DNA of 64,000 nucleotides. It comes from Acidocella sp. KAb 2-4. Its GTDB lineage: Bacteria > Pseudomonadota > Alphaproteobacteria > Acetobacterales > Acetobacteraceae. Positions 1 to 64,000 of this stretch are shown here, in pieces; the stretch's first letter is position 1, and every line of letters starts with the position of its first letter. The position numbers were made by a program, and so were the translations under genes. The stretch spans positions 1 through 64,000 of the forward strand of contig NZ_JAJDJU010000013.1 in the NCBI RefSeq assembly GCF_020567705.1, read 5' to 3'. The notes beneath the pieces were generated by a model, which made no database searches, was not told the origin of the DNA, and saw only the letters and a list, made by a program, of their open reading frames with translations.

Positions 1-183
1 CGCCAGCGACGCCTCCGTCAGGCTGGTCTTGGAGAAATCCAGCAGCATCTCGCCAAACCGCGCCGAGAATTTGCCAAAGCGAGCAGGGTCAGAGGCGAAG
101 AGTTGTGTTATCGGCGGGGGAGGCGGGAGCGCCGCGAGTTCCGCCCATAGGTAATCAAGCTTGGACATTCCGCTTTCACTCAT
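1..183 (-). CDS. pgi: Glucose-6-phosphate isomerase, N-terminal fragment
   Basis: The first 61 codons are present; the rest lies beyond base 1. The start of the protein reads MSESGMSKLDYLWAELAA, and the stretch LFASDPARFGKFSARFGEML followed by LDFSKTSLT matches the N-terminus of bacterial phosphoglucose isomerases, where LDYSKN-like residues follow an ADPxRF motif. An alternative ATG lies at 168 (MSKLDYLW). Neither start has a convincing Shine-Dalgarno. It follows gapN after 32 bases on the same strand, so it is probably the last gene of the Entner-Doudoroff operon. It would interconvert fructose-6-phosphate and glucose-6-phosphate, feeding fructose carbon to zwf. Confidence 0.85.
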   Translation of the reverse strand, partial: MSESGMSKLDYLWAELAALPPPPPITQLFASDPARFGKFSARFGEMLLDFSKTSLTEASLA

Positions 184-215
184 TTATTTTCTGGCGTCAT
201 CTTGAAGTGTCAGAC

Positions 216-1814
216 CTAGAAGATGAAGCCGGTGTTGATGAAATTCGAGGTGCGCTGCGCCACGATATTTTCCAGCAGCAACTTGTTCGCGCCCGTCTCC
301 TTCGTCGCGATCATCGAGCGGATCGAAAAAGCGCGCAGCGCATCTGTGACCGACAGCGTGCCCTCCGCCGAATCCTTCCGTCCGGTGAACGGAAACACAT
401 CCGGCCCGCGCTGGCACTGGCTGTTGATATTCACACGGCACACCTGGTTCACCAGCGGATCGACAAGATGCCCGATGGTGGCGGCATCATTTCCGAAAAC
501 GCTGACCTGCTGCCCATGTTCAGAGGTGCGGACGTAATCGAGCGCCTCAGCGAGGTCATCGAATGGCGCGACAGGTACGATCGGCCCAAACTGCTCGTCG
601 CGGTAGAGTCGCATCTCTGGCGTTACCGGGTAAACCACGGCCGGATGAAACAGCGTGCCTGAACTCACGCCTCCGCCGCGATTAAGCACGGCGCCGCCAT
701 GCGCGATGGCGTCGTCAAGATAAGCGTGCATCTGCTGGACCTTGGCGAGATCGGGCAGTGGCGTGATGCCAATTCCTTTTTCCCAGGGCATGCCAGCTTC
801 GAGAGCCTCGACCTTGGTGATCAGCTTTTTAAGAAACACGGTTGCGATGCTGCGATGCACGAGCAGCATCTTCAGCGCCGTGCAGCGCTGCCCGTTGAAA
901 GACAATGCACCAGATACGCACTCACTCGCTGCGAGGTCGAGATCGGCATCGGGCAGCACGATGGCGGCGTTTTTGGCATCCAGCCCCAGCACGGCGCGCA
1001 GGCGGTTGGTCTTTGGGTGCAGTTTTTTCAAATGATCCGCCACGCGGCTTGAACCGATCAGAGCCAGCGTATTCACCCGCCCGGATTCGAGCAGTAACGG
1101 CACCACGATTTCACCACGGCCATAGACGAAATTGATCACCCCAGGCGGGAAGGCGGCGCGGAAGGCCTCCAGCAGCGGCTGGAACAGCAGCACGCCGAAC
1201 CGCGGCGGCTTGAACACCACGGTATTGCCCATCAGCAAGGCTGGAATCAGCAGCGCGAAGGTTTCATTCAGCGGATAATTATATGGCCCCATGCACAGCA
1301 CCACGCCGAGCGGTGTGCGCCGGATCTGGCCGATCACGCCGTCCACGATCTGGAAGCGTGAATGCGCGTTGTCGAGGTCCTTCAGCGCGGCGATGGTGGC
1401 GCGTATATAGGTGACCGTGCGGTCGAATTCCTTCTCGGAATCGCCATAGGTTTTCCCGATTTCCCACATCAGCAGGCGCACGATTTCGGCACGGGCGCCG
1501 ACCATGGCATGCGTGAAGCGCTCCATGCAGGCGATCCGCGCGGCAACAGACATGGTCGGCCATTCGCCCCGCCCGTCGTCATAGGCCTTCACGGCGGCGT
1601 CAAGCGCGGCATTGGCTTCGTCCACGCCGCCAGCGGGATGGCTGCCAATGGCGAGCGGCGCCAGCGTGCCGGCGGCGTCTCTAGCGCAAATCGGCGAGTG
1701 GACCGGAACCGTGCCGCCGAAGGCGGCATATTCGCCGCCGATCAGCGTGACATCCTGATGCACGGGCGCGGGCAGGCGGAAATGCTCAGGAATATCCTCA
1801 AGCTTCGGAAACAT
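216..1814 (-). CDS. gapN: Non-phosphorylating NADP-dependent glyceraldehyde-3-phosphate dehydrogenase (GapN, ALDH11-like)
   Basis: A 532-residue aldehyde dehydrogenase. The middle has the GapN-type stretch RRTPLGVVLCMGPYNYPLNE (residues 165-184, with the oxyanion Asn179), FKPP at 201-204, and the catalytic Cys311 in FNGQRCTALK. The canonical ELGGK general-base loop instead reads LGLDAKN (276-282), with Gly at the usual Glu position and Asp two residues later. I think this is a feature of a longer GapN-like subgroup. It would oxidise glyceraldehyde-3-phosphate to 3-phosphoglycerate and make NADPH in the cytoplasm. AGGAG stands just before the ATG. It follows eda by 20 bases, which fits a role in the lower Entner-Doudoroff branch. 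Another substrate for this ALDH is possible. Confidence 0.8.
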   Translation of the reverse strand: MFPKLEDIPEHFRLPAPVHQDVTLIGGEYAAFGGTVPVHSPICARDAAGTLAPLAIGSHPAGGVDEANAALDAAVKAYDDGRGEWPTMSVAARIACMERFTHAMVGARAEIVRLLMWEIGKTYGDSEKEFDRTVTYIRATIAALKDLDNAHSRFQIVDGVIGQIRRTPLGVVLCMGPYNYPLNETFALLIPALLMGNTVVFKPPRFGVLLFQPLLEAFRAAFPPGVINFVYGRGEIVVPLLLESGRVNTLALIGSSRVADHLKKLHPKTNRLRAVLGLDAKNAAIVLPDADLDLAASECVSGALSFNGQRCTALKMLLVHRSIATVFLKKLITKVEALEAGMPWEKGIGITPLPDLAKVQQMHAYLDDAIAHGGAVLNRGGGVSSGTLFHPAVVYPVTPEMRLYRDEQFGPIVPVAPFDDLAEALDYVRTSEHGQQVSVFGNDAATIGHLVDPLVNQVCRVNINSQCQRGPDVFPFTGRKDSAEGTLSVTDALRAFSIRSMIATKETGANKLLLENIVAQRTSNFINTGFIF

Positions 1815-1834
1815 CTCGCTCTCCTTTTGGGGGC

Positions 1835-2467
1835 TCAGGCGGCAAGCCGGGTGGCGGCGCGGGCGGCTTCGGTGATTCCGGCCCAGTCTCCCGCCTTGAT
1901 CGCCGCGCGGCTGACCATCCAGGAGCCGCCGACGCAGATGACATTTGGCAGCTTCAGGTAGCGCGGCGCGTTTTCAGGCGTGATGCCGCCAGTGGGGCAG
2001 AATTGCAGTTGCGGCACGGGCGAGGCGATGGCGGAGAGGAAGGCGGCGCCGCCGGAAGCTTCGGCGGGAAAGAATTTGGCGAAGCGGTAGCCGCGCTCGA
2101 TCAGGGCCATGGCTTCGGAGACGGTGGCGATGCCGGGCAGCGGGGGAATGCCGCACTCGGCGGCGGCGTCGAGCAGGCGTGGCGTAGCGCCGGGTGAGAC
2201 GGCAAAGCATGCCCCGGCCTTGGCGGCGGCGTGGTAATGCGCCGGTTCCAGCACGGTGCCAACGCCGGGAATGGCGCCCTCGACCTCCTGCGCGATGGCG
2301 CGGATCGCCTCGATCCCAGCGGCGGTGCGCAGGGTCACCTCGATGGCGGGCAGGCCGCCGGCCACCAAAGCGCGCGCGAGCTTCACGGCGTCGGCGGCGT
2401 CATCGATGATCACCACCGGCACCACCGGCGCCGCGCGCAGGATGTTTTCCAGACCGTCTTGCAGCAT
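1835..2467 (-). CDS. eda: 2-dehydro-3-deoxyphosphogluconate (KDPG) aldolase
   Basis: A 210-residue class I aldolase that splits KDPG into pyruvate and glyceraldehyde-3-phosphate. The Schiff-base lysine is in [13 protein letters not shown] (about residue 131) and the general acid/base Glu is in AIEVTLRT (about residue 43); PGVGTVL and PTGGITPEN are also typical. The edd stop and this ATG overlap as TGATG. A GTG one codon upstream (2470) would give an overlap of 4, but GGAGG sits six bases before the ATG and only three before the GTG, so I prefer the ATG. Its place between edd and gapN makes the function secure. Confidence 0.95.
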
Positions 2468-4281
2468 CACAGGCCTCCATTGGGAAAAATCGAAGCGCCC
2501 GCATCGGCGGTGCCGACCAGCTGGCGGAACCCGGCGAACAGCTCACGCCCCGTGCCGCTATGGTGGGCAGCGAGGTCCGGCGTCTCGGCGGCGCGCCCGG
2601 TCAGGTCGGTGAGCGCAGTCAGTTCGCCGCGCACGGCGTCCACGCGCACCACATCGCCATCGCGCAGCCGGGCGATCGGCCCGCCTTCAGCGGCCTCGGG
2701 GGTGACATGGATGGCCGCGGGCACCTTGCCCGAGGCGCCGGAGAGCCGCCCATCGGTGACCAGCGCCACGCGGAAGCCACGGTCCTGCAACACGCCGAGC
2801 GGCGGCATCAGCTTGTGCAGTTCGGGCATGCCGTTGGCCTTCGGGCCCTGGCCGCGCAGCACCACCACCACGTCGCGGTTCAGTTCGCCCGCCCGGAAGG
2901 CCGCCTGTACCTCCTCCTGCTCGCGGAAGATGCGGCAAGGGGCCTCGATGACATGGCGCTCGGGCTGCACGGCGGAGGTCTTGATCACGGCGCGGCCGAG
3001 ATTGCCGGTGAGCAGCGTGAGTCCACCCGTGGGCTGGAATGGGTTGGCGACCCCGCGCAGCACGGCGGTATCGGCGCTGACGGCGGGGGGGTCGCGCCAG
3101 CGCAGCGCCCCCTCATCCAGCCACGCCTCGGCGGCGTAGGCGGCGAGCCCCTGGCCGAGAATGGTACGCACATCCGCATGCAGCAGCCCCGCGCCGAGCA
3201 GCTCACGGATCAGGAACCCGGTGCCCCCGGCGGCGGCGAAATGGTTCACATCCGCCGTGCCGTTCGGGTAGATGCGGCAGAGCAGCGGCACCGCCGCGGC
3301 GAGTTCGGCGAAATCGTCCCAGGTGAGCACGATGCCCGCCGCCGCCGCCATGGCGACCAGATGCAGCGTGTGGTTGGTGGAGCCGCCCGTGGCGTGCAGC
3401 CCAACCACGGCATTGACGAAGGCGCGCTCGTCGAGGATCTCGCCCACCGGCGTATAATCGCCGCCGAGCGCGGTGAGCGCCAGGGCGCGGCGCACGGCGT
3501 CGCGGGTGAGCGCCTCGCGCAGGGGCGTGCCCGGGTTGACGAAGGCGGCGCCCGGCAGATGCAGGCCCATGATCTCCATCAGCATTTGGTTGGTGTTGGC
3601 GGTGCCGTAGAAGGTGCAGGTGCCGGGGCCATGATAGGCCTGGGATTCGGCTTGCAGCAGCTCGGCGCGGCTGGCTTTGCCCTCGGCATAGAGTTGGCGG
3701 ATCTTCGCCTTCTCGGCATTGGGCAGGCCCGAGGTCATCGGCCCGCCGGGGATGAACACCGCCGGCAGATGCCCGAAACTGAGCGCTCCGATCACCAGCC
3801 CCGGCACGATCTTGTCGCAGATGCCCAGGAACACGGCGGCGTCGAAGGTGTTGTGTGAGAGCGCGACGGCGGTGGCGAGGGCGATGACATCACGCGAGAA
3901 TAGCGAGAGTTCCATGCCCGCCTCGCCCTGGGTGATGCCATCGCACATCGCGGGCACGCCGCCCGCGACCATGGCGACACCGCCCGCCTCGCGCGCCGCG
4001 TCGCGGATCAGCTCCGGGTAGTGCTCATAGGGCTGATGCGCCGAGAGCATGTCGTTATAGGCGGTGACGATGGCGAGGCTCGGCCCGCCCCCGGCGCTCA
4101 GCGCGGCCTTGTCGCTCGCCGCGCAGGCGGCGAAGCCATGCGCCTGGTTGGCGCAGCCCAGCGCCCGGCGCCGGGGCGTGTGCGAGGCGGCGGCGCGGAT
4201 ACGCGCCAGATAAGCGGCGCGGGTGGGGCGGCTGCGTTCGATGATGCGGTCGGTGACGCGCAGGATGCGGGGATCGGTCAT
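2467..4281 (-). CDS. edd: Phosphogluconate dehydratase
   Basis: A 604-residue IlvD/Edd-family iron-sulfur dehydratase, of normal Edd length. It converts 6-phosphogluconate to KDPG. Visible family blocks are [19 protein letters not shown], a [14 protein letters not shown] loop, [51 protein letters not shown] and, near the end, [18 protein letters not shown]. The NTNQMLME and GKVPAAIHV blocks fit Edd rather than IlvD. It starts at an ATG overlapping the pgl stop by four bases (ATGA), with GGAG nine bases ahead, so translation is probably coupled to pgl. It is flanked by pgl and eda in the same operon. Confidence 0.96.
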
Positions 4282-4931
4282 GGCGTTGGACTCCAGAAGA
4301 TCTCGATATCGGGCCGGGCGGTGAGTACCGCGTTGATCGGCAGGCCGTGCGCGCGCTCCAGCAGCGCGCGTTTGGCGGCTCCCTCGATATGCAGGATGAG
4401 CCGTCCCGCTCCGGCCAGCACGGGCAAAGTGAGGGTCATGCGCGGCTCGCCGGCACCGGGGGCGCGCATCGGCAGCAGCGTCGTGGTGCCGGCGGGGTCG
4501 AGCGCGGCGTCCAGATGGTCGCCGCCGGGGAAGAACGAGGCGGTATGCCCGTCCGCCCCCATGCCCAGCACCGCCACGGTAAGCGGCAGGGGCAGGGGCG
4601 GTGGGGCAGCGTCCTCGGGCGCGGGGGCGCCGGTGTAGAGCGGCAGGAAGCGCGCGGCAGCCGCCTGATCGCGCAGCAGATGCGCGCGCACCAGCGCGGC
4701 GTTGGAGCGTGGCGAGGTTTCATCCACCCAGCGCTCATCCACCAGGGTGATGGTGACATGCGCCCAGTCCATGCGCTGGCGGGCGAGTGCCTCGAGGAAC
4801 CGCACCGGCGTGCTCCCGCCCGAGACCGCCAGGGTGGCCGCGCCGCGCCGGGTGAGTTCGCCGCGCAGCGTGTCGGCCACACTCGCCGCCAGGGCTTCGG
4901 CCAGGGCCTCGGGGGTGGGGAAGGCGCGCAT
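4278..4931 (-). CDS. pgl: 6-phosphogluconolactonase
   Basis: A 217-residue DevB-type lactonase that hydrolyses 6-phosphoglucono-lactone to 6-phosphogluconate. The N-terminal half has [16 protein letters not shown] (sugar-phosphate binding loop), then [16 protein letters not shown], and later [16 protein letters not shown], all hallmarks of the family. The zwf stop and the ATG overlap (TGATG). A GTG one codon upstream (4934) would overlap by four bases and is equally possible. Its position between zwf and edd is as expected for the oxidative top of the Entner-Doudoroff route. Confidence 0.95.
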
Positions 4932-6397
4932 CACGACCCGCCATCGGCCCAGGTGCGGCCGTCACGCTCGATCAGCGCGATGGCGGCGCTCGGGCCCCAG
5001 GTTCCCGCCGTGTAGGGCTTTGGCGGCTCCGCGCTGGCGGCCCAGGCCTCCAGGATCGGGTCGATCCAGCGCCATGCGGCTTCCACCTCGTCGCGGCGCA
5101 TGAACAGCGTCTGGTTGCCGCGCACCACATCCAGCACCAGGCGCTCATAGGCGTCCGGGTTGCGCACGCCGAAAGCCGTGGAGAAGCTCATATCCAGCGG
5201 CACCTGGCGCAGACGCATGCCGCCCGGGCCGGGGTCCTTGATCATCAGCTGCAGCTGTACGCCTTCATCGGGCTGCAACCGGATGACCAGCCGGTTGGCC
5301 ATGATCGGCCCGGCCGAGGGCTCGAACACCGAATGCGGGATCGGGCGGAAGGCGATCACGATCTCGGAGACGCGCTCGGCCAGCCGCTTGCCGGTGCGCA
5401 GGTAAAACGGCACCCTGGCCCAGCGCCAATTCTCCACCTCGGCGCGCAGCGCCACGAAGGTCTCGGTCTGGCTCTCCGGCTGGCCCAGCTCCTCCAGATA
5501 ACCCGGCACCGGCCCGCCCTGGCTGGCCCCGGCGCGGTATTGGCCGCGCACCCAGCCCGACGGCGCGAGCGGCTTGAGCGCGCGCAGCACCTTCAGCTTT
5601 TCGTCGCGCACGGCGTCGGCGTCGAGCTGCGCGGGGGGCTCCATGGCGACGAGGCAGAGCAGTTGCAGGATGTGGTTTTGCACCATGTCGCGCAGCGCGC
5701 CGGCAGTGTCGTAATACCCGGCGCGGCCTTCCACGCCGAGCGATTCCGCTACGGTGATCTGCACATGGTCGATATGTGCGGCGTTCCAGAGCGGCTCGAA
5801 CAACCCGTTGGCGAAGCGCAGCGCCATCAGGTTCTGCACCGTCTCCTTTCCCAGATAATGGTCGATGCGGTAGATCCGCTCCTCGGGGAACACCTTGCCG
5901 ACGGCCTCGTTCACCTCTTTAGCCGAGGCGAGGTCGCGCCCCACCGGTTTCTCCACCACCACCCGTGCCTGGCCCCCGGCCAAGCCCAGGCGGCCCAGGC
6001 GCTCACAGATCGGCCCGAACAGCGCCGGCGCGGTGGCGAGATAGAACACGCTGATCCGCCCCTGCATCGGGGTCAGGATGGCGGCGAGATCGGTCCAGCC
6101 TTCCTCGCCCGTCGCGTCCACCGCCGCGTAGCGCAGCCGGGCCAGAAACCGCCTGATGGCCGCCTCGTCGCGCTCGGTTGCGGGCACATGCTCCTCGATC
6201 GCGCCGCGCGCCAGGGCGGCGAACTCATCCTCGTGCAGATGCGCCCGCGCCGCGCCGACGATGCTGGCCTCTTCGGGCAACTGCCCAGCCAGATCACGCT
6301 GGAACAGCGCCGGGATCAGCTTGCGCTTGGCAAGGTCGCCCGTGGCGCCGAACACCACCAGCACAAAAGGCTCGACAGGGATCACACGGCTGGTCAT
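4931..6397 (-). CDS. zwf: Glucose-6-phosphate 1-dehydrogenase
   Basis: A 488-residue enzyme that oxidises glucose-6-phosphate to the lactone with NAD(P). The N-terminus has the dinucleotide motif VVFGATGDLAKRKLIPALF. The active-site block RIDHYLGKE lies near residues 177-185 (catalytic His in DHYLGKE), preceded by EKPVGRDL. The C-terminal half has YFRTGK-like FYLRTGKRL. I chose the ATG at 6397 because GGAGG lies seven bases upstream; a GTG at 6403 would abut the Shine-Dalgarno. It is the first gene of the operon zwf-pgl-edd-eda-gapN-pgi. A 10-base-arm palindrome at 6422-6444, 24 bases before the start, is a likely control site. Confidence 0.97.
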   Translation of the reverse strand: MTSRVIPVEPFVLVVFGATGDLAKRKLIPALFQRDLAGQLPEEASIVGAARAHLHEDEFAALARGAIEEHVPATERDEAAIRRFLARLRYAAVDATGEEGWTDLAAILTPMQGRISVFYLATAPALFGPICERLGRLGLAGGQARVVVEKPVGRDLASAKEVNEAVGKVFPEERIYRIDHYLGKETVQNLMALRFANGLFEPLWNAAHIDHVQITVAESLGVEGRAGYYDTAGALRDMVQNHILQLLCLVAMEPPAQLDADAVRDEKLKVLRALKPLAPSGWVRGQYRAGASQGGPVPGYLEELGQPESQTETFVALRAEVENWRWARVPFYLRTGKRLAERVSEIVIAFRPIPHSVFEPSAGPIMANRLVIRLQPDEGVQLQLMIKDPGPGGMRLRQVPLDMSFSTAFGVRNPDAYERLVLDVVRGNQTLFMRRDEVEAAWRWIDPILEAWAASAEPPKPYTAGTWGPSAAIALIERDGRTWADGGS

Positions 6398-6421
6398 CTG
6401 CACTCCTCCACAACGCGCTAA

Positions 6422-6444
6422 ATTATTTTGATACTCAAAATAAT
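6422..6444. promoter_or_regulatory. Perfect inverted repeat upstream of zwf, candidate operator
   Basis: Two exact 10-base arms, ATTATTTTGA and TCAAAATAAT, are separated by TAC. The site is AT-rich in a GC-rich region and lies 25-47 bases before the zwf start, where a repressor would overlap the promoter. Sugar-acid regulators such as HexR (RpiR family) or a LacI/GntR protein control zwf/edd in other proteobacteria, but the half-sites do not match the HexR consensus that I know. The regulator is therefore unassigned. Confidence 0.55.
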
Positions 6445-6497
6445 CGATCCGTGAGACCGCGTAAAGCGCTAATAATACCCAATGCTTGCAACTCGGC

Positions 6498-6528
6498 GGG
6501 CGGAGCGCCGGAGTCGGCGGCTCCGCCC
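6498..6528 (-). terminator. Hairpin after the porin gene, attenuator or weak terminator
   Basis: Exact nine-base arms GGGCGGAGC and GCTCCGCCC enclose a 13-base loop just after the porin stop codon at 6539. No run of U follows on the minus strand, so it may partly terminate or stabilise the upstream fru-porin message rather than act as a full intrinsic terminator before zwf. Confidence 0.4.
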
Positions 6529-6538
6529 TGGTTTCGGC

Positions 6539-7822
6539 CTATTGCGGCGCGGCGAAACCGCCGAGCGCCGCCAGATTAACCGTGAACTTCACACCCAGCA
6601 CAAAGGCGTTGGGAATGTTGGTTTTTCGGAACGGCTCCGCCGACTGGTCTGGATTGATGACATACTGGATGTTCGGCATCACGGTGAAAGCGTTGCCGAT
6701 CTTGGCGTTGTAGTCCAGCTCCATCATGATCTCGCGGTGCGGAATCCCCCAGCCCGAGCCGCCCACCGATTCCCGGCCCGCAGTGATGTTGTTGACGAAG
6801 TCGCTGGAGAATTCCTGATCGTTGACGACGAAGCCGACCGTATCCTGCGGGCGGTTCCAATACGTGCCCTGCTGCACGGCGCCCAGCTCGTAATACTGGT
6901 TCTCGTTCACATGCCCGCTCAGCTTGGTCATGAACACGCCGAACACCGAGAGCCCTTGCGCCGTGACCTGCTGGTTGAAGCGCAGGAACAGACCGGAGCG
7001 GTCGTGATGCTGGGCGTAAGGATTGCCGCTCAGCAGCGCCGGCGCGCCGGTGGCGTCGTTCAGCGGGTCGGAATAGGCGCCGGTGTCGTACCAGCCGCCA
7101 ATCGCGTACAGCCCGCCTGGCGGGGTGTAGCCAAGCTCGGCGGGCACCACCACGCCGGTATCGCCCTTGCCGGACCAGTTGAAGCCATGGTCGAGGAAGG
7201 TCTTGTCCACCGGGCTCACCTCATACACGCCGGCATGGATGTAGCTATCCGGCGTGAACAGGAATTTCGCGTCACCACCCCAGCTGGAGGCCGGGAAATA
7301 GGTGAAGTTGGAGTCCTTGAAGATGAAGGTCGGGTTGCCGCAGGCCGAATTGGTCTGGAACTGGCAATAAAGCGGCGAGGTGAGGAAGGCGATATTCGCC
7401 TCGACCCGGCCGATATTGATGTCGAGCCGGTTGTTGAACAGCTTCTGCTCGACGCTGAAATAAGCCAGATGCAGGTTCTGCGTGCCGTAGATTTCCTGCA
7501 CCGAGGTATTGTTGCCGATATCATCCGCCGCCAGATTGCGGCCATGCCGCTGGGTCACGGCGACATGCACGATGGTGCCGTTCAGCCCGGCGATCTTGCC
7601 GAGATCAAAATCGCCGCCGAGGAAAAGCTGCCCGGCATATTGCGCGCCCTGGCGGATGCCGCCCGAGGGATTGCCCGCCGCCTCGCCAGTGTAGTTCAGC
7701 GAGATCGAGACGCCATCGTTGTACAACTTCTGGCCGAGGGTTTCGGGCTGCGCCACGGTCTGGGCGTGCGCGGCGGTGGCGAGCGCCAGAAGGCTGGCGC
7801 CGCAAAGCAGAGACTTGAACAT
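6539..7822 (-). CDS. oprB: Carbohydrate porin, OprB family
   Basis: A 427-residue outer-membrane protein with a signal peptide ending in ATAAHA-Q (about residues 1-20). The body is rich in aromatic and amphipathic strands, with OprB-like features such as LNIGR-type strand DINIGRVEANIAF, a QFQTNSACGNP loop, LGYTPPGGLYAIGGWYDTG, and a C-terminal strand NAFVLGVKFTVNLA. OprB porins carry sugars across the outer membrane. It lies 32 bases after fruA and just before zwf, suggesting sugar uptake coupled to the PTS and the Entner-Doudoroff genes. Length fits the family. Substrate is inferred from context only. Confidence 0.85.
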   Translation of the reverse strand: MFKSLLCGASLLALATAAHAQTVAQPETLGQKLYNDGVSISLNYTGEAAGNPSGGIRQGAQYAGQLFLGGDFDLGKIAGLNGTIVHVAVTQRHGRNLAADDIGNNTSVQEIYGTQNLHLAYFSVEQKLFNNRLDINIGRVEANIAFLTSPLYCQFQTNSACGNPTFIFKDSNFTYFPASSWGGDAKFLFTPDSYIHAGVYEVSPVDKTFLDHGFNWSGKGDTGVVVPAELGYTPPGGLYAIGGWYDTGAYSDPLNDATGAPALLSGNPYAQHHDRSGLFLRFNQQVTAQGLSVFGVFMTKLSGHVNENQYYELGAVQQGTYWNRPQDTVGFVVNDQEFSSDFVNNITAGRESVGGSGWGIPHREIMMELDYNAKIGNAFTVMPNIQYVINPDQSAEPFRKTNIPNAFVLGVKFTVNLAALGGFAAPQ

Positions 7823-7854
7823 GTTCCTGTTGACCTTTGTTGTGTGTGTTTTGG

Positions 7855-9543
7855 TTAGGCGGTGAGGGTTTGCACGGTGAGCTTGGGCTTGACGGCGCCA
7901 AGGATGAGCGCGGTGGCGGCGGTGCCGGCCAGGATGGCGACGACATAGAGGCCAAGATGCGTGACCGCGTCGGGGATCGGCAGCACGAACACCCCGCCAT
8001 GCGGAACCTTCAGCTCCACGCCTGAGACCATCGAGATCGCGCCGGCGATGGCGGAGCCAATCATGTTGGCGGGGATCACGCGGAACGGGTCCTTGGCGGC
8101 GAAGGGAATGGCGCCCTCGGTGATGAAGGACAGGCCCAGCGCGCCCGCGGAGATACCGGCCTCGCGCTCTTCCTCGGTGAAGCGGTTGGGGAACAGCCAG
8201 GTCGCCAGGGCGATCGCCATCGGCGGGGTCATGCCCGCGGCCATTACCGCGGCCATCGGCGTATACACTTGGGCCGAGAGCAGCCCGACCGCGAAGGTAT
8301 AAGCCGCCTTGTTGACCGGGCCGCCCATGTCGAAGGCCATCATCGCGCCCAGCAGCAGCCCGAGCACCACGGCCGAGGAGCCCTGCATGGATTTCAGAAA
8401 GTTGGTGAGGAAGCCAAGCACATCGGCGATCGGCGTGCCGATCACGTAGATCATCGCCAGCCCGGTGATGAGCGAGCCGAGCAACGGCAGGATCAGCACC
8501 GGCATCAGCCCCTGCATCGCGCGCGGCAGCTTGATCGCCTGGCTGAGGAATTGCGTGACATACCCCGCCAGGAACCCGGCGACGATAGCCCCAAGGAAGC
8601 CCGCGCCCAGCAGCGAGGAGAGCAGCCCGCCAATCATGCCCGGCGCCAGGCCTGGGCGGTCGGCGATGGAATAGGCGATGAATCCGCCCAGGATCGGCAC
8701 GAACAGGGTAAAGGCGGATTTCGCGCCGATCTGGAACAGCGCCCCGGCGAAGGTATGCGCGGCCGAGGGCTCGGTGGCATAAATACCGCCAAAGGCGAAG
8801 GCCAGCGCGATTAGCAACCCGCCCGCGGTGACGAAGGGGATCATGAACGACACGCCGGACATCAGGTGCTTATACGGCCCGGCCTTACTGCCCGCGGCTT
8901 TCATCACGGTGCCGCTGGCCGCGCCGCCGCCCTGCACCTTGGCTTCGGCAAAGGCGCGGCGGACAAGATTCTGCCCGTCATTGATCGCGCCCTTGGTGCC
9001 GGTCTCGTAAACCGGCTTGCCCGCGAAACGAGAGAGTTCCACTTGTTTGTCGGCGGCGATGATGACGAGATCGGCGGCGGCGATTTCCTCCGCCGTCAGC
9101 GGCGTCTGCGCGCCGACCGAGCCCTGCGTCTCCACGCGGATCTCGTGCCCCAGCGCGGCGGCCGCCTGTTGCAGCCCCTCAGCGGCCATGAAGGTGTGGG
9201 CGATGCCGGTGGGGCAGGAGGTGATGGCGACGATGCGCTTGCCCGCCGGCTTGCTGCCCTGGAGCACGGCACTGGCATCGGCCAGCACCTGGTCCAGCGT
9301 GGTGCGGATGGTCTGGCCCGGCGCCGCGCCCTCGGGCAGCGCCGCGCCGTCACCCACCAGCACAGCCGTTGCCGCGCCCTGCGCCTGCGCCGCGCCCAGG
9401 CGGTTTAGCACGCCCTCGGCGGTGCGCACCTCAACCTCGATGCTCTTGCCCTGGGCGCTGGCGGCCTTGCGCAGCGCCTCCGCCGCGAGCACCGCGTTCA
9501 CGGTCGCGCCTCCTGCCGATACCGACGCGATGATGTCTGTCAT
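7855..9543 (-). CDS. fruA: PTS fructose transporter, EIIB'BC component
   Basis: A 562-residue inner-membrane permease that imports fructose as fructose-1-phosphate. Residues 1-95 form a degenerate EIIB' domain without its own active cysteine motif. Residues 103-200 are EIIB, with the phosphorylated Cys110 in VAITSCPTGIAHTFMAAEGL. Residues about 225-562 are the multi-span EIIC, with GGPVNKAAY and GAIPFAAKDPFRVIPAN as typical blocks. The start follows fruK by 21 bases with GGGAG ahead. Phosphate comes from FruB, encoded upstream in the same operon. The domain order matches FruA of other proteobacteria. Confidence 0.95.
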   Translation of the reverse strand: MTDIIASVSAGGATVNAVLAAEALRKAASAQGKSIEVEVRTAEGVLNRLGAAQAQGAATAVLVGDGAALPEGAAPGQTIRTTLDQVLADASAVLQGSKPAGKRIVAITSCPTGIAHTFMAAEGLQQAAAALGHEIRVETQGSVGAQTPLTAEEIAAADLVIIAADKQVELSRFAGKPVYETGTKGAINDGQNLVRRAFAEAKVQGGGAASGTVMKAAGSKAGPYKHLMSGVSFMIPFVTAGGLLIALAFAFGGIYATEPSAAHTFAGALFQIGAKSAFTLFVPILGGFIAYSIADRPGLAPGMIGGLLSSLLGAGFLGAIVAGFLAGYVTQFLSQAIKLPRAMQGLMPVLILPLLGSLITGLAMIYVIGTPIADVLGFLTNFLKSMQGSSAVVLGLLLGAMMAFDMGGPVNKAAYTFAVGLLSAQVYTPMAAVMAAGMTPPMAIALATWLFPNRFTEEEREAGISAGALGLSFITEGAIPFAAKDPFRVIPANMIGSAIAGAISMVSGVELKVPHGGVFVLPIPDAVTHLGLYVVAILAGTAATALILGAVKPKLTVQTLTA

Positions 9544-9564
9544 TCTTTGAACTCCCTAAGTGTT

Positions 9565-10509
9565 TTATTGGATGATTTGGATGGTGACGGCGCCGCCGAG
9601 CGCCTCGATCTGGCTCCGTGGCGGCAGGTTGGGGCCGGCGAGGCCGAGCTTGCCCGCGGCAAAGGCGGTGGCGAGGCGGGCCAGACGTTCCAGCCCCGCC
9701 TCCTCGCGCAGCGCCGCCATGATGCCGGCAACCATGGCATCGCCGGCGCCGACCGTGCTGGTCACGCGCAAGGCGGGCAGGGCGGCGCGCAGAATCTGGC
9801 TTTCGGTGATGAACAGCGCGCCTTCGGCGCCGAGCGAAACGACGACGAGTTGCACACCCCGCGCCGTCAGCCCGCGCGCGGCCTCGATCACCGCGTCATC
9901 GCCGGTCAGGCTGTGCCCGGCGAAATATTCCAGCTCGGCGCGGTTTGGCTTCACGCAGAAGGGCTGCGCCTTACCCGCCAGCGCCGCCTTCAGTGCGGTG
10001 CCGGATGTGTCCAGCACCGCCCGTGCGCCGCGCCTGATCAGGGTTTCGGCCAGCGTCGCATAAGTGTCGTCGGCGACGCCGCTGGGCAGGCTGCCCGCGA
10101 GCAGCGCCAGCGTGCCGGTGGTGGCCAGCCCCGCGCTGCGCGCCAGCAGCGCCTGCAACTCGGCGGCGCTGGGCACCAGGCCGGGCAGGTTGATATCCGT
10201 GGTCTCGCCGTCATGGCTGAGCTTGATATTGGTGCGCGTGTCGCCGGGGATGCGGATGAAGGCGTCGATGATGCGCTTGGTGGTGAACAGCGCCTCGAAA
10301 TGCGAGGTGTTGTTGTGCCCGAGTAACCCGGTGGCGATGACCTCGCCGCCGCCCCAATCGGCCAGGCAGCTCGCCACGTTCACGCCCTTGCCGCCGGGGT
10401 TGAAGCGCACCGCCTGCGCGCGGTGCACATGGCCGGGGCGCAGCCGGTCGAGCAGGATGGTTTCGTCGATCGCCGGATTCAGCGTGACGGTGAGAGCCGA
10501 GGCGATCAT
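9565..10509 (-). CDS. fruK: 1-phosphofructokinase
   Basis: A 314-residue PfkB-family sugar kinase that phosphorylates fructose-1-phosphate to fructose-1,6-bisphosphate with ATP. The N-terminus has TLNPAIDETILLDRL and FNPGGKGVNVASCLADWGG, the PfkB substrate block. The C-terminal signature is STVGAGDAMVAGIMAAL, whose Asp is the catalytic base. LAGSLPSGV and KPNRAELEYFAG are also typical of FruK. Its ATG overlaps the fruB stop by four bases (ATGA). The gene sits between fruB and fruA in the usual fru operon order. Confidence 0.96.
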   Translation of the reverse strand: MIASALTVTLNPAIDETILLDRLRPGHVHRAQAVRFNPGGKGVNVASCLADWGGGEVIATGLLGHNNTSHFEALFTTKRIIDAFIRIPGDTRTNIKLSHDGETTDINLPGLVPSAAELQALLARSAGLATTGTLALLAGSLPSGVADDTYATLAETLIRRGARAVLDTSGTALKAALAGKAQPFCVKPNRAELEYFAGHSLTGDDAVIEAARGLTARGVQLVVVSLGAEGALFITESQILRAALPALRVTSTVGAGDAMVAGIMAALREEAGLERLARLATAFAAGKLGLAGPNLPPRSQIEALGGAVTIQIIQ

Positions 10510-13019
10510 GGCGCGGCTCCCTCCAGGGCGCGGACCTCGGCGGCGCTAGCGCAGCCCAGGGCGCGCGCGGCCAGGCTCTTCAGCTCGCCCAGCGCGGCGG
10601 CGCGCAGCCGCGCCTTCACCGCCGGAATGTCACGCGGCGTCATCGACAACTCCTTCACCCCGAGCCCGGCCAGCAGCACCGCGCCGAACGGATCGCCGGC
10701 CAGCCCGCCGCAAACGCCCACCCAGCGGCCATGGCGCTCGGCCCCTGCCACGGTCTGCGCGATCAGCCGCAGCACCGCCGGATGCAGGCTGTCCGCCTCG
10801 GGCGCCAGCTCGGGGTTCTGGCGGTCCATCGCCAGCGTGTATTGAGTCAGGTCGTTGGTGCCGATCGAGAAGAAATCGCAATGCGCGGCCAGCGCATCGG
10901 CCTGGATGGCGGCGGCGGGCACCTCGATCATGATGCCCACGGGCAGGCGCGGCGCGTTCAACTGGGCGCGGATCTCCTCGCAGATTTCGCGCAGGCGGAT
11001 GATCTCGCTGGCCGAGGTCACCATCGGGAACATGATCGAGATCTCCCCGCCATGCGCGGCGGCGCGGTAGATGGCGCGCAGCTGCGGCAACAGCAGATCT
11101 GCCCGGCGCAGCAGCAGCCGCGCCCCGCGCACGCCCAGAAACGGGTTTTCCTCGCGCGGTAGATGCAGATGCGCCACCTGCTTGTCGCCGCCAATATCCA
11201 GCGCGCGGATGATCAGCGGGCGCCCCTCCAGCGCCTCGGCCATGGCGCGGTAGGTGGCGCATTGCTCATCCTCGGTCGGGCTGGCGCTGGCTTCCAGGAA
11301 CAGGAATTCCGTGCGCATTAGCCCGACGCCCTCGGCGCCTTCCTCCAGCGCCAGCTTCACCTGGTCCGGGCGGTTGATGTTGGCGGCGATCTCATAGCGC
11401 GCGCCATCGGTGGTGGTGGCGGGCTCGGCGCGCTTGGCGGCCTCGGCCTCGCGCTGTGCCTGCAAATCCGCGGCCCAGGCCTGGGCCGAGGCGATATCCG
11501 CCGCCTCGGGGGCAAGGTAAATCCGCCCGTTCAGCCCGTCGATGATCGCCATCGTGCCGCTGGCCGTCTCCTCCAGCGCGGCACCCCCGGCGACCACGGC
11601 GGGCAGACCCAGCGTGCGCGCCAAAATCGCGGTGTGCGAGGTCGGTCCGCCCTGGCTCATGGCCAGACCAAGCACGCGGTTCATGTCCAGCGACGCGGTG
11701 TCGGAGGGCGATAATTCGGTGGCGGCGATGATGCAGGGCTCGTCCGGCAGGTCGCTGAGCGAGGCCCCGACCGCCGCCGGGTCCAGCTTCGCCAGCACAC
11801 GCCGCCCGACATCTCGCAGATCCGCCGCCCGCGCCGCCAGCACCGGGTTGCCCAGCGCGCTCAGCCGCGCGGCCAGGCGGTTCACCGCCTCGGCCCAAGC
11901 CCAGGCCACGCCATGGCCCTCCACCATCAGCTGGCAGGTGAGGGTGATGAGGTCGGAATCATTCAGCAGCTCCGCCTGCGCCTTGAAGATGGCGGCATCC
12001 TGCGGGCCGAGGCGGCGCGCGGTGTCGTCGATCAGCGCCACCATCTGCTGGCGGGTCGCGGTCAGCGCCTCGTTCAGCGCGTTGCCGCCATCGATCAGCG
12101 AGGCCGGCGCATCCGCCACCTCCGGCGCATGGGTGGAGAGCACATGCAGACGACCAATGGCGAGGCCGGGGCTGGCGGGTAGGCCTTGCAGAAACGGCAA
12201 CTTGCGCGGCGGCTGCCAGCCGCGCTGCGGCTGCGCGGCGGCGCGGGCGGCGGCCTTGGCGGCGTCGGCCTGCTCTTGCGCGCTCAGCCCGGTGATGCGT
12301 GCTTGCACCCGCGCCAGCCCGGCGGCGGCATCCTCGCCCTCGGCGGAGACGGTGATCTTGTCGCCCTGGCGCAGCCCGAGTTGCAGCAGCCCCACCAGAT
12401 TGCGGGCATCGGCAACCTCGTTGCCATGGCGCACCTTCACCCGCAGCCCGGTGGCGCGCACGGTCTCCACCCAGGCCGAGGCTGGGCGGGCATGCAGGCC
12501 GGCCGGGTAATCCACCACCCAGTCGAAAGACTCCGCGAGATCTGCTGCGGCCGGGGCGGCAGCGGGGGCGGGGCCGTCAAGCGTCAGCGCGGCGATAATC
12601 TGGTTGGCGTCCTGCGTGGCGCAGAGCGCCTGCAGCCGGGGCTCGTCCTGGATCAGCCGGGTGAGGCGGCGCAGGATGGTGATGTGCTGGTCGCCCCGCG
12701 CGGCGATGGCGACGATCAGCTTCGCCGTCTGCCCCGGATTCCAGGCGATCCCGCCGGGCACCTGCAACACGGCGATGCCGTCGCGCCGGACCAGATCCTT
12801 GTCTTCGCCCATCCCGTGCGGAATGGCCACGCCATGGCCGAGATAGGTGTTCGCCACCGCCTCGCGGCGCAACATGCTGGCGGCGAATTCAGGCGGCACG
12901 CAGCCAGCCGCGATCAGCAACTGGCAGGCCTCGCCGATGGCGGCCTCCTTGCTGGCGGGGGCGGCATTGAGACGGACCAGTTCGCGCCCGAGCAGCGCGT
13001 CTTGCACGGTAGATGACAT
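10506..13019 (-). CDS. fruB: Fused PTS phosphotransferase FruB (EIIA-Fru, HPr, enzyme I)
   Basis: An 837-residue cytoplasmic protein carrying the whole phosphorelay. The EIIA domain (1-145) has its active His68 in GHGVAIPHGMGE. The HPr domain (about 165-245) has His176 in YPAGLHARPAS. Enzyme I (about 275-837) has the phosphohistidine His462 in GGPTSHTAILARTLG and the C-terminal active cysteine in VGVCGGLAGDP. It takes phosphate from PEP and hands it to FruA. This is the EIIA-HPr-EI architecture known from Xanthomonas and Pseudomonas FruB, so fructose uptake needs no separate general PTS proteins. It is first in fruBKA; the promoter and operator are at 13047-13075. Confidence 0.95.
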   Translation of the reverse strand: MSSTVQDALLGRELVRLNAAPASKEAAIGEACQLLIAAGCVPPEFAASMLRREAVANTYLGHGVAIPHGMGEDKDLVRRDGIAVLQVPGGIAWNPGQTAKLIVAIAARGDQHITILRRLTRLIQDEPRLQALCATQDANQIIAALTLDGPAPAAAPAAADLAESFDWVVDYPAGLHARPASAWVETVRATGLRVKVRHGNEVADARNLVGLLQLGLRQGDKITVSAEGEDAAAGLARVQARITGLSAQEQADAAKAAARAAAQPQRGWQPPRKLPFLQGLPASPGLAIGRLHVLSTHAPEVADAPASLIDGGNALNEALTATRQQMVALIDDTARRLGPQDAAIFKAQAELLNDSDLITLTCQLMVEGHGVAWAWAEAVNRLAARLSALGNPVLAARAADLRDVGRRVLAKLDPAAVGASLSDLPDEPCIIAATELSPSDTASLDMNRVLGLAMSQGGPTSHTAILARTLGLPAVVAGGAALEETASGTMAIIDGLNGRIYLAPEAADIASAQAWAADLQAQREAEAAKRAEPATTTDGARYEIAANINRPDQVKLALEEGAEGVGLMRTEFLFLEASASPTEDEQCATYRAMAEALEGRPLIIRALDIGGDKQVAHLHLPREENPFLGVRGARLLLRRADLLLPQLRAIYRAAAHGGEISIMFPMVTSASEIIRLREICEEIRAQLNAPRLPVGIMIEVPAAAIQADALAAHCDFFSIGTNDLTQYTLAMDRQNPELAPEADSLHPAVLRLIAQTVAGAERHGRWVGVCGGLAGDPFGAVLLAGLGVKELSMTPRDIPAVKARLRAAALGELKSLAARALGCASAAEVRALEGAAP

Positions 13020-13046
13020 TGGCAGTTTCCTCGACCTCTTGTGCGT

Positions 13047-13075
13047 AAGAAAACGTTTTCACGATCTTATGTCAA
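13047..13075 (-). promoter_or_regulatory. Sigma70 promoter of fruBKA
   Basis: On the minus strand a perfect -35 TTGACA (13075-13070) is followed after 17 bases by TTTCTT (13052-13047), a weak -10 match. The predicted transcript starts about 20 bases before fruB. The -10 overlaps the palindrome at 13049-13060, which would let the neighbouring LacI-type protein repress the operon. Confidence 0.55.
13049..13060. promoter_or_regulatory. Palindromic operator GAAAACGTTTTC for the LacI-type fructose regulator
   Basis: A perfect 12-base palindrome with a central CpG, the layout typical of LacI-family operators. It lies in the divergent space between fruB and the regulator gene and overlaps the fruB -10 box. 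Confidence 0.65.
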
Positions 13076-13202
13076 GAACTATCCTGCAAACCCGCGAAAT
13101 TTTCCTGCATCATCCTGCCAAACCCTTGCAAAACCTGGGTCTGATATGCTGAATTGTCTGAGAACGATTTCTGGAAACCGGCGAACACATGGCGGCGCAA
13201 AC

Positions 13203-14201
13203 ATGACGGTCAGCATCAAGGATGTCGCGCGGGCGGCGGGTGTGTCTCCGGCCACGGTCTCGCGGGCTTTGGGGGGCGGCAAGGTCAGCCCCGAGCTGCG
13301 CGCCCAGGTCGAGGATGCGGTGCGCCGCACCGGCTACCGGCCCAACCTCTCCGCGCGGCGGCTGCGCTCGCAGGATTCACAAACCATCGGGCTGATCGTG
13401 GCGGATATCTCCAACCCGTTCTTCACCGCCGTCGCCCGCGCGGTGGAGGATGAGGCCTACAAGGCCGGGCTGCGGGTGATCCTCTGCAATACCGACGAGA
13501 ACCCGCAAAAAGAGGCGATGTATCTGCAGTTGATGGAGGAGGAGCGGGTGACCGGCGTGATCTTCGCCCCCACCCGCGCCACCGTGGACCGCATGGCCCG
13601 GCGCAAGCCGAATTTCCCCATTGTGCTGATCGACCGCGCCGACATGGCCGGCGGACAGGATGCGGTGGTGCTCGACAACGCCGCCGCCGCCGCCATGCTG
13701 GTCGAGCATCTCTACGCGCAAGGCTATCGGCGCATCACCGCGCTGTTCGGCAATGCCAGCACCACCGGCATTGAGCGTCATGCCGGTTTCGCCGCCGCCA
13801 TGCAGCGCCTGGGGCTGGCCCCCGAATCGCGCTTCGTGGCGCCGAGCATCGAGGCCGCCGAGGCCGAGACGGTGAGCCTGTTCCGCCAGGGCCAGCCGCC
13901 CGAGGCGGTGATCGCCAGCAACGGCCTGCTGCTGATGGGCGTGGTGCGCGGCTTGCGCGCGTTGCACAAGCGCATCCCCGAGGATCTCGCCGTCGCCGGG
14001 TTCGATAATGAAAGCTGGACCGAGCTCGCCGGGCCGGGGCTCACAGTGATCGAGCAGCCCGTGACCGAGATCGGCCGCACCGCCATGCGCCTGCTGCTGG
14101 AGCGGCTGGATGCGCCGGACGCCCCGGTGCGCAAGGTGGTGCTGGGCGGGCGCTGTGTGGTGCGTGGCTCCACCCGCGCCCATGCCGCCATGGCGGGGTA
14201 G
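13203..14201 (+). CDS. LacI-family transcriptional regulator, probable fructose repressor
   Basis: A 332-residue LacI/GalR protein. The helix-turn-helix and hinge are at the very N-terminus: MTVSIKDVARAAGVSPATVS, then YRPNLSARRLRS. The sensor core follows with QTIGLIVADISNPFFTAVA and later VAGFDNESWTELAGPGLTVI. I start at the ATG that gives the family's usual N-terminus; an upstream in-frame GTG at 13041 would add 54 unconserved residues across the operator. It is divergent to fruBKA and probably represses that operon at 13049-13060, with fructose-1-phosphate or fructose-1,6-bisphosphate as inducer, as known for FruR/Cra. Autoregulation is likely. Confidence 0.88.
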   Translation: MTVSIKDVARAAGVSPATVSRALGGGKVSPELRAQVEDAVRRTGYRPNLSARRLRSQDSQTIGLIVADISNPFFTAVARAVEDEAYKAGLRVILCNTDENPQKEAMYLQLMEEERVTGVIFAPTRATVDRMARRKPNFPIVLIDRADMAGGQDAVVLDNAAAAAMLVEHLYAQGYRRITALFGNASTTGIERHAGFAAAMQRLGLAPESRFVAPSIEAAEAETVSLFRQGQPPEAVIASNGLLLMGVVRGLRALHKRIPEDLAVAGFDNESWTELAGPGLTVIEQPVTEIGRTAMRLLLERLDAPDAPVRKVVLGGRCVVRGSTRAHAAMAG

Positions 14202-14614
14202 AGCCTCCTCCGCCAGCCGGTAGCCCACGCCCGGCCATCGCCGCGTGCGGGTGGTGCCGCGGTCATGTCATGCATTGGTTGGCTGCAAGGTCTGGTTGCA
14301 CGATGGGTACCCAGCACCTTGGCAATACCCCGTAAGTTCCCCGTGCCGCCTCGCCGTTTAGGTTATTGGCCGAAAGTGTGAGGTGCGCGATTCTTGCCGG
14401 CGCCCCCTGCGCCAGGCTATGAAATCAGCGCCAAATGCTGCCGGTTGCAGAGCTTTGGCGATGTTAATGACAATAAAATAATCCGTGCGTGGCACCCGTT
14501 AGTGTATACTTGTTACGTTAAGATTTTGCGTAAAAGTTACAATGCGGGGCGGCAAGAATATAAGTGGTGCAGCCGTCAAACTGCGCCTGGAACATGCGGA
14601 GAGGAAGGGAAACG
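14202..14614. other. 413-base intergenic region before the sigma54 activator
   Basis: No convincing gene. The last 150 bases become AT-rich. The stretch at about 14505-14543 has an imperfect inverted repeat, TTGTTAC with GTTACAA, which resembles the TGTAAC elements near the sigma54 promoters at 18561-18588 and could be an autoregulatory site. A TGGCAC at about 14487 lacks a correctly spaced GC, so I do not call it a sigma54 promoter. Confidence 0.35.
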
Positions 14615-15664
14615 ATGGTCGTCCATCAGCCGGTCCGCGACGAGGGTTTTCCGGATCACGTGCCGGCGCTTCCCGATACGGGGGCGGAACAGCAAGAGTT
14701 CATCGTCGGCGATTGCCCGGCGATGCGCAATGTCTTTGACCGCATCCGCCGTTTCGCAAAATATGACGCGCCAGTGCTGATCTCCGGCGAGACCGGAACC
14801 GGCAAGGAGTTGGCGGCGCAAGCCATTCATCAGCGTTCCGATCGTTGCAGGGGGCCGTTCGTCGCCATTAATTGCGCCGCGCTGCCGGCGACGCTGATCG
14901 CCTCCGAATTATTTGGGTATGAGAAAGGCGCATTCACCGGCGCCACAGCACGCAAATTCGGGCTGATTGAACAGGCGAATGACGGCACGCTGTTTCTCGA
15001 TGAGATTGGCGATCTGCCACAGGAATTACAGGCTCATATGCTGCGCTTTTTGCAGGAGCACACGATCACGCGCCTGGGTGGCCACACGCCGATCCGCGTC
15101 AATGCCCGCGTAATTTCAGCCAGCCATATCGATCTCGAAGCGGCGATGGCGGCTGGGCAGTTCCGTGACGATTTATTCTACCGCCTCAACGTGCTGCCGC
15201 TACGCATGCCCTCGCTGCGCGAGCGCGATGGAGACGTGTTGTTGCTGGCGACGTATTTTCTTCGCCGCATCGCCGGAGAGATTGGTGCCGGGCCTATGGT
15301 GTTTTCACCTGAGGCCAAACAGGCCATCGAGGCTCATCCCTGGCCCGGCAACGTGCGCGAAATGATCGCCGCGATCCGGCGTGCGGTGGTGATGAGCACG
15401 CAGCCGCAAATCCGGCCGGAAGATCTGGGTATCCAATCCCGCCCGCGCGGGCCGCGCGAGGCAAACGCCACTCCCCGCGAGTTCCGGCGTTTTCGGCCTG
15501 GTTCGGAAGAAGAGCGCACGGCGATATTGCGCGCGTTGCAACGAAATCATAACAATGTCACGAAGGCGGCGGCGGAGATGGGCGTTTCGCGCGTGACATT
15601 CTACCGGATGGCCAAGCGCAATCCGGGTTCGCTGCAAGAGGCGATGCGCGGTATCGAGGCATAA
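14615..15664 (+). CDS. Sigma54-dependent transcriptional activator without a sensor domain
   Basis: A 349-residue bacterial enhancer-binding protein. A short 25-residue N-terminus leads into the AAA+ domain: Walker A GETGTGKE (about 58-65), the sigma54-contacting GAFTGA loop (105-110), Walker B GTLFLDE (124-130), and arginine-finger region FRDDLFYRLNVLPLRMPSLR. The C-terminus has a Fis-type helix-turn-helix (NNVTKAAAEMGVSRVTFYR). It lacks a receiver, GAF or PAS domain, so activity may be set by its level or a partner, as in PspF. I start at the ATG preceded by GAGGAAGGG; an upstream GTG at 14564 lacks a site. It faces the C39 peptidase operon, whose promoter is a perfect sigma54 element. Confidence 0.9.
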   Translation: MVVHQPVRDEGFPDHVPALPDTGAEQQEFIVGDCPAMRNVFDRIRRFAKYDAPVLISGETGTGKELAAQAIHQRSDRCRGPFVAINCAALPATLIASELFGYEKGAFTGATARKFGLIEQANDGTLFLDEIGDLPQELQAHMLRFLQEHTITRLGGHTPIRVNARVISASHIDLEAAMAAGQFRDDLFYRLNVLPLRMPSLRERDGDVLLLATYFLRRIAGEIGAGPMVFSPEAKQAIEAHPWPGNVREMIAAIRRAVVMSTQPQIRPEDLGIQSRPRGPREANATPREFRRFRPGSEEERTAILRALQRNHNNVTKAAAEMGVSRVTFYRMAKRNPGSLQEAMRGIEA

Positions 15665-15677
15665 GATTTCACAAGAT

Positions 15678-15995
15678 TTATTGTGCGACACCGTTGATGG
15701 TGACGATCTGGCTGCCAGAGACCAAGTTCTGTTGCTGCGCCAGGGGTTTCAATTCGTCCCATAAGGTAATGGTGCCGAGGGGCGCTGTCGAGCGGCTTAC
15801 CTGCGGTCCTTGAAGCCCGGTTCCGCGCACCGTTGAAATCGCGCTATTTGGCAACGCCAGCAAGGTGACATCAGCGACTTGTTGCAGCAAATTCGCGGCT
15901 GGCGCACTTTGTGCGAACGCCGGGACCGGCGCTGCCGCGATAGCGAGCGCCGCCAGCCACCGAAATCCACTGTATTTATTTGAGCGCATTGCCAT
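15678..15995 (-). CDS. Small secreted protein of the amyloid-like locus (105 residues)
   Basis: No family recognised. Residues 1-29 are a signal peptide ending in PAFA-Q. Residues 50-63 read NSAISTVRGTGLQG, which resembles the LRGG region of the two neighbours but has Thr for the first Gly pair. The C-terminus is VSGSQIVTINGVAQ. The start overlaps the end of the previous gene by 20 bases; an internal ATG at 15989 is possible and the Shine-Dalgarno is weak. It is last in the operon, convergent with the sigma54 activator and 13 bases from its stop. It may be an accessory or assembly protein, by position comparable to FapE, but I see no sequence proof. Confidence 0.7.
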   Translation of the reverse strand: MAMRSNKYSGFRWLAALAIAAAPVPAFAQSAPAANLLQQVADVTLLALPNSAISTVRGTGLQGPQVSRSTAPLGTITLWDELKPLAQQQNLVSGSQIVTINGVAQ

Positions 15996-16545
15996 AATTC
16001 AGCCCATTCAGAATGCCGCTGGTAACCTGCTGCGCGGTCATCCACTGGCTCATGCCGTTAATACCAATACTCATCGTGGTGGCCACGCTGACAGAGGTGT
16101 TGTTGGCCTGGTTGGTGACGAGATTGGCGATCCCGCTGGCGCCGAGCGTGGTGACGATGTTGGTCAATCCCTGATTTCCGCTTGCGCCAAGGGTAACATT
16201 CGCCGTGCCTGGTGGGATGATCGTGGTGTCACCATTGCCGTTGCTTACAACCACCGGCGCGGGGCCGGAGGTGGAGGTGAGGGTGACGGTTGGCACGATA
16301 ATGCTCTGTACGATTGTTCCCGCGATGCTGTCGATCTGCTGAAAGGAAAAATCAATCGAAACGCCAGGGCTGATATCAAAGCCGCCACGTAATTGGGCAA
16401 GCTGCGCCGGGCTGAGCTCCGCGCCAGTCAGATTAAGAGCCGCAATCGTTGCCGCGCCCCCGGAGGGCGGTGCGGCCTGGGCCATTGGTATGCCGGCAAA
16501 GAATCCCACGAGTGGCGCGATGATCTGTAACCGGTGATATGGCAT
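15976..16545 (-). CDS. Secreted protein with LRGG motif and Asn/Thr-rich C-terminus (189 residues)
   Basis: No family recognised. A signal peptide covers residues 1-24 (ends MAQA-A). The region LSPAQLAQLRGGFDISPG places LRGG at 52-55. Then comes a hydrophobic, Thr/Val-rich stretch (75-115), and an Asn/Gln/Ser/Thr-rich segment with LGASGNQGLTNIVTTLGASG and NQANNTSVSVATTMSIGING. GGAG is upstream of the ATG. It follows the C39 peptidase by 25 bases. The double-glycine motif, at the same residue numbers as in the 116-residue protein, makes it a likely substrate of that peptidase. The mature part could be a fibre subunit or nucleator. Confidence 0.75.
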   Translation of the reverse strand: MPYHRLQIIAPLVGFFAGIPMAQAAPPSGGAATIAALNLTGAELSPAQLAQLRGGFDISPGVSIDFSFQQIDSIAGTIVQSIIVPTVTLTSTSGPAPVVVSNGNGDTTIIPPGTANVTLGASGNQGLTNIVTTLGASGIANLVTNQANNTSVSVATTMSIGINGMSQWMTAQQVTSGILNGLNYGNALK

Positions 16546-16570
16546 TACACGATACTCCGTGATGCAAGCG

Positions 16571-17278
16571 CTAAAACCGTGAGGCGTCGGGCACCGACAC
16601 CTGTTGCAGCGTTGCCAGATTGATCATGAACCGGCTGAGCGTGACCGGGGCCAGCGGTTCGGCGTCCCAATCCTCGCTGTCGTTAAAACCGGCTCTGGCG
16701 TCTTTAAGGTCGGAGAGTATGATAAGGAAAATCCCAGACCATTGCTTCTGAAAGGCGGAGACGCTCTCCATCCGCAGGCCGAGCGCGGGGTCGGCGAGCA
16801 GCACGTTGCCATCCTGGACGCCGCGTAGCACGACAAAATGCTTGTAGCCGTTTTCGTTGATCAAAACGATCGCGGGAACCCGGATTTCAGCAAGCTTCGC
16901 CAGCGGCGCGCGGAACCCGCCCGAGGGGATCCCGTGGCGGGTCAGGTAGTTTTTCATGTCCAGTAGCGAGAAGCCCGATTGCTCAATCACCGGCTGATCG
17001 CCATTGACGAACATATTGATGAATACAGAGCTTTCCGTTGCTGGCTGATGATAGGTGAAGAGCAGCAGCGTCGCCAACGCGGCCGAGCCGCAGGAAAAAT
17101 CGTATTGCTGCTTGAATGTAGTGCTGAATTTGCGCTCCTGGAAGCTTGGCACCGCCAGGGTAGCGTTGCCCGCGCCAATCGTCATTCCGTTGAGGCTGAT
17201 CTGTCCGGCCCGCGCGGCATGCGCGCCTGGCAGCGCCAAGGCTAAGACACCGGCCAGAAACGTTGCGCGCAACGACAT
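16571..17278 (-). CDS. Periplasmic C39-family cysteine peptidase (FapD-like)
   Basis: A 235-residue stand-alone C39 peptidase without ABC transporter domains. A signal peptide (1-22, AHA-A) sends it to the periplasm. The catalytic set is complete: Gln57 or Gln58 and Cys63 in KQQYDFSCGSAALATLL, His147 in GYKHFVVLRG, and Asp163 in LLADPALG. C39 enzymes cut after double glycine, and the two flanking genes encode secreted proteins with LRGG at 52-55. A similar stand-alone peptidase, FapD, belongs to the Pseudomonas Fap amyloid operon. GGGAG stands nine bases before the ATG. The C-terminal 40 residues are of unknown role. Confidence 0.88.
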   Translation of the reverse strand: MSLRATFLAGVLALALPGAHAARAGQISLNGMTIGAGNATLAVPSFQERKFSTTFKQQYDFSCGSAALATLLLFTYHQPATESSVFINMFVNGDQPVIEQSGFSLLDMKNYLTRHGIPSGGFRAPLAKLAEIRVPAIVLINENGYKHFVVLRGVQDGNVLLADPALGLRMESVSAFQKQWSGIFLIILSDLKDARAGFNDSEDWDAEPLAPVTLSRFMINLATLQQVSVPDASRF

Positions 17279-17301
17279 ATCCGCCGCTCCCGATCTTCGT
17301 C

Positions 17302-17652
17302 CTAGTGGACGGTGATGTTCACACTCATACTACTTTGCAGCAGGGCGTTGTTTCCCGTATTTTGTAATATCGTCGTCAGTCCGGTGTTATTGTTCACCGA
17401 CTGGCTGTTGCTGATCGATCCTGTTGTAGAATTATTGGCGCTGTTTCCGCTGTCAATGCCGATATTGATTGACGGCGCCACCAGCGTTCCGCCCCGCAAT
17501 TTCGCTAACTGGTCGCTCGGAACTTGGGCGTTGCCAAGCACGGACAGCACCGAAGCTGTACTGTCAGGCCCCGCGGCGAGGGCAGGGCTTATCGCGGAAC
17601 ACAAGAGGCCGACCGTTAATAGCGGACGAACCGCCTTGAACAGATACGTCAT
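17302..17652 (-). CDS. Secreted Asn/Ser-rich repeat protein with LRGG motif (116 residues)
   Basis: No family recognised. A signal peptide (1-27, ALA-A) is followed by VPSDQLAKLRGGTLVAPSI, with LRGG at 52-55, exactly as in the 189-residue protein. The rest is a low-complexity Asn/Ser/Thr segment (66-90), then TTILQNTGNNALLQSSMSV (93-111). That block matches SSVQQNTGNASLQQSSVAL of the 185-residue protein at 9 of 19 positions, and the Q-N-G-N-Q spacing recalls curli and Fap repeats. AGGAG is six bases before the ATG. Probably a C39-processed amyloid-like subunit. Confidence 0.75.
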   Translation of the reverse strand: MTYLFKAVRPLLTVGLLCSAISPALAAGPDSTASVLSVLGNAQVPSDQLAKLRGGTLVAPSINIGIDSGNSANNSTTGSISNSQSVNNNTGLTTILQNTGNNALLQSSMSVNITVH

Positions 17653-17683
17653 GGAGCGCTCCTGAACTCTGCATTAAATTTTG

Positions 17684-17743
17684 GTGTTGCCGGCTGGTCA
17701 ACACAGGGACTCCGCACGGCACTTTGACATGCGCCATGCGGAG
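17684..17743 (-). other. Two hairpins between the first two genes of the amyloid-like operon
   Basis: CTCCGCA (17710-17716) pairs with TGCGGAG (17737-17743), and GTGTTG (17684-17689) pairs with CAACAC (17699-17704). Both lie in the 117-base gap after the 185-residue gene. They could stop part of transcription or protect the upstream message, raising the first product over the rest. Neither has a clear U-tract. Confidence 0.45.
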
Positions 17744-17769
17744 CCACAAATTATCCGCGCAGGAACGCG

Positions 17770-18327
17770 TTAGAAGCCGTTATTGCCGCCCACGCCAGCG
17801 CCGACATAAGAGCCGAGCGCCACGGAGCTCTGTTGCAGCGAGGCGTTGCCGGTATTCTGCTGCACGCTGCTGATGCCGATGCTCGCGTTATTGGCGTAGC
17901 TCATATTCGCGTCGCCGCTCCGGACCTTCAAGCCGCCGCTGCCGCCACCCCAATCGCCTTCATGGCCGCCACCGCCACCGGAGAGATACATGATATGCTC
18001 AACTTCGCCGCTATTGCTCGCCGTGCCAAGCGTCATGTTCACGCTCGTGTTGGTCGTGACACTCGACATGGTCTCGTTGCCCACATTGCTCAAAGTCTTC
18101 GTCAGGGCCACTGATTCACTCGACGTTGAGGTGGAGGACGAATTGCCCACATTGGTCAATGAATTACCATTTTGGCTGCCTGCCGTGCCGCCGGTCGTGG
18201 CGGAATTGCTGCCATTCATGGCGCTTGCGTTCTTGATGGGGACATACGAGCCGCCGTCTCCGTGAGCCATGGCCACGCCGCCCGCCAGTAGAAACAGCGC
18301 CGAACTCGTCAGAAGAAGTTTACGCAT
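17770..18327 (-). CDS. Secreted Asn/Ser/Gly-rich repeat protein, candidate major fibre subunit (185 residues)
   Basis: No family recognised. Signal peptide 1-21 (AMA-H). The mature chain is rich in Asn, Ser, Thr and Gly and nearly free of charged residues. Three imperfect repeats start at SLTNVGN (56-62), TLSNVGN (78-84) and VQQNTGN (155-161); the third continues ASLQQSSVAL. A Gly/His-rich linker (115-132) separates repeats two and three. Before the third repeat comes LKVRSGDANMSYANNAS, where RSG replaces the RGG of the neighbours. It is first in the operon, 97 bases from the perfect sigma54 element, and followed by possible attenuator hairpins, so it is probably the most abundant product. 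Confidence 0.78.
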   Translation of the reverse strand: MRKLLLTSSALFLLAGGVAMAHGDGGSYVPIKNASAMNGSNSATTGGTAGSQNGNSLTNVGNSSSTSTSSESVALTKTLSNVGNETMSSVTTNTSVNMTLGTASNSGEVEHIMYLSGGGGGHEGDWGGGSGGLKVRSGDANMSYANNASIGISSVQQNTGNASLQQSSVALGSYVGAGVGGNNGF

Positions 18328-18423
18328 GATAGTCCTCCTCGCATGAAGTTTTGGTGATTAGTCTCTTTGGCCTCGCGTGCCGGGTGCTGATGCAATCGAT
18401 CACGGCGGCGCATGAGGCAATGA

Positions 18424-18438
18424 GCAACAGCCGTGCCA
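18424..18438 (-). promoter_or_regulatory. Sigma54 promoter (-24/-12) of the C39 peptidase operon
   Basis: On the minus strand the sequence is TGGCACGGCTGTTGC, an exact match to TGGCAC-N5-TTGC with GG and GC ten bases apart. Transcription should begin near 18412, leaving a leader of about 85 bases before the 185-residue gene. A sigma54 activator is encoded at the far end of the same locus. Confidence 0.85.
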
Positions 18439-18460
18439 AAACTGGCGGTTCCGCCGCGTG

Positions 18461-18475
18461 TGGCGCAAAAAATGC
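18461..18475 (+). promoter_or_regulatory. Probable sigma54 promoter toward the coiled-coil porin gene
   Basis: The plus strand reads TGGCGCAAAAAATGC. It keeps GG-N10-GC and differs from the consensus by A-to-G in the -24 box and T-to-A in the -12 box. It would give a leader of about 180 bases. It lies back to back with the minus-strand element, 22 bases apart. Confidence 0.55.
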
Positions 18476-18560
18476 TGCATATCAGGGCGTTCGACGTTGA
18501 TCTTAGCGTCCCTCTGAAGCCATTCGCGAAGCGGTGACAATGTAAAATCTGTCGCCTGAT

Positions 18561-18588
18561 ACTGTAACAGCTGTAAAACATATACAGT
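18561..18588. promoter_or_regulatory. Inverted-repeat cluster, candidate enhancer site for the sigma54 activator
   Basis: ACTGTA (18561-18566) and TACAGT (18583-18588) form an inverted pair enclosing ACAGCTGT (18567-18574), itself a palindrome. The site lies about 125-150 bases upstream of the minus-strand sigma54 promoter, the usual distance for an enhancer-binding protein. It is AT-richer than its surroundings. Confidence 0.45.
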
Positions 18589-18668
18589 TGCCACGGCTTC
18601 GCCCTCGAAGAAGAATGTTTACAATCCGAGGTCCGTTGTTTCATAATGGAAAAAAATTGGAGGTGACC

Positions 18669-20063
18669 ATGCCAGTGCCGCCAAGATCCTCGTCACGCCG
18701 CTGTCCGGCGCTCGCCATCGCGGCCCCAGATATGCAAGTGCCGGACATACCGGCCCTGGCCATCCTCCCCCTCTCAGCAGCTCTCTTGCTCCTTTATGCC
18801 GGTGCGGCGCGGGCGCAGACAACGTCGGGTGACGTGTCCGCGCTTGAGGCGCGCATTCAGGCGCAGCAGGCGAAGCTGCAGCAGGAAGAACTGCAGCTTG
18901 AGCAGCAATCGCTTGAGCTTAGCCGGCAGCAGCAATTGCTTGATAGCGAGATGGCCACTCTGCGTGGCGCGGGCACCACCGGCACCCCCCAGCCCCAAGA
19001 TGCCAGCGCCTCCGCCCCAGCACCGCAGCCCGCCGCGCCTACGCAGCCCGTGGGCGCCGAGCAGCAACAGGCGCAGCAGGAAAATCAGGACCAGCAGACC
19101 AAGGTGATCCTGCAATCCTCCACCGTGCTCTCCGGCACGGGCGGGGTGCTCACGCCCAAAGGGCAATTGCTGATCGACCCCTCGCTCGAATATGATTACT
19201 GGACGCAGAACCAGCTTCAGCTGAACGGGTTCACCATCATCCCCGGCATAACCTTCGGCAATATCTTCATTTCGAGGATGGACCAGCGCTTCATCACCGC
19301 CGCGCTAACGGCGCGTTATGGCATTACCGATCGGCTGGAGATCAACCTGAAGCTCCCCTTCGTCGGCGGGTTTGGGTCCACCACGGCACAGGCGGCTGGA
19401 AGCACCGCCAAGCCGTTGAACGCCAGCGCCAGCAATGTCGATATCGGTGATCTGCAATTCGGCGCATCCTACCAGTTCAACAGCGGCGAGAATGGCTGGC
19501 CGGTCTTTGTGGGCAATTTGGAATTCAAGACGGCCACGGGGCAAAACCCTTATGAAGTGCCTGTCTATAACGTGCAGGACGCCAGCGGCCAGGTGGGCTA
19601 TGGCGTGGTGCCCAAACGGCTGCCGACCGGCACCGGGTTTTACGCGCTGGAGCCCAGCGTCACCGTATTTTACGCGACCGCGCCGGGCGTTTTGTTTGGC
19701 AATCTGCAATATATCCAGAATTTTGGCAGCAGCTTCAATATTCCCACCACGGGCGGCGGGCCTACGCTTCACACCAAGCTGGAACCCGGCCCCGCGGTGG
19801 CGGGCACATTTGGCATCGGCTTCGCGCTTAACGACAAAGCTTCGATGACCTTCAGCTATCAAGAGGAACATGTGTTCGGCTCGTCCAGTGACGGCCATGC
19901 GATTCCGGGCTCGAGCTATGATTTTGGCACGTTCAATTTCGGGCTGGGTTATGCCCTCACTCCGCTCACCAGTATTAATGTCGGGGTTGGCATCGGCGTC
20001 GGGCCCTATGCCCCGGCGGCCAAGATCCTCATAGAGGTGCCGACGCGCTTCAACATCATGTAA
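18669..20063 (+). CDS. Outer-membrane beta-barrel protein with N-terminal coiled coil (FapF-like)
   Basis: A 464-residue protein. A long signal peptide (1-49) ends GAARA-Q. Residues about 56-99 form a Gln/Glu/Leu-rich coiled coil (LEARIQAQQAKLQQEELQLE onward), then comes a Pro/Ala/Gln linker (101-145), then alternating amphipathic strands to the C-terminal aromatic-poor end (PTRFNIM). This layout, coiled coil plus barrel, is that of FapF, the gated export channel of the Fap amyloid system; barrels of this look are often called phenol-degradation MetA-like. GGAGGTGA precedes the ATG; a TTG at 18588 is less likely. It is divergent from the C39 operon and ends in a strong hairpin. Confidence 0.78.
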   Translation: MPVPPRSSSRRCPALAIAAPDMQVPDIPALAILPLSAALLLLYAGAARAQTTSGDVSALEARIQAQQAKLQQEELQLEQQSLELSRQQQLLDSEMATLRGAGTTGTPQPQDASASAPAPQPAAPTQPVGAEQQQAQQENQDQQTKVILQSSTVLSGTGGVLTPKGQLLIDPSLEYDYWTQNQLQLNGFTIIPGITFGNIFISRMDQRFITAALTARYGITDRLEINLKLPFVGGFGSTTAQAAGSTAKPLNASASNVDIGDLQFGASYQFNSGENGWPVFVGNLEFKTATGQNPYEVPVYNVQDASGQVGYGVVPKRLPTGTGFYALEPSVTVFYATAPGVLFGNLQYIQNFGSSFNIPTTGGGPTLHTKLEPGPAVAGTFGIGFALNDKASMTFSYQEEHVFGSSSDGHAIPGSSYDFGTFNFGLGYALTPLTSINVGVGIGVGPYAPAAKILIEVPTRFNIM

Positions 20064-20093
20064 CACCGCGCGGCGTGGAGCCGCGCGGTGTTA
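20061..20093. terminator. Bidirectional hairpin between the barrel gene and ald
   Basis: Fourteen-base perfect arms, beginning TAACACCGCGCGGC, with a five-base loop. The left arm includes the stop codon of the barrel gene, and ald ends eight bases further on from the other side. No U-tract follows on either strand. Confidence 0.7.
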
Positions 20094-20100
20094 GTCAGCC

Positions 20101-21219
20101 TCAGGCGGCGAGCGCCTGCTCCATCGGGCGCAGCGCCAGCCCAAGGGCGGCGGCCACGGCCGGATGGGTAATGGCCCCGCCCTGCACGTTCAGCCCGTCG
20201 CGCAGATATTTGTCATCCGCCAGAGCCTGCCTCCAGCCCTTGTTCGCCAGCGCCACGATATAGGGCAGGGTGGCGTTGTTGAGCGCGAAGGTGGAGGTGC
20301 GCGCCACACCGCCGGGCATGTTGGCCACGCAGTAATGCGTCACGCCGTCCACCACATAGGTCGGGGCGGAATGGGTGGTCGCCTTCGAGGTCTCGGTGCA
20401 GCCGCCCTGGTCGATCGCCACGTCCACGATCACCGAACCCTTGCGCATGGTCTTCAGCATCTCGCGCGTCACCAGCTTCGGCGCCGCCGCGCCGGGGATT
20501 AGCACAGTGCCGATCACCAGATCGGCCTGCGCCACCAGCTTGGCCACGGTGTCCTTGGTCGAATAGGCGGTCTTGATGCGGGTGCCGAAGGTTGCGATCA
20601 GCCGGCGCAGCACGTCCGGCGAGCGGTCCACCACGGTCACATCCGCGCCCATGCCGGTCGCCATCAGCGTGGCATTGGTGCCCGAGACACCGCCGCCCAA
20701 AATCACCACATTCGCCGGCATCACCCCGGCCACGCCGCCGAGCAGCATGCCCGGCCCGCCTTGCGCGTTCTCCAGATTATGCGCGCCCACCTGCACGGAC
20801 ATGCGCCCCGCGACCTCGGACATCGGGGTGAGCAGCGGCAGCGTGCCCGCGGGGCTGGTCACGGTCTCATAGGCGATGCAGGCGGCGCCGGAGGCGATCA
20901 GGTCCTGCGCCTGGGCCGGGTCCGGGGCGAGGTGCAGATAGGTGAACAGCAGCTGGTCGGCGCGCAGCTTCTTGCGCTCCACCGCCAGCGGCTCCTTTAC
21001 CTTCACGATCATCTCGGCCTTGCCCCACACGGCATCGGCGTCCGCCGCGATCTTGGCGCCAGCGGCGGCGTAATCCTCATCCGAGAAGCCGATATTATGG
21101 CCGGCATTATGCTCGACCAGCACCTCATGGCCATGCGCCACCAGCTCATGCACGGCGGCGGGCACCATGCCCACGCGGTCCTCGTGATCCTTGATCTCCT
21201 TGGGTACACCGATACGCAT
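20101..21219 (-). CDS. ald: Alanine dehydrogenase
   Basis: A 372-residue NAD-dependent enzyme that interconverts L-alanine with pyruvate and ammonia. The N-terminus MRIGVPKEIKDHEDRVGMVP carries the substrate-binding Arg and the KEIK block. The Rossmann segment is VVILGGGVSGTNATLMATGMG, followed by VTVVDRSPDVLRRL. Later blocks DVAIDQGGCTETSKATTHS and GVTHYCVANMPGGVARTSTF are diagnostic. Full length for the family. It is divergent from an Lrp-type regulator and shares a 140-base control region with paired repeats. Confidence 0.96.
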   Translation of the reverse strand: MRIGVPKEIKDHEDRVGMVPAAVHELVAHGHEVLVEHNAGHNIGFSDEDYAAAGAKIAADADAVWGKAEMIVKVKEPLAVERKKLRADQLLFTYLHLAPDPAQAQDLIASGAACIAYETVTSPAGTLPLLTPMSEVAGRMSVQVGAHNLENAQGGPGMLLGGVAGVMPANVVILGGGVSGTNATLMATGMGADVTVVDRSPDVLRRLIATFGTRIKTAYSTKDTVAKLVAQADLVIGTVLIPGAAAPKLVTREMLKTMRKGSVIVDVAIDQGGCTETSKATTHSAPTYVVDGVTHYCVANMPGGVARTSTFALNNATLPYIVALANKGWRQALADDKYLRDGLNVQGGAITHPAVAAALGLALRPMEQALAA

Positions 21220-21241
21220 GTCTCACTCCCTTGCTTGAACG

Positions 21242-21349
21242 ATAATTCGAAGATTAAGAGAGATCGTGCTATATTTTTCACGAAAGAATGGCAGATTCAG
21301 CCATTCATCCGTAAAATTATTTGTTTTTCATTGGTTTGATTCGAATTAT
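21242..21349. promoter_or_regulatory. Repeated elements in the ald-lrp divergent region
   Basis: ATAATTCGAA at 21242-21251 and its exact inverse TTCGAATTAT at 21340-21349 flank the region. Between them GAATGGC (21286-21292) and GCCATTC (21300-21306) form a seven-base-arm palindrome. The AT-rich, multi-site layout suits an Lrp/AsnC octamer controlling both genes. Confidence 0.45.
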
Positions 21350-21359
21350 ATTGCAAGGC

Positions 21360-21818
21360 ATGAATCTCGACCTCACCGACCGCAAGATCCTCAACGCCCT
21401 GCAGGCCGACGGGCGGCTGACCAATGCCGAGCTGGCCGAGCGGGTGAATCTCTCGCCCTCGGCCTGCTTGCGTCGGCTACATCTGCTGCTGGGCACTGAT
21501 CTGGTGGCGGGCACGCACCTGGTGCTGGACCAGAAACAGGCGGGCTTCCCCGGCACGGCCTATGTGTTCATCACGCTGGAGGGTCAGGACCGCAAGCAGC
21601 TCGACGCCTTCGAGGCGCGCATCCAGCTCATCCCGCAGGTGCAGGAATGTTATCTCCTGGCTGGGCAGGCCGATTATCTGCTGCGCGTTGTCTATAACGA
21701 CTCAGAAGACCTTGAGCGCCTGCATTCCGAGGTGCTCACCCGCCTGCCAGGCATCCGCCGCGTGCAATCCACCATGACCCTGCGCACGGTGAAGCGCACC
21801 ACAATGCTGCCCCTCTGA
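21360..21818 (+). CDS. Lrp/AsnC-family regulator, probable ald activator
   Basis: A 152-residue Lrp-type protein. The helix-turn-helix is at the N-terminus: LDLTDRKILNALQADGRLTN, then LAERVNLSPSACLRRLHLLL. The RAM ligand-binding domain follows (VFITLEGQDRKQLDAFEARI, then CYLLAGQADYLLRVVYND). I chose this ATG because family members begin just before LDxTDRKIL; the Shine-Dalgarno is poor. An in-frame TTG at 21321 would add 13 residues. Divergent placement next to ald fits AldR-like control by alanine. Confidence 0.9.
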   Translation: MNLDLTDRKILNALQADGRLTNAELAERVNLSPSACLRRLHLLLGTDLVAGTHLVLDQKQAGFPGTAYVFITLEGQDRKQLDAFEARIQLIPQVQECYLLAGQADYLLRVVYNDSEDLERLHSEVLTRLPGIRRVQSTMTLRTVKRTTMLPL

Positions 21819-21875
21819 AACGCGAACGGGGCAGGCCAAGGCCCGCCCCGTGTCTCATCTCGCCGTTTGGGTGGT

Positions 21876-24080
21876 TCAGGCCACCTGGGCCGAAATCCCG
21901 CTCAGGCGGCGGCGGATCGCCATCGGCACTTGGCGCGCCGATTTCGCGCGCGGATACGCCATTTCCTCGATCGCCTCGGCCGGGGCCTCGCGCTCCTCCC
22001 AGTTATGGAAGTGCATGCGGTCGACATTATCCACGAAGCTCTCCGCCGGGACGCCCTCGGCCAGCAGCAGCTCATGGCTGGCCAGCTCAACGTGATAATA
22101 AGTGAACTGCTCGGGCACGTCGTAATCACGCACGATGCTCTCACCATTCACCAGCGCCGCGGCCTGCACCAGGATGCCGTCGATGAACACGGCATGGTCG
22201 GGCGAGAGCCGCAGGTCGCGCCGCGGCAGGCCATCGCCCAGCGCTCCGGCCTTGATGCAAATGGGCAGAGAGCGCAGCGGGTCGGCGAAGCGGGTATGCA
22301 CATGGCTCTGGCCGATCCAGCGCACCTGCTTCGCGCCATCTACCGTCATCACCACATCGCCTGCGCGCAGTGCCTCCACCTCAATCTCGCCGTCAGCGGT
22401 GGCGAGGCGGGTGCCGGGGTAGAAGCAGAGCGTAAGGGTAAGCGTGCCTGTGGATTCGTTCAACGTCAGCCAGTTGGCCGAATCGCCGCTGGCCAAGCTG
22501 ACGTCGATGGTCACCGAGGCGCCGTCGGTGGCGTCGGTCACCACCAGCGTGCCGTTGCTGTAGCTCTCGGTCAGCTTGTCGTTGGTGCCGCTCAGGCTGA
22601 AATTCGCAGGGCCGACGATGATCGAGTCGCCCGTGCCGAAATTCGTAATCGTCGTGTTCAGCACATGGTTGGTGACATCGGTGCCGGTGAAATCGGCGAC
22701 GCTGCCCGCGTTGTTGCCGCTCATGTTGATGGTGCCGCCGAGGCTGCCCGCGAGATCGAGCGTCCCGTTATCCAGGATGCTGGCAACGCTGGAGCCGCCC
22801 GCGAGCGTGGCGGTGACGCCGCTGTTCACGGTGAGCGTTCCAGCCCCGCTGATCGCCTTGCTGTCGCTGAAATTGGCGGCGATGGTGGCTTGCGCGCCGG
22901 AGGCCAGGGTGATGGACGCGGCGTCATTACCGCCCAGCACCAGCGTGCCGGCATCGGTGATGCTGCCCAGCGTGGTATTGCCGGTGAGCGTGGCGTTGGC
23001 GCCGCTGTTCACGTTCAGCGTGCCGCTGCCGGTCACGCTGCCCGTGTCAACGAAGCTGGTGCCGACATTGATGGTGCCGTTATCGACCAGGCCACTGCCG
23101 CTGACCGAGGCTGTGCCCGTCGCGATGGTCACGGTCTCGCCCGCGACCAAGCTATCGCCCGGCGCGATGCCGCCCGTGAAATTGGCCGGATTCTCGAAGC
23201 TGTTGTTCTGCGCTCCGGTGAAGGTGAAGGTCTGGCCGGAGAGGCCGGAAACCAATTCGATATTCTCCCCCGCTGTGCCCTGCAACGCGATGAACGAGGC
23301 GGAAGACAGCGAAGTGCCCGCAACACCCGAGACAGTAACCTTGGCGCTGGAGACCGTGGTGCCGGTGGCATTCACCTCGCCCACAGTGAGCACGCTGCCG
23401 CTGTAGTTCAGCGCGATGCTGTCGCCCGCGGGCAGGGTGGGCAGCACCGCACTGCCGAGGATAATACCGTCAGACGCGCCGAAATTGGTCAGTGTCGCCG
23501 TGCCGCTGGTGCTGGTGAAATCAACAACGCTCTGGGCGCCATTGCCCTCCATGTTGACAGGGCCGGTCAGCGGCGCGCTCAGCACCAGCGTGCCGAAATT
23601 ATCCACACCCGTGAATGTGGCGGCCGCGGTGAGGGAGGCCGTCTGCCCGGCGGAGATGACCGGGGTGAGGTTGAGGGTGGTGACCGTGGCGACAGGCCCG
23701 ACATTCCCGTAGCTATCCACGGTAAACATCGAGTACTGGCCGCTGCCCGTGGCGTAGAGGTTGACGCCGTAGCCGTTGGAAAGATCAACGAAAAGCCCGG
23801 AGTGGTCGACGTAAGATTGATACGGGCCGTAGCTCTTTTTGCCGACCGTCGTCTTTTTGGCGGCCTCAGTCGGGTAGAGGATATTATCCTCGATCACGGC
23901 GTTTGCGTCCACAGACGGCAGCGTGACACCCGTGATGCTCGTTCCGTTGAACGCCCCCGTGGCGCCGGTGATCGTGCTGCTGGTCAGGCCGCTCGTGGTG
24001 GTCAGGGTTGCGGTCAGTGTGTCGCCGTAGGTATCGACGGCGGTCAGCAAGTAAGTTGTGGCGAAGGTAGAACCTGACAC
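21876..24080 (-). CDS. Large repeat protein with C-terminal Hint domain
   Basis: A 734-residue protein. Residues about 1-545 are Gly/Ser/Thr/Asn-rich beta repeats such as GTLVLGGNDAASITLASGAQ and GTLTVNSGVTATLAGGS, which suggest a beta-helix surface protein. From Cys552 (CFYPGTRLATADGEIEVEAL) to about residue 690 is a Hint domain, with LRLSPDHAVFIDG as the inner His block. Such Hint domains are common in Acetobacteraceae and Rhodobacterales; they are related to intein/hedgehog autoprocessing folds. The start is a GTG with AAGGA seven bases ahead. There is no signal peptide, so type I secretion is possible. It has no operon partners. Confidence 0.8.
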   Translation of the reverse strand: MSGSTFATTYLLTAVDTYGDTLTATLTTTSGLTSSTITGATGAFNGTSITGVTLPSVDANAVIEDNILYPTEAAKKTTVGKKSYGPYQSYVDHSGLFVDLSNGYGVNLYATGSGQYSMFTVDSYGNVGPVATVTTLNLTPVISAGQTASLTAAATFTGVDNFGTLVLSAPLTGPVNMEGNGAQSVVDFTSTSGTATLTNFGASDGIILGSAVLPTLPAGDSIALNYSGSVLTVGEVNATGTTVSSAKVTVSGVAGTSLSSASFIALQGTAGENIELVSGLSGQTFTFTGAQNNSFENPANFTGGIAPGDSLVAGETVTIATGTASVSGSGLVDNGTINVGTSFVDTGSVTGSGTLNVNSGANATLTGNTTLGSITDAGTLVLGGNDAASITLASGAQATIAANFSDSKAISGAGTLTVNSGVTATLAGGSSVASILDNGTLDLAGSLGGTINMSGNNAGSVADFTGTDVTNHVLNTTITNFGTGDSIIVGPANFSLSGTNDKLTESYSNGTLVVTDATDGASVTIDVSLASGDSANWLTLNESTGTLTLTLCFYPGTRLATADGEIEVEALRAGDVVMTVDGAKQVRWIGQSHVHTRFADPLRSLPICIKAGALGDGLPRRDLRLSPDHAVFIDGILVQAAALVNGESIVRDYDVPEQFTYYHVELASHELLLAEGVPAESFVDNVDRMHFHNWEEREAPAEAIEEMAYPRAKSARQVPMAIRRRLSGISAQVA

Positions 24081-24367
24081 AGCGACATCCTTAACTTAAA
24101 GCAACGCTTGATCTAAAAAAAGACCGAGAAATCCAAAATTCAAGAGTCTGTTAACCCGGCTTAAACGCCATCGGGCCGTGGAATTCCACTCACATTTGAG
24201 TGATTTGTGTGTGATTCCGCGCGGCTTTGTCCAAATAAACAGAACCCGCCTGAGGAATAATCTTTTTCTGCTCGGTTCACGAAAATGTCGGGCGGTGGTT
24301 AATCGTGAATCATAGTTAACGATTCACGCGGCGATCGAGATCCTGGCCGCCAGCCGCACGGCCCCGC
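24081..24367. other. 287-base AT-rich intergenic region
   Basis: It lies between the starts of the Hint-domain gene and the end of the bio operon. I see no gene. It likely contains the Hint gene promoter, and it has an inverted repeat at 24304-24328. Confidence 0.5.
24304..24328 (-). terminator. Inverted repeat downstream of bioC, weak terminator candidate
   Basis: Exact eight-base arms CGTGAATC and GATTCACG enclose nine bases, 40 bases after the bioC stop. No U-tract is present, so it could equally be a protein-binding site for the Hint gene. Confidence 0.3.
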
Positions 24368-25129
24368 TCACATAGGCCCGCACCGGCATGATTCGCCATA
24401 CAACACATGATAGGTCGCATGGAACTCCCCCTCCAGCGCCGCCAGCACGCGCCTGAACGCCCCGGCGGGCAGCGGCCGGTGGCCAAAGGCGGGCGCGCCC
24501 GCGCCGAGGGTTTTCAGCGCCCGCGCAAAGGCCCGCCCTGAAGCGTGGTGCTCCACCAGGGTTTCCGCCTCGATGCGCCCCGGTATTTCCGGCGGCCAGG
24601 GGAAGGCTTCGGCGCGCGGATAGTCATGCAGTCCGCAAGGCAGACCGAGCGCTTCATGCGCCGCCCGCCATTCGGCGAAACTGCCCGCCCCCAGCGTGGC
24701 GAAGCACAACCAGCCGCCCGGCGCCAACAGCCGGCCCAGCCGCGCCAGCGCGCCGGGCAGATCGGAGAACCATTGCATGGCCAGGGAGCTGGCGATCAGG
24801 TCGAACCCGCCCGTCAGCCCCTCGGGGTGCTCGCCGTCCATAAGCCGGTATTCGGCCTTCTCGCCCAGCCGGGCGCGGGCCTGGTCCAGCATGGCGGGCG
24901 AGATGTCCGTGAGCAGCAACGTCGCTTGCGGGTAGGCGGCGGCGAGTTCCGCGCTGAGCAGCCCGGTGCCGCAGCCGATTTCGAGGATGCGCCGGGGCGG
25001 GGCGGGCAGCCGCGCCACGATCCGCCGCGCCAGATGCCGCGCCGCTTGGCGCTGGATGGCGGCCACGCTGTCATACGCCGCCGCCTGCCGCTCAAACGCG
25101 GCGGCGATGCGGGATTTCTCCGGTATCAT
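24368..25129 (-). CDS. bioC: Malonyl-ACP O-methyltransferase BioC
   Basis: A 253-residue class I SAM methyltransferase. It methylates malonyl-ACP to start pimeloyl chain synthesis for biotin. MIPEKSRIAAAFERQAAAYD is the BioC-type N-terminus (xxxxFxxAAxxYD). Motif I is ILEIGCGTGLLSAEL, followed by LLLTDISPAML and FDLIASSLAMQWFSDLPGAL, which is typical of BioC (LxWxxD). The ATG overlaps the upstream esterase stop by four bases; a start further upstream would overlap that gene by 84 bases. It ends the operon bioF-bioH-bioC. Confidence 0.88.
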   Translation of the reverse strand: MIPEKSRIAAAFERQAAAYDSVAAIQRQAARHLARRIVARLPAPPRRILEIGCGTGLLSAELAAAYPQATLLLTDISPAMLDQARARLGEKAEYRLMDGEHPEGLTGGFDLIASSLAMQWFSDLPGALARLGRLLAPGGWLCFATLGAGSFAEWRAAHEALGLPCGLHDYPRAEAFPWPPEIPGRIEAETLVEHHASGRAFARALKTLGAGAPAFGHRPLPAGAFRRVLAALEGEFHATYHVLYGESCRCGPM

Positions 25130-25752
25130 GGCAGGCGCTCCACCACATCCCGCAACTGCGCGGCGCACCAATCCGGGGCCTCTTGCGGCAGCAAATGCCC
25201 GCCCGCGTGCCACTGGCTTGCCGCCGCCGTGAAGCAGGCCGCGCTCATTGCCGGGTTAACCAGCCCATCGGCCTCGCCGCATAGCGCGGCATCCACGCGG
25301 GCGCCGCGCTCGTCCCACCCGGCCAGCGCTTCCAGCCCGGCGGTCAGGGCGGCGGCATCGGGCATGCCGGGCGGCGGCGCGGTATCGCCCAGCCGGGCGC
25401 GGAACTCGCGCACCACCGCCGCCGGATCCGCCGCCAGCCGCGCCTGCATCCGCGCCAGCACGCGCGGCGCGATGCCGGCGGGGAAATCGACGCCCTGGGC
25501 GAAGCGGGTGAAGCCGTTAATGCCGACGAGACCGCGCCAGGGCAGGGGGCGCTCATGCAGCAGCCAGAGCAGGCCGAAGGAATGCCCCACCGCCACCACC
25601 TCGCGCCCTGGCGTCGGCGCGGGCCGCGCGGGCGCGCCGAAAAAGCCGAGATCCCAGGCCAGCGTGTCCTCGGGTGCGAAGCGCGTGCGCAGCGGCGCCC
25701 AAAACCCGGCATCGAACCCCCAGCCATGCACCAACAGCAGCAGCGGCGTCAT
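25126..25752 (-). CDS. bioH: Pimeloyl-ACP methyl ester esterase-like alpha/beta hydrolase
   Basis: A 208-residue alpha/beta hydrolase. It starts LLLLVHGWGFDAGFWAPL (oxyanion loop HGWGFD), has the nucleophile elbow VVAVGHSFGLLWLL, and a late histidine in WHAGGHLLPQEAP. It is shorter than E. coli BioH (about 256), because the cap region is reduced, and could be a BioG-like analogue. It would free pimeloyl-ACP from its methyl ester. Four-base overlaps join it to bioF upstream and bioC downstream. The gene name rests mostly on this context. Confidence 0.75.
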   Translation of the reverse strand: MTPLLLLVHGWGFDAGFWAPLRTRFAPEDTLAWDLGFFGAPARPAPTPGREVVAVGHSFGLLWLLHERPLPWRGLVGINGFTRFAQGVDFPAGIAPRVLARMQARLAADPAAVVREFRARLGDTAPPPGMPDAAALTAGLEALAGWDERGARVDAALCGEADGLVNPAMSAACFTAAASQWHAGGHLLPQEAPDWCAAQLRDVVERLP

Positions 25753-26930
25753 GCGCCCCGCGCCAACCTGATGGCGGCCTCGCTCAGCGCGTCGATATCG
25801 GCCTCGCCATGCCGGGCGGAGACGGCGAAACGGATGCGGCTGCTGCCCGCGGGCACGGTGGGCGGGCGGATCGCCACACCTAGGAAACCCTCCGCCTCCA
25901 GCGCCCGCGCCACCTCCAGCGCCCGCGCCTCCGCGCCCAGGATCAGCGGCACGATCTGCGTGGTGGACAGCCCCGTATCCAGCCCTGCGGCGTCGAGCGT
26001 CCCGCGCAACCGAGCCGCCATGGCGGCGAGATGCGCGCGCTCCGCGCCGAGCGCGGGCACCAGATCCACCGCCGCCTCCATCGCGCCCAGCACGGCGGGC
26101 GGCAGCGCGGTGGCGAAGATCACCCCGCCGCAGCGATTCACCAGATACTCGCGCAGCGCCGCCGAGCCCGCGACATACGCCCCGAACCCGCCAAGCCCCT
26201 TGCTGAACGTGCCCATCGCCAACCCCTGGCGCAGCCCATGCGCGAGCCCGAAGCCTGTTTCACCCAGCACCCCGGTGGCGTGGGCTTCGTCGAGATAGAG
26301 AAACGCCCCGTAACGCTCGCTCAAGGCGCGCAGGGCGGGCACGTCGGCGCAATCGCCATCCATGCTGAACACGCTCTCGGTGACGATGAAGCGGGGGCGC
26401 GACGACCCCTTGTCGCGCGCCAGCAACTCCTCCAGATGCCCGAGATCGTTATGGCGGAAGCGGATCTGCCGCGCCCCGGCGGCCACGCAGCCCTGGATCA
26501 GGCTGGCATGGTTGAGGCGGTCGGCATAAACCAGCGGTTCCGCGCCGAGATAGCGCGCATCGAGCAGGGCGGGCAGCACGGTGAGGTTGGCCTGCACGCC
26601 TGAGACAAACAGCAATGCCGCCTCGGTGCCCTTGGCGGCGGCCAGCTTGGCCTCGATGACGGGGAAGGGCGGCAGATTCCCCGCCACCAGCCGCGACGCT
26701 CCGGCCCCCGCGCCCCAGCGCGCGGCATAGTCGCAGGCGCGGCGGATCAGTTCTGGGTGATGCGACAGGCCGAGATAATCATTGGACGAGAAATCGCGCA
26801 GCGCCGCGCCGCCATCCATGCGCACGCGGCCATCGGGCAGGCGGTCCGCCACGCGCAGCCGGCGTTTGCGGCCCGCATCCTCCAGGGTCTTCAGCGCGCT
26901 CAGCCAGGTTTCATCAAAATCAGTCATCAT
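25749..26930 (-). CDS. bioF: 8-amino-7-oxononanoate synthase
   Basis: A 393-residue PLP enzyme of the alpha-oxoamine synthase family. It condenses pimeloyl-ACP (or CoA) with alanine. The pyridoxal-binding lysine is in GTFSKGLGGFGAYVAGS. Other family blocks are FSSNDYLGLSHHPELI, GAGASRLVAGN, VTESVFSMDGDCADVPAL and YLDEAHATGVLGE. Two ATG codons begin the gene, with GGGGA ahead. It leads bioF-bioH-bioC; bioA, bioD and bioB are not in this window. Confidence 0.94.
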   Translation of the reverse strand: MMTDFDETWLSALKTLEDAGRKRRLRVADRLPDGRVRMDGGAALRDFSSNDYLGLSHHPELIRRACDYAARWGAGAGASRLVAGNLPPFPVIEAKLAAAKGTEAALLFVSGVQANLTVLPALLDARYLGAEPLVYADRLNHASLIQGCVAAGARQIRFRHNDLGHLEELLARDKGSSRPRFIVTESVFSMDGDCADVPALRALSERYGAFLYLDEAHATGVLGETGFGLAHGLRQGLAMGTFSKGLGGFGAYVAGSAALREYLVNRCGGVIFATALPPAVLGAMEAAVDLVPALGAERAHLAAMAARLRGTLDAAGLDTGLSTTQIVPLILGAEARALEVARALEAEGFLGVAIRPPTVPAGSSRIRFAVSARHGEADIDALSEAAIRLARGA

Positions 26931-26983
26931 CGTCCCCGGCGCGGGTCATAGAGCGATTCCGCGCCGAGGGGCAGGGGGCGTGT

Positions 26984-27472
26984 TCAGGTGCAGGGCGTCA
27001 GCGCCGCCGCGGGCTTGGTCCATACCGCCGAGCGCCCGATCAGCGTGATGCCGATATAGCCACGCACATGTAGCCGGCCATCGGCGGAGACATGCATGAC
27101 CGACTTATAAGTGTTGCCGCTCGAGGGATCATAGATCCAGCCGCCGCGCCAGCCGCCATTTCCGTTGGGGGTGAAACCGCCGAGAATCTGCAGGCGGCAC
27201 AGGGGGCGGCTGCGCAGCGCGGTATTGGGGTTATGGATGTCCGTTTTCGGCTTGCCCGCCTTGTCCAGCGGCACGCGCAGCCATTCAATCCATCCGCACA
27301 GCGCCGCCCCGCAAGGTGCGATCTCGATACCCGCGCGGCCGGTCTGGTCCAGCCACCAGCCTTGCGGACCATCCGCCCGCGCCGGCCCGGCCGCCCCAAA
27401 CCATGCGGCCGCCAGCAGAAAAGCAAGAAAAGACGTAATTTTTTTTCGGCGCGGGTTAAATACCACTTGCAT
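26984..27472 (-). CDS. DUF2147 family secreted protein
   Basis: A 162-residue exported protein. The signal peptide has a basic start (NPRRKK) and ends near GPARA-D. The mature part shows the DUF2147 pattern: GWWLDQTGRAGIEIAPCGAA, LCGWIEWLRVPLDKAGKPKT, NP...RPLCRLQILGGF, GGWIYDPSSGNTYKS and LHVRGYIGITLIGRSAVWTK. The family's function is unknown; members form small beta-rich domains. I prefer the ATG at 27472 because AGGGG lies six bases ahead; an ATG two codons upstream (27478) abuts that site. Last-gene neighbours differ, so no context clue. Confidence 0.85.
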   Translation of the reverse strand: MQVVFNPRRKKITSFLAFLLAAAWFGAAGPARADGPQGWWLDQTGRAGIEIAPCGAALCGWIEWLRVPLDKAGKPKTDIHNPNTALRSRPLCRLQILGGFTPNGNGGWRGGWIYDPSSGNTYKSVMHVSADGRLHVRGYIGITLIGRSAVWTKPAAALTPCT

Positions 27473-27492
27473 TTTCATCCCCTATACTTATC

Positions 27493-27516
27493 TTACCTAC
27501 ACAATACGTTAGGTAA
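27493..27516. promoter_or_regulatory. Inverted repeat upstream of fadL, candidate MerR-type operator
   Basis: TTACCTA (27493-27499) and TAGGTAA (27510-27516) are exact inverses separated by ten bases. The site lies about 75 bases before fadL. A MerR-family regulator gene is two genes downstream. A partial copy, ACGTTAGGT, recurs at the fadL stop but may be coincidence there, since it is coding. Confidence 0.4.
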
Positions 27517-27590
27517 ATGTTGTAAGCAATAGGCGGCCAACAAGACCGCGGGAACAACAAAAACGGAAAGATCCAGGAGAGGAGTCAGAC

Positions 27591-28877
27591 ATGCGTATTG
27601 CACGACTGCACATCAACCGGCTGTCTCAGGTTTCGGCGCTGGCGCTGCTGAGCGCGCTGGGCGCGGCGGGGCCGGTTTTCGCCTCTGGCTTCGGCCTGCG
27701 CGAGGGTTCGGCCGACTGGCTGGGCAATGCCTTCGCCGGCGCCCCGGCCAAGGCTTATGACGCTAGCACCGTATGGTCCAACCCGGCTGGCATGGCGCTG
27801 CTCGACAATGACGAGCTCGATGCGGCGGTCAGCTATATCGGGCCTTACACAAGCTTCTCCGGCACCGCGGCGGCCCCGACCACCGCGCCCGTTCCCGGTG
27901 TGAATGGCGGTAACAGCATCGCCCCCGCCGCCACGGGCGCCACGTTCGGCGTGTTCACGCTGGCGCCGGCCTGGCGGCTGGGCTTCTCGGTCACCGCGCC
28001 GTTTGGCGAGCGCGTGGCCTACCCCGCCGATTTCGTTGGTCGCTATCAAAGCCTGGTGTCGAACATCACCGATGTTAATCTCGGTATCGCCCTGTCCTAT
28101 AAGGTCAATGACCACCTTGCCATCGGCTTCGGTCCGAATTTCGATTATTTCAGCGCCCGGCTGACCCAGGCGGAATTCACCGGGGTTAACGCGCTGGCGG
28201 GTGATCCGGTCGGCGATGTGCACGGCAACAGCCTTGGCGTTGGCTATAATCTTGGCGTTCTCTATCAGGTTGACGATACGCTGCGCTTCGGCGCGGATTA
28301 CCGCTCGCGCATCCGGCACGATATTTACGGCGCCGAGCGCGTGAGCTTCCCCGCGGCCTATGGCGTGCCGACGATGTACACCGCCGCCACCACCACCATC
28401 ACCCTGCCGGACAGCCTGAGCATTGGCGTTTACAAGCAGCTCACGCCGCAGCTGGCCCTGCTCGGCAGTGTCGAGTGGACGGATTGGTCGCTGTTCAACA
28501 CGCTCAATATTACGCCGCGAAACGGCTCTGCCACCACCATCATCCGCGAGAACTGGCGCAACACCTGGTATGTCGGCGTCGGCGCCAATTATCAGCTCAC
28601 CGACAAGCTGATGCTGCAGGGGGGTGTCGCATACGACCAATCGCCGGTGACCGACAGCAACCGCACCACCCGCGTCCCGGATGGCGACCATTATGATCTT
28701 GGCGTTGGCGCGCAGTACCAGTTGCTGCCGAACGTCCGGCTGGAACTCGCTTATCTGCACGTGTTCATCCCACATGGTCATATCAACAACTCGGCTGGCG
28801 CCACGGCTGGTACGATCACCGGCAATTATACCGATTCTGACAATAGCGTGACCGCTGGGGTCAACGTTAGGTTCTAA
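27591..28877 (+). CDS. fadL: Outer-membrane long-chain fatty acid transporter, FadL/OmpP1/TodX family
   Basis: A 428-residue outer-membrane protein. The signal peptide (about 1-31) ends VFA-S. The mature start SGFGLREGSADWLGNAFAGA and the NPAGMALL block are the FadL hallmarks (NPA motif). Amphipathic strands continue to the C-terminal VTAGVNVRF, which ends in Phe as outer-membrane barrels do. GGAGAGGAG precedes the ATG. It stands before a MerR regulator and beta-oxidation genes, so it probably imports fatty acids or similar hydrophobic substrates. Confidence 0.92.
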   Translation: MRIARLHINRLSQVSALALLSALGAAGPVFASGFGLREGSADWLGNAFAGAPAKAYDASTVWSNPAGMALLDNDELDAAVSYIGPYTSFSGTAAAPTTAPVPGVNGGNSIAPAATGATFGVFTLAPAWRLGFSVTAPFGERVAYPADFVGRYQSLVSNITDVNLGIALSYKVNDHLAIGFGPNFDYFSARLTQAEFTGVNALAGDPVGDVHGNSLGVGYNLGVLYQVDDTLRFGADYRSRIRHDIYGAERVSFPAAYGVPTMYTAATTTITLPDSLSIGVYKQLTPQLALLGSVEWTDWSLFNTLNITPRNGSATTIIRENWRNTWYVGVGANYQLTDKLMLQGGVAYDQSPVTDSNRTTRVPDGDHYDLGVGAQYQLLPNVRLELAYLHVFIPHGHINNSAGATAGTITGNYTDSDNSVTAGVNVRF

Positions 28878-28892
28878 CGACTTGTTGCCAAA

Positions 28893-28905
28893 CCATGTAA
28901 CATGG
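28893..28905. promoter_or_regulatory. Palindrome CCATGTAACATGG between fadL and the MerR gene
   Basis: A perfect 13-base odd palindrome with a central A, 15 bases after the fadL stop. It could be a regulator site for the downstream operon or a small hairpin. Confidence 0.3.
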
Positions 28906-28959
28906 CGGCGGAAGGCCGGGCGTATTGAGTTCCCGCCGGCAACGACGAGGAGGACATCA

Positions 28960-29394
28960 ATGCCGCACGACAACCCGCTTTACACCGTGACCCAGCTCGC
29001 CGCCGAGCTGGGGATCACGGTGCGCACCCTGCATTTTTACGAGGCTCAGGGGCTGCTCTCGCCGCAGCGCGCGGGGACGACGCGTGTTTACACCCAGCGC
29101 GACCGGGCGCGCATGATCCTGATCCTGCGCGGCAAGCGGCTCGGCTTCTCGATCCGCGAGATCAAGGATTACCTGGAGCTTTACGATATCGATCCGACCC
29201 AGGCGCAGCAGACCAAGGCGCTGCTGAAAGCGGTGCAGAGCCGCATCCACAAGCTGGAGGAGCAACGCCACGCGCTGGAGCAGACCCTGACCGAGCTGCG
29301 CGACATCCAGCGCCAAGCCGAGGAGGCGCTGCAAGCCCTCCACGGCAAACCGGCCGCCGAGCGGCCGCCGACAAAACCCACTGAACCAGCCTGA
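28960..29394 (+). CDS. MerR-family regulator of the fatty-acid operon
   Basis: A 144-residue MerR protein. The winged helix begins YTVTQLAAELGITVRTLHFY, followed by EAQGLLSPQRAGTTRVYTQR and GFSIREIKDYLELYD. Residues about 80-125 are the dimer coiled coil. The tail is short and Pro-rich with no metal-binding cysteines, so it senses something other than a metal. GGAGGA stands five bases before the ATG; an upstream TTG is not needed. It is 24 bases before the thiolase gene and probably controls it, like LiuR-type MerR regulators of acyl-CoA degradation. The effector is unknown. Confidence 0.88.
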   Translation: MPHDNPLYTVTQLAAELGITVRTLHFYEAQGLLSPQRAGTTRVYTQRDRARMILILRGKRLGFSIREIKDYLELYDIDPTQAQQTKALLKAVQSRIHKLEEQRHALEQTLTELRDIQRQAEEALQALHGKPAAERPPTKPTEPA

Positions 29395-29418
29395 AGCAAG
29401 CGAATAACGGAGATCACC

Positions 29419-30555
29419 GTGAACCAAGCCGTCATCGCGGGTTATGCCCGCTCTCCCTTCACCCCGGCGCCCAAGGGCAAGCTCGCCCGCGTGCGCCCCG
29501 ACGACCTCGCGGCGCAGACCGTGGCCGCGCTGGTGGCGCGCACCGGCGTCACCGCCGGGGATGTCGAAGCCCTGATCATGGGGTGCGCCTTTCCCGAGGG
29601 CGAGCAGGGGCTTAACGTGGCGCGGCTGGTCGGGCTCTTCGCCGGGCTGCCGCAGAGCGTGGCGGGCTACACGGTGAATCATTTCTGCGGCTCCTCGATG
29701 CAGGCGATCCACATCGCCGCCGGGCATATCGCGGCGGGCATGGGCGAGGTGTTCATCGCCGCCGGGGTGGAGAGCATGAGCCGCGTGCCGATGGGCGGCT
29801 ATAACACCCTGCCGAACAAGGCGCTGATCGAGAAAGTGCCCGCCGCCTATATCGGCATGGGCGAGACGGCCGAGAATGTCGCGCGCAAATGGGACATCTC
29901 CCGCGCCGCGCAGGAGGAATTCGCCCTCCGCAGCCAGGCCCGTACCGCCGCCGCGATCAAGGAAGGGCGCCTGAAGGACGAGATCGTGCCGATCACGGCC
30001 AAATCCGGCGTCGTCGAGGCAGATGGCTGCCCGCGCCCCGACACCACCGCCGAGGCCCTGGCTGGGCTGAAACTGGCCTTCGACGCCAATGGCACCGTCA
30101 CCGCCGGCACCTCCTCGCCGCTCACCGATGGCGCCGCCGCCGTGCTGGTTTGTTCCGAGGCTTACGCCGACAAGCACGGCCTGACCAAGCTCGCGCGCAT
30201 CAAGGCCAGCGCCGTCTCCGGCTGCGCGCCCGAGATCATGGGCATCGGCCCGGTGGCCGCCACGCGCAAGGCCCTGGCCCGCGCCGGGCTGGATATTTCC
30301 GCCATGGATCTGGTGGAGCTGAACGAGGCCTTCGCCTCGCAATCCCTCGCCTGCATCCGCGAGTTGGGGCTGGATCTCGAGAAAGTGAATCTCGATGGCG
30401 GCGCCATCGCGCTCGGCCATCCGCTCGGCGCCACCGGTGCGCGCATCACCGGCAAGGCGGCATCGCTGCTGGCCCGCACTGGCGGGCGCTATGCGCTGGC
30501 CACGCAATGCATTGGCGGCGGCCAGGGCATCGCCACCATTCTGGAGCGCGTGTGA
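29419..30555 (+). CDS. Acetyl-CoA acyltransferase (beta-oxidation thiolase)
   Basis: A 378-residue thiolase, last step of beta-oxidation. The acylated Cys90 is in NHFCGSSMQAIHIAAG; the C-terminal NEAFASQ, GGAIALGHPLGATGARI and CIGGGQGIATILE blocks give the catalytic His and second Cys. It starts with GTG preceded by CGGAGA. The stop overlaps the next gene's ATG by one base (TGATG). Together with the FadJ-type protein and the acyl-CoA dehydrogenase downstream it forms a fatty-acid degradation unit. FadA-type naming is by context. Confidence 0.93.
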   Translation: MNQAVIAGYARSPFTPAPKGKLARVRPDDLAAQTVAALVARTGVTAGDVEALIMGCAFPEGEQGLNVARLVGLFAGLPQSVAGYTVNHFCGSSMQAIHIAAGHIAAGMGEVFIAAGVESMSRVPMGGYNTLPNKALIEKVPAAYIGMGETAENVARKWDISRAAQEEFALRSQARTAAAIKEGRLKDEIVPITAKSGVVEADGCPRPDTTAEALAGLKLAFDANGTVTAGTSSPLTDGAAAVLVCSEAYADKHGLTKLARIKASAVSGCAPEIMGIGPVAATRKALARAGLDISAMDLVELNEAFASQSLACIRELGLDLEKVNLDGGAIALGHPLGATGARITGKAASLLARTGGRYALATQCIGGGQGIATILERV

Positions 30556-32852
30556 TGCAGAGCATCCGCAAAGCCGCCGTGATCGGCGCGGGCACCATGG
30601 GGACGGCGATCGCCGCGCAATTCGCCAATGCCGGCGTGCCCGTGCTGCTGCTCGACATCGTGCCCCAGGGCGCGCCCCGCCGCAACGCGCTGGCCGAGGG
30701 CGCCATCGCCAAGATGCTCAGGACCGACCCGGCGCCCTTCATGTCCGCCGCCGCTGTCAAGCTCGTCACGCCAGGCAATATCGAGGACGATCTGCCCAAG
30801 CTCGCTGAATGCGACTGGATCGTGGAGGCGGTGATCGAGCGGCTGGACATCAAGCAGGCGCTCTACCGCAAGATCGACGCGGTGCGCCGCCCTGGCGCGG
30901 CGGTGTCCTCCAACACCTCCACCATTCCGCTGGCGCGGCTGGTCGAGGGGCTGCCCGAGAGCTTCGCGCGCGATTTCCTGATCACGCATTTCTTCAACCC
31001 GCCGCGTTATATGCGCCTGCTGGAACTCGTCACCGGCCCCGCCACCGACCCCGCCCTTGCCGCGCGCATCAGCGCCTTTGCCGATGTCATGCTGGGCAAG
31101 ACCGTGGTGCCGGCCAAGGACAGCCCCGGTTTCATCGCCAACCGCCTCGGCGTGTTCTGGCTGCAAACCGGCGTGATCGAGGCGATCGACGCGGGTCTCA
31201 CCGTGGAGGCGGCGGATGCGATCATGGGCCGCCCCTTCGGCATCCCCAAGACCGGCGTGTTCGGGCTGATCGATCTCGTCGGGCTGGATCTGATGCCGCA
31301 TATCAACGCCTCGCTCGCGGCCACCCTGCCGCCGGGCGACGCCTTCCACGCCACCAACCGCGACCTGCCATTGATCAAGAAGATGATCGCGGAGGGCTAT
31401 ATCGGCCGCAAGGGCAAGGGCGGGTTCTACCGCAAGGGCCAAGCGGGGCGCGAGGCCATCGACCTCGCTACCGGCGCCTACCGCCCGGTGCAGAAACCCG
31501 AGCTGCCCGAGGCCAAGCTGCGTGATGTGCGCGCGCTGCTCTCCGGCGCCAGCCCGGCGGCGCGCTACGCGCGGCGCGTGCTGGGGCAGACCCTGGCCTA
31601 CGCCGCCACGCTGGTGCCCGAGGCCGCGGCGGATATCACCGCCATCGATGAGGCGATGCGCCTGGGCTATAATTGGAAATGGGGGCCGTTCGAGCTAATC
31701 GACAAGCTCGGCGCCGCTTGGCTGGCCGAGGCGCTCGCCGCCGATGGCGCCGCCGTGCCAGCCCTGCTCGCCACCGCCAAAAACAACAGCTTCTACCGTG
31801 TGGTGGAGGGGCGGCGCGAGTATCTCGGCCTGGATGGCGCCTATTACCCGCTCACCCGGCCCGCGGGCGTGCAGCTGCTCGCCGATCTCAAGCTCGCCGC
31901 CAAGCCGGTGCTGAAGAATGGCTCCGCCGCAGTGTGGGATATTGGCGATGGCGTGCTGTGCTTCGAGTTCACCTCGAAGAGCAACGCGCTCGACCCCAAC
32001 ACCATCGAGCTGCTGGGCAAGACCATTGAGCGCAAGCCCAAGGCGCTGGTCGTCTATAACGAGGGGCATCATTTCTCCGCCGGGGCCAATCTTGGCCTCG
32101 CCATCTTCGCCGCCAACATCGCCGCCTGGGGCGAGATCGATAAACTCATCGCCGCCGGGCAGAAGGTTTACAAGGCGCTGAAATACGCGCCGTTCCCGGT
32201 GGTGGCCGCGCCTTCCGGCATGGCGCTGGGCGGCGGCTGCGAGATCCTGCTGCATGCCGATGCCGTGCAGGCCCATGCCGAGGCGTATATCGGCCTCGTC
32301 GAATGCGGCGTGGGGCTGGTGCCCGGCTGGGGCGGCTGCTCGGAGATGCTGGCCCGCTGGGCCGCGAGGCCCGGCATGCCGCGCGGCCCGATGCCCGCCG
32401 CCGCCAAGGTGTTCGAGACGGTCAGCACCGCCACGGTCAGCAAATCCGCCGCCAATGCCAAGGAGCTTTTGTTCCTGCGCGAGACCGACGGCATCACCAT
32501 GAACCGCGACCGCCTGCTGGCCGACGCCAAAGCCCGCGCCCTGCAACTGGCCGAGGGCTACACCCCGCCCACGCCGCCCACCTACCGCCTCGGCGGCGAG
32601 GGCGCGCGCGCGGCGATGGAGCTGGCGGCGCAGAGCTTCCGCCAGCGTGGCGTGGCCACCGATTACGACATGGTGGTCGCCGCCGAACTGGCCAATGTGC
32701 TCTCGGGTGGCCCGGCTGATCTCGTGGATGAGATCACCGAGGAGGACATCCTCACCCTGGAACGCGCCGCTTTCATGCGGCTGATCAAGAACGAGGGCAC
32801 GCTGGCGCGGATCGAGCACATGCTCGCCACCGGCAAGCCCCTGCGCAACTAG
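30555..32852 (+). CDS. Bifunctional 3-hydroxyacyl-CoA dehydrogenase / enoyl-CoA hydratase
   Basis: A 765-residue beta-oxidation enzyme. Unlike FadB/FadJ of enterobacteria, the dehydrogenase comes first: NAD motif VIGAGTMGTAIAAQFANAG at residues 9-27, SSNTSTIPLARL, and THFFNPPRYMRLLELV. The hydratase/isomerase half starts near residue 470, with NEGHHFSAGANLGLA and SGMALGGGCEILLHAD, and Glu in GLVECGVGLVPGWGG. The second 3HCDH lobe (YARRVLGQTLAYAATLVPEA) precedes it. The ATG overlaps the thiolase stop. It would hydrate enoyl-CoA and oxidise the product. Confidence 0.93.
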   Translation: MQSIRKAAVIGAGTMGTAIAAQFANAGVPVLLLDIVPQGAPRRNALAEGAIAKMLRTDPAPFMSAAAVKLVTPGNIEDDLPKLAECDWIVEAVIERLDIKQALYRKIDAVRRPGAAVSSNTSTIPLARLVEGLPESFARDFLITHFFNPPRYMRLLELVTGPATDPALAARISAFADVMLGKTVVPAKDSPGFIANRLGVFWLQTGVIEAIDAGLTVEAADAIMGRPFGIPKTGVFGLIDLVGLDLMPHINASLAATLPPGDAFHATNRDLPLIKKMIAEGYIGRKGKGGFYRKGQAGREAIDLATGAYRPVQKPELPEAKLRDVRALLSGASPAARYARRVLGQTLAYAATLVPEAAADITAIDEAMRLGYNWKWGPFELIDKLGAAWLAEALAADGAAVPALLATAKNNSFYRVVEGRREYLGLDGAYYPLTRPAGVQLLADLKLAAKPVLKNGSAAVWDIGDGVLCFEFTSKSNALDPNTIELLGKTIERKPKALVVYNEGHHFSAGANLGLAIFAANIAAWGEIDKLIAAGQKVYKALKYAPFPVVAAPSGMALGGGCEILLHADAVQAHAEAYIGLVECGVGLVPGWGGCSEMLARWAARPGMPRGPMPAAAKVFETVSTATVSKSAANAKELLFLRETDGITMNRDRLLADAKARALQLAEGYTPPTPPTYRLGGEGARAAMELAAQSFRQRGVATDYDMVVAAELANVLSGGPADLVDEITEEDILTLERAAFMRLIKNEGTLARIEHMLATGKPLRN

Positions 32853-32864
32853 GAGTACACGGCA

Positions 32865-34625
32865 ATGCAAACCTATACCGCGCCCCTGCGCGACATGCGT
32901 TTCGTGCTGCACGAGCTGCACGGCGCCACCGCCGACAATGCCGAATTCCCGCCCGAATTGTTGGATTCCATTCTGGAGGAAGCGGCCAAATTCTGCACCG
33001 AGGTGCTGCTGCCGCTCAACGCCAGCGGCGACGAGGAAGGCTGCCATTTCGAAAATGGCGTGGTCCGCACCCCGGCCGGGTTTAAGGACGCCTATAAAGC
33101 CTTCAGCGAGGCGGGCTGGGGCGCGCTCAACGCCGATCCGCAATATGGCGGGCAGGGGCTGCCGGAATCGGTGGCCAAGCTGGTCGAGGAAATGATCTGC
33201 GCCTGCAATCTTTCCTTCGGCCTCTATCCAGGCCTGTCGCACGGCGCCTATCTGGCGCTGAAGAGCCACGGCGCTGAGGCGCTGAAGGATTTCTACCTGC
33301 CCAAGCTGGTCTCCGGCGAATGGGCGGGCACGATGTGCCTGACCGAGCCGCATTGCGGCACCGATCTCGGCATGTTGCGCACCAAGGCGGTGCCGCAGGA
33401 AGACGGCAGCTACAAGCTTACTGGCTCCAAGATTTTCATCTCCGCCGGCGAGCATGATTTCACCGACAACATCGTGCATTTGGTGTTGGCCCGGCTGCCC
33501 GACGCCCCGCCCGGCATCAAGGGCATCTCACTGTTCCTGGTGCCCAAATTCCTGCCCGATGCTGAGGGCAAGCCCGGCGCGCGCAACGGCGTCTCTTGCG
33601 CCGCCATCGAGCATAAAATGGGCATCAAGGCCTCGGCCACCTGCCAGATGAATTTCGACGACGCGACGGGCTGGCTGGTCGGCACGCCGCATAAGGGCAT
33701 GCAGGCGATGTTCGTGATGATGAACTCCGAGCGTCTGTCGGTGGGCACGCAAGGGCTGGGCCTGGGCGAGGCCGCCTATCAGGGCGCCGTGGCCTATGCG
33801 CGCGAGCGCGTGCAGGGCCGCTCGCTGGCGGGGGCGAAGGCGCAGGATAAACCCGCCGACCCGATCATCGTGCATCCCGATGTGCGGCGCATGCTGTTGA
33901 CCATGCGCGCCTATAACGAGGGGTGCCGCGCCATGGGCGTGTGGGTCGCCCAGGCTCTCGATGCCGCTGAGCGCGGCGACGAGGCAGCAGCCGATTTCGT
34001 GGCTTTGATGACGCCCATCGTGAAGGCGCTGTTCACCGATCTCGGCTTCGAGAGTACAAATCTCGGCGTGCAATGCTATGGCGGCCACGGTTACATCCGC
34101 GATCACGGCATGGAGCAGTTCGTGCGCGATGCCCGCATCGCCATGATCTATGAGGGCACCAACGGCATCCAGGCGCTGGACCTGATCGGGCGCAAGCTGC
34201 CCGCCAATTTCGGTCGCAGCCTGCGCCGGTTCTTCCATCCGGTGGCGGAATTCATCGAGGCGCATCAGGCCGATGCGCGCATCGGCAAGCTGGTGCAGGG
34301 ATTCGCCCGCGCTTTTGGGGCGCTGCAACTTGCCACCAGCTTTGTCGCCGAAAAGGGCATGACCGACCCCGAGGAGGCCGGCGCCGCCGCCACCGATTAT
34401 CTGCGCCTGTTCGGGCTGGTGGCGATGGGTTTCATGTGGGTGCGCATGGCGCTGATCGCGGCGGAGAAGGCGCCGCAGGGCGGCCCGGATGCGGAATTCT
34501 ACACCGCCAAGCTCAACACCGCGCGGTTTTACGTTGAGCGCATTCTGCCGCAGGCGGGGGCGCTGCTGTTCACCATCAAGGCCGGCAAGGCACCGCTGAT
34601 GGACATGGCCGAAGCCGCGTTCTGA
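32865..34625 (+). CDS. Acyl-CoA dehydrogenase, long form
   Basis: A 586-residue flavoprotein, of the ~590-residue type with a C-terminal extra domain. It makes the first double bond in beta-oxidation. FAD/substrate blocks MCLTEPHCGTDLGMLRTKA and GSKIFISAGEHD are clear. The catalytic Glu430 is in AMIYEGTNGIQALDL. The C-terminus (about 470-586) matches the acyl-CoA dehydrogenase C-terminal extension. GGAG precedes the ATG, 12 bases after the bifunctional enzyme. It ends the operon before a strong terminator. The chain-length range cannot be told from sequence. Confidence 0.93.
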   Translation: MQTYTAPLRDMRFVLHELHGATADNAEFPPELLDSILEEAAKFCTEVLLPLNASGDEEGCHFENGVVRTPAGFKDAYKAFSEAGWGALNADPQYGGQGLPESVAKLVEEMICACNLSFGLYPGLSHGAYLALKSHGAEALKDFYLPKLVSGEWAGTMCLTEPHCGTDLGMLRTKAVPQEDGSYKLTGSKIFISAGEHDFTDNIVHLVLARLPDAPPGIKGISLFLVPKFLPDAEGKPGARNGVSCAAIEHKMGIKASATCQMNFDDATGWLVGTPHKGMQAMFVMMNSERLSVGTQGLGLGEAAYQGAVAYARERVQGRSLAGAKAQDKPADPIIVHPDVRRMLLTMRAYNEGCRAMGVWVAQALDAAERGDEAAADFVALMTPIVKALFTDLGFESTNLGVQCYGGHGYIRDHGMEQFVRDARIAMIYEGTNGIQALDLIGRKLPANFGRSLRRFFHPVAEFIEAHQADARIGKLVQGFARAFGALQLATSFVAEKGMTDPEEAGAAATDYLRLFGLVAMGFMWVRMALIAAEKAPQGGPDAEFYTAKLNTARFYVERILPQAGALLFTIKAGKAPLMDMAEAAF

Positions 34626-34647
34626 CGCCCGCCAGGGCGGCAAAATA

Positions 34648-34680
34648 AAACGGGCTGAACCGCGAAGGCTCAGCCCGTTT
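34648..34680. terminator. Bidirectional intrinsic terminator
   Basis: Eleven-base perfect arms AAACGGGCTGA and TCAGCCCGTTT, with a partly paired loop. An A-rich run precedes and TTT follows, so it can end the fatty-acid operon (plus) and the XRE gene (minus), whose stop is at 34685. Confidence 0.88.
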
Positions 34681-34684
34681 CGAT

Positions 34685-35164
34685 TTAGCCCGCGTCGAAG
34701 GCAGCTTCCGGCGGCGCCAGCGACTTCATCAGGTCGAACATGCGCTTGCGCATCGCCGGGTCGGGGATGCGGTAATAGGCGCGCACCAGTTCCAGCGTCT
34801 CGCGCTTGGTGAGCTGGTCATCTACCCCGGCGTTAAACGGCTCCTGCTGTTCGGCGAAGCCGTACATGCGCCCGCGCGGGCCGGAGACCGGACCCTCGGA
34901 CATGCCTTCCGGCATGTCGTCGAAGAAATAGGAGATCGGCACATCCAGCACGCGGGAGATGTCGAACAGGCGCGAGGCGCCGACGCGGTTCACCCCGCGC
35001 TCGTATTTCTGCACCTGCTGGAAGGTCAGGCCCAGCGCGTCGCCCAGGCGTTCCTGCGACATCCCGAGCAGGGTGCGGCGCAGACGAATGCGCGACCCCA
35101 CATGAACGTCGATCGGGCTCGGGCGGCTCTCACGTTCCGGGCGCTCGGCGGTATCTTCGGCCAT
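34685..35164 (-). CDS. XRE-family transcriptional regulator
   Basis: A 159-residue DNA-binding protein. The HTH_3 domain covers residues about 18-75: VGSRIRLRRTLLGMSQERLG, then FQQVQKYERGVNRVGASRLF. The rest is an acidic linker and a helical tail (ETLELVRAYYRIPDPAMRKR) seen in a family widespread in Alphaproteobacteria. I start at MAEDTAER; a GTG at 35203 would add 13 residues. A palindrome at 35266-35284 in its upstream region suggests autoregulation. The regulon cannot be told from here. Confidence 0.88.
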   Translation of the reverse strand: MAEDTAERPERESRPSPIDVHVGSRIRLRRTLLGMSQERLGDALGLTFQQVQKYERGVNRVGASRLFDISRVLDVPISYFFDDMPEGMSEGPVSGPRGRMYGFAEQQEPFNAGVDDQLTKRETLELVRAYYRIPDPAMRKRMFDLMKSLAPPEAAFDAG

Positions 35165-35265
35165 AAAACTCGTCTTCTCCAACTGGCGGTGCCGGGGCAC
35201 CACGTTAACCTGCCCGTCTGGTCGCGGCGGCTTGGAAGTTGCAACCAGAAGAACTCATCGTCCCA

Positions 35266-35299
35266 ATGAGGCACTATACCTCATATCTGTTGTAGGTAT
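35266..35299. promoter_or_regulatory. Overlapping inverted repeats upstream of the XRE gene
   Basis: ATGAGG-N7-CCTCAT (35266-35284) and ATACCT-N12-AGGTAT (35276-35299) overlap about 100 bases upstream of the XRE start. XRE proteins often bind such short repeats and repress their own gene. Confidence 0.4.
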
Positions 35300-35345
35300 G
35301 ACAAATTACCGTAGGACAATGCAATATCAAACCGCAAAAAATTAC

Positions 35346-35371
35346 AGATTGGCTTATTAAATAGACAATCT
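35346..35371 (-). terminator. Hairpin with U-rich tail after lnt
   Basis: On the minus strand, AGATTG and CAATCT flank a 14-base loop, and GTAATTTTTTGC follows. It lies 25 bases after the lnt stop. The stem is short, so it may be weak. Confidence 0.45.
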
Positions 35372-35395
35372 TCCATGGATATCGAAAATATTACA

Positions 35396-36901
35396 TTAGA
35401 CCCTACGGGAAATTAATATTCCAGCAATAATCACCACAACTCCCAGTATAGCAGGCAAAATCAGCCCAAGCCTAGCAAAAAGCGTGGGCGGCAGCGCGCC
35501 TGGTAGCGGCGCGACGAGCACGCCCTGCGCATCCAGCGGCAATTCGGCCACCAGATGGCCGAACGGGTTGAACATCGCGCTGATGCCGTTATTGCCGGCA
35601 CGGGCGAGCGGCAGGCCTTCCTCCACCGCGCGCAGCCGGGCGTTGATGAAGTGCTGGCGCGGACCCGCCGAGTCGCCGAACCAGGCGTCATCGGTGATCA
35701 CCACGATCCAACCGGGCCGGTGCGCCTCGTCGATCATCTGGCCGGGGAACACGTCTTCATAACAGATCAGCGGGGCGAAGGGCGGCAGGCCGTCGATGCT
35801 GATCGTCTCCGGGCCGGGGCCGGGGGTAAAGCCGCCGCCCAGCATGTCGGGGATGATCTTGATCGGGATCCATTTCGGCATGTACTCGCCAAACGGCACC
35901 AGCTTCCATTTATCATACACCGCCAGCGGCGGCACAGGCCCGGCCAGCGCGACCAGTGAGTTGCGAAAATCTGTCTTGCTCACCACCCGCAGTGAGCCCG
36001 CCAGCACTGGCGTGGTGCCCGTGATGTCGGCAAGCTGCTGGCGCGCGTTCACATCGGAGGCCAGCAGCCAGGGGCTGGCCGCCTCGGGCCAGATCACGGC
36101 ATTGGCACCGGCCTGGACCGCGGCATTGCTCATCGCCAGCAGGCGCCGCCAATTCGCCTCCAGGGCCGGGCGCGAATAATCCGGCGGCTCGGGAAAACCG
36201 GGTTGCAGCATGGCGATGTTCAGCCCCGTGGGCGCCACCTGGGTTTGCAGCCGCATCCATCCGGCCCCCGCCCAGAGCGCCACCGCCACAACCAGCGCCG
36301 CCAGCCCGCGCCGCCCAAACAGCGGCAGCCCGGCCAGGATCACCGTGGCCAGGGTAAGGCCATGCACGCTCACCCAGGCGGCGGGTTGCAGGAAGACATC
36401 GCCGAGGCGGCCCGGAATCGTCCAATCCGTGCCCCAGTAATTCCAGGGAAAGCCCGAGAACCAGAATTGCTGCGCGATATTGGCCAGCTCCCACGCCCCG
36501 GCGAACACCAGCAGCCGCCCGAAGCCGGGCCTGACCCAGCGTGCGGCCAGGGCGGGGATGATGGTGTAACACGCCACCGCCGCCGAGAGCGCCGGGGCGG
36601 CAAAGGGCACCAGCCACCAGAACGTCTGCGCTTCGGTCAGGATCGGCTCGGTTACCCAATACAGCCCGGCGATGGCCATACCGAAGCCGTAGCACCAAGC
36701 CAAATAGATCGTGCGCTTGAGGCTCGTCTCCGCCGCGAGCAGGCGCAAGAAGGCGGGCAGCGAGAGCAGCAGCGCGGGCAGGAAATACACCGGCGGCAGG
36801 GCCAGCGCCGCCGCCAGCCCCCATAAAAAAGCCCGCATCAGCGGGGCTCTTTGCAGCCGGGCGTGCAGCGCCCGGATCATCTCACGCGGTTTTCTAGCCA
36901 T
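35396..36901 (-). CDS. lnt: Apolipoprotein N-acyltransferase
   Basis: A 501-residue inner-membrane protein that adds the third acyl chain to lipoproteins. The N-terminal third has several membrane segments (for example FLWGLAAALALPPVYFLPAL). The C-terminal nitrilase domain shows the catalytic Glu in AVIWPEAASPW, the Lys in VYDKWKLVPFGEYMP and the Cys in LICYEDVFPG. One more membrane segment closes the chain. The ATG overlaps the mtnC stop by eight bases. It is the last gene after tatA-mtnB-mtnD-mtnC; lgt, from the same pathway, lies at 52521 in another operon. Confidence 0.93.
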   Translation of the reverse strand: MARKPREMIRALHARLQRAPLMRAFLWGLAAALALPPVYFLPALLLSLPAFLRLLAAETSLKRTIYLAWCYGFGMAIAGLYWVTEPILTEAQTFWWLVPFAAPALSAAVACYTIIPALAARWVRPGFGRLLVFAGAWELANIAQQFWFSGFPWNYWGTDWTIPGRLGDVFLQPAAWVSVHGLTLATVILAGLPLFGRRGLAALVVAVALWAGAGWMRLQTQVAPTGLNIAMLQPGFPEPPDYSRPALEANWRRLLAMSNAAVQAGANAVIWPEAASPWLLASDVNARQQLADITGTTPVLAGSLRVVSKTDFRNSLVALAGPVPPLAVYDKWKLVPFGEYMPKWIPIKIIPDMLGGGFTPGPGPETISIDGLPPFAPLICYEDVFPGQMIDEAHRPGWIVVITDDAWFGDSAGPRQHFINARLRAVEEGLPLARAGNNGISAMFNPFGHLVAELPLDAQGVLVAPLPGALPPTLFARLGLILPAILGVVVIIAGILISRRV

Positions 36902-37550
36902 GCGGCAATCCAAACTTCCTTGCCAATTCATCAAAATCCGCCGCCGTTGCATGGCGCGCGCTGGCGGCGGTGCCGTCCTCGGCGCGTACGAGCTGGCAGG
37001 TTTGCAGCCCGGCGGCGCGGGCGGCGTCCAGCTCGGCTTCCATGTCGGAGAGGAAGAGCAGTTCCTCCGGCGGCACATTCACCCCGCGCGCGATGGCGGC
37101 ATAGCTGGCGGCCTCGCGCTTTGGCCCCACGCGGGTGTCGAAATAAGCCTGGAACAGCCCGGTCAGGTCGCCCGCCTTGGTGTGGCCGAACAGCAGCTTC
37201 TGCGCCGGCACCGAGCCTGAGGAATACACGAACAGGCGCAGCCCAGCGCGCGCCCAGCGGCGCAGGGCGGGGGGCACGTCGTCATACAGTTCGGCGGTGA
37301 TCTCGCCGGTGCGGTAGCCTTCTTCCCAGATGATGCCCTGGATGGTCTTCAGCGCCGTGATCTTCTCGTCGCGGTCCATCCAGCCGAGCAGCGTCTCCAG
37401 TTTCGGCTCCGGCACTTCGGCCAGTGCCGCATGGCCCGAGGCGACGAATGCCGCCATACGCGCCCGCGCATACGGAAACAGCACCCTGTGCACAAAGGCG
37501 ATCGGGGTGGTGGTACCCTCGATATCGGTGAGAATCGCGGCGGGTTTCAT
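36894..37550 (-). CDS. mtnC: Acireductone synthase (enolase-phosphatase E1)
   Basis: A 218-residue HAD-family enzyme of the methionine salvage pathway. It enolises and dephosphorylates the diketo sugar phosphate to acireductone. The HAD nucleophile block reads ILTDIEGTTTPIAFV, followed by VYSSGSVPAQKLLFGHT and the late FLSDMEAELDAARAAG. The ATG overlaps the mtnD stop by four bases. Its neighbours mtnD and mtnB supply the next and previous steps. Confidence 0.95.
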   Translation of the reverse strand: MKPAAILTDIEGTTTPIAFVHRVLFPYARARMAAFVASGHAALAEVPEPKLETLLGWMDRDEKITALKTIQGIIWEEGYRTGEITAELYDDVPPALRRWARAGLRLFVYSSGSVPAQKLLFGHTKAGDLTGLFQAYFDTRVGPKREAASYAAIARGVNVPPEELLFLSDMEAELDAARAAGLQTCQLVRAEDGTAASARHATAADFDELARKFGLPHG

Positions 37551-38086
37551 GCGGTGGGGAAGCGGCTGGAAATATCGTCGCCGGTGAAATGCGCCACCCA
37601 GCCCGAAGTGTCGGTGAACACGCGCAGCGCGGTGAAATCGGGGCGCACCCCGGCATCAAACCAATGCTTGATCCCGGCGGGGACGTGGATCAGGTCGCCC
37701 TGCTCACAGAAGGCGTCGTACACCTTGCCATGGGCGTGCAGCACGAAATGCCCGGAGCCAGCCACAAAGAAGCGGATTTCCGGCTCGCTATGCGTATGCT
37801 CGGCCAGGAATTTCTCGCGCAGCGCCGCCGCCTGCGGATGCTCGGGGGCGAGCTTTACCACATCCGCCGAGCCCGCCCCGGTCGCGCCCATCAGCGCATC
37901 CAAATAGGGGCGGTAGGCGTCCAGGATCGCCTCGGCCGGGGCGTCGGCGGCCAGATGCACCGGCGAATCCCACCGCTCGAACCCGACATCGATCTCCTTC
38001 AGCGCCGTGGCCACGGCGGCGGGGTCTTGCGAGTCGAACAGTGCCACACCCGGCGCGTCGTCTTTGTAAACGATCAGGCGGCTCAT
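37547..38086 (-). CDS. mtnD: Acireductone dioxygenase
   Basis: A 179-residue cupin metalloenzyme that oxidises acireductone to the keto acid of methionine (or, with nickel, an off-pathway split). The metal ligands are visible in EHTHSEPEIRFFV (His, His, Glu) and in VPAGIKHWFDAG (His). GDLIHVPAG is also typical. I start at MSRLIVYKD because its ATG overlaps the mtnB stop by four bases; the 20 codons upstream lie inside mtnB and are not conserved. Confidence 0.94.
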   Translation of the reverse strand: MSRLIVYKDDAPGVALFDSQDPAAVATALKEIDVGFERWDSPVHLAADAPAEAILDAYRPYLDALMGATGAGSADVVKLAPEHPQAAALREKFLAEHTHSEPEIRFFVAGSGHFVLHAHGKVYDAFCEQGDLIHVPAGIKHWFDAGVRPDFTALRVFTDTSGWVAHFTGDDISSRFPTA

Positions 38087-38676
38087 TTCAGCTTGCTCCG
38101 GTCCAACTCGCATTGCAGCAGGAATTCCAGCGCCTCCAGCCGCCAATAGGCATGCTCCACGCTGGTGCCCCAGGCATATACGCCATGCCCCGCGATGACA
38201 TAGCCGATCGGCGGCTCGGCCTTGAGCCGCGGCTCGATCTCCGCCGCCAGCCGCGCAATGTCCTGGTCGTTGTCATAGACCGGCAGCGCCACCGTCACGT
38301 CATGGGTCGCGTAGCCGAAAGCCTTCAGGATCTCGTAATTGGCGAAGCTGATTGCACCGCGCATGGAGAGCACGGTGGCCGCCACCGAATGCCCGTGCAG
38401 CACCGCCCCCACGGGCGGGAACAGGCGGTAGAGCTGGCAATGCAGCAGCGTCTCCGCGCTCGGCTTCTGCCCGTCCACCAGCGCCTGGCCGTCGTAATCC
38501 ACAGCGATGATGTCGGCGGTGTCGAGCCGCCCCTTGTGCACGCCGCTGCGGGTGATCGCGATCCGCCCGTCATCGATTCGCGCGGAGAGGTTCCCGGCCG
38601 ATCCGGGCACCCAGCCGCGTGAGTCCATCCGCCGCCCGGCCTCGGCCAGCGCCTGCGCCAATGCCATCGGGACCAT
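38083..38676 (-). CDS. mtnB: Methylthioribulose-1-phosphate dehydratase
   Basis: A 197-residue class II aldolase-fold enzyme. Zinc-binding histidines are in VLHGHSVAATVLS and VIAGHGVYAWGTSVEHA, with WVPGSAGNLSARI near the N-terminus. It dehydrates methylthioribulose-1-phosphate, before MtnC. It begins three bases after the tatA stop, with AGGG inside the end of tatA; a second ATG at 38667 is possible. mtnA and mtnN are not seen in this window. Confidence 0.93.
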   Translation of the reverse strand: MVPMALAQALAEAGRRMDSRGWVPGSAGNLSARIDDGRIAITRSGVHKGRLDTADIIAVDYDGQALVDGQKPSAETLLHCQLYRLFPPVGAVLHGHSVAATVLSMRGAISFANYEILKAFGYATHDVTVALPVYDNDQDIARLAAEIEPRLKAEPPIGYVIAGHGVYAWGTSVEHAYWRLEALEFLLQCELDRSKLK

Positions 38677-38679
38677 GGT

Positions 38680-38916
38680 TCAGCCCTGGTTGACGGTCGT
38701 CTTGTTGTTTTGCGCGTCCGGCTGCGGCGCGTTCAGCGCGCCGGTATCGGCCATCGAGGCATCCTTCGGCTTATTCTCATCCTCCGCGATGTTTTGCTTA
38801 AAGGATTTGATGCCCTTGCCGAATTCGCCCATCAGGTTGCTCACCTTGCCGGTGCCGAACAGCAGCAGCACCACGGCCAGCACGATCAGCCAATGCCAGA
38901 TGCTCAATCCACCCAT
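38680..38916 (-). CDS. tatA: Twin-arginine translocase subunit TatA
   Basis: A 78-residue membrane protein. [20 protein letters not shown] is the single membrane helix, followed by the hinge [20 protein letters not shown] and a polar tail, all standard TatA. It forms the pore of the Tat pathway. tatB and tatC are absent here. It is the first gene of tatA-mtnB-mtnD-mtnC-lnt. GGAGAGAG lies before the ATG. Confidence 0.93.
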
Positions 38917-38992
38917 AGTCGCTCTCTCCACCCAGATAATTCGGTTCTGTTTACGCGGATTGCCCGGGGATGCCAAATCCCCATTCTGTTGC

Positions 38993-39940
38993 TTAATGTA
39001 GCCCCGCCGCGGCGGCGAGGCCGAGGCCATTATACAGCACATGCAGCAGAATGCCCGGCCGGATCGAGCCATGGCGCAGGCGCAGGTAACACGCCGCCAG
39101 CGCCAGCAGCCCGACATCGATGAACCCCGGCGGGTAATGCAGTTTTTCCGGCGCGTGCGCGGCCAAAAACAGCAGCGTCGTGATTATCGTGGCCGCCCTC
39201 GGCCCCAGCCGCGCCGCCACCCCGGCGAAGCCGATGCCGCGAAAGGCGATCTCCTCCAGCGCCGGGCCGAGCAGCAGCACCACGCCGAGCATCAGCGCCA
39301 TGCTGGCGGGCGGCCCCTCGAACAGCCGCGCCGCAGGCAGGTCTTGCAGTCCGTGCAGATCGGGCGGCACCAGCCGGAACAGCCCCGCCACCACCCCCGC
39401 CAGCGCCAGCGCCAGCAACACCGCCTGCGCATAGGCCGCGGTCGGGGCGGCACGCCAGGCAACGCCTTGCGGGCTGGCATCGGTTGCGGCACGGCCCAGG
39501 CGGCGCAGCAGCCGGGCGAGAAACAGCGCGGCCATCAGCTCCCCGCTCACGACCGAGCCGGTCAGCGTCAGCGAGTCGGCCAGATGCGGATGCGCGCCCG
39601 GATGCAGCAGCAACATGCGGAAGGCGGCGGCGACGCGGATATTGACGAATAGCGCCCCGCCCATCGCCAGGGTAAGGGCGAACCCCGCCATGCCCCACAG
39701 CCCCTGCGCCAAGCCGAGCGCCACCCGGCCCTTTGCCCGCGCCCCCGGCAGCCGCCCGAAACACAGCGCCAGCCCCCACAGGTTTACGGCGGCTTCCGCC
39801 CCCAGGCCGCCAACCATCGCCAGCGCCTTTTCCGGCAGCGGATGATGCGCCACGGCATGGGTGGCGGCGAGATCAGCCCCCGCCGCCCCCGCCGCGATAA
39901 ACAGGATCAGCCAGCCCAGCGCGGCGAAAACTCGTTTCAT
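38993..39940 (-). CDS. CPBP-family intramembrane metalloprotease
   Basis: A 315-residue protein with about eight membrane segments. The CPBP motifs are present: the EExxxR block in [20 protein letters not shown] (Glu-Glu and Arg), [12 protein letters not shown] (His), and [19 protein letters not shown] (final His/Asn). Such proteases include Rce1 homologues and bacteriocin-immunity proteins; the substrate is unknown. The ATG overlaps the gluQ stop by four bases, so the two are co-transcribed. Confidence 0.88.
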
Positions 39941-40746
39941 GTCGCGGTCTCGAATTGGTGCAGGATCGCTTCGGGAGTCGTACCGGCAGCGCGCATCTCG
40001 CGCAATGTCGCGGCCTTGTCGCGCTTGGCCAGGCGCTTGCCGCTGGCGTCGGTGAGTAGCTTGTGATGCGCGTAAATGGGCGTGGGCAGGCCGAGCAGCG
40101 CCTGCAACAGCACATGGATATGCGTGGCCTCGCGCAGATCCTCGCCGCGGATCACATGGGTGATGCCTTGCAGCGCGTCGTCATGCACCACGCAGAGATG
40201 ATAGCTCGTCGGCGTATCTTTGCGCGCCAGCACGACATCGCCCAAGCGTTCCGGCTCGGCCTCCACCCAGCCGGTGGCCTCCTCGCAAAACCGCAACGCG
40301 CCCACGCATCGCCGCGCCGCCGCCACATCTAGGCGCAGCGCATAGGGCGCGCCGGCGGCGATGCGCGCGGCGCGGAATTCGGGCGCCAGCGCGCGGCAAG
40401 TGCCGGGATACACGCCCTCTACCCCGTGCGGGGCCGATTGCGCGCGCGCGATCTCGGCGCGGGTGCAGAAACACGGATAGAGCAGCCCGCGCAGCCGCTC
40501 CAGCGCCGCCGCGTAGTCGGGGAAATGTGCCGACTGCACCCGTACCTCGCCATCCCAGTCCAGCCCCAGCCAGCGCAGATCCTCCAGGATCGCGGCGGCG
40601 TATTCCGGGCGGCAGCGCGTGGTGTCGATATCCTCCAGCCGCAACCGGAACACATCCGCCCGCCGCCACGCCATCCAGGCCGAATAGGCATGGCCGAGAT
40701 GCAGATATCCGGTGGGGCTGGGGGCGAAACGGCTGACGATGCTCAT
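39937..40746 (-). CDS. gluQ: Glutamyl-Q tRNA(Asp) synthetase
   Basis: A 269-residue short paralogue of glutamyl-tRNA synthetase that lacks the anticodon-binding domain. It puts glutamate on queuosine of tRNA-Asp. RFAPSPTGYLHLGHAYSAWM is the HIGH region, FRLRLEDIDTTRCRPEY follows, and DASGKRLAKRDKAATLREM is the KMSKS-like loop. A zinc-type CFCTRAEIA stretch is also present, but only part of the four-residue zinc set is obvious. It is upstream of the CPBP protease gene. Confidence 0.93.
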   Translation of the reverse strand: MSIVSRFAPSPTGYLHLGHAYSAWMAWRRADVFRLRLEDIDTTRCRPEYAAAILEDLRWLGLDWDGEVRVQSAHFPDYAAALERLRGLLYPCFCTRAEIARAQSAPHGVEGVYPGTCRALAPEFRAARIAAGAPYALRLDVAAARRCVGALRFCEEATGWVEAEPERLGDVVLARKDTPTSYHLCVVHDDALQGITHVIRGEDLREATHIHVLLQALLGLPTPIYAHHKLLTDASGKRLAKRDKAATLREMRAAGTTPEAILHQFETAT

Positions 40747-40947
40747 GCCGGCTTAATCTATACGCGCCGCCGCGGGCTTGGCGAGGCGGGGCAGGGGAGA
40801 TGACAAATGTCTTACAACCGCACGCGCGCCTTGCGGCGCCGCGCCGGGTTTGTCATATATTGCGCATGACTCGAAGGCACTACCACATGTGGGAGCGTTT
40901 CGTGGCTACTCCCCAAAATTTGGTCCCGTTCTGGGACAGGTTCAGTA

Positions 40948-41508
40948 ATGCCTGACGGCGGGTTCCATTTCCCCGCCCTTGTCCTCAATGCGGATTTCCG
41001 TCCGCTGTCGTATTTTCCGTTATCGACCTGGAACTGGCAGGATGCCGTGAAAGCGGTGTTCCTCGACCGCGTATCCGTGCTCTCGGAATATGAGCAGGAG
41101 GTGCGCTCGCCCTCCTTCTCCATGCGCCTGCCCAGCGTCATCGCCCTGCGCGACTTCATCCCCTCGGCCCGCACCCCGGCTTTCACCCGCTTCAACGTGT
41201 TTCTGCGCGATGCCTTCTCCTGCCAATATTGCAGCGGCAAGCGCGCGACCCAGGAGCTGACCTTCGACCATGTGATCCCGCGCGCCAAAGGCGGGCGCAC
41301 GAGCTGGGAAAACGTGGTCACCGCCTGCGGCCCGTGCAATTTGCGCAAGGGCAGCAAGATGCCGCGCGAATGCGGCATGATCCCCCGCCAGGAGCCCCGC
41401 CGCCCGACCAGCTACGAGCTGCAGGACAAGGGGCGCCACTTCCCGCCCAATTACCTGCACGAAAGCTGGCGGGACTTCCTGTATTGGGATTCCGAGCTGG
41501 AGGGTTAA
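40948..41508 (+). CDS. HNH endonuclease
   Basis: A 186-residue protein with a zinc-ribbon HNH domain: CQYC (92/95), FDHVIPRAKGG (Asp107-His108) and CGPCNLRKG (Cys127/130), preceded by NVFLRDAFSC. The N-terminal 70 residues (LVLNADFRPLSYFPLSTWNW, VKAVFLDRVSVLSEYE) belong to the same conserved housekeeping HNH family. It is not a phage or restriction gene by context. Function is unknown. It starts 201 bases after gluQ, divergent from it; no good Shine-Dalgarno is seen. A palindrome CCACATGTGG at 40883-40892 lies upstream. Confidence 0.88.
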   Translation: MPDGGFHFPALVLNADFRPLSYFPLSTWNWQDAVKAVFLDRVSVLSEYEQEVRSPSFSMRLPSVIALRDFIPSARTPAFTRFNVFLRDAFSCQYCSGKRATQELTFDHVIPRAKGGRTSWENVVTACGPCNLRKGSKMPRECGMIPRQEPRRPTSYELQDKGRHFPPNYLHESWRDFLYWDSELEG

Positions 41509-41753
41509 CTTCCCGGCGTGAAGGCGTTGAACGCGATCATCGTGCTGGTCTCCGCGATCCCCGGCACCTTATGCAGCTGGGTGTTCACAAACACGCCGGG
41601 GTCGATCTCGTCATCGAGATTGATGATCGCCAGTAGATCGTAATGCCCCGAGATCGAGTAAATATGGCAGGGGATCACCTTGTCGATGATATAGGCGGCG
41701 ACGTTATACGCCTCGCCAAGCTGGCATTTGATCTGCACGATCAGCGTTTTCAT
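41505..41753 (-). CDS. Stand-alone Lrp/AsnC ligand-binding (RAM) domain protein
   Basis: An 82-residue protein made only of the RAM domain, without DNA-binding helices. KTLIVQIKCQLGEAYNVAAY, IYSISGHYDLLAIIN and HKVPGIAETSTMIAF match the AsnC_trans_reg fold. Such proteins may bind amino acids or pair with full Lrp proteins. It ends convergent with the HNH gene, overlapping by four bases, and lies 12 bases after xseA on the same strand. GGAGGAG precedes the ATG. Confidence 0.88.
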   Translation of the reverse strand: MKTLIVQIKCQLGEAYNVAAYIIDKVIPCHIYSISGHYDLLAIINLDDEIDPGVFVNTQLHKVPGIAETSTMIAFNAFTPGS

Positions 41754-41765
41754 GGGTAACTCCTC

Positions 41766-43244
41766 CTACAATCCCAAATCCAGTTGCGGGCTGTGCTTCT
41801 CGGCGCGCACCTTCGCAGTGCCGTCGGCGAAGCGCAGATTCAGCGCCGCTCCCGGCGCTACTTCCGTCGCGCTCGTCACCGCCGCGCCCTTGGCTGTTGT
41901 CACCAGCGCGAAGCCGCGCGCCAGCACGCGCTCATAGCTCACCGCCTCCAGCCGCGCGGCGACATTCTCCAGCCGCAGCCGCGCCTCGCGCAACTGGCCG
42001 GGCAGGGGGGCCTCCAGCCGCTGCGCCAGCAGGCCCAGGCCGCCGCGCCGCAGCGCGATTTCGGCGCCCGGATGGGTGAGGCGATACCCCGCCGCATCCA
42101 GCCGCTTCTGGCCCAGCCGCAGCAGGTTGGGCAGGCCGTCGCGCAAGCGGCGCTCCAGCAATTGCACATTGCCCCGCAGCCGCAGCAGCACATCGCGCGG
42201 ATGCCGCAGTTGCATGCGCTCCACCCGCGCCCGCTTGGCCGCCAGGAAGTTCGGCAGCGCCATCGCCAGCCGGTCGCCGCGGTCGTCCAGCCGCTGGCGG
42301 GCGGTGCCCAGCATGGCGGGCAGATCGGGCAGCTTGGCCCCGGCGCGCTCGGCCCGCGCGCGGGCGAGGTCCAGCCCGCGTCCCATCGCCCCTTCCAGCC
42401 GCGCCGCCTTTTGCGCGAGGTCCGCCAGCAATTCCGCCCGCGCGGGCACGGCCATCTCGGCGGCGGCGGTAGGGGTGGGGGCGCGGCGGTCGGCGGCGAA
42501 GTCGATCAGCGTCGTATCCGTCTCATGCCCGACGGCCGAGATCAGCGGAATCCGGCTCGCCGCCGCGGCGCGCACCACCGCCTCGTCGTTGAACGCCATC
42601 AGGTCTTCCAGGCTGCCGCCGCCGCGCGCCACGATCAGCACGTCAGGCTGCGGCAGCTCCGGCGGCAGGGCGTTGAACCCGGCGATGGCGGCGGCGATCT
42701 TCTCGGCCGCGCCCTCGCCCTGCACCGGCACCGGCCAGAGCAGGATCGGGCGCGGGAAGCGCCGTGCGATGGTCGTCTTGATATCCTGCAACACCGCGCC
42801 CTGGGGCGAAGTCACCACCCCCACCACGCGTGGCAGCAACGGCAGGGCGCGGCGGCGCTCAAACAGCCCCTCCGCCTGCAATTTCACCCGCAGCGCCTCG
42901 ATCCGCGCCAGCAGCGCCCCGGCCCCGGCATATTCCAGCTTGTCCACGATGAGCTGGTATTCCGAGCGCTCGGGGTAGGAGGTCAGCCGCCCGGTGGCGA
43001 TCACCTCCACCCCGTTCTCCGGCTTCAGCCCGACTCGCGCCGCCACGCCCTTCCAGATGATGGCGCGGATCTTCGCCCCTTCATCCTTGAGCGCGAAATA
43101 TTGATGCCCCGAGGCATAGGCCTTGAATTCCGTGATCTCGCCGCGCACCCGCACGCGCCCAAACGCGCCCTCCAGCGTGCGTTTCACCGCCCCGGCCAGT
43201 TCGGAGACCGAAAATTCCGGCGTATTCTGTCCCATTTCACTCAT
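41766..43244 (-). CDS. xseA: Exodeoxyribonuclease VII large subunit
   Basis: A 492-residue subunit of the single-strand exonuclease. The OB-fold (about 1-105) begins FSVSELAGAVKRTLE. The catalytic domain has VGVVTSPQGAVLQDI, DVLIVARGGGSLEDLMAFND and ISAVGHETDTTLIDFAADRRAPTPTAAAE, all diagnostic. The Arg/Leu-rich coiled-coil arms (about 265-430) are unusually Ala/Arg-rich but in place. It is divergent from purD. The small subunit xseB is not in this window. Confidence 0.95.
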   Translation of the reverse strand: MSEMGQNTPEFSVSELAGAVKRTLEGAFGRVRVRGEITEFKAYASGHQYFALKDEGAKIRAIIWKGVAARVGLKPENGVEVIATGRLTSYPERSEYQLIVDKLEYAGAGALLARIEALRVKLQAEGLFERRRALPLLPRVVGVVTSPQGAVLQDIKTTIARRFPRPILLWPVPVQGEGAAEKIAAAIAGFNALPPELPQPDVLIVARGGGSLEDLMAFNDEAVVRAAAASRIPLISAVGHETDTTLIDFAADRRAPTPTAAAEMAVPARAELLADLAQKAARLEGAMGRGLDLARARAERAGAKLPDLPAMLGTARQRLDDRGDRLAMALPNFLAAKRARVERMQLRHPRDVLLRLRGNVQLLERRLRDGLPNLLRLGQKRLDAAGYRLTHPGAEIALRRGGLGLLAQRLEAPLPGQLREARLRLENVAARLEAVSYERVLARGFALVTTAKGAAVTSATEVAPGAALNLRFADGTAKVRAEKHSPQLDLGL

Positions 43245-43292
43245 ACGGCCAGACTATGATACAGCCCGGCCGGACAACAAAGGGGGCGGCAC

Positions 43293-44558
43293 ATGCGCGT
43301 TTTGATTATTGGTTCCGGCGGGCGCGAGCACGCCTTGGCCTGGGCGATCGCCAAGAGCCCGATGCTGAACAAGCTCTACATCGCCCCCGGCAACCCCGGC
43401 ACCGCCCAGCTTGGCGAAAACGTGCCTCTGCGCGCCACCGACATCGCGGGCATCGTCGCCTTCGCCGTGGCCAACCAGATTGACCTCGTGGTGCCTGGCC
43501 CCGAAGCCCCGCTGGTGGCCGGCATCGCCGACGCCCTGGCCAAGGCGGGCGTCGCCTGCTGCGGCCCCTCGGCCGCTGCCGCGCAGCTTGAGGGCAGTAA
43601 GAAATTCACCAAGGAGGTCGCCGAGGCCGCCAACATCCCCACCGCGCGCTGGGCCAGCTTCACTCACGCGCTGGAGGCGCATGAATATATTGACGCCGTG
43701 GGCGCGCCCATCGTGATCAAGGCCGATGGCCTGGCCGCGGGCAAGGGGGTCGTCGTCGCCGCCACGCCCGAGGAAGCGCATGACGCCATCACCGCCATCA
43801 TGGAGGACAAGGTGCACGGCGCCGCCGGAGCGCTGGTGGTGATCGAGCAATGCCTGGTCGGTGAGGAGATTTCGGTCTTCGCGCTCTGCGATGGCGAGGA
43901 CGCGCTGTATTTCGGCACTGCCGCCGACCATAAGCGCGTGGGCGAGGGCGATACCGGCCCCAACACTGGCGGCATGGGCGCGATTTTCGCCCCGCCCTGG
44001 GCCACGCCCGAGGTGATCGAGGCCAGCATGAACCAGATCATCCGCCCGGCGCTGAAAGAGATGGCGCGGCGCGGCACGCCCTTCCGCGGCTTTCTGTTCG
44101 CCGGGCTGATGGTGGAGCATGATGGGCCGAAGCTGATCGAGTTCAACGTCCGCTTCGGCGACCCGGAATGCGAGACCGTGCTGCCGATGCTGAAATCCGA
44201 CCTGCTGCCCGCGCTGCTCGCCGCCACCAATGGCACGCTGAAACAGGCGAAGGTGGAGTTCAACCATGGCGGCTCCGCCACGGTGGTAATGTGCGCCAAG
44301 GGCTATCCCGGCGCCTATGCCACGGGCAGTGAAATCTACGGGCTGGACGAAGCCGCCAAACTGCCCGGCGCGCACATCTTCCACGCCGGCACCATGGCCG
44401 AGCAGGAGGGCGTTCTCGCCAATGGCGGGCGCGTATTGGCGGTGAACGCCGTGGGCGCCGACCTGCGCGAGGCGCTCACCCGCGCCTATGCGGCGGTGGA
44501 CGCGATCGACTGGGAAGACGGCTTCTGCCGCCGCGATATCGGGCGAAGGGCGTTATAG
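43293..44558 (+). CDS. purD: Phosphoribosylamine-glycine ligase
   Basis: A 421-residue ATP-grasp enzyme, second step of purine synthesis. MRVLIIGSGGREHALAWAIA and NPGT(A) blocks open the chain. The ATP-grasp core has PIVIKADGLAAGKGVVVA, GEEISVFALCDG and HKRVGEGDTGPNTGGMGA, and metal-binding EFNVRFGDPECE. Full length. AAGGGGG stands before the ATG. It shares a 48-base divergent region with xseA. Confidence 0.97.
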   Translation: MRVLIIGSGGREHALAWAIAKSPMLNKLYIAPGNPGTAQLGENVPLRATDIAGIVAFAVANQIDLVVPGPEAPLVAGIADALAKAGVACCGPSAAAAQLEGSKKFTKEVAEAANIPTARWASFTHALEAHEYIDAVGAPIVIKADGLAAGKGVVVAATPEEAHDAITAIMEDKVHGAAGALVVIEQCLVGEEISVFALCDGEDALYFGTAADHKRVGEGDTGPNTGGMGAIFAPPWATPEVIEASMNQIIRPALKEMARRGTPFRGFLFAGLMVEHDGPKLIEFNVRFGDPECETVLPMLKSDLLPALLAATNGTLKQAKVEFNHGGSATVVMCAKGYPGAYATGSEIYGLDEAAKLPGAHIFHAGTMAEQEGVLANGGRVLAVNAVGADLREALTRAYAAVDAIDWEDGFCRRDIGRRAL

Positions 44559-44628
44559 GGTTTTCATAAATTCTAACGCGGCGGTAGCAAGGGCTGTGAG
44601 CGCCGCCGCGACGCCGGAAAGGCAGAAC

Positions 44629-45285
44629 ATGAGTGAGCAGAAGCTGAAAAGATTTGCGGCCGGGTTGTACGCCAAGCTGCAACCCAGGCGGTTCCACAAG
44701 GTCGTCAGCCTCGGCTACGCGTGTGATGTCGCCCATCAGATCCGGCGCATCCTGCATCAGACCGAGAGTTATCCGTTCGACTGGCTGCTGACGCCGCTGA
44801 ACGCCGTGCAAACTCTGATCCAGACCGGCTTCGACGGATTTCTTGCCCCTGAAAATTTGGTCCACGAACACAACTATGTTCTGGACCGCGAGACCGGCAT
44901 CAAATACCTGCACGACTTCAAAAATCTAGAGAATTTCTCTGGAGAAATCATGGAGATCCGGGAAAAATACAGCCGCCGCGTCGCCAGATGGCAGGATTTG
45001 ATGCGCCACCAGGCGTCCATCCTGTTCGTCCGTGGGCAGAAGGATTACGACCATTTACCGCCGATCAGCCTCGACGCCGCGCGGCGGCTATGGAGCGTTA
45101 TCGCGCAAGCCTATCCGGCGATTTCGCTGCATCTGCTGGTCATCCAGCCACTCGATTGCACGGTGCCCGATTTTGCCGACGACAAGATCACGATGGTGCG
45201 GATGGGCAATCCCGATCCCATCGTTTGGAGCGGTGACGACGGAAAATGGCAACAGCTTCTCAGCGGTATCAATAAACCCCGCTAA
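44629..45285 (+). CDS. DUF1796-family putative cysteine peptidase
   Basis: A 218-residue protein. It opens with VVSLGYACDVAHQIRR and YPFDWLLTPLNAVQTLI, the conserved DUF1796 pattern in which SLGxxC gives a possible catalytic Cys and FDW follows. Later blocks are FVRGQKDYDHLPP and LHLLVIQPLD. The papain-like assignment is a database description; activity is unproven. I start at the ATG with GGAAAGG ahead; an upstream in-frame start overlaps purD. It follows purD by 70 bases but the link is probably casual. Confidence 0.75.
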   Translation: MSEQKLKRFAAGLYAKLQPRRFHKVVSLGYACDVAHQIRRILHQTESYPFDWLLTPLNAVQTLIQTGFDGFLAPENLVHEHNYVLDRETGIKYLHDFKNLENFSGEIMEIREKYSRRVARWQDLMRHQASILFVRGQKDYDHLPPISLDAARRLWSVIAQAYPAISLHLLVIQPLDCTVPDFADDKITMVRMGNPDPIVWSGDDGKWQQLLSGINKPR

Positions 45286-45291
45286 ACGGCC

Positions 45292-46404
45292 TCACGCCGC
45301 CGCGATCGCCGCCACCCCCGCCACCGCGATCACCGCCAGCCCATAGACCAGCCCGGTCGGCCCCAGCAGCGCCATCACCCCGCCCATGGCCGGCGGCGCG
45401 AAAATTCCACCCAGCGTATAGATCACCATGGCCAGAGACATCGCCCTGGCCAGCGCCGCGCCGGAATAGCGCGTGCCCAGCTTCACCATGCCCACGGTGA
45501 ACAGCCCGCCCTGCGCCAGCCCCCACAGCGCCAGCACCGGCCACACCGCCCCATGCGCCAGCGCCAATGGCAGGGTCGGGGGCAGCAGCACCATCAGCCC
45601 GGCAGTGGCCAGTTTCAGCTTACGCCGGTCCAGCTTGTCGGCCAGCGCGCCGCAGAGTAGCGCGCCCAGCGCCACCCCGGTTTGGCACGCCACCACCAGC
45701 AGCGCCGCGCGGTGCAGCCCGGTGCCAAGCCCCAGCCCCATCACCGGCAGCAGCGAGAGATTGCTCGCCTCCGTCAGCCCCACCAGCCCGATGCCAACAA
45801 ACGCCGCCACCTCGCCGCGCAGCACCGTGGCGGCTTTCACGCTGCCCGGGTGCTCATCCATCACGCTTTGCTCCCGCCCGGCCAAGCCGAGCAGCAGCAT
45901 TGAGACCATCACCACCCCGGCGGCGGCCAAGACCGGCTCGGGCCCGGCATGGCCGATCAGCGCCAGCAGTCCCGGCCCGGCGGCCATTGAGCCGCTCAGC
46001 ACCAGCTCATAAGCCCCGATCAGCCGCCCGCGCAGATGCTCCGGCACGCTGCCATTGATCCAGGTATCCATGCCCGCCCAGCGGAGCCCGAGCGACACGC
46101 CCAGCATTAGGCACAGCGCGCCCCACACGGCCACCGCGCTGGTGGCGGCGAAGCTCAGGAACACCAGCACTGACAGCCCCATGCCCAGCAGCACCATGCG
46201 CTGTAGCCCGAGCCGGTGCATCAGCCGCGGCACATAGCCCGACACCGCGAGCAGCCCCACCCAGGGCAGGCCGGAGATCAGCCCGACCCAGCCATCGCTG
46301 ATCCCCTTGGCGCGCAGCGACACGGAGAGCAGCGGCAGGAACATCCAGAACGAGCCAGCCGAGAAAAACGAAGACGCGGTGGCGAGCAGCAGACGGTAGG
46401 GCAT
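45292..46404 (-). CDS. MFS transporter
   Basis: A 370-residue inner-membrane carrier with about 12 hydrophobic segments. The loop after segment 2 reads GYVPRLMHRLGLQRM, and a second-half counterpart GALADKLDRRKLKLATAG, both like the MFS GxxxDRxGRR signature. The type resembles YcaD-like carriers, but substrate is unknown. Its stop and the next gene's start on this strand leave four bases between it and the ABC transporter gene, so they are probably one operon. Confidence 0.85.
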   Translation of the reverse strand: MPYRLLLATASSFFSAGSFWMFLPLLSVSLRAKGISDGWVGLISGLPWVGLLAVSGYVPRLMHRLGLQRMVLLGMGLSVLVFLSFAATSAVAVWGALCLMLGVSLGLRWAGMDTWINGSVPEHLRGRLIGAYELVLSGSMAAGPGLLALIGHAGPEPVLAAAGVVMVSMLLLGLAGREQSVMDEHPGSVKAATVLRGEVAAFVGIGLVGLTEASNLSLLPVMGLGLGTGLHRAALLVVACQTGVALGALLCGALADKLDRRKLKLATAGLMVLLPPTLPLALAHGAVWPVLALWGLAQGGLFTVGMVKLGTRYSGAALARAMSLAMVIYTLGGIFAPPAMGGVMALLGPTGLVYGLAVIAVAGVAAIAAA

Positions 46405-46408
46405 GGGG

Positions 46409-48148
46409 TTATGCTGCCAGGGCCTGGGCCTTCACCAGCCGGGCGAAGGCCCCATCCAGCGCGATCAGCTCCTCATGCGTGCCGAATTCGGCCACTTGCC
46501 CGTCAGCCATCACCACGATGAGATCGGCGTCGCGCACGGTGGAGAGCCGGTGCGCCACCACGATGGTGGTGCGCCCCTGGCGCAGCCGCGCCAGCGCCGC
46601 CTGCACCAGCGCCTCGCTCTCGGTGTCCAGCGCGCTGGTGGCTTCGTCGAGCAGCAGGATGCGCGGGTTGCGCAGAATGGCGCGGGCGATGGCCACGCGC
46701 TGGCGCTGCCCGCCCGAGAGGCGCTGCCCGTTCACCCCCACACGGGTGCCGAGCTTCTCCGGCATGTCCTTCACGAAGCCGCAGGCGGCGGCCTCGGCGG
46801 CGGCCCACACCTCGTCCGGAGCCGCGTCCGGCCGTCCGAGCCGGATATTGGCGCCGATCGTGTCGTCGAACAGCAGTGCCTCTTGCCCGACATAGGCGAT
46901 CGCCCCGCGCAGGCTGGCGAGGGTGACATGAGAGATGTCCTCGCCATCGATCAGGATGCGTCCGGCACTTGGCGTATATAGCCGCGGCAGCAGGGCCAGC
47001 GCGGTGGATTTGCCCGCCCCCGAGGCGCCGACCAGCGCCAGCATCTTGCCCGGCGCGGCGGTGAAGGAGAGATCACGCAGCCCCGGCCGTCCGTCGGGAT
47101 AGGTGAAGGCGACATGCTCAAACACCACCTCGCCCGGCCCGGCGGGCAGGGGCTGCGCCCCCGGCGCGTCGGCGATGGCGGGCGGCTCGTCGATCACGGC
47201 GAACACCCGCACCAGCCCGGCCATGCCGGTCTGAACGGCGGAGTTCATCGTGCCCAGCGCGCGCAGCGGGCGCGAGGCGATCAGCAGTGCCGAGATGAAG
47301 CCCATGAAATTGCCGATGCCATTATCGCCCACGGCGTTGCGCCAGCCCTCGAAGCCGATGACCAGCGCCACCGCCAGCCCGCCCAGCACCTCCAGCATCG
47401 GGTCGAGCCGCGCGCGCACGCGGGTCATGCGGATCAGTACCGTATACAAATCGTTGAATGTTTTCTCGGCACGGCTGATCTCATGCCCCTCCAGCCCATA
47501 GGCGCGCACGGTGCGGGCCTGGGCGAAGCTTTCATTGAGCATGGAGGCGGCCACGCCGACCATTTGCTGCATGCCGCCAGAGGCGCGGCGCATGCGCTTG
47601 CCGATCTTCTGGATCGGTATCCCGGCCAGCGGATAGAGCAGAGCGGCGATGATGCTCAGCTTCCAGTCGATGGTGATCATCGTGCCGATCAGCCCCACCA
47701 CGGTCGCCGCGTCCGACACCGCGTTGACCGACCGGGTCAGCGCCTCGCTGATCATCGTGGCGTCGGCGGTGAAGCGCGCGGCGAGCTGCGCCGGGGTCTC
47801 GCGCTCCACCCGCGCCAGCGCGGCGTTGGTGAGGTGCGCGAACATCCCGTTCTGCAGGCGGCGGATGACGAGCAGCACCATGTCCTGCGTCAGCACGGCT
47901 TGCAGATACATGGAGGCCCCCTTCACCCCGGTCACGGCCAGCACCAGCAGCGGCACCTGGTAGAGGATGCGCGGGTCCTTGTGTGTGAACATGGTGAAGG
48001 CCCAGTCGATCAGCGCCGGATACAGCGCCGTGGCGCCGGACATGATCAGCGTGGTGACGACGATGAGCGCGATGCGGCCCTTGAAGAAGCGGATATGCTC
48101 GCGCCACAGGCGGTGCAGTAGCGCGGCGGTGGAGGTTTGGTCGGTCAT
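46409..48148 (-). CDS. ABC exporter, MsbA-like permease-ATPase
   Basis: A 579-residue half-transporter. The membrane domain (about 15-320) has six segments, and the ATPase has Walker A LVGASGAGKSTALALLPRL, signature NGQRLSGGQRQRVAIARAI and Walker B ILLLDEATSALDTESEALVQ, with the H-loop VVAHRLSTVRDADLI. It resembles lipid A/lipid flippases of the MsbA type, but drug exporters look alike. An in-frame GTG at 48166 is an alternative start; neither has a clear Shine-Dalgarno. It is divergent from the phosphatase gene. Confidence 0.88.
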   Translation of the reverse strand: MTDQTSTAALLHRLWREHIRFFKGRIALIVVTTLIMSGATALYPALIDWAFTMFTHKDPRILYQVPLLVLAVTGVKGASMYLQAVLTQDMVLLVIRRLQNGMFAHLTNAALARVERETPAQLAARFTADATMISEALTRSVNAVSDAATVVGLIGTMITIDWKLSIIAALLYPLAGIPIQKIGKRMRRASGGMQQMVGVAASMLNESFAQARTVRAYGLEGHEISRAEKTFNDLYTVLIRMTRVRARLDPMLEVLGGLAVALVIGFEGWRNAVGDNGIGNFMGFISALLIASRPLRALGTMNSAVQTGMAGLVRVFAVIDEPPAIADAPGAQPLPAGPGEVVFEHVAFTYPDGRPGLRDLSFTAAPGKMLALVGASGAGKSTALALLPRLYTPSAGRILIDGEDISHVTLASLRGAIAYVGQEALLFDDTIGANIRLGRPDAAPDEVWAAAEAAACGFVKDMPEKLGTRVGVNGQRLSGGQRQRVAIARAILRNPRILLLDEATSALDTESEALVQAALARLRQGRTTIVVAHRLSTVRDADLIVVMADGQVAEFGTHEELIALDGAFARLVKAQALAA

Positions 48149-48203
48149 GCCCGCGTGGTTAAGCACAGTTTTGGGCCGCCGAGAAATGCGCTATGCCGGC
48201 GGC

Positions 48204-48875
48204 ATGGACAGCATTTATAAGGGGGACCTCGTCTCCAAGCGCGGCCGGCGAAACGCTTGGATCGACGCCTTGTTCGTCGACCACGCCATTTTCCGTCTGA
48301 TCTGGACGAATTTCGCCGCCGTGGAGCCGGGGGTGCTGTACCGCTCCAACCATCCCACGCCCGGCAACCTCGCCGCCTTCACCCGCAAATTCGGGCTGAA
48401 AACGCTCATCAACCTGCGGGGGCGCACGCATAGCGGGTCGGATGCGCTCTCGCACGAGATGGCCCGGCGCCTGGGGCTTGAATTCCACGACATGGCCTTC
48501 GAATCCCGTGGCGCGCCGCATAAGGAGCGGATTCTGCGTTACGCCGAGATCCTGCGCCAGATGCGCGCCCCGGCGCTGATCCACTGCAAATCTGGCGCCG
48601 ACCGCGCGGGGCTGGCCGCCGGGCTGTTCGTGCTCATCAACGGCGGCACGGTGGCGCAGGCGATGAAGCAGCTCTCGCTGCGCTTCGGGCACATCAAACA
48701 ATCCAAGACCGGCATTCTCGACGCCTTCTTCGAGCTCTACCGCCGCACGGGCGAGGGCAGGAAGCCGTTTCTCGACTGGGTGCGGGAGGATTACGACGAG
48801 GCCGCGCTGCGCAACGCGTTCAAGGAGGGTAAAGTGGCCGAATTCATCAACGCCAAGCTGTTGAGGCGCGAGTGA
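48204..48875 (+). CDS. Protein tyrosine/dual-specificity phosphatase-like protein
   Basis: A 223-residue protein with the CX5R loop HCKSGADRAGLAAGLFVL. VEPGVLYRSNHPTPGNLAAF and GLKTLINLRGR are the early blocks of the tyrosine/dual-specificity family of this kind (DUF442/Siw14-like). It could act on phosphoprotein, inositol phosphates or lipid phosphates. An upstream in-frame ATG at 48186 is an alternative start; both lack a clear ribosome site. The stop overlaps the next gene's GTG by four bases. Confidence 0.82.
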   Translation: MDSIYKGDLVSKRGRRNAWIDALFVDHAIFRLIWTNFAAVEPGVLYRSNHPTPGNLAAFTRKFGLKTLINLRGRTHSGSDALSHEMARRLGLEFHDMAFESRGAPHKERILRYAEILRQMRAPALIHCKSGADRAGLAAGLFVLINGGTVAQAMKQLSLRFGHIKQSKTGILDAFFELYRRTGEGRKPFLDWVREDYDEAALRNAFKEGKVAEFINAKLLRRE

Positions 48876-49942
48876 GCGCGGCGCTGCGCCGGGCGGAGCG
48901 GTTCTGCGAGCGCCTCGGCCTGCGCCTGCCGGTGCTGCTCGCGCCGATGGCCGGGGCCTGTCCGCCCGCGCTCTCCGCCGCCGTGGCCAATGCGGGCGGG
49001 CTGGGGGCGTGCGGCGCGTTGCAGATGCCGCCTCCGACCATTGCCGATTGGGCGGCGCAGTTCCGCGCGGCCAGCCCTGGCGGGTTCCAGATCAATCTCT
49101 GGGTGCCCGACCCGCCGCCGCGGCGCGATGCCGAGGCCGAGGCGCGGATGCGCGCTTTTCTCGGCCAATGGGGGCCGGAGGTGCCGCCCGAGGCGGGCGA
49201 TTTCACCCCGCCCGATTTCGCCGCGCAATGCGAGGCCGTACTCGCCGCCCGCCCGGTCGCGGTCTCCTCGATGATGGGCGTGTTCCCGCCCGATTACATG
49301 GCCCGGCTGAAGGCGGCGGGTATTCTCTGGCTGGCGACGGTGACCACCGTGGCCGAGGGCCGTGCCGCCGCCGCCGCCGGGGCTGACGCGCTGATCGCCC
49401 AGGGGGCCGAGGCGGGTGGGCATCGCGGCGCTTTCGCGGCGCAGGATGCCGAGCGCGCGGCGGTGGGGCTGTTCGCCCTGGTGCCGGCGCTGTGCGACGC
49501 CGTGGACCTGCCGGTGATCGCGGCGGGCGGCATCGCGGATGCCCGCACCATCGCCGCGGCGCTGCTGCTGGGCGCCTCGGCGGTGCAGGTGGGCACCGGG
49601 TTTCTGCGCGCCGTGGAGTCCGGCATCGCACCCGCCTGGGCCGATGCCCTGGCCTCGGCCCAGCCTGAGGACACCATGCTCACCCGCGCCTTTTCGGGCC
49701 GGACCGGGCGCGGGCTGGCGAATGACTATGTCCGTGCCGCCGCCGCGCCGGGCGCGCCGGAACCAGCGCCGCATCCGGTGCAGCGCGGGTTGACGCAGAA
49801 GATGCGCGAGGCGGCGGTGCGCGGCAACGACATCACGCGCCTACAGGCCTGGGCGGGGCAGGCGGCGCGGCTGGCGCCAGCCCGCCCGGCAGGTGAGATC
49901 GCCACCGGATGGTGGGACGCCGCCCGCAACCTGCTGGGATAA
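48872..49942 (+). CDS. Nitronate monooxygenase
   Basis: A 356-residue FMN TIM-barrel protein. APMAGACPPALSAAVANAGG, GADALIAQGAEAGGHRGAF, VIAAGGIADARTIAAALLLG and ASAVQVGTGFLRA are the class I nitronate monooxygenase/2-nitropropane dioxygenase blocks, including the H in GGHRG. It oxidises alkyl nitronates with oxygen. It begins with GTG overlapping the phosphatase stop (GTGA). The pairing looks like an operon, though the two functions are not obviously linked. Confidence 0.88.
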   Translation: MSAALRRAERFCERLGLRLPVLLAPMAGACPPALSAAVANAGGLGACGALQMPPPTIADWAAQFRAASPGGFQINLWVPDPPPRRDAEAEARMRAFLGQWGPEVPPEAGDFTPPDFAAQCEAVLAARPVAVSSMMGVFPPDYMARLKAAGILWLATVTTVAEGRAAAAAGADALIAQGAEAGGHRGAFAAQDAERAAVGLFALVPALCDAVDLPVIAAGGIADARTIAAALLLGASAVQVGTGFLRAVESGIAPAWADALASAQPEDTMLTRAFSGRTGRGLANDYVRAAAAPGAPEPAPHPVQRGLTQKMREAAVRGNDITRLQAWAGQAARLAPARPAGEIATGWWDAARNLLG

Positions 49943-50004
49943 ACGGACCAAAGTTTTTGCGGGGTTTGGGGCGATTTTTTCAAAAAGCGTCCCAAAAGTG
50001 CTCT

Positions 50005-50880
50005 TTAAGACGCTGGTTTCGCGGCTTTCTTCAGCACGGCGTTGCTCACCACCTGCTGGATGCCGCCCGCCGCCTCCCGCGCCGCCGCCGCCGCAACATC
50101 GCCCCAATAGGGCGTGATGTCGCCGGGGTTGAGATCGTGGATCTGCGTCACCTGTCCGGCCACGCGGTTATTGCCGTCGCGCACCACCCAATCCAGCTCC
50201 ACCTGCATCTGCCCGCCCGTATCCGGCTTGCTCTTCACCGCGCAGGTCACGGTGAAATCGGCGTCCTTGGCGTCATCGGCCAGCATGTCATCGGGGCCGG
50301 GCAGGGCGCGTTTCAGGTTCATCGGCAAGGCGGTGTCGCCATCGCCGGGGGCGCCCGTCACCGCGCCCACAAAAATGCGCGGCGGCCGGTTCTCCAGCGA
50401 GTCCGGGTTGCTCTGCTGCACCTGCGCGTTGATGTTGGCCAGCAGCTTGGAGAGCGCTGGCGCATCGGCCGCCGCAGCGGCGCTGAGCGTGGCGGCGTTG
50501 CCGCTGGTCCAGCTCTGGGCGGGTTCGGGCGCGCCGCTCTGCTGGCCATAGCGCTTGCCGTCCGGCCCGGTGATGACATAGGCGGGCGTGACGCTGCCGC
50601 CGCTCTGCTGGGCGGTGATCTGCAGCCGCCAATCCCGCTTGCCCGCCGGCGCGGCCACGCTCGGCACGTCGTAATTCACCAGTGCGCCCGCGAGATCCCC
50701 GGCAAAGGCAGCGGCGGCCTTGCTGTCGAGCAGCGCCGCTTTCGGCGCGGGCACCATCAGCACCGGGGCGGGGGGAATGGATAGCCGCGCCCCTTCGGGG
50801 CCGGGATTGCCATAAAACGGCTCCGGCAAGGTACCGCAGGCCGCCAGCAGCAGCGGCAGCAGCAGGGGCGCGCGTTTCAT
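50005..50880 (-). CDS. Putative outer-membrane lipoprotein
   Basis: A 291-residue lipoprotein. The lipobox is LLLAACG, with the modified Cys at about residue 15. The mature chain is Ala/Pro-rich, with WRLQITAQQSGGSVTPAYVI, PPRIFVGAVTGAPGDGDTAL and LDWVVRDGNNRVAGQVTQIH. I do not recognise a family; the middle looks like two similar alpha/beta lobes. Its ATG shares one base with the pgeF stop. It lies in a run with lgt, which acts on lipoproteins. Confidence 0.75.
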   Translation of the reverse strand: MKRAPLLLPLLLAACGTLPEPFYGNPGPEGARLSIPPAPVLMVPAPKAALLDSKAAAAFAGDLAGALVNYDVPSVAAPAGKRDWRLQITAQQSGGSVTPAYVITGPDGKRYGQQSGAPEPAQSWTSGNAATLSAAAAADAPALSKLLANINAQVQQSNPDSLENRPPRIFVGAVTGAPGDGDTALPMNLKRALPGPDDMLADDAKDADFTVTCAVKSKPDTGGQMQVELDWVVRDGNNRVAGQVTQIHDLNPGDITPYWGDVAAAAAREAAGGIQQVVSNAVLKKAAKPAS

Positions 50881-51614
50881 CACAGCCGGATCACCGAAAT
50901 CTGATGCCCGGTCGCCGCCTCGCCGCGCAGGGTCTTGCGCCGGTAGGAGAAGAATTCCTGCTCCTGCGCATAGGTGTCCAGCCCCAGCGCCTCGGTCTTC
51001 ACCCCGGCGGCCCGCAGCCGCGCGGCGCAGTAGCCGGGCAGGTCGAAGCGCCAATGTCCGGGGCGGGCAGGGGTGAAGAAGCGCGCATCATTGGCCTGCC
51101 GGGCCAGCACCGCGCCGTGCAGATCCGCCCCCACCTCGTAGCTCGCCTGCGCGATGCAGGGGCCGATCACGGCATGGATCTCTCGCGCCCCGAGCGCGCG
51201 CATCGCCATCACCGTCGCCTCCAGCACCCCGGCCAGCGCGCCGCGCCAGCCCGCATGGGCCGCGCCCACCACGCCCTCGGCGCTGAACAGCACAGGCGCG
51301 CAATCGGCGGTGATGATCCCCAGCGCCAATCCGGGCTTGTCGGTCACCATCGCATCCGCCGCCGGGCCCGCGCCCTCGGCCCAGGGGGCGCGCACGCTGA
51401 TCACACCATCGCCATGCACCTGCTTCAGCCCCAGCAGATGCCCCGGCTCCACCCCCATGGCGGCGGCCACGCGGGCGCGGTTCTCGCGCACATGGGCGGG
51501 GTCGTCCGAGGAGAAGCTGCAATTCAGGCTGGCATACGGCCCGGTGGAGACGCCGCCATTGCGGGAGAAAAAGCCATGCTGCGCGGCCAGCGCGCCGGTG
51601 AAGATCTCGGTCAT
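50880..51614 (-). CDS. pgeF: Peptidoglycan editing factor / purine nucleoside phosphorylase YfiH family
   Basis: A 244-residue copper/zinc-binding multicopper-oxidase-like fold protein. GFFSRNGGVSTGPYASLNCS opens the chain. The metal/active residues are His in LGLKQVHGDGV, Cys in ITADCAPVLFS and His in VGAAHAGWRGALAGVLEA. It corresponds to YfiH (also called polyphenol oxidase). Family members affect peptidoglycan amino acids and act as purine nucleoside enzymes. A four-base overlap joins it to midA. Confidence 0.92.
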   Translation of the reverse strand: MTEIFTGALAAQHGFFSRNGGVSTGPYASLNCSFSSDDPAHVRENRARVAAAMGVEPGHLLGLKQVHGDGVISVRAPWAEGAGPAADAMVTDKPGLALGIITADCAPVLFSAEGVVGAAHAGWRGALAGVLEATVMAMRALGAREIHAVIGPCIAQASYEVGADLHGAVLARQANDARFFTPARPGHWRFDLPGYCAARLRAAGVKTEALGLDTYAQEQEFFSYRRKTLRGEAATGHQISVIRL

Positions 51615-52531
51615 GCGAATCCCGGTAGACCGGGAAGGCCCTCAGGGCAAACCGCAATCACCTTGAACAGGCTGCCCATGGCCTCGGGCGCGGTGAGGCG
51701 CTGCACCGAGAGCCGCAGCGCCTCGGCCTTCTCGGGGTGGCGCCGGGCCAGCACATCGCTGCGCTGATACAGGCCCAGCGCGGTGAGGAAGGCGTTCTGT
51801 TTCACCGGCCCCTGCGCATGCACCGCCGCCTTGATCGCCCCGAAATCGACATGCGCGGTGATGTCCGCCTCGCCGGGATGTTGCAGCGGGTCGGCGTATT
51901 CGCCGTGGCGGATGGCTTGCACGCTCTCGCCCGGCGCGCTGCGCATCGGCCCGTAATCGATGAACAGCCCGACCGCGCCGCGCGCCGCCAGCTTGCGGCA
52001 GAAGGCCAGCGCCGCCTCGTTCACCTCGCGCAGGCTCCCCACCGGGTCATCGGGCAAGGGGTACTCGGCGGGCAGCTCCACATAGGCGCCATCGGCCACG
52101 TAGCGCTCCATCCACCCGGCCTCGCGGCGGATGAACTGGCGCACCGGCAGCGCGTCGAGGAACTCGTTGGCCAGCAGGATCATCGGGCCGGGCGGGATGC
52201 TCTCCAGGCTGTCATGCCAGGTGGCGCGGGGCACGCGCTTGGCCTGCTCGGCGCGCAGGGCGGGCGAGGCCTCGATGAAATGCACGTCCGGCGCGTTCCA
52301 CACCCGCAGCGCGTCGGCCATCAATACCCCGCGTCCCGGCCCGGCCTCCACCAGCCGCACATCCGCGGGGGCGCCCAGCATTTGCCACACCACCTTGGCC
52401 CAGGCGCCCAGCAGCTCGCCAAAAACCTGCGTCAGCTCCGGCGCGGTGACGAAATCGGCGGTGAAGGCCCCGCGCGCGTAATACGCCGCGTTGGCGCGGG
52501 CCATGAAATGGTCGAAGCGTTCAGGCCTCAC
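51611..52531 (-). CDS. SAM-dependent methyltransferase, MidA/NDUFAF7 family
   Basis: A 306-residue protein of the DUF185 type. GAFTADFVTAPELTQVFGEL is the conserved N-terminal loop, VRLVEAGPGRGVLMADAL is SAM motif I, and ILLANEFLDALPVRQFI is typical of NDUFAF7, where it methylates an arginine of complex I. A bacterial target is likely NADH dehydrogenase but unproven. It starts within lgt's last 11 bases. Confidence 0.9.
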   Translation of the reverse strand: MRPERFDHFMARANAAYYARGAFTADFVTAPELTQVFGELLGAWAKVVWQMLGAPADVRLVEAGPGRGVLMADALRVWNAPDVHFIEASPALRAEQAKRVPRATWHDSLESIPPGPMILLANEFLDALPVRQFIRREAGWMERYVADGAYVELPAEYPLPDDPVGSLREVNEAALAFCRKLAARGAVGLFIDYGPMRSAPGESVQAIRHGEYADPLQHPGEADITAHVDFGAIKAAVHAQGPVKQNAFLTALGLYQRSDVLARRHPEKAEALRLSVQRLTAPEAMGSLFKVIAVCPEGLPGLPGFA

Positions 52532-53345
52532 GTTTGCGCAGCGCGTAAATCAGGATACCCGCGCCGATGAAGATCATCGGCACCGAGAGCACCTGGCCCA
52601 TGGTGGTGTCGAAGGGCAGGAAGCCCAGGAAGGCATCGGGCTCGCGGAAGCACTCGCTGACGATGCGCGCAATGGCGTAGGCGATCAAAAATAGCCCGGT
52701 CAGCGCCCCGGCTTTGGCGCGCAGCCGCTCCGAGCGCACGGCCAGGATCATGATGATGAACAGCGCCACACCCTCGGTCGAGGCCTCGATCAGCTCCGAG
52801 GGGTAACGCGGCGCCAGCGTGCCCGATTGCGGGTAGACCATGAGCAGCGGGAACCAATGGCCTTCCGCCACCCGGCCCCACAACTCGCCATTGATGAAAT
52901 TGGCGCAGCGGCCGAGAAACAGCCCGATCGGCACGACGACCGAGACGCGGTCGGCGAAGCGGAACATGTTCAGCCCGTGCTTACGGCAGAACCAGATAAT
53001 GGCGACGGAGACGCCGATGAACCCGCCATGCGAACTCATCCCGCCGCGCCAGACGGCGATGATGTCGATGGGATGGGTGAGCATGTGCCACAGGCTCTCT
53101 TGATGGATCTGGTAGAACAGCACATAGCCGAGCCGCCCGCCCAAAATCACGCCCAGCACCGCCCAGGTGAGGAAATCATCCACTTGCAGCGTGGTTGCCG
53201 CCACCGGGGGCAGCGCCACCAGCCGACGCGCCAGCCACCAGCCGAGCAGCAGCCCGGTGATGTAGGCCAGCGCGTAATAATGCACGGCGAACGGCCCGAT
53301 GCTGAACAGCACGGGCGAGAAATCAGGCCAGTTCAGGACGATCAT
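52521..53345 (-). CDS. lgt: Prolipoprotein diacylglyceryl transferase
   Basis: A 274-residue inner-membrane enzyme that adds diacylglyceryl to the lipobox Cys. About seven membrane segments. The signature GRCANFINGELWGRV (with the key Arg and Asn) and HGGFIGVSVAIIWF are clear. The ATG overlaps the hldD stop by four bases. It works before lnt, which lies at 35396-36901. The nearby lipoprotein gene at 50005 is in the same operon. Confidence 0.96.
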   Translation of the reverse strand: MIVLNWPDFSPVLFSIGPFAVHYYALAYITGLLLGWWLARRLVALPPVAATTLQVDDFLTWAVLGVILGGRLGYVLFYQIHQESLWHMLTHPIDIIAVWRGGMSSHGGFIGVSVAIIWFCRKHGLNMFRFADRVSVVVPIGLFLGRCANFINGELWGRVAEGHWFPLLMVYPQSGTLAPRYPSELIEASTEGVALFIIMILAVRSERLRAKAGALTGLFLIAYAIARIVSECFREPDAFLGFLPFDTTMGQVLSVPMIFIGAGILIYALRKREA

Positions 53346-54325
53346 TTATATGGGTCCGCCTGTAGCAGATGGTTCTGGATATAGGCCGTGATGCCCTGCT
53401 CCAGCGTGTGGAATTCGTGGTTGAAGCCGAGGCCGCGCAGCCGGTCCATCTTCGCCGCGGTGAAGGACTGGTATTGCCCGCGCAGGTTTTGCGGCATGTC
53501 GATGAACTCGATCCGCTCCTCCCCCCCGTTGGCGGCGCAGACCGCGCGGGCGAGATCGGCATAAGAGCGCGCGGTGCCAGTGCCGAGATTATACAGCCCC
53601 GACAGCTGCGGCACGGTGATGAGGAAGCGCAGCGACGCCACCACGTCGTCGATATAAATGAAGTCGCGCTTCTGCTCGCCATCGGCGATGTCCGGCCGGT
53701 CGGATTTGAACAGCTTGGCCGGGCCGCCCGCGCGCACTTCGTCGTGCTTGACCTTCACCACCGAGATCATCTTGCCCTTGTGATACTCGTTGGGGCCATA
53801 GACGTTGAAGAACTTCACCCCCGCCCAGTTGGGCGGCATGTGGGCGTGCTCGTGGTTCTGCTGGGCCACCCAGAGATCGAAGGCGTGCTTGCTCCAGCCA
53901 TACAGGTTGAGCGGGCGCAGCTTGCGTAGATAATCGAGCGAGAGGTCATCGTCGAACCCGGCCGAGCCATCGCCATAGGTGGCGGCGGAGGAGGCGTAGA
54001 TGAACCGCACCCGCCGCGCCGCGCACCAGTTCCACAGCTTCTGGCTGAGGGTGAAATTGGTGTGCCAGACAAGATCGGCATCCGTCGCGGTGGTTTCCGA
54101 GATCGCGCCGAGATGCACGATCGTGGTCAGGCGCATATCGTGTTCGAGAAACGCATCCAGCTCCTCAGGCCGCAGCATGGTGGCGGGCGGGTGATGGTAG
54201 AGATTCCGCCATTTGCTGCCCTCATGCCCGAGCCAGTCGGAGATGATGACCTCCTGCCCCGACGCCGCCAGCGCCGCGTGCAGATTGGAGCCGATAAAGC
54301 CTGCGCCACCCGTGACCAATATCAT
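53342..54325 (-). CDS. hldD: ADP-L-glycero-D-manno-heptose 6-epimerase
   Basis: A 327-residue short-chain epimerase for lipopolysaccharide inner-core heptose. The N-terminus MILVTGGAGFIGSNLHAALA is the NAD motif, YASSAATYGDG holds catalytic Ser and YGWSKHAFD the YxxxK pair. FFNVYGPNEYHKGKMISV fits HldD well. I start at the ATG just before ILVTGG; the 63 codons upstream are not conserved. No Shine-Dalgarno is seen. It leads hldD-lgt-midA-pgeF-lipoprotein. Confidence 0.94.
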   Translation of the reverse strand: MILVTGGAGFIGSNLHAALAASGQEVIISDWLGHEGSKWRNLYHHPPATMLRPEELDAFLEHDMRLTTIVHLGAISETTATDADLVWHTNFTLSQKLWNWCAARRVRFIYASSAATYGDGSAGFDDDLSLDYLRKLRPLNLYGWSKHAFDLWVAQQNHEHAHMPPNWAGVKFFNVYGPNEYHKGKMISVVKVKHDEVRAGGPAKLFKSDRPDIADGEQKRDFIYIDDVVASLRFLITVPQLSGLYNLGTGTARSYADLARAVCAANGGEERIEFIDMPQNLRGQYQSFTAAKMDRLRGLGFNHEFHTLEQGITAYIQNHLLQADPYK

Positions 54326-54371
54326 GCGGGGGGTTATATGGAGAACCGAGACAACATAGAAGGCCTCCCTC

Positions 54372-54647
54372 ATGACTGAACGCCCGAAAATTTTCGACGA
54401 CCTGGCCGGTGTCGCCGGTGGTGCGATTTCCGCCCTGGCCGGGCTGCGCGAGGAGCTCACGGCGCTGGTGCGCGCGCGCGTCGATGAGGCGGTGCGCCGG
54501 CTCGATCTGGTCAAGCGCGAGGATTTCGAGGCGATGGCCGAACTCGCGCGCCGCGCGAAGTCGGAGGTCGAGGCGCTGGAGCACCGCGTGGCTGCGCTGG
54601 AGTCGGGCCGGCCCGAGCGTTATTCCCCCGAGGATATCCGCGGCTGA
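54372..54647 (+). CDS. ubiK: Ubiquinone biosynthesis accessory factor UbiK (BMFP)
   Basis: A 91-residue protein. The N-terminal helix FDDLAGVAGGAISALAGLRE and the C-terminal coiled coil VKREDFEAMAELARRAKSEV then LEHRVAAL match the BMFP/UbiK family, which helps ubiquinone synthesis with UbiJ. It is divergent from hldD with a 46-base gap. Confidence 0.9.
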   Translation: MTERPKIFDDLAGVAGGAISALAGLREELTALVRARVDEAVRRLDLVKREDFEAMAELARRAKSEVEALEHRVAALESGRPERYSPEDIRG

Positions 54648-54804
54648 ACGGCGCAGGCACGACTCGCGGCATTATCTGGATAATCTTAAAAAGTTAACAT
54701 TAGTTAATCTTTTTCTCATGAACTTGATTTGAGATGACCGGGGAATCGCGTGATGTTCCCCGAGCGCGGCAGACAACCTGACCGTGCAAAAGGGGGAATT
54801 ACCG

Positions 54805-55053
54805 ATGAGCAATGTCTTCGTCTGCCCCTGGGCAGGTGCATTTCGAGCCGGCCGGATTTTCCTGGGCATCTCGATGGTGATGATGCAGCTCAGCTTGGTA
54901 CTGTGGCCGGTGGCTGTGTGCTGTGCGCGCAAATTATCGTGCGCGGCGCGCGTGCAGGCGCTGCTGGACGAGATCTCTGTGAATTACGCAGGTCAGCCAT
55001 GCGAAAAGCGTTTTGTGGCCAGCGTGGACCTTAAGGGCGAGAAGGTCGCCTGA
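54805..55053 (+). CDS. Small hydrophobic protein, paralogue 1 (82 residues)
   Basis: No family recognised. After a short start (MSNVFVCPWAGAFRAGRI), a hydrophobic segment LGISMVMMQLSLVLWPVAVC spans the membrane, followed by ARVQALLDEIS and a polar tail. It is a paralogue of the 86-residue protein at 55380, sharing [LV]MQ-x-x-LVLWPVA and ALLDE[IL]S. GGGGGA stands ahead of the ATG. The 157-base gap after ubiK has GTTAAC and AT-rich stretches but no clear gene. Confidence 0.75.
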   Translation: MSNVFVCPWAGAFRAGRIFLGISMVMMQLSLVLWPVAVCCARKLSCAARVQALLDEISVNYAGQPCEKRFVASVDLKGEKVA

Positions 55054-55379
55054 TAGATCGTTTAAAAAACGAGAAGAATTCCCGTATTTCGCGTCAAATT
55101 TTAGAGGGCGCGACAGAAATAATGCCCAAGGGGAAAAATTACTAACAGCTCATTAACACGATACATTGCCGTAAAATCAGCTTCTTCGATTGGTATGTTG
55201 ATAAGTTTCAGGCCCGGAAACGGGCCGCGGCAACCTTGCCGGCGGCGCTCACAATAATGTTAATTTTCAACTCGTTTCGCCAGGTTTTCTGCGGGTTTGC
55301 ACGAGATTTCCGGGTGATAAATTCCTTGACGAAAGGTGGAACTGCCGACAAAGATCACCGGGTACTTGAGGAGTTTCTC
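55054..55379. other. 326-base AT-rich spacer with a structured leader
   Basis: No gene is seen. At 55211-55226 GGCCCG-GAAA-CGGGCC is a perfect six-base stem with a GNRA tetraloop. At 55228-55241 CGGCAA-CC-TTGCCG is a second stem. Both lie 140-170 bases before the second paralogue. They could be a 5' leader, a processed small RNA or a regulator. I could not match them to a known riboswitch. Confidence 0.5.
55211..55241 (+). ncRNA. Double-hairpin leader RNA candidate
   Basis: Two adjacent perfect six-base stems, the first with loop GAAA and the second with loop CC, in an otherwise AT-rich spacer. Stem strength suggests a structured RNA, but orientation and limits are unknown. Confidence 0.35.
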
Positions 55380-55640
55380 ATGAAGTCCTTCAATTTGACC
55401 AAGTTTCTGCCTTGCGCGGTGTTCTTCGCGAATGGCCGCGTCGCGTCCGGCGTTATTGCGCTGCTGATGCAGGCGACGCTGGTTTTGTGGCCGGTGGCTA
55501 GCCGCTGGGCCTTCCAGTTGCAGGAACGTCAGGGCATCGAGGCGCTGTTGGATGAGCTTTCCGATGTGCATGGCGTGGGGAGCGCTTACGCTTCTGGCGC
55601 GGCCTATGCCGGCGCAGCCAAAGTCGGCCAGCTCGCCTGA
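55380..55640 (+). CDS. Small hydrophobic protein, paralogue 2 (86 residues)
   Basis: No family recognised. It reads FLPCAVFFANGRVASGVIAL, then LMQATLVLWPVASRWAFQLQ and GIEALLDELSDVHG, with a small-residue tail (GSAYASGAAYAGAAK). One membrane segment is likely. It shares LMQ-x-x-LVLWPVA and ALLDE with the 82-residue protein upstream. AGGAG is seven bases before the ATG. The strong conservation between the pair suggests a real product, perhaps a regulatory or membrane-stress peptide. Confidence 0.75.
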   Translation: MKSFNLTKFLPCAVFFANGRVASGVIALLMQATLVLWPVASRWAFQLQERQGIEALLDELSDVHGVGSAYASGAAYAGAAKVGQLA

Positions 55641-55729
55641 TTTCACCCGTCTCCGGGACTGCGCCGCGTCCGGCTGAGGACGCGGCGTCCTTCATTCTGG
55701 CGCATACCAGCCTCGCCCGTTCCGCCCTG

Positions 55730-56317
55730 GTGCCCGAGATCAGGCTGCACCTCGCGAGCGAGCTGACGCCGCTCTGGCAGGCCACCGAATCCTTCCTGCA
55801 ACAGCACGACATGGCGCCGCCGTTCTGGGCCTTTGCCTGGCCGGGCTCCGAGGCGCTGGCTCTTCACATCACCCGCCATCCCGATCTCGTGCGCGGCAAG
55901 CGCGTGCTGGACTTCGCCTCCGGCTGCGGCTTGGCGGCGCTGGCCTGCGCGCGCGCCGGCGCGGCCTGGGTTGAGGCGGCGGAGATCGATCCGCTCGCCG
56001 CCGCCGCCATCCGCCTCAATGCCGCCGCCAACGCCCTGCCGATCGAGGTGTTCCTGGGGGACATCGTTGGCGCCCCTTGCCGCTGGGATGTCATTCTCTG
56101 TGGCGATATCTGCTATGAAGCGCCGATGACCCAGCACATCCTGCCCTGGCTCTCGGCCTGCGCCCGGCAGGTGCCGGTGATCATCGCGGACCCGGGCCGG
56201 AAGTACCTCCCTGCGGCCCGCGGCGCGGTTTTGGCCGAAATCGAGGTGCCGACCAGCCTGGAGCTGGAGGACTCGGTGTCTCGGAAGGTGACGCTTTTCC
56301 GGCTGCCGCCAGGCTGA
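55730..56317 (+). CDS. Lysine methyltransferase of the ETF-beta (METTL20-like) type
   Basis: A seven-strand SAM methyltransferase of at least 195 residues. VLDFASGCGLAALACARAGA is motif I, VEAAEIDPLAAAAIRLNAAA follows, and WDVILCGDICYE plus VIIADPGRKYLP match the ETFB lysine methyltransferase group. The reading frame continues upstream of this GTG through SFILAHTSLARSALVPEIRL, which the family conserves, but no ATG, GTG or TTG precedes it. The real start is probably a rare codon such as ATT at 55640 or CTG at 55637, next to the stop of the small gene. Translation coupling is likely. Confidence 0.75.
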   Translation: MPEIRLHLASELTPLWQATESFLQQHDMAPPFWAFAWPGSEALALHITRHPDLVRGKRVLDFASGCGLAALACARAGAAWVEAAEIDPLAAAAIRLNAAANALPIEVFLGDIVGAPCRWDVILCGDICYEAPMTQHILPWLSACARQVPVIIADPGRKYLPAARGAVLAEIEVPTSLELEDSVSRKVTLFRLPPG

Positions 56318-56339
56318 ACGGGCGCTCGGTATACAAGCG

Positions 56340-56368
56340 TTGACCCGGCCCCGGCCGAGGACTAAGCA
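56340..56368 (+). promoter_or_regulatory. Possible sdh promoter
   Basis: TTGACC (56340-56345), 17 bases, then TAAGCA (56363-56368). It lies 42 bases upstream of sdhC. The -10 match is weak. Confidence 0.35.
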
Positions 56369-56410
56369 CCTGCACAAAATTGCTCAAACGACCGGATTGA
56401 AAGGTTTCCG

Positions 56411-56842
56411 ATGAAAGATGTCCGCGAAGCCCTGATGGTGGGGCGCAACTCGGAGGGCAAGCTGGTCCGCCGGCCACTCTCCCCGCATTTGCAAGTCTAC
56501 AAGCCGCAAGTTTCCTCCGCGACCTCGATCTTCCACCGCATTACCGGTGTGGCCCTGAGCGCCGGAACTATTTTGCTGGTGCTGTGGCTGGTCTGCGCCG
56601 CGTCGGGCGACTCTGCCTTCTCCGTGATCCAGGCCTTCCTGGCCTCGGGCATCGGGCTGCTAGTCCTGTTCGGCTTCACGGTCGCCCTGTTTTACCATTT
56701 CTGCAACGGCATCCGCCATCTGGCCTGGGACGCCGGCAAAGGCTTCGAACTGCCGGACATGCACCGCTCCGCCAAGCTGGTCGCCGCCGGCACCATCATT
56801 CTCACCGTGGCCTTCTGGGTCATCGCCTTCGTTGTCGGGTGA
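56411..56842 (+). CDS. sdhC: Succinate dehydrogenase cytochrome b556 subunit
   Basis: A 143-residue membrane subunit of complex II. RPLSPHLQVYKP leads to three membrane segments; SIFHRITGVALSAG and HFCNGIRHLAWDAGKG are the heme/quinone blocks of SdhC. It starts the operon sdhC-sdhD-sdhA-sdhB. Confidence 0.95.
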   Translation: MKDVREALMVGRNSEGKLVRRPLSPHLQVYKPQVSSATSIFHRITGVALSAGTILLVLWLVCAASGDSAFSVIQAFLASGIGLLVLFGFTVALFYHFCNGIRHLAWDAGKGFELPDMHRSAKLVAAGTIILTVAFWVIAFVVG

Positions 56843-56846
56843 TCAC

Positions 56847-57251
56847 ATGAGCAAGGAAAACAACCCCTCCGTCCATATCATGCGCAGCCCGCTGGGCCGC
56901 GCGCGCGGCCTGGGCGCCGCCAAGCACGGTGCCGCGCATTGGTGGGCCGAGCGCGCCACCTCGGTCGCGCTGCTGCCGCTGTCGCTGTATTTCGTGGTCT
57001 CCGTGCTGCTGCTGAAGGGCGCCGACCACGCCGCCATGGCCGCCTACATGGCCGAGCCCTGGAACGCCGTGCTGTTCCTGCTGCTGATCGCCACGATGTT
57101 TTACCATGTGTCGATGGGTTTGCAGGTCGTCATCGAGGACTATGTACGTGATGACGCCAAGCGTCTCGTGACGCTGCTGGTGGTCAAAGGCGGGATCTGG
57201 GTCCTGGCCCTGGCCGCTGCCGTCTCCGTCCTCAAACTCGCTTTCTCGTAA
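56847..57251 (+). CDS. sdhD: Succinate dehydrogenase membrane anchor subunit
   Basis: A 134-residue protein with three membrane segments (ATSVALLPLSLYFVVSVLLL; AVLFLLLIATMFYHVSMGLQ; LVVKGGIWVLALAAAV). HWWAERATSVALLPL and YHVSMGLQVVIEDYV are the SdhD blocks, with the heme His. The ATG is five bases after the sdhC stop; a TTG at 56832 would overlap sdhC. Confidence 0.93.
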   Translation: MSKENNPSVHIMRSPLGRARGLGAAKHGAAHWWAERATSVALLPLSLYFVVSVLLLKGADHAAMAAYMAEPWNAVLFLLLIATMFYHVSMGLQVVIEDYVRDDAKRLVTLLVVKGGIWVLALAAAVSVLKLAFS

Positions 57252-57266
57252 CGGAATCCTGCGAAC

Positions 57267-59078
57267 ATGAACGCGATCTCCAAGCCTTCCCACAGCGCCT
57301 ATAACGTGATCGACCACACCTATGACGTGGTGGTCGTCGGCGCCGGCGGCTCCGGCCTGCGCACCACGCTCGGCATGGGCGCGGCGGGGCTGAAAACCGC
57401 CTGTATTACCAAGGTCTTCCCCACCCGCTCGCACACCGTGGCGGCGCAGGGCGGCATCTCCGCCTCGCTCGGCAACATGGGCGAGGATGATTGGCGCTGG
57501 CACATGTACGACACCGTGAAGGGGTCGGACTGGCTGGGCGACCAGGACGCCATCGAATATATGTGCCGCGAGGCCGTGCCGGCGATTTATGAGCTGGAGC
57601 ATTTCGGCATGCCCTTCTCGCGCACCGAGGATGGCAAGATCTACCAGCGCCCCTTCGGCGGCCACATGAAGGATTACGGCAAGGAGCCGGCGATGCGCGC
57701 CTGCGCCGCCGCCGACCGCACCGGCCACGCCATGCTGCACACGCTCTATCAGCAGAGCCTGAAGCATGAGGTGGAGTTCTTCGTTGAGTATTTCGCGCTC
57801 GACCTGATCATGGACGAGGAAGGCGCCTGCCGCGGCGTGATGGCCTGGTGCCTGGAGGATGGCTCCATCCACCGCTTCCGCGCGCAGACCGTGGTGCTCG
57901 CCACCGGCGGCTATGGCCGCGCCTGGCTCTCCTGCACCTCCGCCCATACCTGCACGGGTGACGGCGGCGGCATGGTGATCCGCGCCGGCCTGCCGGTGCA
58001 GGACATGGAGTTCGTGCAGTTCCACCCGACCGGCATCTTCCCGGCGGGCTGCCTGATCACCGAGGGCGCCCGCGGCGAGGGTGGCTACCTCACCAACTCC
58101 GAGGGCGAGCGCTTCATGGAGCGTTATGCGCCGACGGCGAAGGACCTCGCCTCGCGCGACGTGGTCTCCCGCTCGATGACCATCGAGATCAACGAGGGCC
58201 GCGGCGTCGGCCCGAACAAGGATCATATCCTGCTGCATCTGGAGCATCTGGGCGCGGACATCCTGCATGAGCGCCTGCCGGGCATTTCCGAGACCGCCCG
58301 CGTCTTCGCCGGCGTGGACGTGACCAAGGAGCCGATCCCCGTGCTGCCGACCGTGCATTACAACATGGGCGGCATCCCGACGAACTATAAGGCCGAAGTG
58401 CTGCGCCCGACGCCGGAGAACCCGGACGCCGTGGTGCCGGGCCTGATGGCGGTGGGTGAGGCGGCTTGCGTCTCGGTGCATGGCGCCAACCGCCTGGGCA
58501 CCAACTCGCTGCTCGACCTCGTGGTGTTCGGCCGTGCCGCCGCGCACCGCGCCGCCGAGATCCTCAAGCCCGGCGCCACCCAGGCCCCGCTGCCGGCGGG
58601 CGCTGGCGAGGCCTCGCTCGACCGCCTGGACAACACCCGTCACGCCAAAGGCTCCACCTCGGTGGCCGAGCTGCGCGACAGCCTGCAGCGCACCATGCAG
58701 GGCCATGCGGCGGTGTTCCGCAACGCCAAGTCGCTCACCGAGGGCGTAGACAAGATGCACAAGCTCTGGGGCGGCATGGGCGATATGAAGGTCGCCGACC
58801 GCTCGCTGATCTGGAACTCCGACCTCGTCGAGGCGCTGGAGCTGCAGAACCTGATGGGCAACGCCATCGCCACCATGGTCGGCGCGGAAGCCCGCAAGGA
58901 GAGCCGCGGCGCCCAGGCGCATGACGATTTCCCCGAGCGCGACGATGCGAACTGGATGAAGCATACCGTCGCTCAGGTGTCGGAGAAGGGCGAGGTGGCG
59001 CTCAGCTACCGCCCGGTGAAGATGCAGACGCTGACCAACGAAGTGTCTGTGTTCCCGCCGAAGAAGCGCGTGTACTAA
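57267..59078 (+). CDS. sdhA: Succinate dehydrogenase flavoprotein subunit
   Basis: A 603-residue FAD subunit. [20 protein letters not shown] is the dinucleotide motif, and [20 protein letters not shown] has the histidine for covalent [24 protein letters not shown] and [18 protein letters not shown] are catalytic blocks. 16 bases separate it from sdhD and 17 from sdhB. Confidence 0.98.
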
Positions 59079-59095
59079 GGAAAGGGCGAAGAAAG

Positions 59096-59878
59096 ATGGC
59101 TGAATTTACCCTGCCCGCGAACTCCAAGATCGGCGAGGGCAAGACCTACAAGGCCGAGCCCGGCGCCAAGCGCGTCAAGGCGTTCAAGGTCTATCGCTGG
59201 AACCCCGATGACGGGAAGAATCCCGTCATGGACACCTACGAGATCGATCTCGACAAATGCGGGCCGATGGTGCTCGACGCGATCATCAAGATCAAGAACG
59301 AGATCGACGCTACGCTGACCTTCCGGCGTTCCTGCCGCGAGGGTGTGTGCGGATCCTGCGCGATGAACATCGACGGGACCAACACGCTGGCCTGCCTGAA
59401 GCCGATCGACGATGTGAAGGGCGATGTGAAGATCACGCCGCTGCCGCATATGCCGGTGGTGAAGGATCTGGTGCCGGATCTGTCCCAGCCTTACGCGCAG
59501 CTGCGCTCCATCGAGCCCTGGCTGCAGGCCGACACCGCCCCGCCGCCCGACGCCGAGCGCCGCCAGTCGAAGGAGGAGCGCGCCGAGATCGATGGCCTGT
59601 GGGAGTGCGTGCTGTGCTTCTGCTGCTCCACCTCCTGCCCGAGCTATTGGTGGAATGGCGACCGCTATCTCGGCCCGGCCGTGCTGCTGCAGGCTTATCG
59701 CTGGATCGCGGATTCGCGCGACGAGGCCACCGGCAAGCGCCTCGACGCGCTGGAGGACCCGTTCAAGCTGTATCGCTGCCACACGATCATGAACTGCACC
59801 CAGACCTGCCCCAAGGGCCTCAACCCGGCCAAGGCGATCGGCAAGATCAAGCAGCTCATGCTCGAACGCCAAGGCTGA
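59096..59878 (+). CDS. sdhB: Succinate dehydrogenase iron-sulfur subunit
   Basis: A 260-residue subunit with three clusters. The [2Fe-2S] Cys are in [16 protein letters not shown], and the [4Fe-4S] and [3Fe-4S] ligands in [18 protein letters not shown] and [17 protein letters not shown]. All expected cysteines are in place. It closes the operon, followed by a strong terminator. Confidence 0.98.
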
Positions 59879-59896
59879 GTTTCACTCTGCTCCCCG

Positions 59897-59926
59897 AAAA
59901 AGCCCGGCACTTGCCGGGCTTTTTTT
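59897..59926 (+). terminator. Intrinsic terminator of the sdh operon
   Basis: Twelve-base stem AAAAAGCCCGGC/GCCGGGCTTTTT with loop ACTT, then a run of U. It lies 18 bases after the sdhB stop. Confidence 0.95.
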
Positions 59927-60011
59927 GTTAAGTTTCTGATTCAGGTAAGAATTTCAGGATTAACCAGTTTGTGGTTAAGACCCGCGCGGCTGGCTGGCGC
60001 GGCAGCTCGCA

Positions 60012-60026
60012 ATCGGATTAATCGAT
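60012..60026. promoter_or_regulatory. Possible OxyR/LysR site upstream of ahpC
   Basis: ATCG-N7-CGAT with the T-N11-A layout of LysR-type sites, 94 bases before ahpC. OxyR sites are ATAG-N7-CTAT in pairs; only one such unit is seen here. Confidence 0.35.
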
Positions 60027-60119
60027 CATACGAACAAAAAAAATCAATTTCCTGGATTGCGTAAAACCGGCTAGAAGCTCTCCTCGTTGAGACCCAACCA
60101 AACTCGGAGGAGTTATTTT

Positions 60120-60683
60120 ATGTCGCTGATCAACACGGAAGTTAAGCCATTCACCGCCCAGGCCTACAAGGAAGGCAAGTTCGTCACCGTCACCGAGGCC
60201 GACCTGAAGGGCAAGTGGTCGGTGGTGTTCTTCTACCCGGCTGACTTCACCTTCGTCTGCCCGACCGAGCTGGAAGACCTGGCCGAGAACTATGCCGAGT
60301 TCCAGAAGCTGGGTGTCGAGATCTACTCCGTGTCTACCGACACGCATTTCTGCCACAAGGCCTGGCACGACACCTCCGAGGCTGTGAAGAAGATCACCTA
60401 CTTCATGGTGGCCGACCCCACCCACGCCATCTCCCGCAATTTCGACGTGCTGATCGAGGCCGCCGGCCTCGCTGACCGCGGCACCTTCGTGGTGGACCCG
60501 CATGGCGTGATCCAGCTCGTTGAGGTCAGCGCCGGCGGCGTCGGCCGCGACGCCAAGGAGCTGCTGCGCAAGATCAAGGCCGCCCAGTATGTGGCCGCGC
60601 ACCCCGGCGAGGTTTGCCCGGCCCATTGGCAGGAGGGCGACAAGACCCTGGCCCCGTCGCTCGACCTGGTCGGCAAGATCTAA
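60120..60683 (+). CDS. ahpC: Alkyl hydroperoxide reductase subunit C (peroxiredoxin)
   Basis: A 187-residue two-Cys peroxiredoxin. The peroxidatic Cys47 is in [20 protein letters not shown]; the resolving Cys166 is in [13 protein letters not shown]. It reduces hydrogen peroxide and organic peroxides and is recycled by AhpF. CGGAGGAG stands seven bases before the ATG; upstream starts are not needed. A strong hairpin separates it from ahpF. Confidence 0.97.
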
Positions 60684-60700
60684 GCCGTTTTCCGCTCATC

Positions 60701-60724
60701 CTCCCGCCGGGCGACCGGCGGGAG
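60701..60724 (+). other. Hairpin in the ahpC-ahpF gap
   Basis: Perfect ten-base arms CTCCCGCCGG/CCGGCGGGAG with a GCGA tetraloop; a smaller GCGGC-CAAC-GCCGC stem follows at 60731-60744. No U-tract. It probably stabilises the ahpC message or slows transcription, so AhpC outnumbers AhpF. Confidence 0.6.
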
Positions 60725-60794
60725 ACCCCAGCGGCCAACGCCGCCTCGCGTCGGCCTCGCCGCGCGTTTCTGTCTCAAAAAATCTGGAGCCGAT

Positions 60795-62372
60795 ATGTTG
60801 GACAACAGCCTGAAGGGCCAGTTGCAGGCCTACCTCACCCGTGTTTCCACGCCGCTGGAGCTGGTGGCGAGCCTCGACGACTCGGCGCTGGCCGCCGAAA
60901 TGCGCGGGCTGCTCACCGACATTGCTGGCCTGAGCGACAAGATCGCCGTGCGCTTCGACGGCGCCGATGCCCGTAAGCCCTCCTTCGAGATTCGCCGTGC
61001 CGGAGCCGACCATGGCGTGCGCTTCGCCGGGCTGCCGATGGGGCATGAATTCACCTCGCTGGTGCTGGCGCTGCTGCAAACCGGCGGCCACCCGCCCAAG
61101 GTCGAGGCCGATGTGATCGAACAGATCAAGGCGCTGCCCGGCGAATATCATTTCGAGACGTTCTTTTCGCAATCCTGCCAGGTCTGCCCGGATGTGGTGC
61201 AGGCGCTGAACCTGATGGCGATCATGAACCCGAATATCCGCCACACCGCGATCGACGGCGCGGCCTTCCAGGCCGAGGTGGCCGAGAAGAAGGTGATGGC
61301 CGTGCCCACCGTGTTCCTCAATGGCGGCGAGTTCGGCGCCGGGGCGATGAGCCTGCAACAGATCCTGGCCAAGGTGGATGTGAACGCCGCAGCGCGTGAC
61401 GCCGAGAAGCTGCGGGCCAAGAGCGTGTTCGACGTGCTGGTGGTGGGCGGCGGCCCGGCCGGGGCGGCGGCGGCCATCTATGCCGCGCGCAAGGGGATTC
61501 ATACCGGCGTCGTGGCCGAGCGCTTCGGCGGCCAGGTGATGGACACCATGGCGATCGAGAATTTCATCTCGGTGCAGCACACCGAGGGTCCGCAGCTGGG
61601 CGCGGCGCTGGAAGCCCATACGCGCGATTACGGCGTGGACATCATGAAGGGCCACACGGTCGAGAAGATCGTGCCGCCGGGCCAGCCGGGCGGGCTGTTC
61701 GCCGTGCATGTGGCGGGCGGGGCGCAGCTGGCGGCGAAATCGGTGGTGCTCTCTACCGGCGCGCGCTGGCGCAACATGAACGTGCCGGGTGAGCAGGAGT
61801 ACCGCAACAAGGGCGTGGCCTATTGCCCGCATTGCGACGGCCCGCTGTTCAAGGGCAAGCGCGTGGCGGTGATCGGCGGCGGCAATTCCGGCGTCGAGGC
61901 GGCGATCGACCTTGCCGGCATCGTCTCGCATGTCACGCTCATCGAGTTCGATTCCAAGCTGCGCGCCGACGCCGTGTTGCAGGAGAAGCTGAAGAGCCTG
62001 CCCAACACCACGATCATCGTCTCCGCCCGCACCACCGAGGTGCATGGCGATGGCGACAAGGTGGTTGGCCTCTCCTACGAGGACCGGAGCACCGGTGAGC
62101 TGCACCGGCTGAACCTGGAGGGTATCTTCGTGCAGATCGGGCTGGTGCCGAATACCGAGTGGCTGAAGGGCGCCGTGGCGCTGAGCCCGCGCGGGGAGAT
62201 CGAGATCGACGCCCGTGGCGAGACCTCGGTGCCGGGGCTGTTCGCGGCTGGGGATGCGACCACCGTGCCGTATAAGCAGATCATCATCGCCGCGGGCGAG
62301 GGGGCCAAGGCCGCGCTCTCCGCCTTCGACTATCTGATCCGTCTGGCCCCGGCGACCGCCGCGGCGGCCTGA
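60795..62372 (+). CDS. ahpF: Alkyl hydroperoxide reductase subunit F
   Basis: A 525-residue FAD enzyme that passes NADH electrons to AhpC. The N-terminal thioredoxin-like domain has [12 protein letters not shown] (Cys128/131). The thioredoxin-reductase part has [19 protein letters not shown], the second redox pair in [10 protein letters not shown] (about 343-346), [20 protein letters not shown] and [25 protein letters not shown] precedes the ATG. 111 bases separate it from ahpC and six from oxyR. Confidence 0.97.
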
Positions 62373-62378
62373 CCGGCC

Positions 62379-63278
62379 ATGACCTACCTGCCGACACCGC
62401 AGCAGCTCCGCTACCTGGTGATGCTGGCCGAAACCGGACATTTCGGCCGCGCCGCCTCGGCCTGCGCGGTGTCGCAATCCACGCTCTCGGCCGGGATTCT
62501 GGCGCTGGAGCGGGGGTTGGATGCGCAGATCCTCGACCGCGCCGCGCCCAAGCACGCCGTGTTCACCCCGCTGGGGCTGGAGCTGGTGAGCAAGGCGCGG
62601 TCGGCGCTGGCGGCCATCGCCGCCGTGGCCGAGGCCGCCGACGCCGCGCGCGCCCCGATGTCCGGCCCGTTGCGGCTGGGGGTGATCCCGACCATCGGGC
62701 CGTTTCTGCTGCCCCGGCTGATGCCCGCCTTGCGCGAGGGCTTCCCGGCGCTAAAGCTGTATCTGCGCGAGGACCAGACCGAGCGGCTGCTGGAGCAGCT
62801 TGAGGACGGAATGCTCGACCTGCTGATTCTGGCCGAGCCCTGCGCCTGCGGCGGGGCCGAGACCTTTCCGCTGGTGCGCGACGATTTCCTGGCCGCGCTG
62901 CCGCCCGGCCATCCGCTGGCGGTGCGCGAAAGCATTTCCATCACCGCGCTGGGGGCCGAGAATTTTCTGCTGCTGGAGGATGGGCATTGCCTGCGCGACC
63001 AGGTGCTCGCGGTGTGCAGCGCCGGCATGGGGCGCGAGCAGAAATTCGCGGCGACGTCGCTGCATACGCTCATCCAGATGGTGGCGGGCGGGCTGGGCGT
63101 GACACTGGTGCCGCAACTCGCGCTCACGGCGGGCTTGGCCGCGGGCACGGGGGTCGAGCTGCGCCGCCTGGAGGGCGCGGGCGGCTGGCGCACGCTCTCC
63201 ATGGCCTGGCGCCCCGGTAGCCCGCGCAGCGCCGAATACCGCGCCATGGCCCCGCTGGTGGTGCAGGCCTGCGGCTAG
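62379..63278 (+). CDS. oxyR: LysR-type peroxide regulator OxyR
   Basis: A 299-residue LysR protein. The HTH is in TPQQLRYLVMLAETGHFGRA and ASACAVSQSTLSAGILALE. The redox pair is conserved: Cys204 and Cys213 in LLLEDGHCLRDQVLAVC, matching E. coli Cys199/208 in spacing and sequence. FAATSLHTLIQMVAGGLGVT follows as in OxyR. It lies six bases after ahpF in the same direction, so it is probably co-transcribed with the genes it controls rather than divergent from them. Confidence 0.94.
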   Translation: MTYLPTPQQLRYLVMLAETGHFGRAASACAVSQSTLSAGILALERGLDAQILDRAAPKHAVFTPLGLELVSKARSALAAIAAVAEAADAARAPMSGPLRLGVIPTIGPFLLPRLMPALREGFPALKLYLREDQTERLLEQLEDGMLDLLILAEPCACGGAETFPLVRDDFLAALPPGHPLAVRESISITALGAENFLLLEDGHCLRDQVLAVCSAGMGREQKFAATSLHTLIQMVAGGLGVTLVPQLALTAGLAAGTGVELRRLEGAGGWRTLSMAWRPGSPRSAEYRAMAPLVVQACG

Positions 63279-63616
63279 ACTGGCAATCTGGCCCGGCCAT
63301 TCTCCCAGGCCAACGGCATGTGCGCCCGCACATGCGACCAGCGCAGCGCCCCGTAAACATGCGGGAAGAGCTGTCCGCCACGCGAGACTTCCCAGCGCAG
63401 CGCGCCGCCCAGGGCGGTGAGATCGATCGCGGCGATGACGAGCCCCGCCTGCCCGGCGAAATGCTTGCGCAAAGTCTCGTCGAGCTGCGCGGTGGTGGAG
63501 AGGTGGATGTAGCCATCCGCGATATCGACCGGCGCGCCGGGGAAGCGGTCTTCGCACAGCGCGGCGAATTGTTCAGCGGTCAGGATTTTATAGGCGATGG
63601 TGTCGGTGGGCGGCAT
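63275..63616 (-). CDS. DUF952 family protein
   Basis: A 113-residue protein. YKILTAEQFAALCEDR, DGYIHLSTTAQLDETLRKHF, LVIAAIDLTALGGALRWEVS and GQLFPHVYGAL fit the DUF952 family, small proteins of unknown function sometimes compared with glutathione-S-transferase partners or ADP-ribosyl cyclase folds. It ends convergent with oxyR, with a four-base overlap. No clear operon partners. Confidence 0.88.
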   Translation of the reverse strand: MPPTDTIAYKILTAEQFAALCEDRFPGAPVDIADGYIHLSTTAQLDETLRKHFAGQAGLVIAAIDLTALGGALRWEVSRGGQLFPHVYGALRWSHVRAHMPLAWENGRARLPV

Positions 63617-63642
63617 GAGCGCGTTTTAGCGGCTTGCGGGCG

Positions 63643-64000
63643 CTATGTCTCGTCTTCCGCCACCGCGCCGATGCGCAGGCAGGCCAGGGTCTGGTTAAGC
63701 ACGTTATAGGCGATCTGCCCGAAGCTCACCGGCCCCTGGCACGGCAGGCCGATGGCTTGGCGCAGCCGCCCGTGCAGGTAGTTTTGCAGGCAGACCGAGG
63801 AGAGGCCGCTGGCGTCGCGCGGCAATTGCACCAAGGCGCGGTCGAGTTCCTCGGGGTAATCCAGCACCGGCTCCGCGAAGCGGTAGGTCAGCCCTGGGTC
63901 AACCGGGGCGAGAAAGGTGGTGGTGCCCCCATGCGGGTCGCTGGCCAGAATGGAGAGGTTGATGAGCGCGCCATCATGGTCCGCGACCAGCGGCAGGCGC
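63643..64000 (-). CDS. Incomplete gene of unknown function (C-terminal part)
   Basis: The open frame runs off the window end; its 118 codons shown start upstream of 64000. The part that is visible reads LVADHDGALINLSILASDPH, FLAPVDPGLTYRFAEPVLDY and, near the end, SFGQIAYNVLNQTLACLRIG. I do not recognise a family. It is a globular, probably soluble sequence. 26 bases separate it from the DUF952 gene, so an operon is possible. Confidence 0.6.
   Translation of the reverse strand, partial: RLPLVADHDGALINLSILASDPHGGTTTFLAPVDPGLTYRFAEPVLDYPEELDRALVQLPRDASGLSSVCLQNYLHGRLRQAIGLPCQGPVSFGQIAYNVLNQTLACLRIGAVAEDET

Follow-up and report, generated by a model that had tools for sequence, protein, structure and literature searches.

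The window analysed here is a stretch of 64,000 nucleotides from the acid-loving bacterium Acidocella sp. KAb 2-4, and the locus under study consists of seven genes, all of which were confirmed by an ORF check of the window at the positions given in the first-pass annotation. The genes and associated features are listed below, with the activator gene counted from its likely start ATG at 14615 (the mechanical ORF starts at 14564) and the barrel gene from its likely start ATG at 18669 (mechanical ORF 18588-20063).

14615-15664, plus strand: sigma54 activator (PF00158, E 3e-69; HTH_8)
15678-15995, minus strand: 105-aa protein, probably Sec-exported, with the degenerate leader-like motif LPNSAISTVRGTG
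15976-16545, minus strand: 189-aa FapE-like protein with the motif LSPAQLAQLRGGF
16571-17278, minus strand: FapD-like stand-alone C39 cysteine peptidase with conserved C63, H147 and D163
17302-17652, minus strand: 116-aa protein, probably Sec-exported, with the double-glycine-type motif VPSDQLAKLRGG and a C-terminal QNTGNN unit
17770-18327, minus strand: 185-aa presumed fibre subunit with NVGN/NTGN units at residues 59, 81 and 158
18423-18438, minus strand: sigma54 -24/-12 promoter TGGCACGGCTGTTGCT, an exact match, 95 bases before the 185-aa gene
18669-20063, plus strand: FapF-like outer-membrane barrel with N-terminal coiled coil, matching FapF in sequence and fold
18936-18974, plus strand: leader-like motif LLDSEMATLRGAG where the coiled coil ends, at residues 117-129 in the 491-aa reading (p 0.002 by shuffling)

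The operon order is 185-aa protein, 116-aa protein, C39 peptidase, 189-aa protein and 105-aa protein, and the barrel gene is divergent. The same seven-gene order is found in Acidocella aromatica (L002) and in a Rhodospirillales MAG (L003), with protein identities of 41-74%. Given this conserved order and an exact sigma54 promoter pattern with a chance expectation of 0.04 per window, the gene set is more than a chance assembly. The parts initially described, namely a sigma54 activator, a stand-alone C39 peptidase, four small secreted proteins and a coiled-coil beta-barrel, do lie together at one locus, the signal peptides of the small proteins and the Sec-type start of the C39 protein being judged by eye. 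The allocation of motifs among the four small proteins required revision, however, as LRGG lies in the 189-aa and 116-aa proteins and NTGN/NVGN in the 116-aa and 185-aa proteins; the 116-aa protein hence carries both types, and the 105-aa protein has VRGT at the matching place.

The domain search of the activator gave a sigma54 AAA domain, a lid and a Fis-type HTH, with no receiver or other sensor domain matched, in agreement with its earlier description as sensor-less, and orthologues were found in L002 and L003. Sigma54 control, as originally proposed, is probable in view of the exact promoter ahead of the 185-aa gene and the activator gene within the locus. In 13 of 14 family loci, too, a sigma54 site precedes the operon, as located with a looser pattern than in the window scan (one mismatch allowed, anywhere within 4.5 kb upstream). 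An activator gene is present in 11 of 14 stretches of the canonical Fap clade (L080-L090, and not L039, L041 or L042), and in P. fluorescens positive regulation of fap by RpoN is reported (PMC8202526). The sigma54 link is common to this locus and canonical Fap.

The C39 protein (235 residues) matches PF03412 (E 6e-19) as its only domain over the cut-off, with no ABC transporter domain, and none of the five flanking genes scanned encodes an ABC transporter. Its cysteine, histidine and aspartate are conserved in 65/65 C39 rows. FapD is its best NCBIfam model with 142 bits, below the cut-off of 330 bits, which is exceeded in 0 of 385 genomes of the window's class; judged by sequence, the protein is FapD-like. 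Matches to it occur in 91 plasmid records, the best being from Cupriavidus, Polymorphobacter and Croceicoccus with 41-51% identity. In an E. coli assay, Pseudomonas FapD acts in the periplasm and needs the catalytic cysteine. The C38A exchange is described to abolish FapC secretion, with N-terminal peptides missing from FapE (PMC5557850). The same 2017 account, in which FapA-D of Pseudomonas look unprocessed by mass spectrometry, calls the FapD substrate unclear and describes Fap proteins as without canonical C39 sites (PMC5557850), and according to a 2025 review FapE and FapF are thought to be FapD-processed (PMC12822426). For LahT, another C39 enzyme, hydrophobic residues at -4, -7 and -12 are reported to be required (PMC10885120).

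The barrel is FapF-like by sequence and fold. It matches PDB FapF 5o67 with E 5e-27, its best NCBIfam model is FapF (157 bits, below the cut-off of 700), and the best Foldseek folds are 5o67/5o65 (best E 4e-23; TM of 0.83-0.86 on the target for the five best). In the predicted model, helices 52-100 and 129-148 precede the barrel in a FapF-type arrangement of coiled coil, plug helix and barrel, so that both the coiled coil and the beta-barrel noted earlier are represented, and the predicted helix ends at the leader-like motif. Among 49 of the 61 barrel matches, obtained after dropping short ones, L103, the frame-mixed L105 and L052, this linker motif is significant in 21 and not significant in 28, the latter including 12 of 14 canonical ones. 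In 59 of 62 distinct stretches a barrel gene is found close to that of the C39 peptidase, a total that excludes L103 as the same contig as L002. Separation of fapF from the rest of the operon is described as a known variation (PMC3792158).

The 189-aa protein is, on the basis of its sequence, FapE-like. Its motif, LSDxELxxhRG[G/R/K][F/Y] with hydrophobic residues at -12, -7 and -4, is common to the FapE-like proteins of the two clades, and ends in Gly-Gly in the window version versus Arg or Lys at -1 in canonical loci; the residue after LRG is R/K in the 14 canonical rows with the motif, and of the sister rows 38 have G and one has T. Among 54 such proteins, L/M occupies -7 in all 54 and LIVMF occupies -12 in 51 and -4 in 41, with all three sites together in 40; 11 of the 54 were seeds picked by their RGG pattern, and the other 43 give the same picture. 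Because an R[GA] or HG rule served to locate the motifs, the counts at -3 and -2 are partly by construction. Since these hydrophobic positions are the ones read by C39 peptidases, the shared site predicts where FapD cuts. Profile-profile comparison of the FapE-like alignment (A1, 21 sequences) with the canonical one (A2, 11 sequences) gave 96% probability (E 4e-9) over only 45 columns, a score equalled by 0 of 200 column shuffles; the two alignments were drawn from matches of one profile, and are separate without being independent. The window protein itself gave no match to the NCBI FapE model, which 4 of 21 relatives match (best E 1e-4).

Searches of the window's small proteins in Pfam and NCBIfam found little; no NCBIfam model matched the 105-, 116- or 185-aa protein, and alignments A1 (NCBIfam and Pfam) and A4 (NCBIfam), the latter being the family of the 116-aa protein with 30 members, gave few matches. 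The motif of the 116-aa protein has p 0.001, and a search of its own genome with this family recovers the family itself and a weak match (E 0.019) within the 189-aa gene; its predicted model is poor (mean pLDDT 56). Among relatives, the upstream gene carries the motif at p<0.05 in 39 of 55 cases and lacks it in 16, in a test that took the best of one to three overlapping ORFs, which favours the motif; of the other ORFs, used as control, 18 of 3171 scored 12 or more, one being the FapE of the duplicate L103. The 105-aa protein has a weaker site (p 0.013). In its orthologues the motif is significant in L003 (p 0.020), not significant in L002 (p 0.14) and strongest in L102 and L105 (p 0.001), where it contains RGG.

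No VNxAAGxxNQQxN-type FapB/FapC repeats were seen in the 185-aa protein. The first-pass annotation had found the small proteins unlike FapB/C, and this holds as far as canonical repeats are concerned, with related QNxG units in their place. Compared with FapB/C repeats, these units gave a profile score of 20.4 against a maximum of 13.4 in 200 shuffles, with a probability of only 61%. One QNxG unit is found in the 185-aa protein, and upstream proteins of some relatives have 4, 11 or 27, the 27 spaced at about 73 residues; only one or two units occur in four of seven relatives counted, which weakens the fibre step. The missing CxC end had also been listed among the differences from FapB/C, but its absence does not exclude Fap, as CxC is present at the FapC end of L081 and lacking from that of L080.

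In the C39 tree, 15 canonical Fap rows (100/97) are sister to a 39-row clade (100/98) without canonical FapB/C repeats, in which this locus is joined by 13 further genomes of the family, four Cupriavidus and others. The stretches were chosen by matches to the FapD model (20 places, 21 and 15 further stretches and 6 named loci), with L007 left out of later counts; rows of tree and tests are related to one another, the position of the long branches L099, L090, L052 and L051 is uncertain, and the Pseudomonas-type label of L080-L083, among 8 genomes over the NCBI FapD cut-off, is defined by that cut-off alone. The homology, gene order, tree position, promoter and motif are read from the sequence itself. 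With Fap, the functional amyloid in Pseudomonas, the locus shares a FapD-type C39 peptidase, a FapF-type coiled-coil barrel, repeat proteins encoded ahead of the C39 gene, a FapE-like gene following it and a sigma54 activator gene nearby. It differs in having RGG versus RG[R/K] in FapE, QNxG units versus VNxAAGxxNQQxN repeats, additional 116-aa and 105-aa proteins with leader-like motifs, and a barrel gene divergent from the operon versus the single fapABCDEF operon. Taken as a whole, the locus probably encodes a fibre-export system of Fap type, from a clade that is sister to canonical Fap. The Fap-like export locus originally suggested thus stands in its homologous parts, whereas its reading as a parallel or undescribed system is rejected by this homology and by the sister position. 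Canonical-clade loci also exist in three genomes of the window's own class, the Alphaproteobacteria (L039, L041 and L042). A 2013 survey describes Fap as limited to beta-, gamma- and deltaproteobacteria (PMC3792158), and the text of a 2018 review, apart from its genus figure, is without the word Alphaproteobacteria.

A locus of canonical Fap that has merely drifted, with no clade of its own, would explain why the C39 peptidase, barrel and FapE-like protein are Fap homologues and why an activator gene occurs in both. This is distinctly unlikely given the tree split, the presence of both types in one genome (G123), the division by clade of the residue after LRG and the lack of a 116-aa-type protein among the upstream proteins listed for canonical loci (with none listed for L082, L086, L087 and L090). 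A secreted-peptide system, in which the C39 enzyme cleaves double-glycine precursors to give small peptides (signals, bacteriocins or toxins), which leave through the barrel and form no fibre, would account for a leader motif like those of bacteriocin and RiPP precursors, for short predicted mature parts and few units in the window repeat protein, and for two weak family matches, a RiPP target family for the 189-aa protein (E 0.006) and CTB bacteriocins for one relative (E 0.046). It appears unlikely, since the C39 protein is without an ABC transporter domain, relatives with many units fit a structural subunit, and FapE and FapF homology argues against it. Peptidase-containing ABC transporters of bacteriocin and RiPP export share the C39 domain and a double-glycine-type leader of equal register, but the window C39 has a Sec-type start, and in the substrates presumed for it the leader is preceded by a Sec-type signal.

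That the barrel is a hydrophobic-solute channel of the COG4313 or phenol-degradation type with unrelated neighbours is highly improbable: PF13557 is matched with 23.3 bits, just over the 22-bit cut-off, and the COG4313 channel 4rl8 is the next fold after FapF, but its E of 2e-12 is far poorer than that of FapF, and the linkage to the C39 gene speaks against it. Solute porin identity was therefore rejected, and neither of the outcomes named in the first-pass annotation as refuting its reading, small proteins from a known non-fibre family or a porin gene unlinked to the operon, was observed. The putative Fil pilus system (FilB/FilC) shares a stand-alone C39 and a FapF-like barrel. It was rejected because the window scores low (112 bits versus the FilB cut-off of 475, and 54 versus 630 for FilC) and the FilB-like C39 of G619 (L099) sits on a long branch within a third clade of the C39 tree, whose loci yielded no FapE-like gene. 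The Gly/Asn/Gln-rich hairpin-like units of curli presumably resemble those of the window, but the Pfam search of the window gave no curlin repeat match.

For the Fap-type system, a course of events can be proposed in which the sigma54 activator would switch on transcription of the operon at the -24/-12 promoter ahead of the 185-aa gene, and Sec would export the C39 peptidase along with all four small proteins. Once in the periplasm, the FapD-like enzyme may read the double-glycine-type leader (hydrophobic -12, -7 and -4; G at -2) that directly follows the signal peptide in the 189-aa and 116-aa proteins and cut at LRGG, and it may also cut the 105-aa protein and the end of the barrel coiled coil. 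Cutting would then allow the repeat proteins to pass the FapF-like pore and reach the cell surface, and their QNxG/NxGN units may stack there into a fibre. We infer cleavage, export, order of events and fibre from these sequence features. As a tentative generalization, held at somewhat less than even confidence, FapD-type peptidases may be multi-substrate double-glycine leader peptidases acting after Sec export, here on three small proteins and in severing the coiled coil, with the LRG[R/K] of canonical FapE as a changed form of that leader signal. If true, double-glycine processing would serve amyloid export as well as ABC export. The sister clade reveals a C39-register site in FapE-like proteins and many pore linkers and names residues to examine as FapD sites, also for Pseudomonas, and a Fap-type system would be added to Acidocella and its relatives.

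The genome carrying the Fap-like locus is 3.1 Mb in size, and NCBI taxonomy places Acidocella in the Alphaproteobacteria, Acetobacterales, Acidocellaceae. The locus and its surroundings are organized as listed.

Genes of the Fap-like locus and its flanks
Minus strand, in transcription order: the 185-residue protein, the 116-residue protein, the C39 peptidase, the 189-residue protein and the 105-residue protein
Divergent from these five genes: the FapF-like outer-membrane barrel
Also in the locus: the sigma54 activator
Flanks: a LacI-type regulator on one side and alanine dehydrogenase on the other

The same seven-gene set, in unchanged order, is also present in Acidocella aromatica and a Rhodospirillales MAG, with protein identities of 41-74%. 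The ORF at 21876-24080 (minus strand), near the locus, encodes 734 residues rich in repeats, with a Hint_2 domain (E 2e-40) at the C-terminal end; its product may be secreted or located at the surface. A fused PTS protein (EIIA-HPr-EI; 10506-13019, minus strand) adjoins a PfkB kinase and a LacI regulator in an ordinary sugar PTS neighbourhood.

Profile comparison identifies the 189-residue protein as FapE-like. It is one of 11 RGG-motif seeds from which a profile was grown that also picks up FapE-like proteins from canonical loci. When 21 non-canonical FapE-like proteins were separately compared, profile to profile, with 11 canonical ones, the probability was 96% (E 4e-9), equalled by none of 200 column shuffles, with the similarity extending over 45 columns around the motif. 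The NCBI FapE model matches 4 of the 21 relatives (best E 1e-4), and it gave no match to the 189-residue protein itself. By a distance rule, the FapE-like gene is located 3' of the C39 gene on the same strand in 53/54 cases.

The 54 FapE-like proteins share a leader-like consensus past the signal peptide, LSDxELxxhRG[G/R/K][F/Y]. Counting back from the putative C39 cut site, position -7 is L or M in 54/54 proteins, and LIVMF residues occupy -12 in 51/54 and -4 in 41/54. At position -1, 38 rows of the sister clade containing the window's locus have Gly and one has Thr, and 14 rows of the canonical clade have Arg or Lys, the motif not being found in its one remaining row. According to a review, cleavage by C39 enzymes follows GG, GA or GS, and in LahT hydrophobic residues at -4, -7 and -12 occupy pockets of the enzyme (PMC10885120). 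A scoring matrix built from the FapE-like motifs was applied to upstream genes, barrels and other ORFs. Among rows that are related and hence not independent, a similar site was found in the gene immediately upstream of C39 in 39/55 cases (p<0.05), and 21/49 barrel proteins carry one in the stretch from signal peptide to barrel (sister clade 19/29, canonical 2/14, others 0/6). In the window's barrel this site is LLDSEMATLRGAG (p 0.002), coinciding with the end of a predicted helix. Other ORFs scored at least 12 in 18 of 3171 cases, several of them, by eye, being more secreted proteins from the same loci. High-scoring leader-like motifs are also seen in two small proteins of canonical-clade loci, LDDQVLSRQRGG in stretch L090 (8757-9251, minus strand) and LEDGDLASIRGRF in stretch L084 (8001-8444, minus strand).

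The 116-residue protein represents a family whose genes lie immediately 5' of the C39 gene; in many members the C-terminus is a QNTGNN-like unit. In the 185-residue protein, NVGN/NTGN occurs at residues 59, 81 and 158, and QNxG once. QNxG units in the upstream repeat proteins of relatives number 27 in stretch L045, 11 in L043, 4 in L100, 2 in L046 and one each in L002 (A. aromatica), L003 (the Rhodospirillales MAG) and L047. The QNxG-type unit was closer to the FapB/C repeat than all of 200 shuffles, at a probability of 61%. In L045, the ORF of 1992 residues (7504-13482, minus strand) lies at the stretch edge, its 27 units being spaced by ~73 residues. In stretch L092 (genome G502), genes for the repeat protein, upstream protein, C39 and FapE-like protein are duplicated in tandem, with identical C39 copies.

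The closest solved structures to the window's barrel are FapF crystal structures (sequence E 5e-27, fold E 4e-23); the COG4313 solute channel also matches by fold (2e-12), but behind FapF. In the predicted model (mean pLDDT 82), a helix of 49 residues is followed by a linker, another helix and then the barrel. The window's C39 scores 142 bits with the NCBI FapD model and 112 bits with FilB, under the cut-off for both. C63, H147 and D163, unchanged in 65/65 C39 rows, are taken as the catalytic triad, D163 being assigned as the Asp typical of the C39 family.

Canonical Fap (15 rows, 100/97) and the sister clade (39 rows, 100/98) form separate groups in the tree of C39 proteins, and a third group, of 11 rows, yielded no FapE-like gene. 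Stretches L052-L058, L113 and L114 of this third clade have a barrel, and several encode small proteins in which LSDxQMDxVxAGG or VVGG again forms a double-glycine-like signal behind a Sec-type start. Across all 62 distinct stretches, a barrel is present in 59 and a FapE-like gene in 51. The sister type occurs in 14/249 genomes of the window's family, a grouping of the genome search whose limits may differ from NCBI Acidocellaceae; within the genus, C39 was found in 3/5 genomes searched. These 14 loci contain FapE-like genes in 14, a barrel in 12 and an activator in 11, some part-less stretches ending at a contig end. Genome G123, of the window's class, carries both canonical and sister types. 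Canonical-clade loci in this class are L039 (G123), L041 (G244) and L042 (G145), which show [VI]NxA[AS]G repeats and FapE-like motifs RGR, HGK and RGK, score under the NCBI FapD cut-off and lack the activator gene within these stretches. A 2013 report described Fap as confined to beta, gamma and delta classes (PMC3792158), and a 2018 report described co-located fapD and fapF homologues in five more phyla (PMC6173800). The open-licence literature searched, outside which most subscription papers fall, yielded no paper joining the fap operon and alphaproteobacteria.

An exact -24/-12 site is positioned 95 bases ahead of the 185-residue gene (chance expectation 0.04 per window), and a sigma54 gene is present in the genome. 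In 13/14 family loci, a match to a looser pattern, allowing one mismatch at most, was found on the C39 strand up to 4.5 kb upstream of C39. Activator genes are present in 31/62 distinct stretches, including 11/14 of the canonical clade. In P. fluorescens, fap is reported to be under positive RpoN regulation (PMC8202526).

Counting against the proposed Fap-type export and leader cleavage are the NCBI curated cut-offs missed by the window's proteins, the absence of canonical FapB/C repeats at its locus, the few units in its repeat protein, and Pseudomonas mass spectrometry in which FapA-D appear unprocessed (PMC5557850). Cleavage, secretion and fibres at this locus are predictions from sequence. 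The same Pseudomonas study reports that FapD acts in the periplasm, that FapC secretion in an E. coli assay requires the FapD cysteine and that FapE is the sole Fap protein fully processed at its N-terminus; it calls the FapD target unclear and the Fap proteins devoid of canonical C39 sites, and points out GG and GA motifs in FapE and ahead of the FapF barrel (PMC5557850). Since those motifs had been noted and a 2025 review states that FapE and the FapF periplasmic region are thought to be processed by FapD (PMC12822426), FapE and FapF as FapD targets is an existing idea. No paper joining FapD and double glycine was found in the open-licence literature searched, most subscription papers being outside it. 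What this comparison adds is the conserved leader together with the predicted sites.
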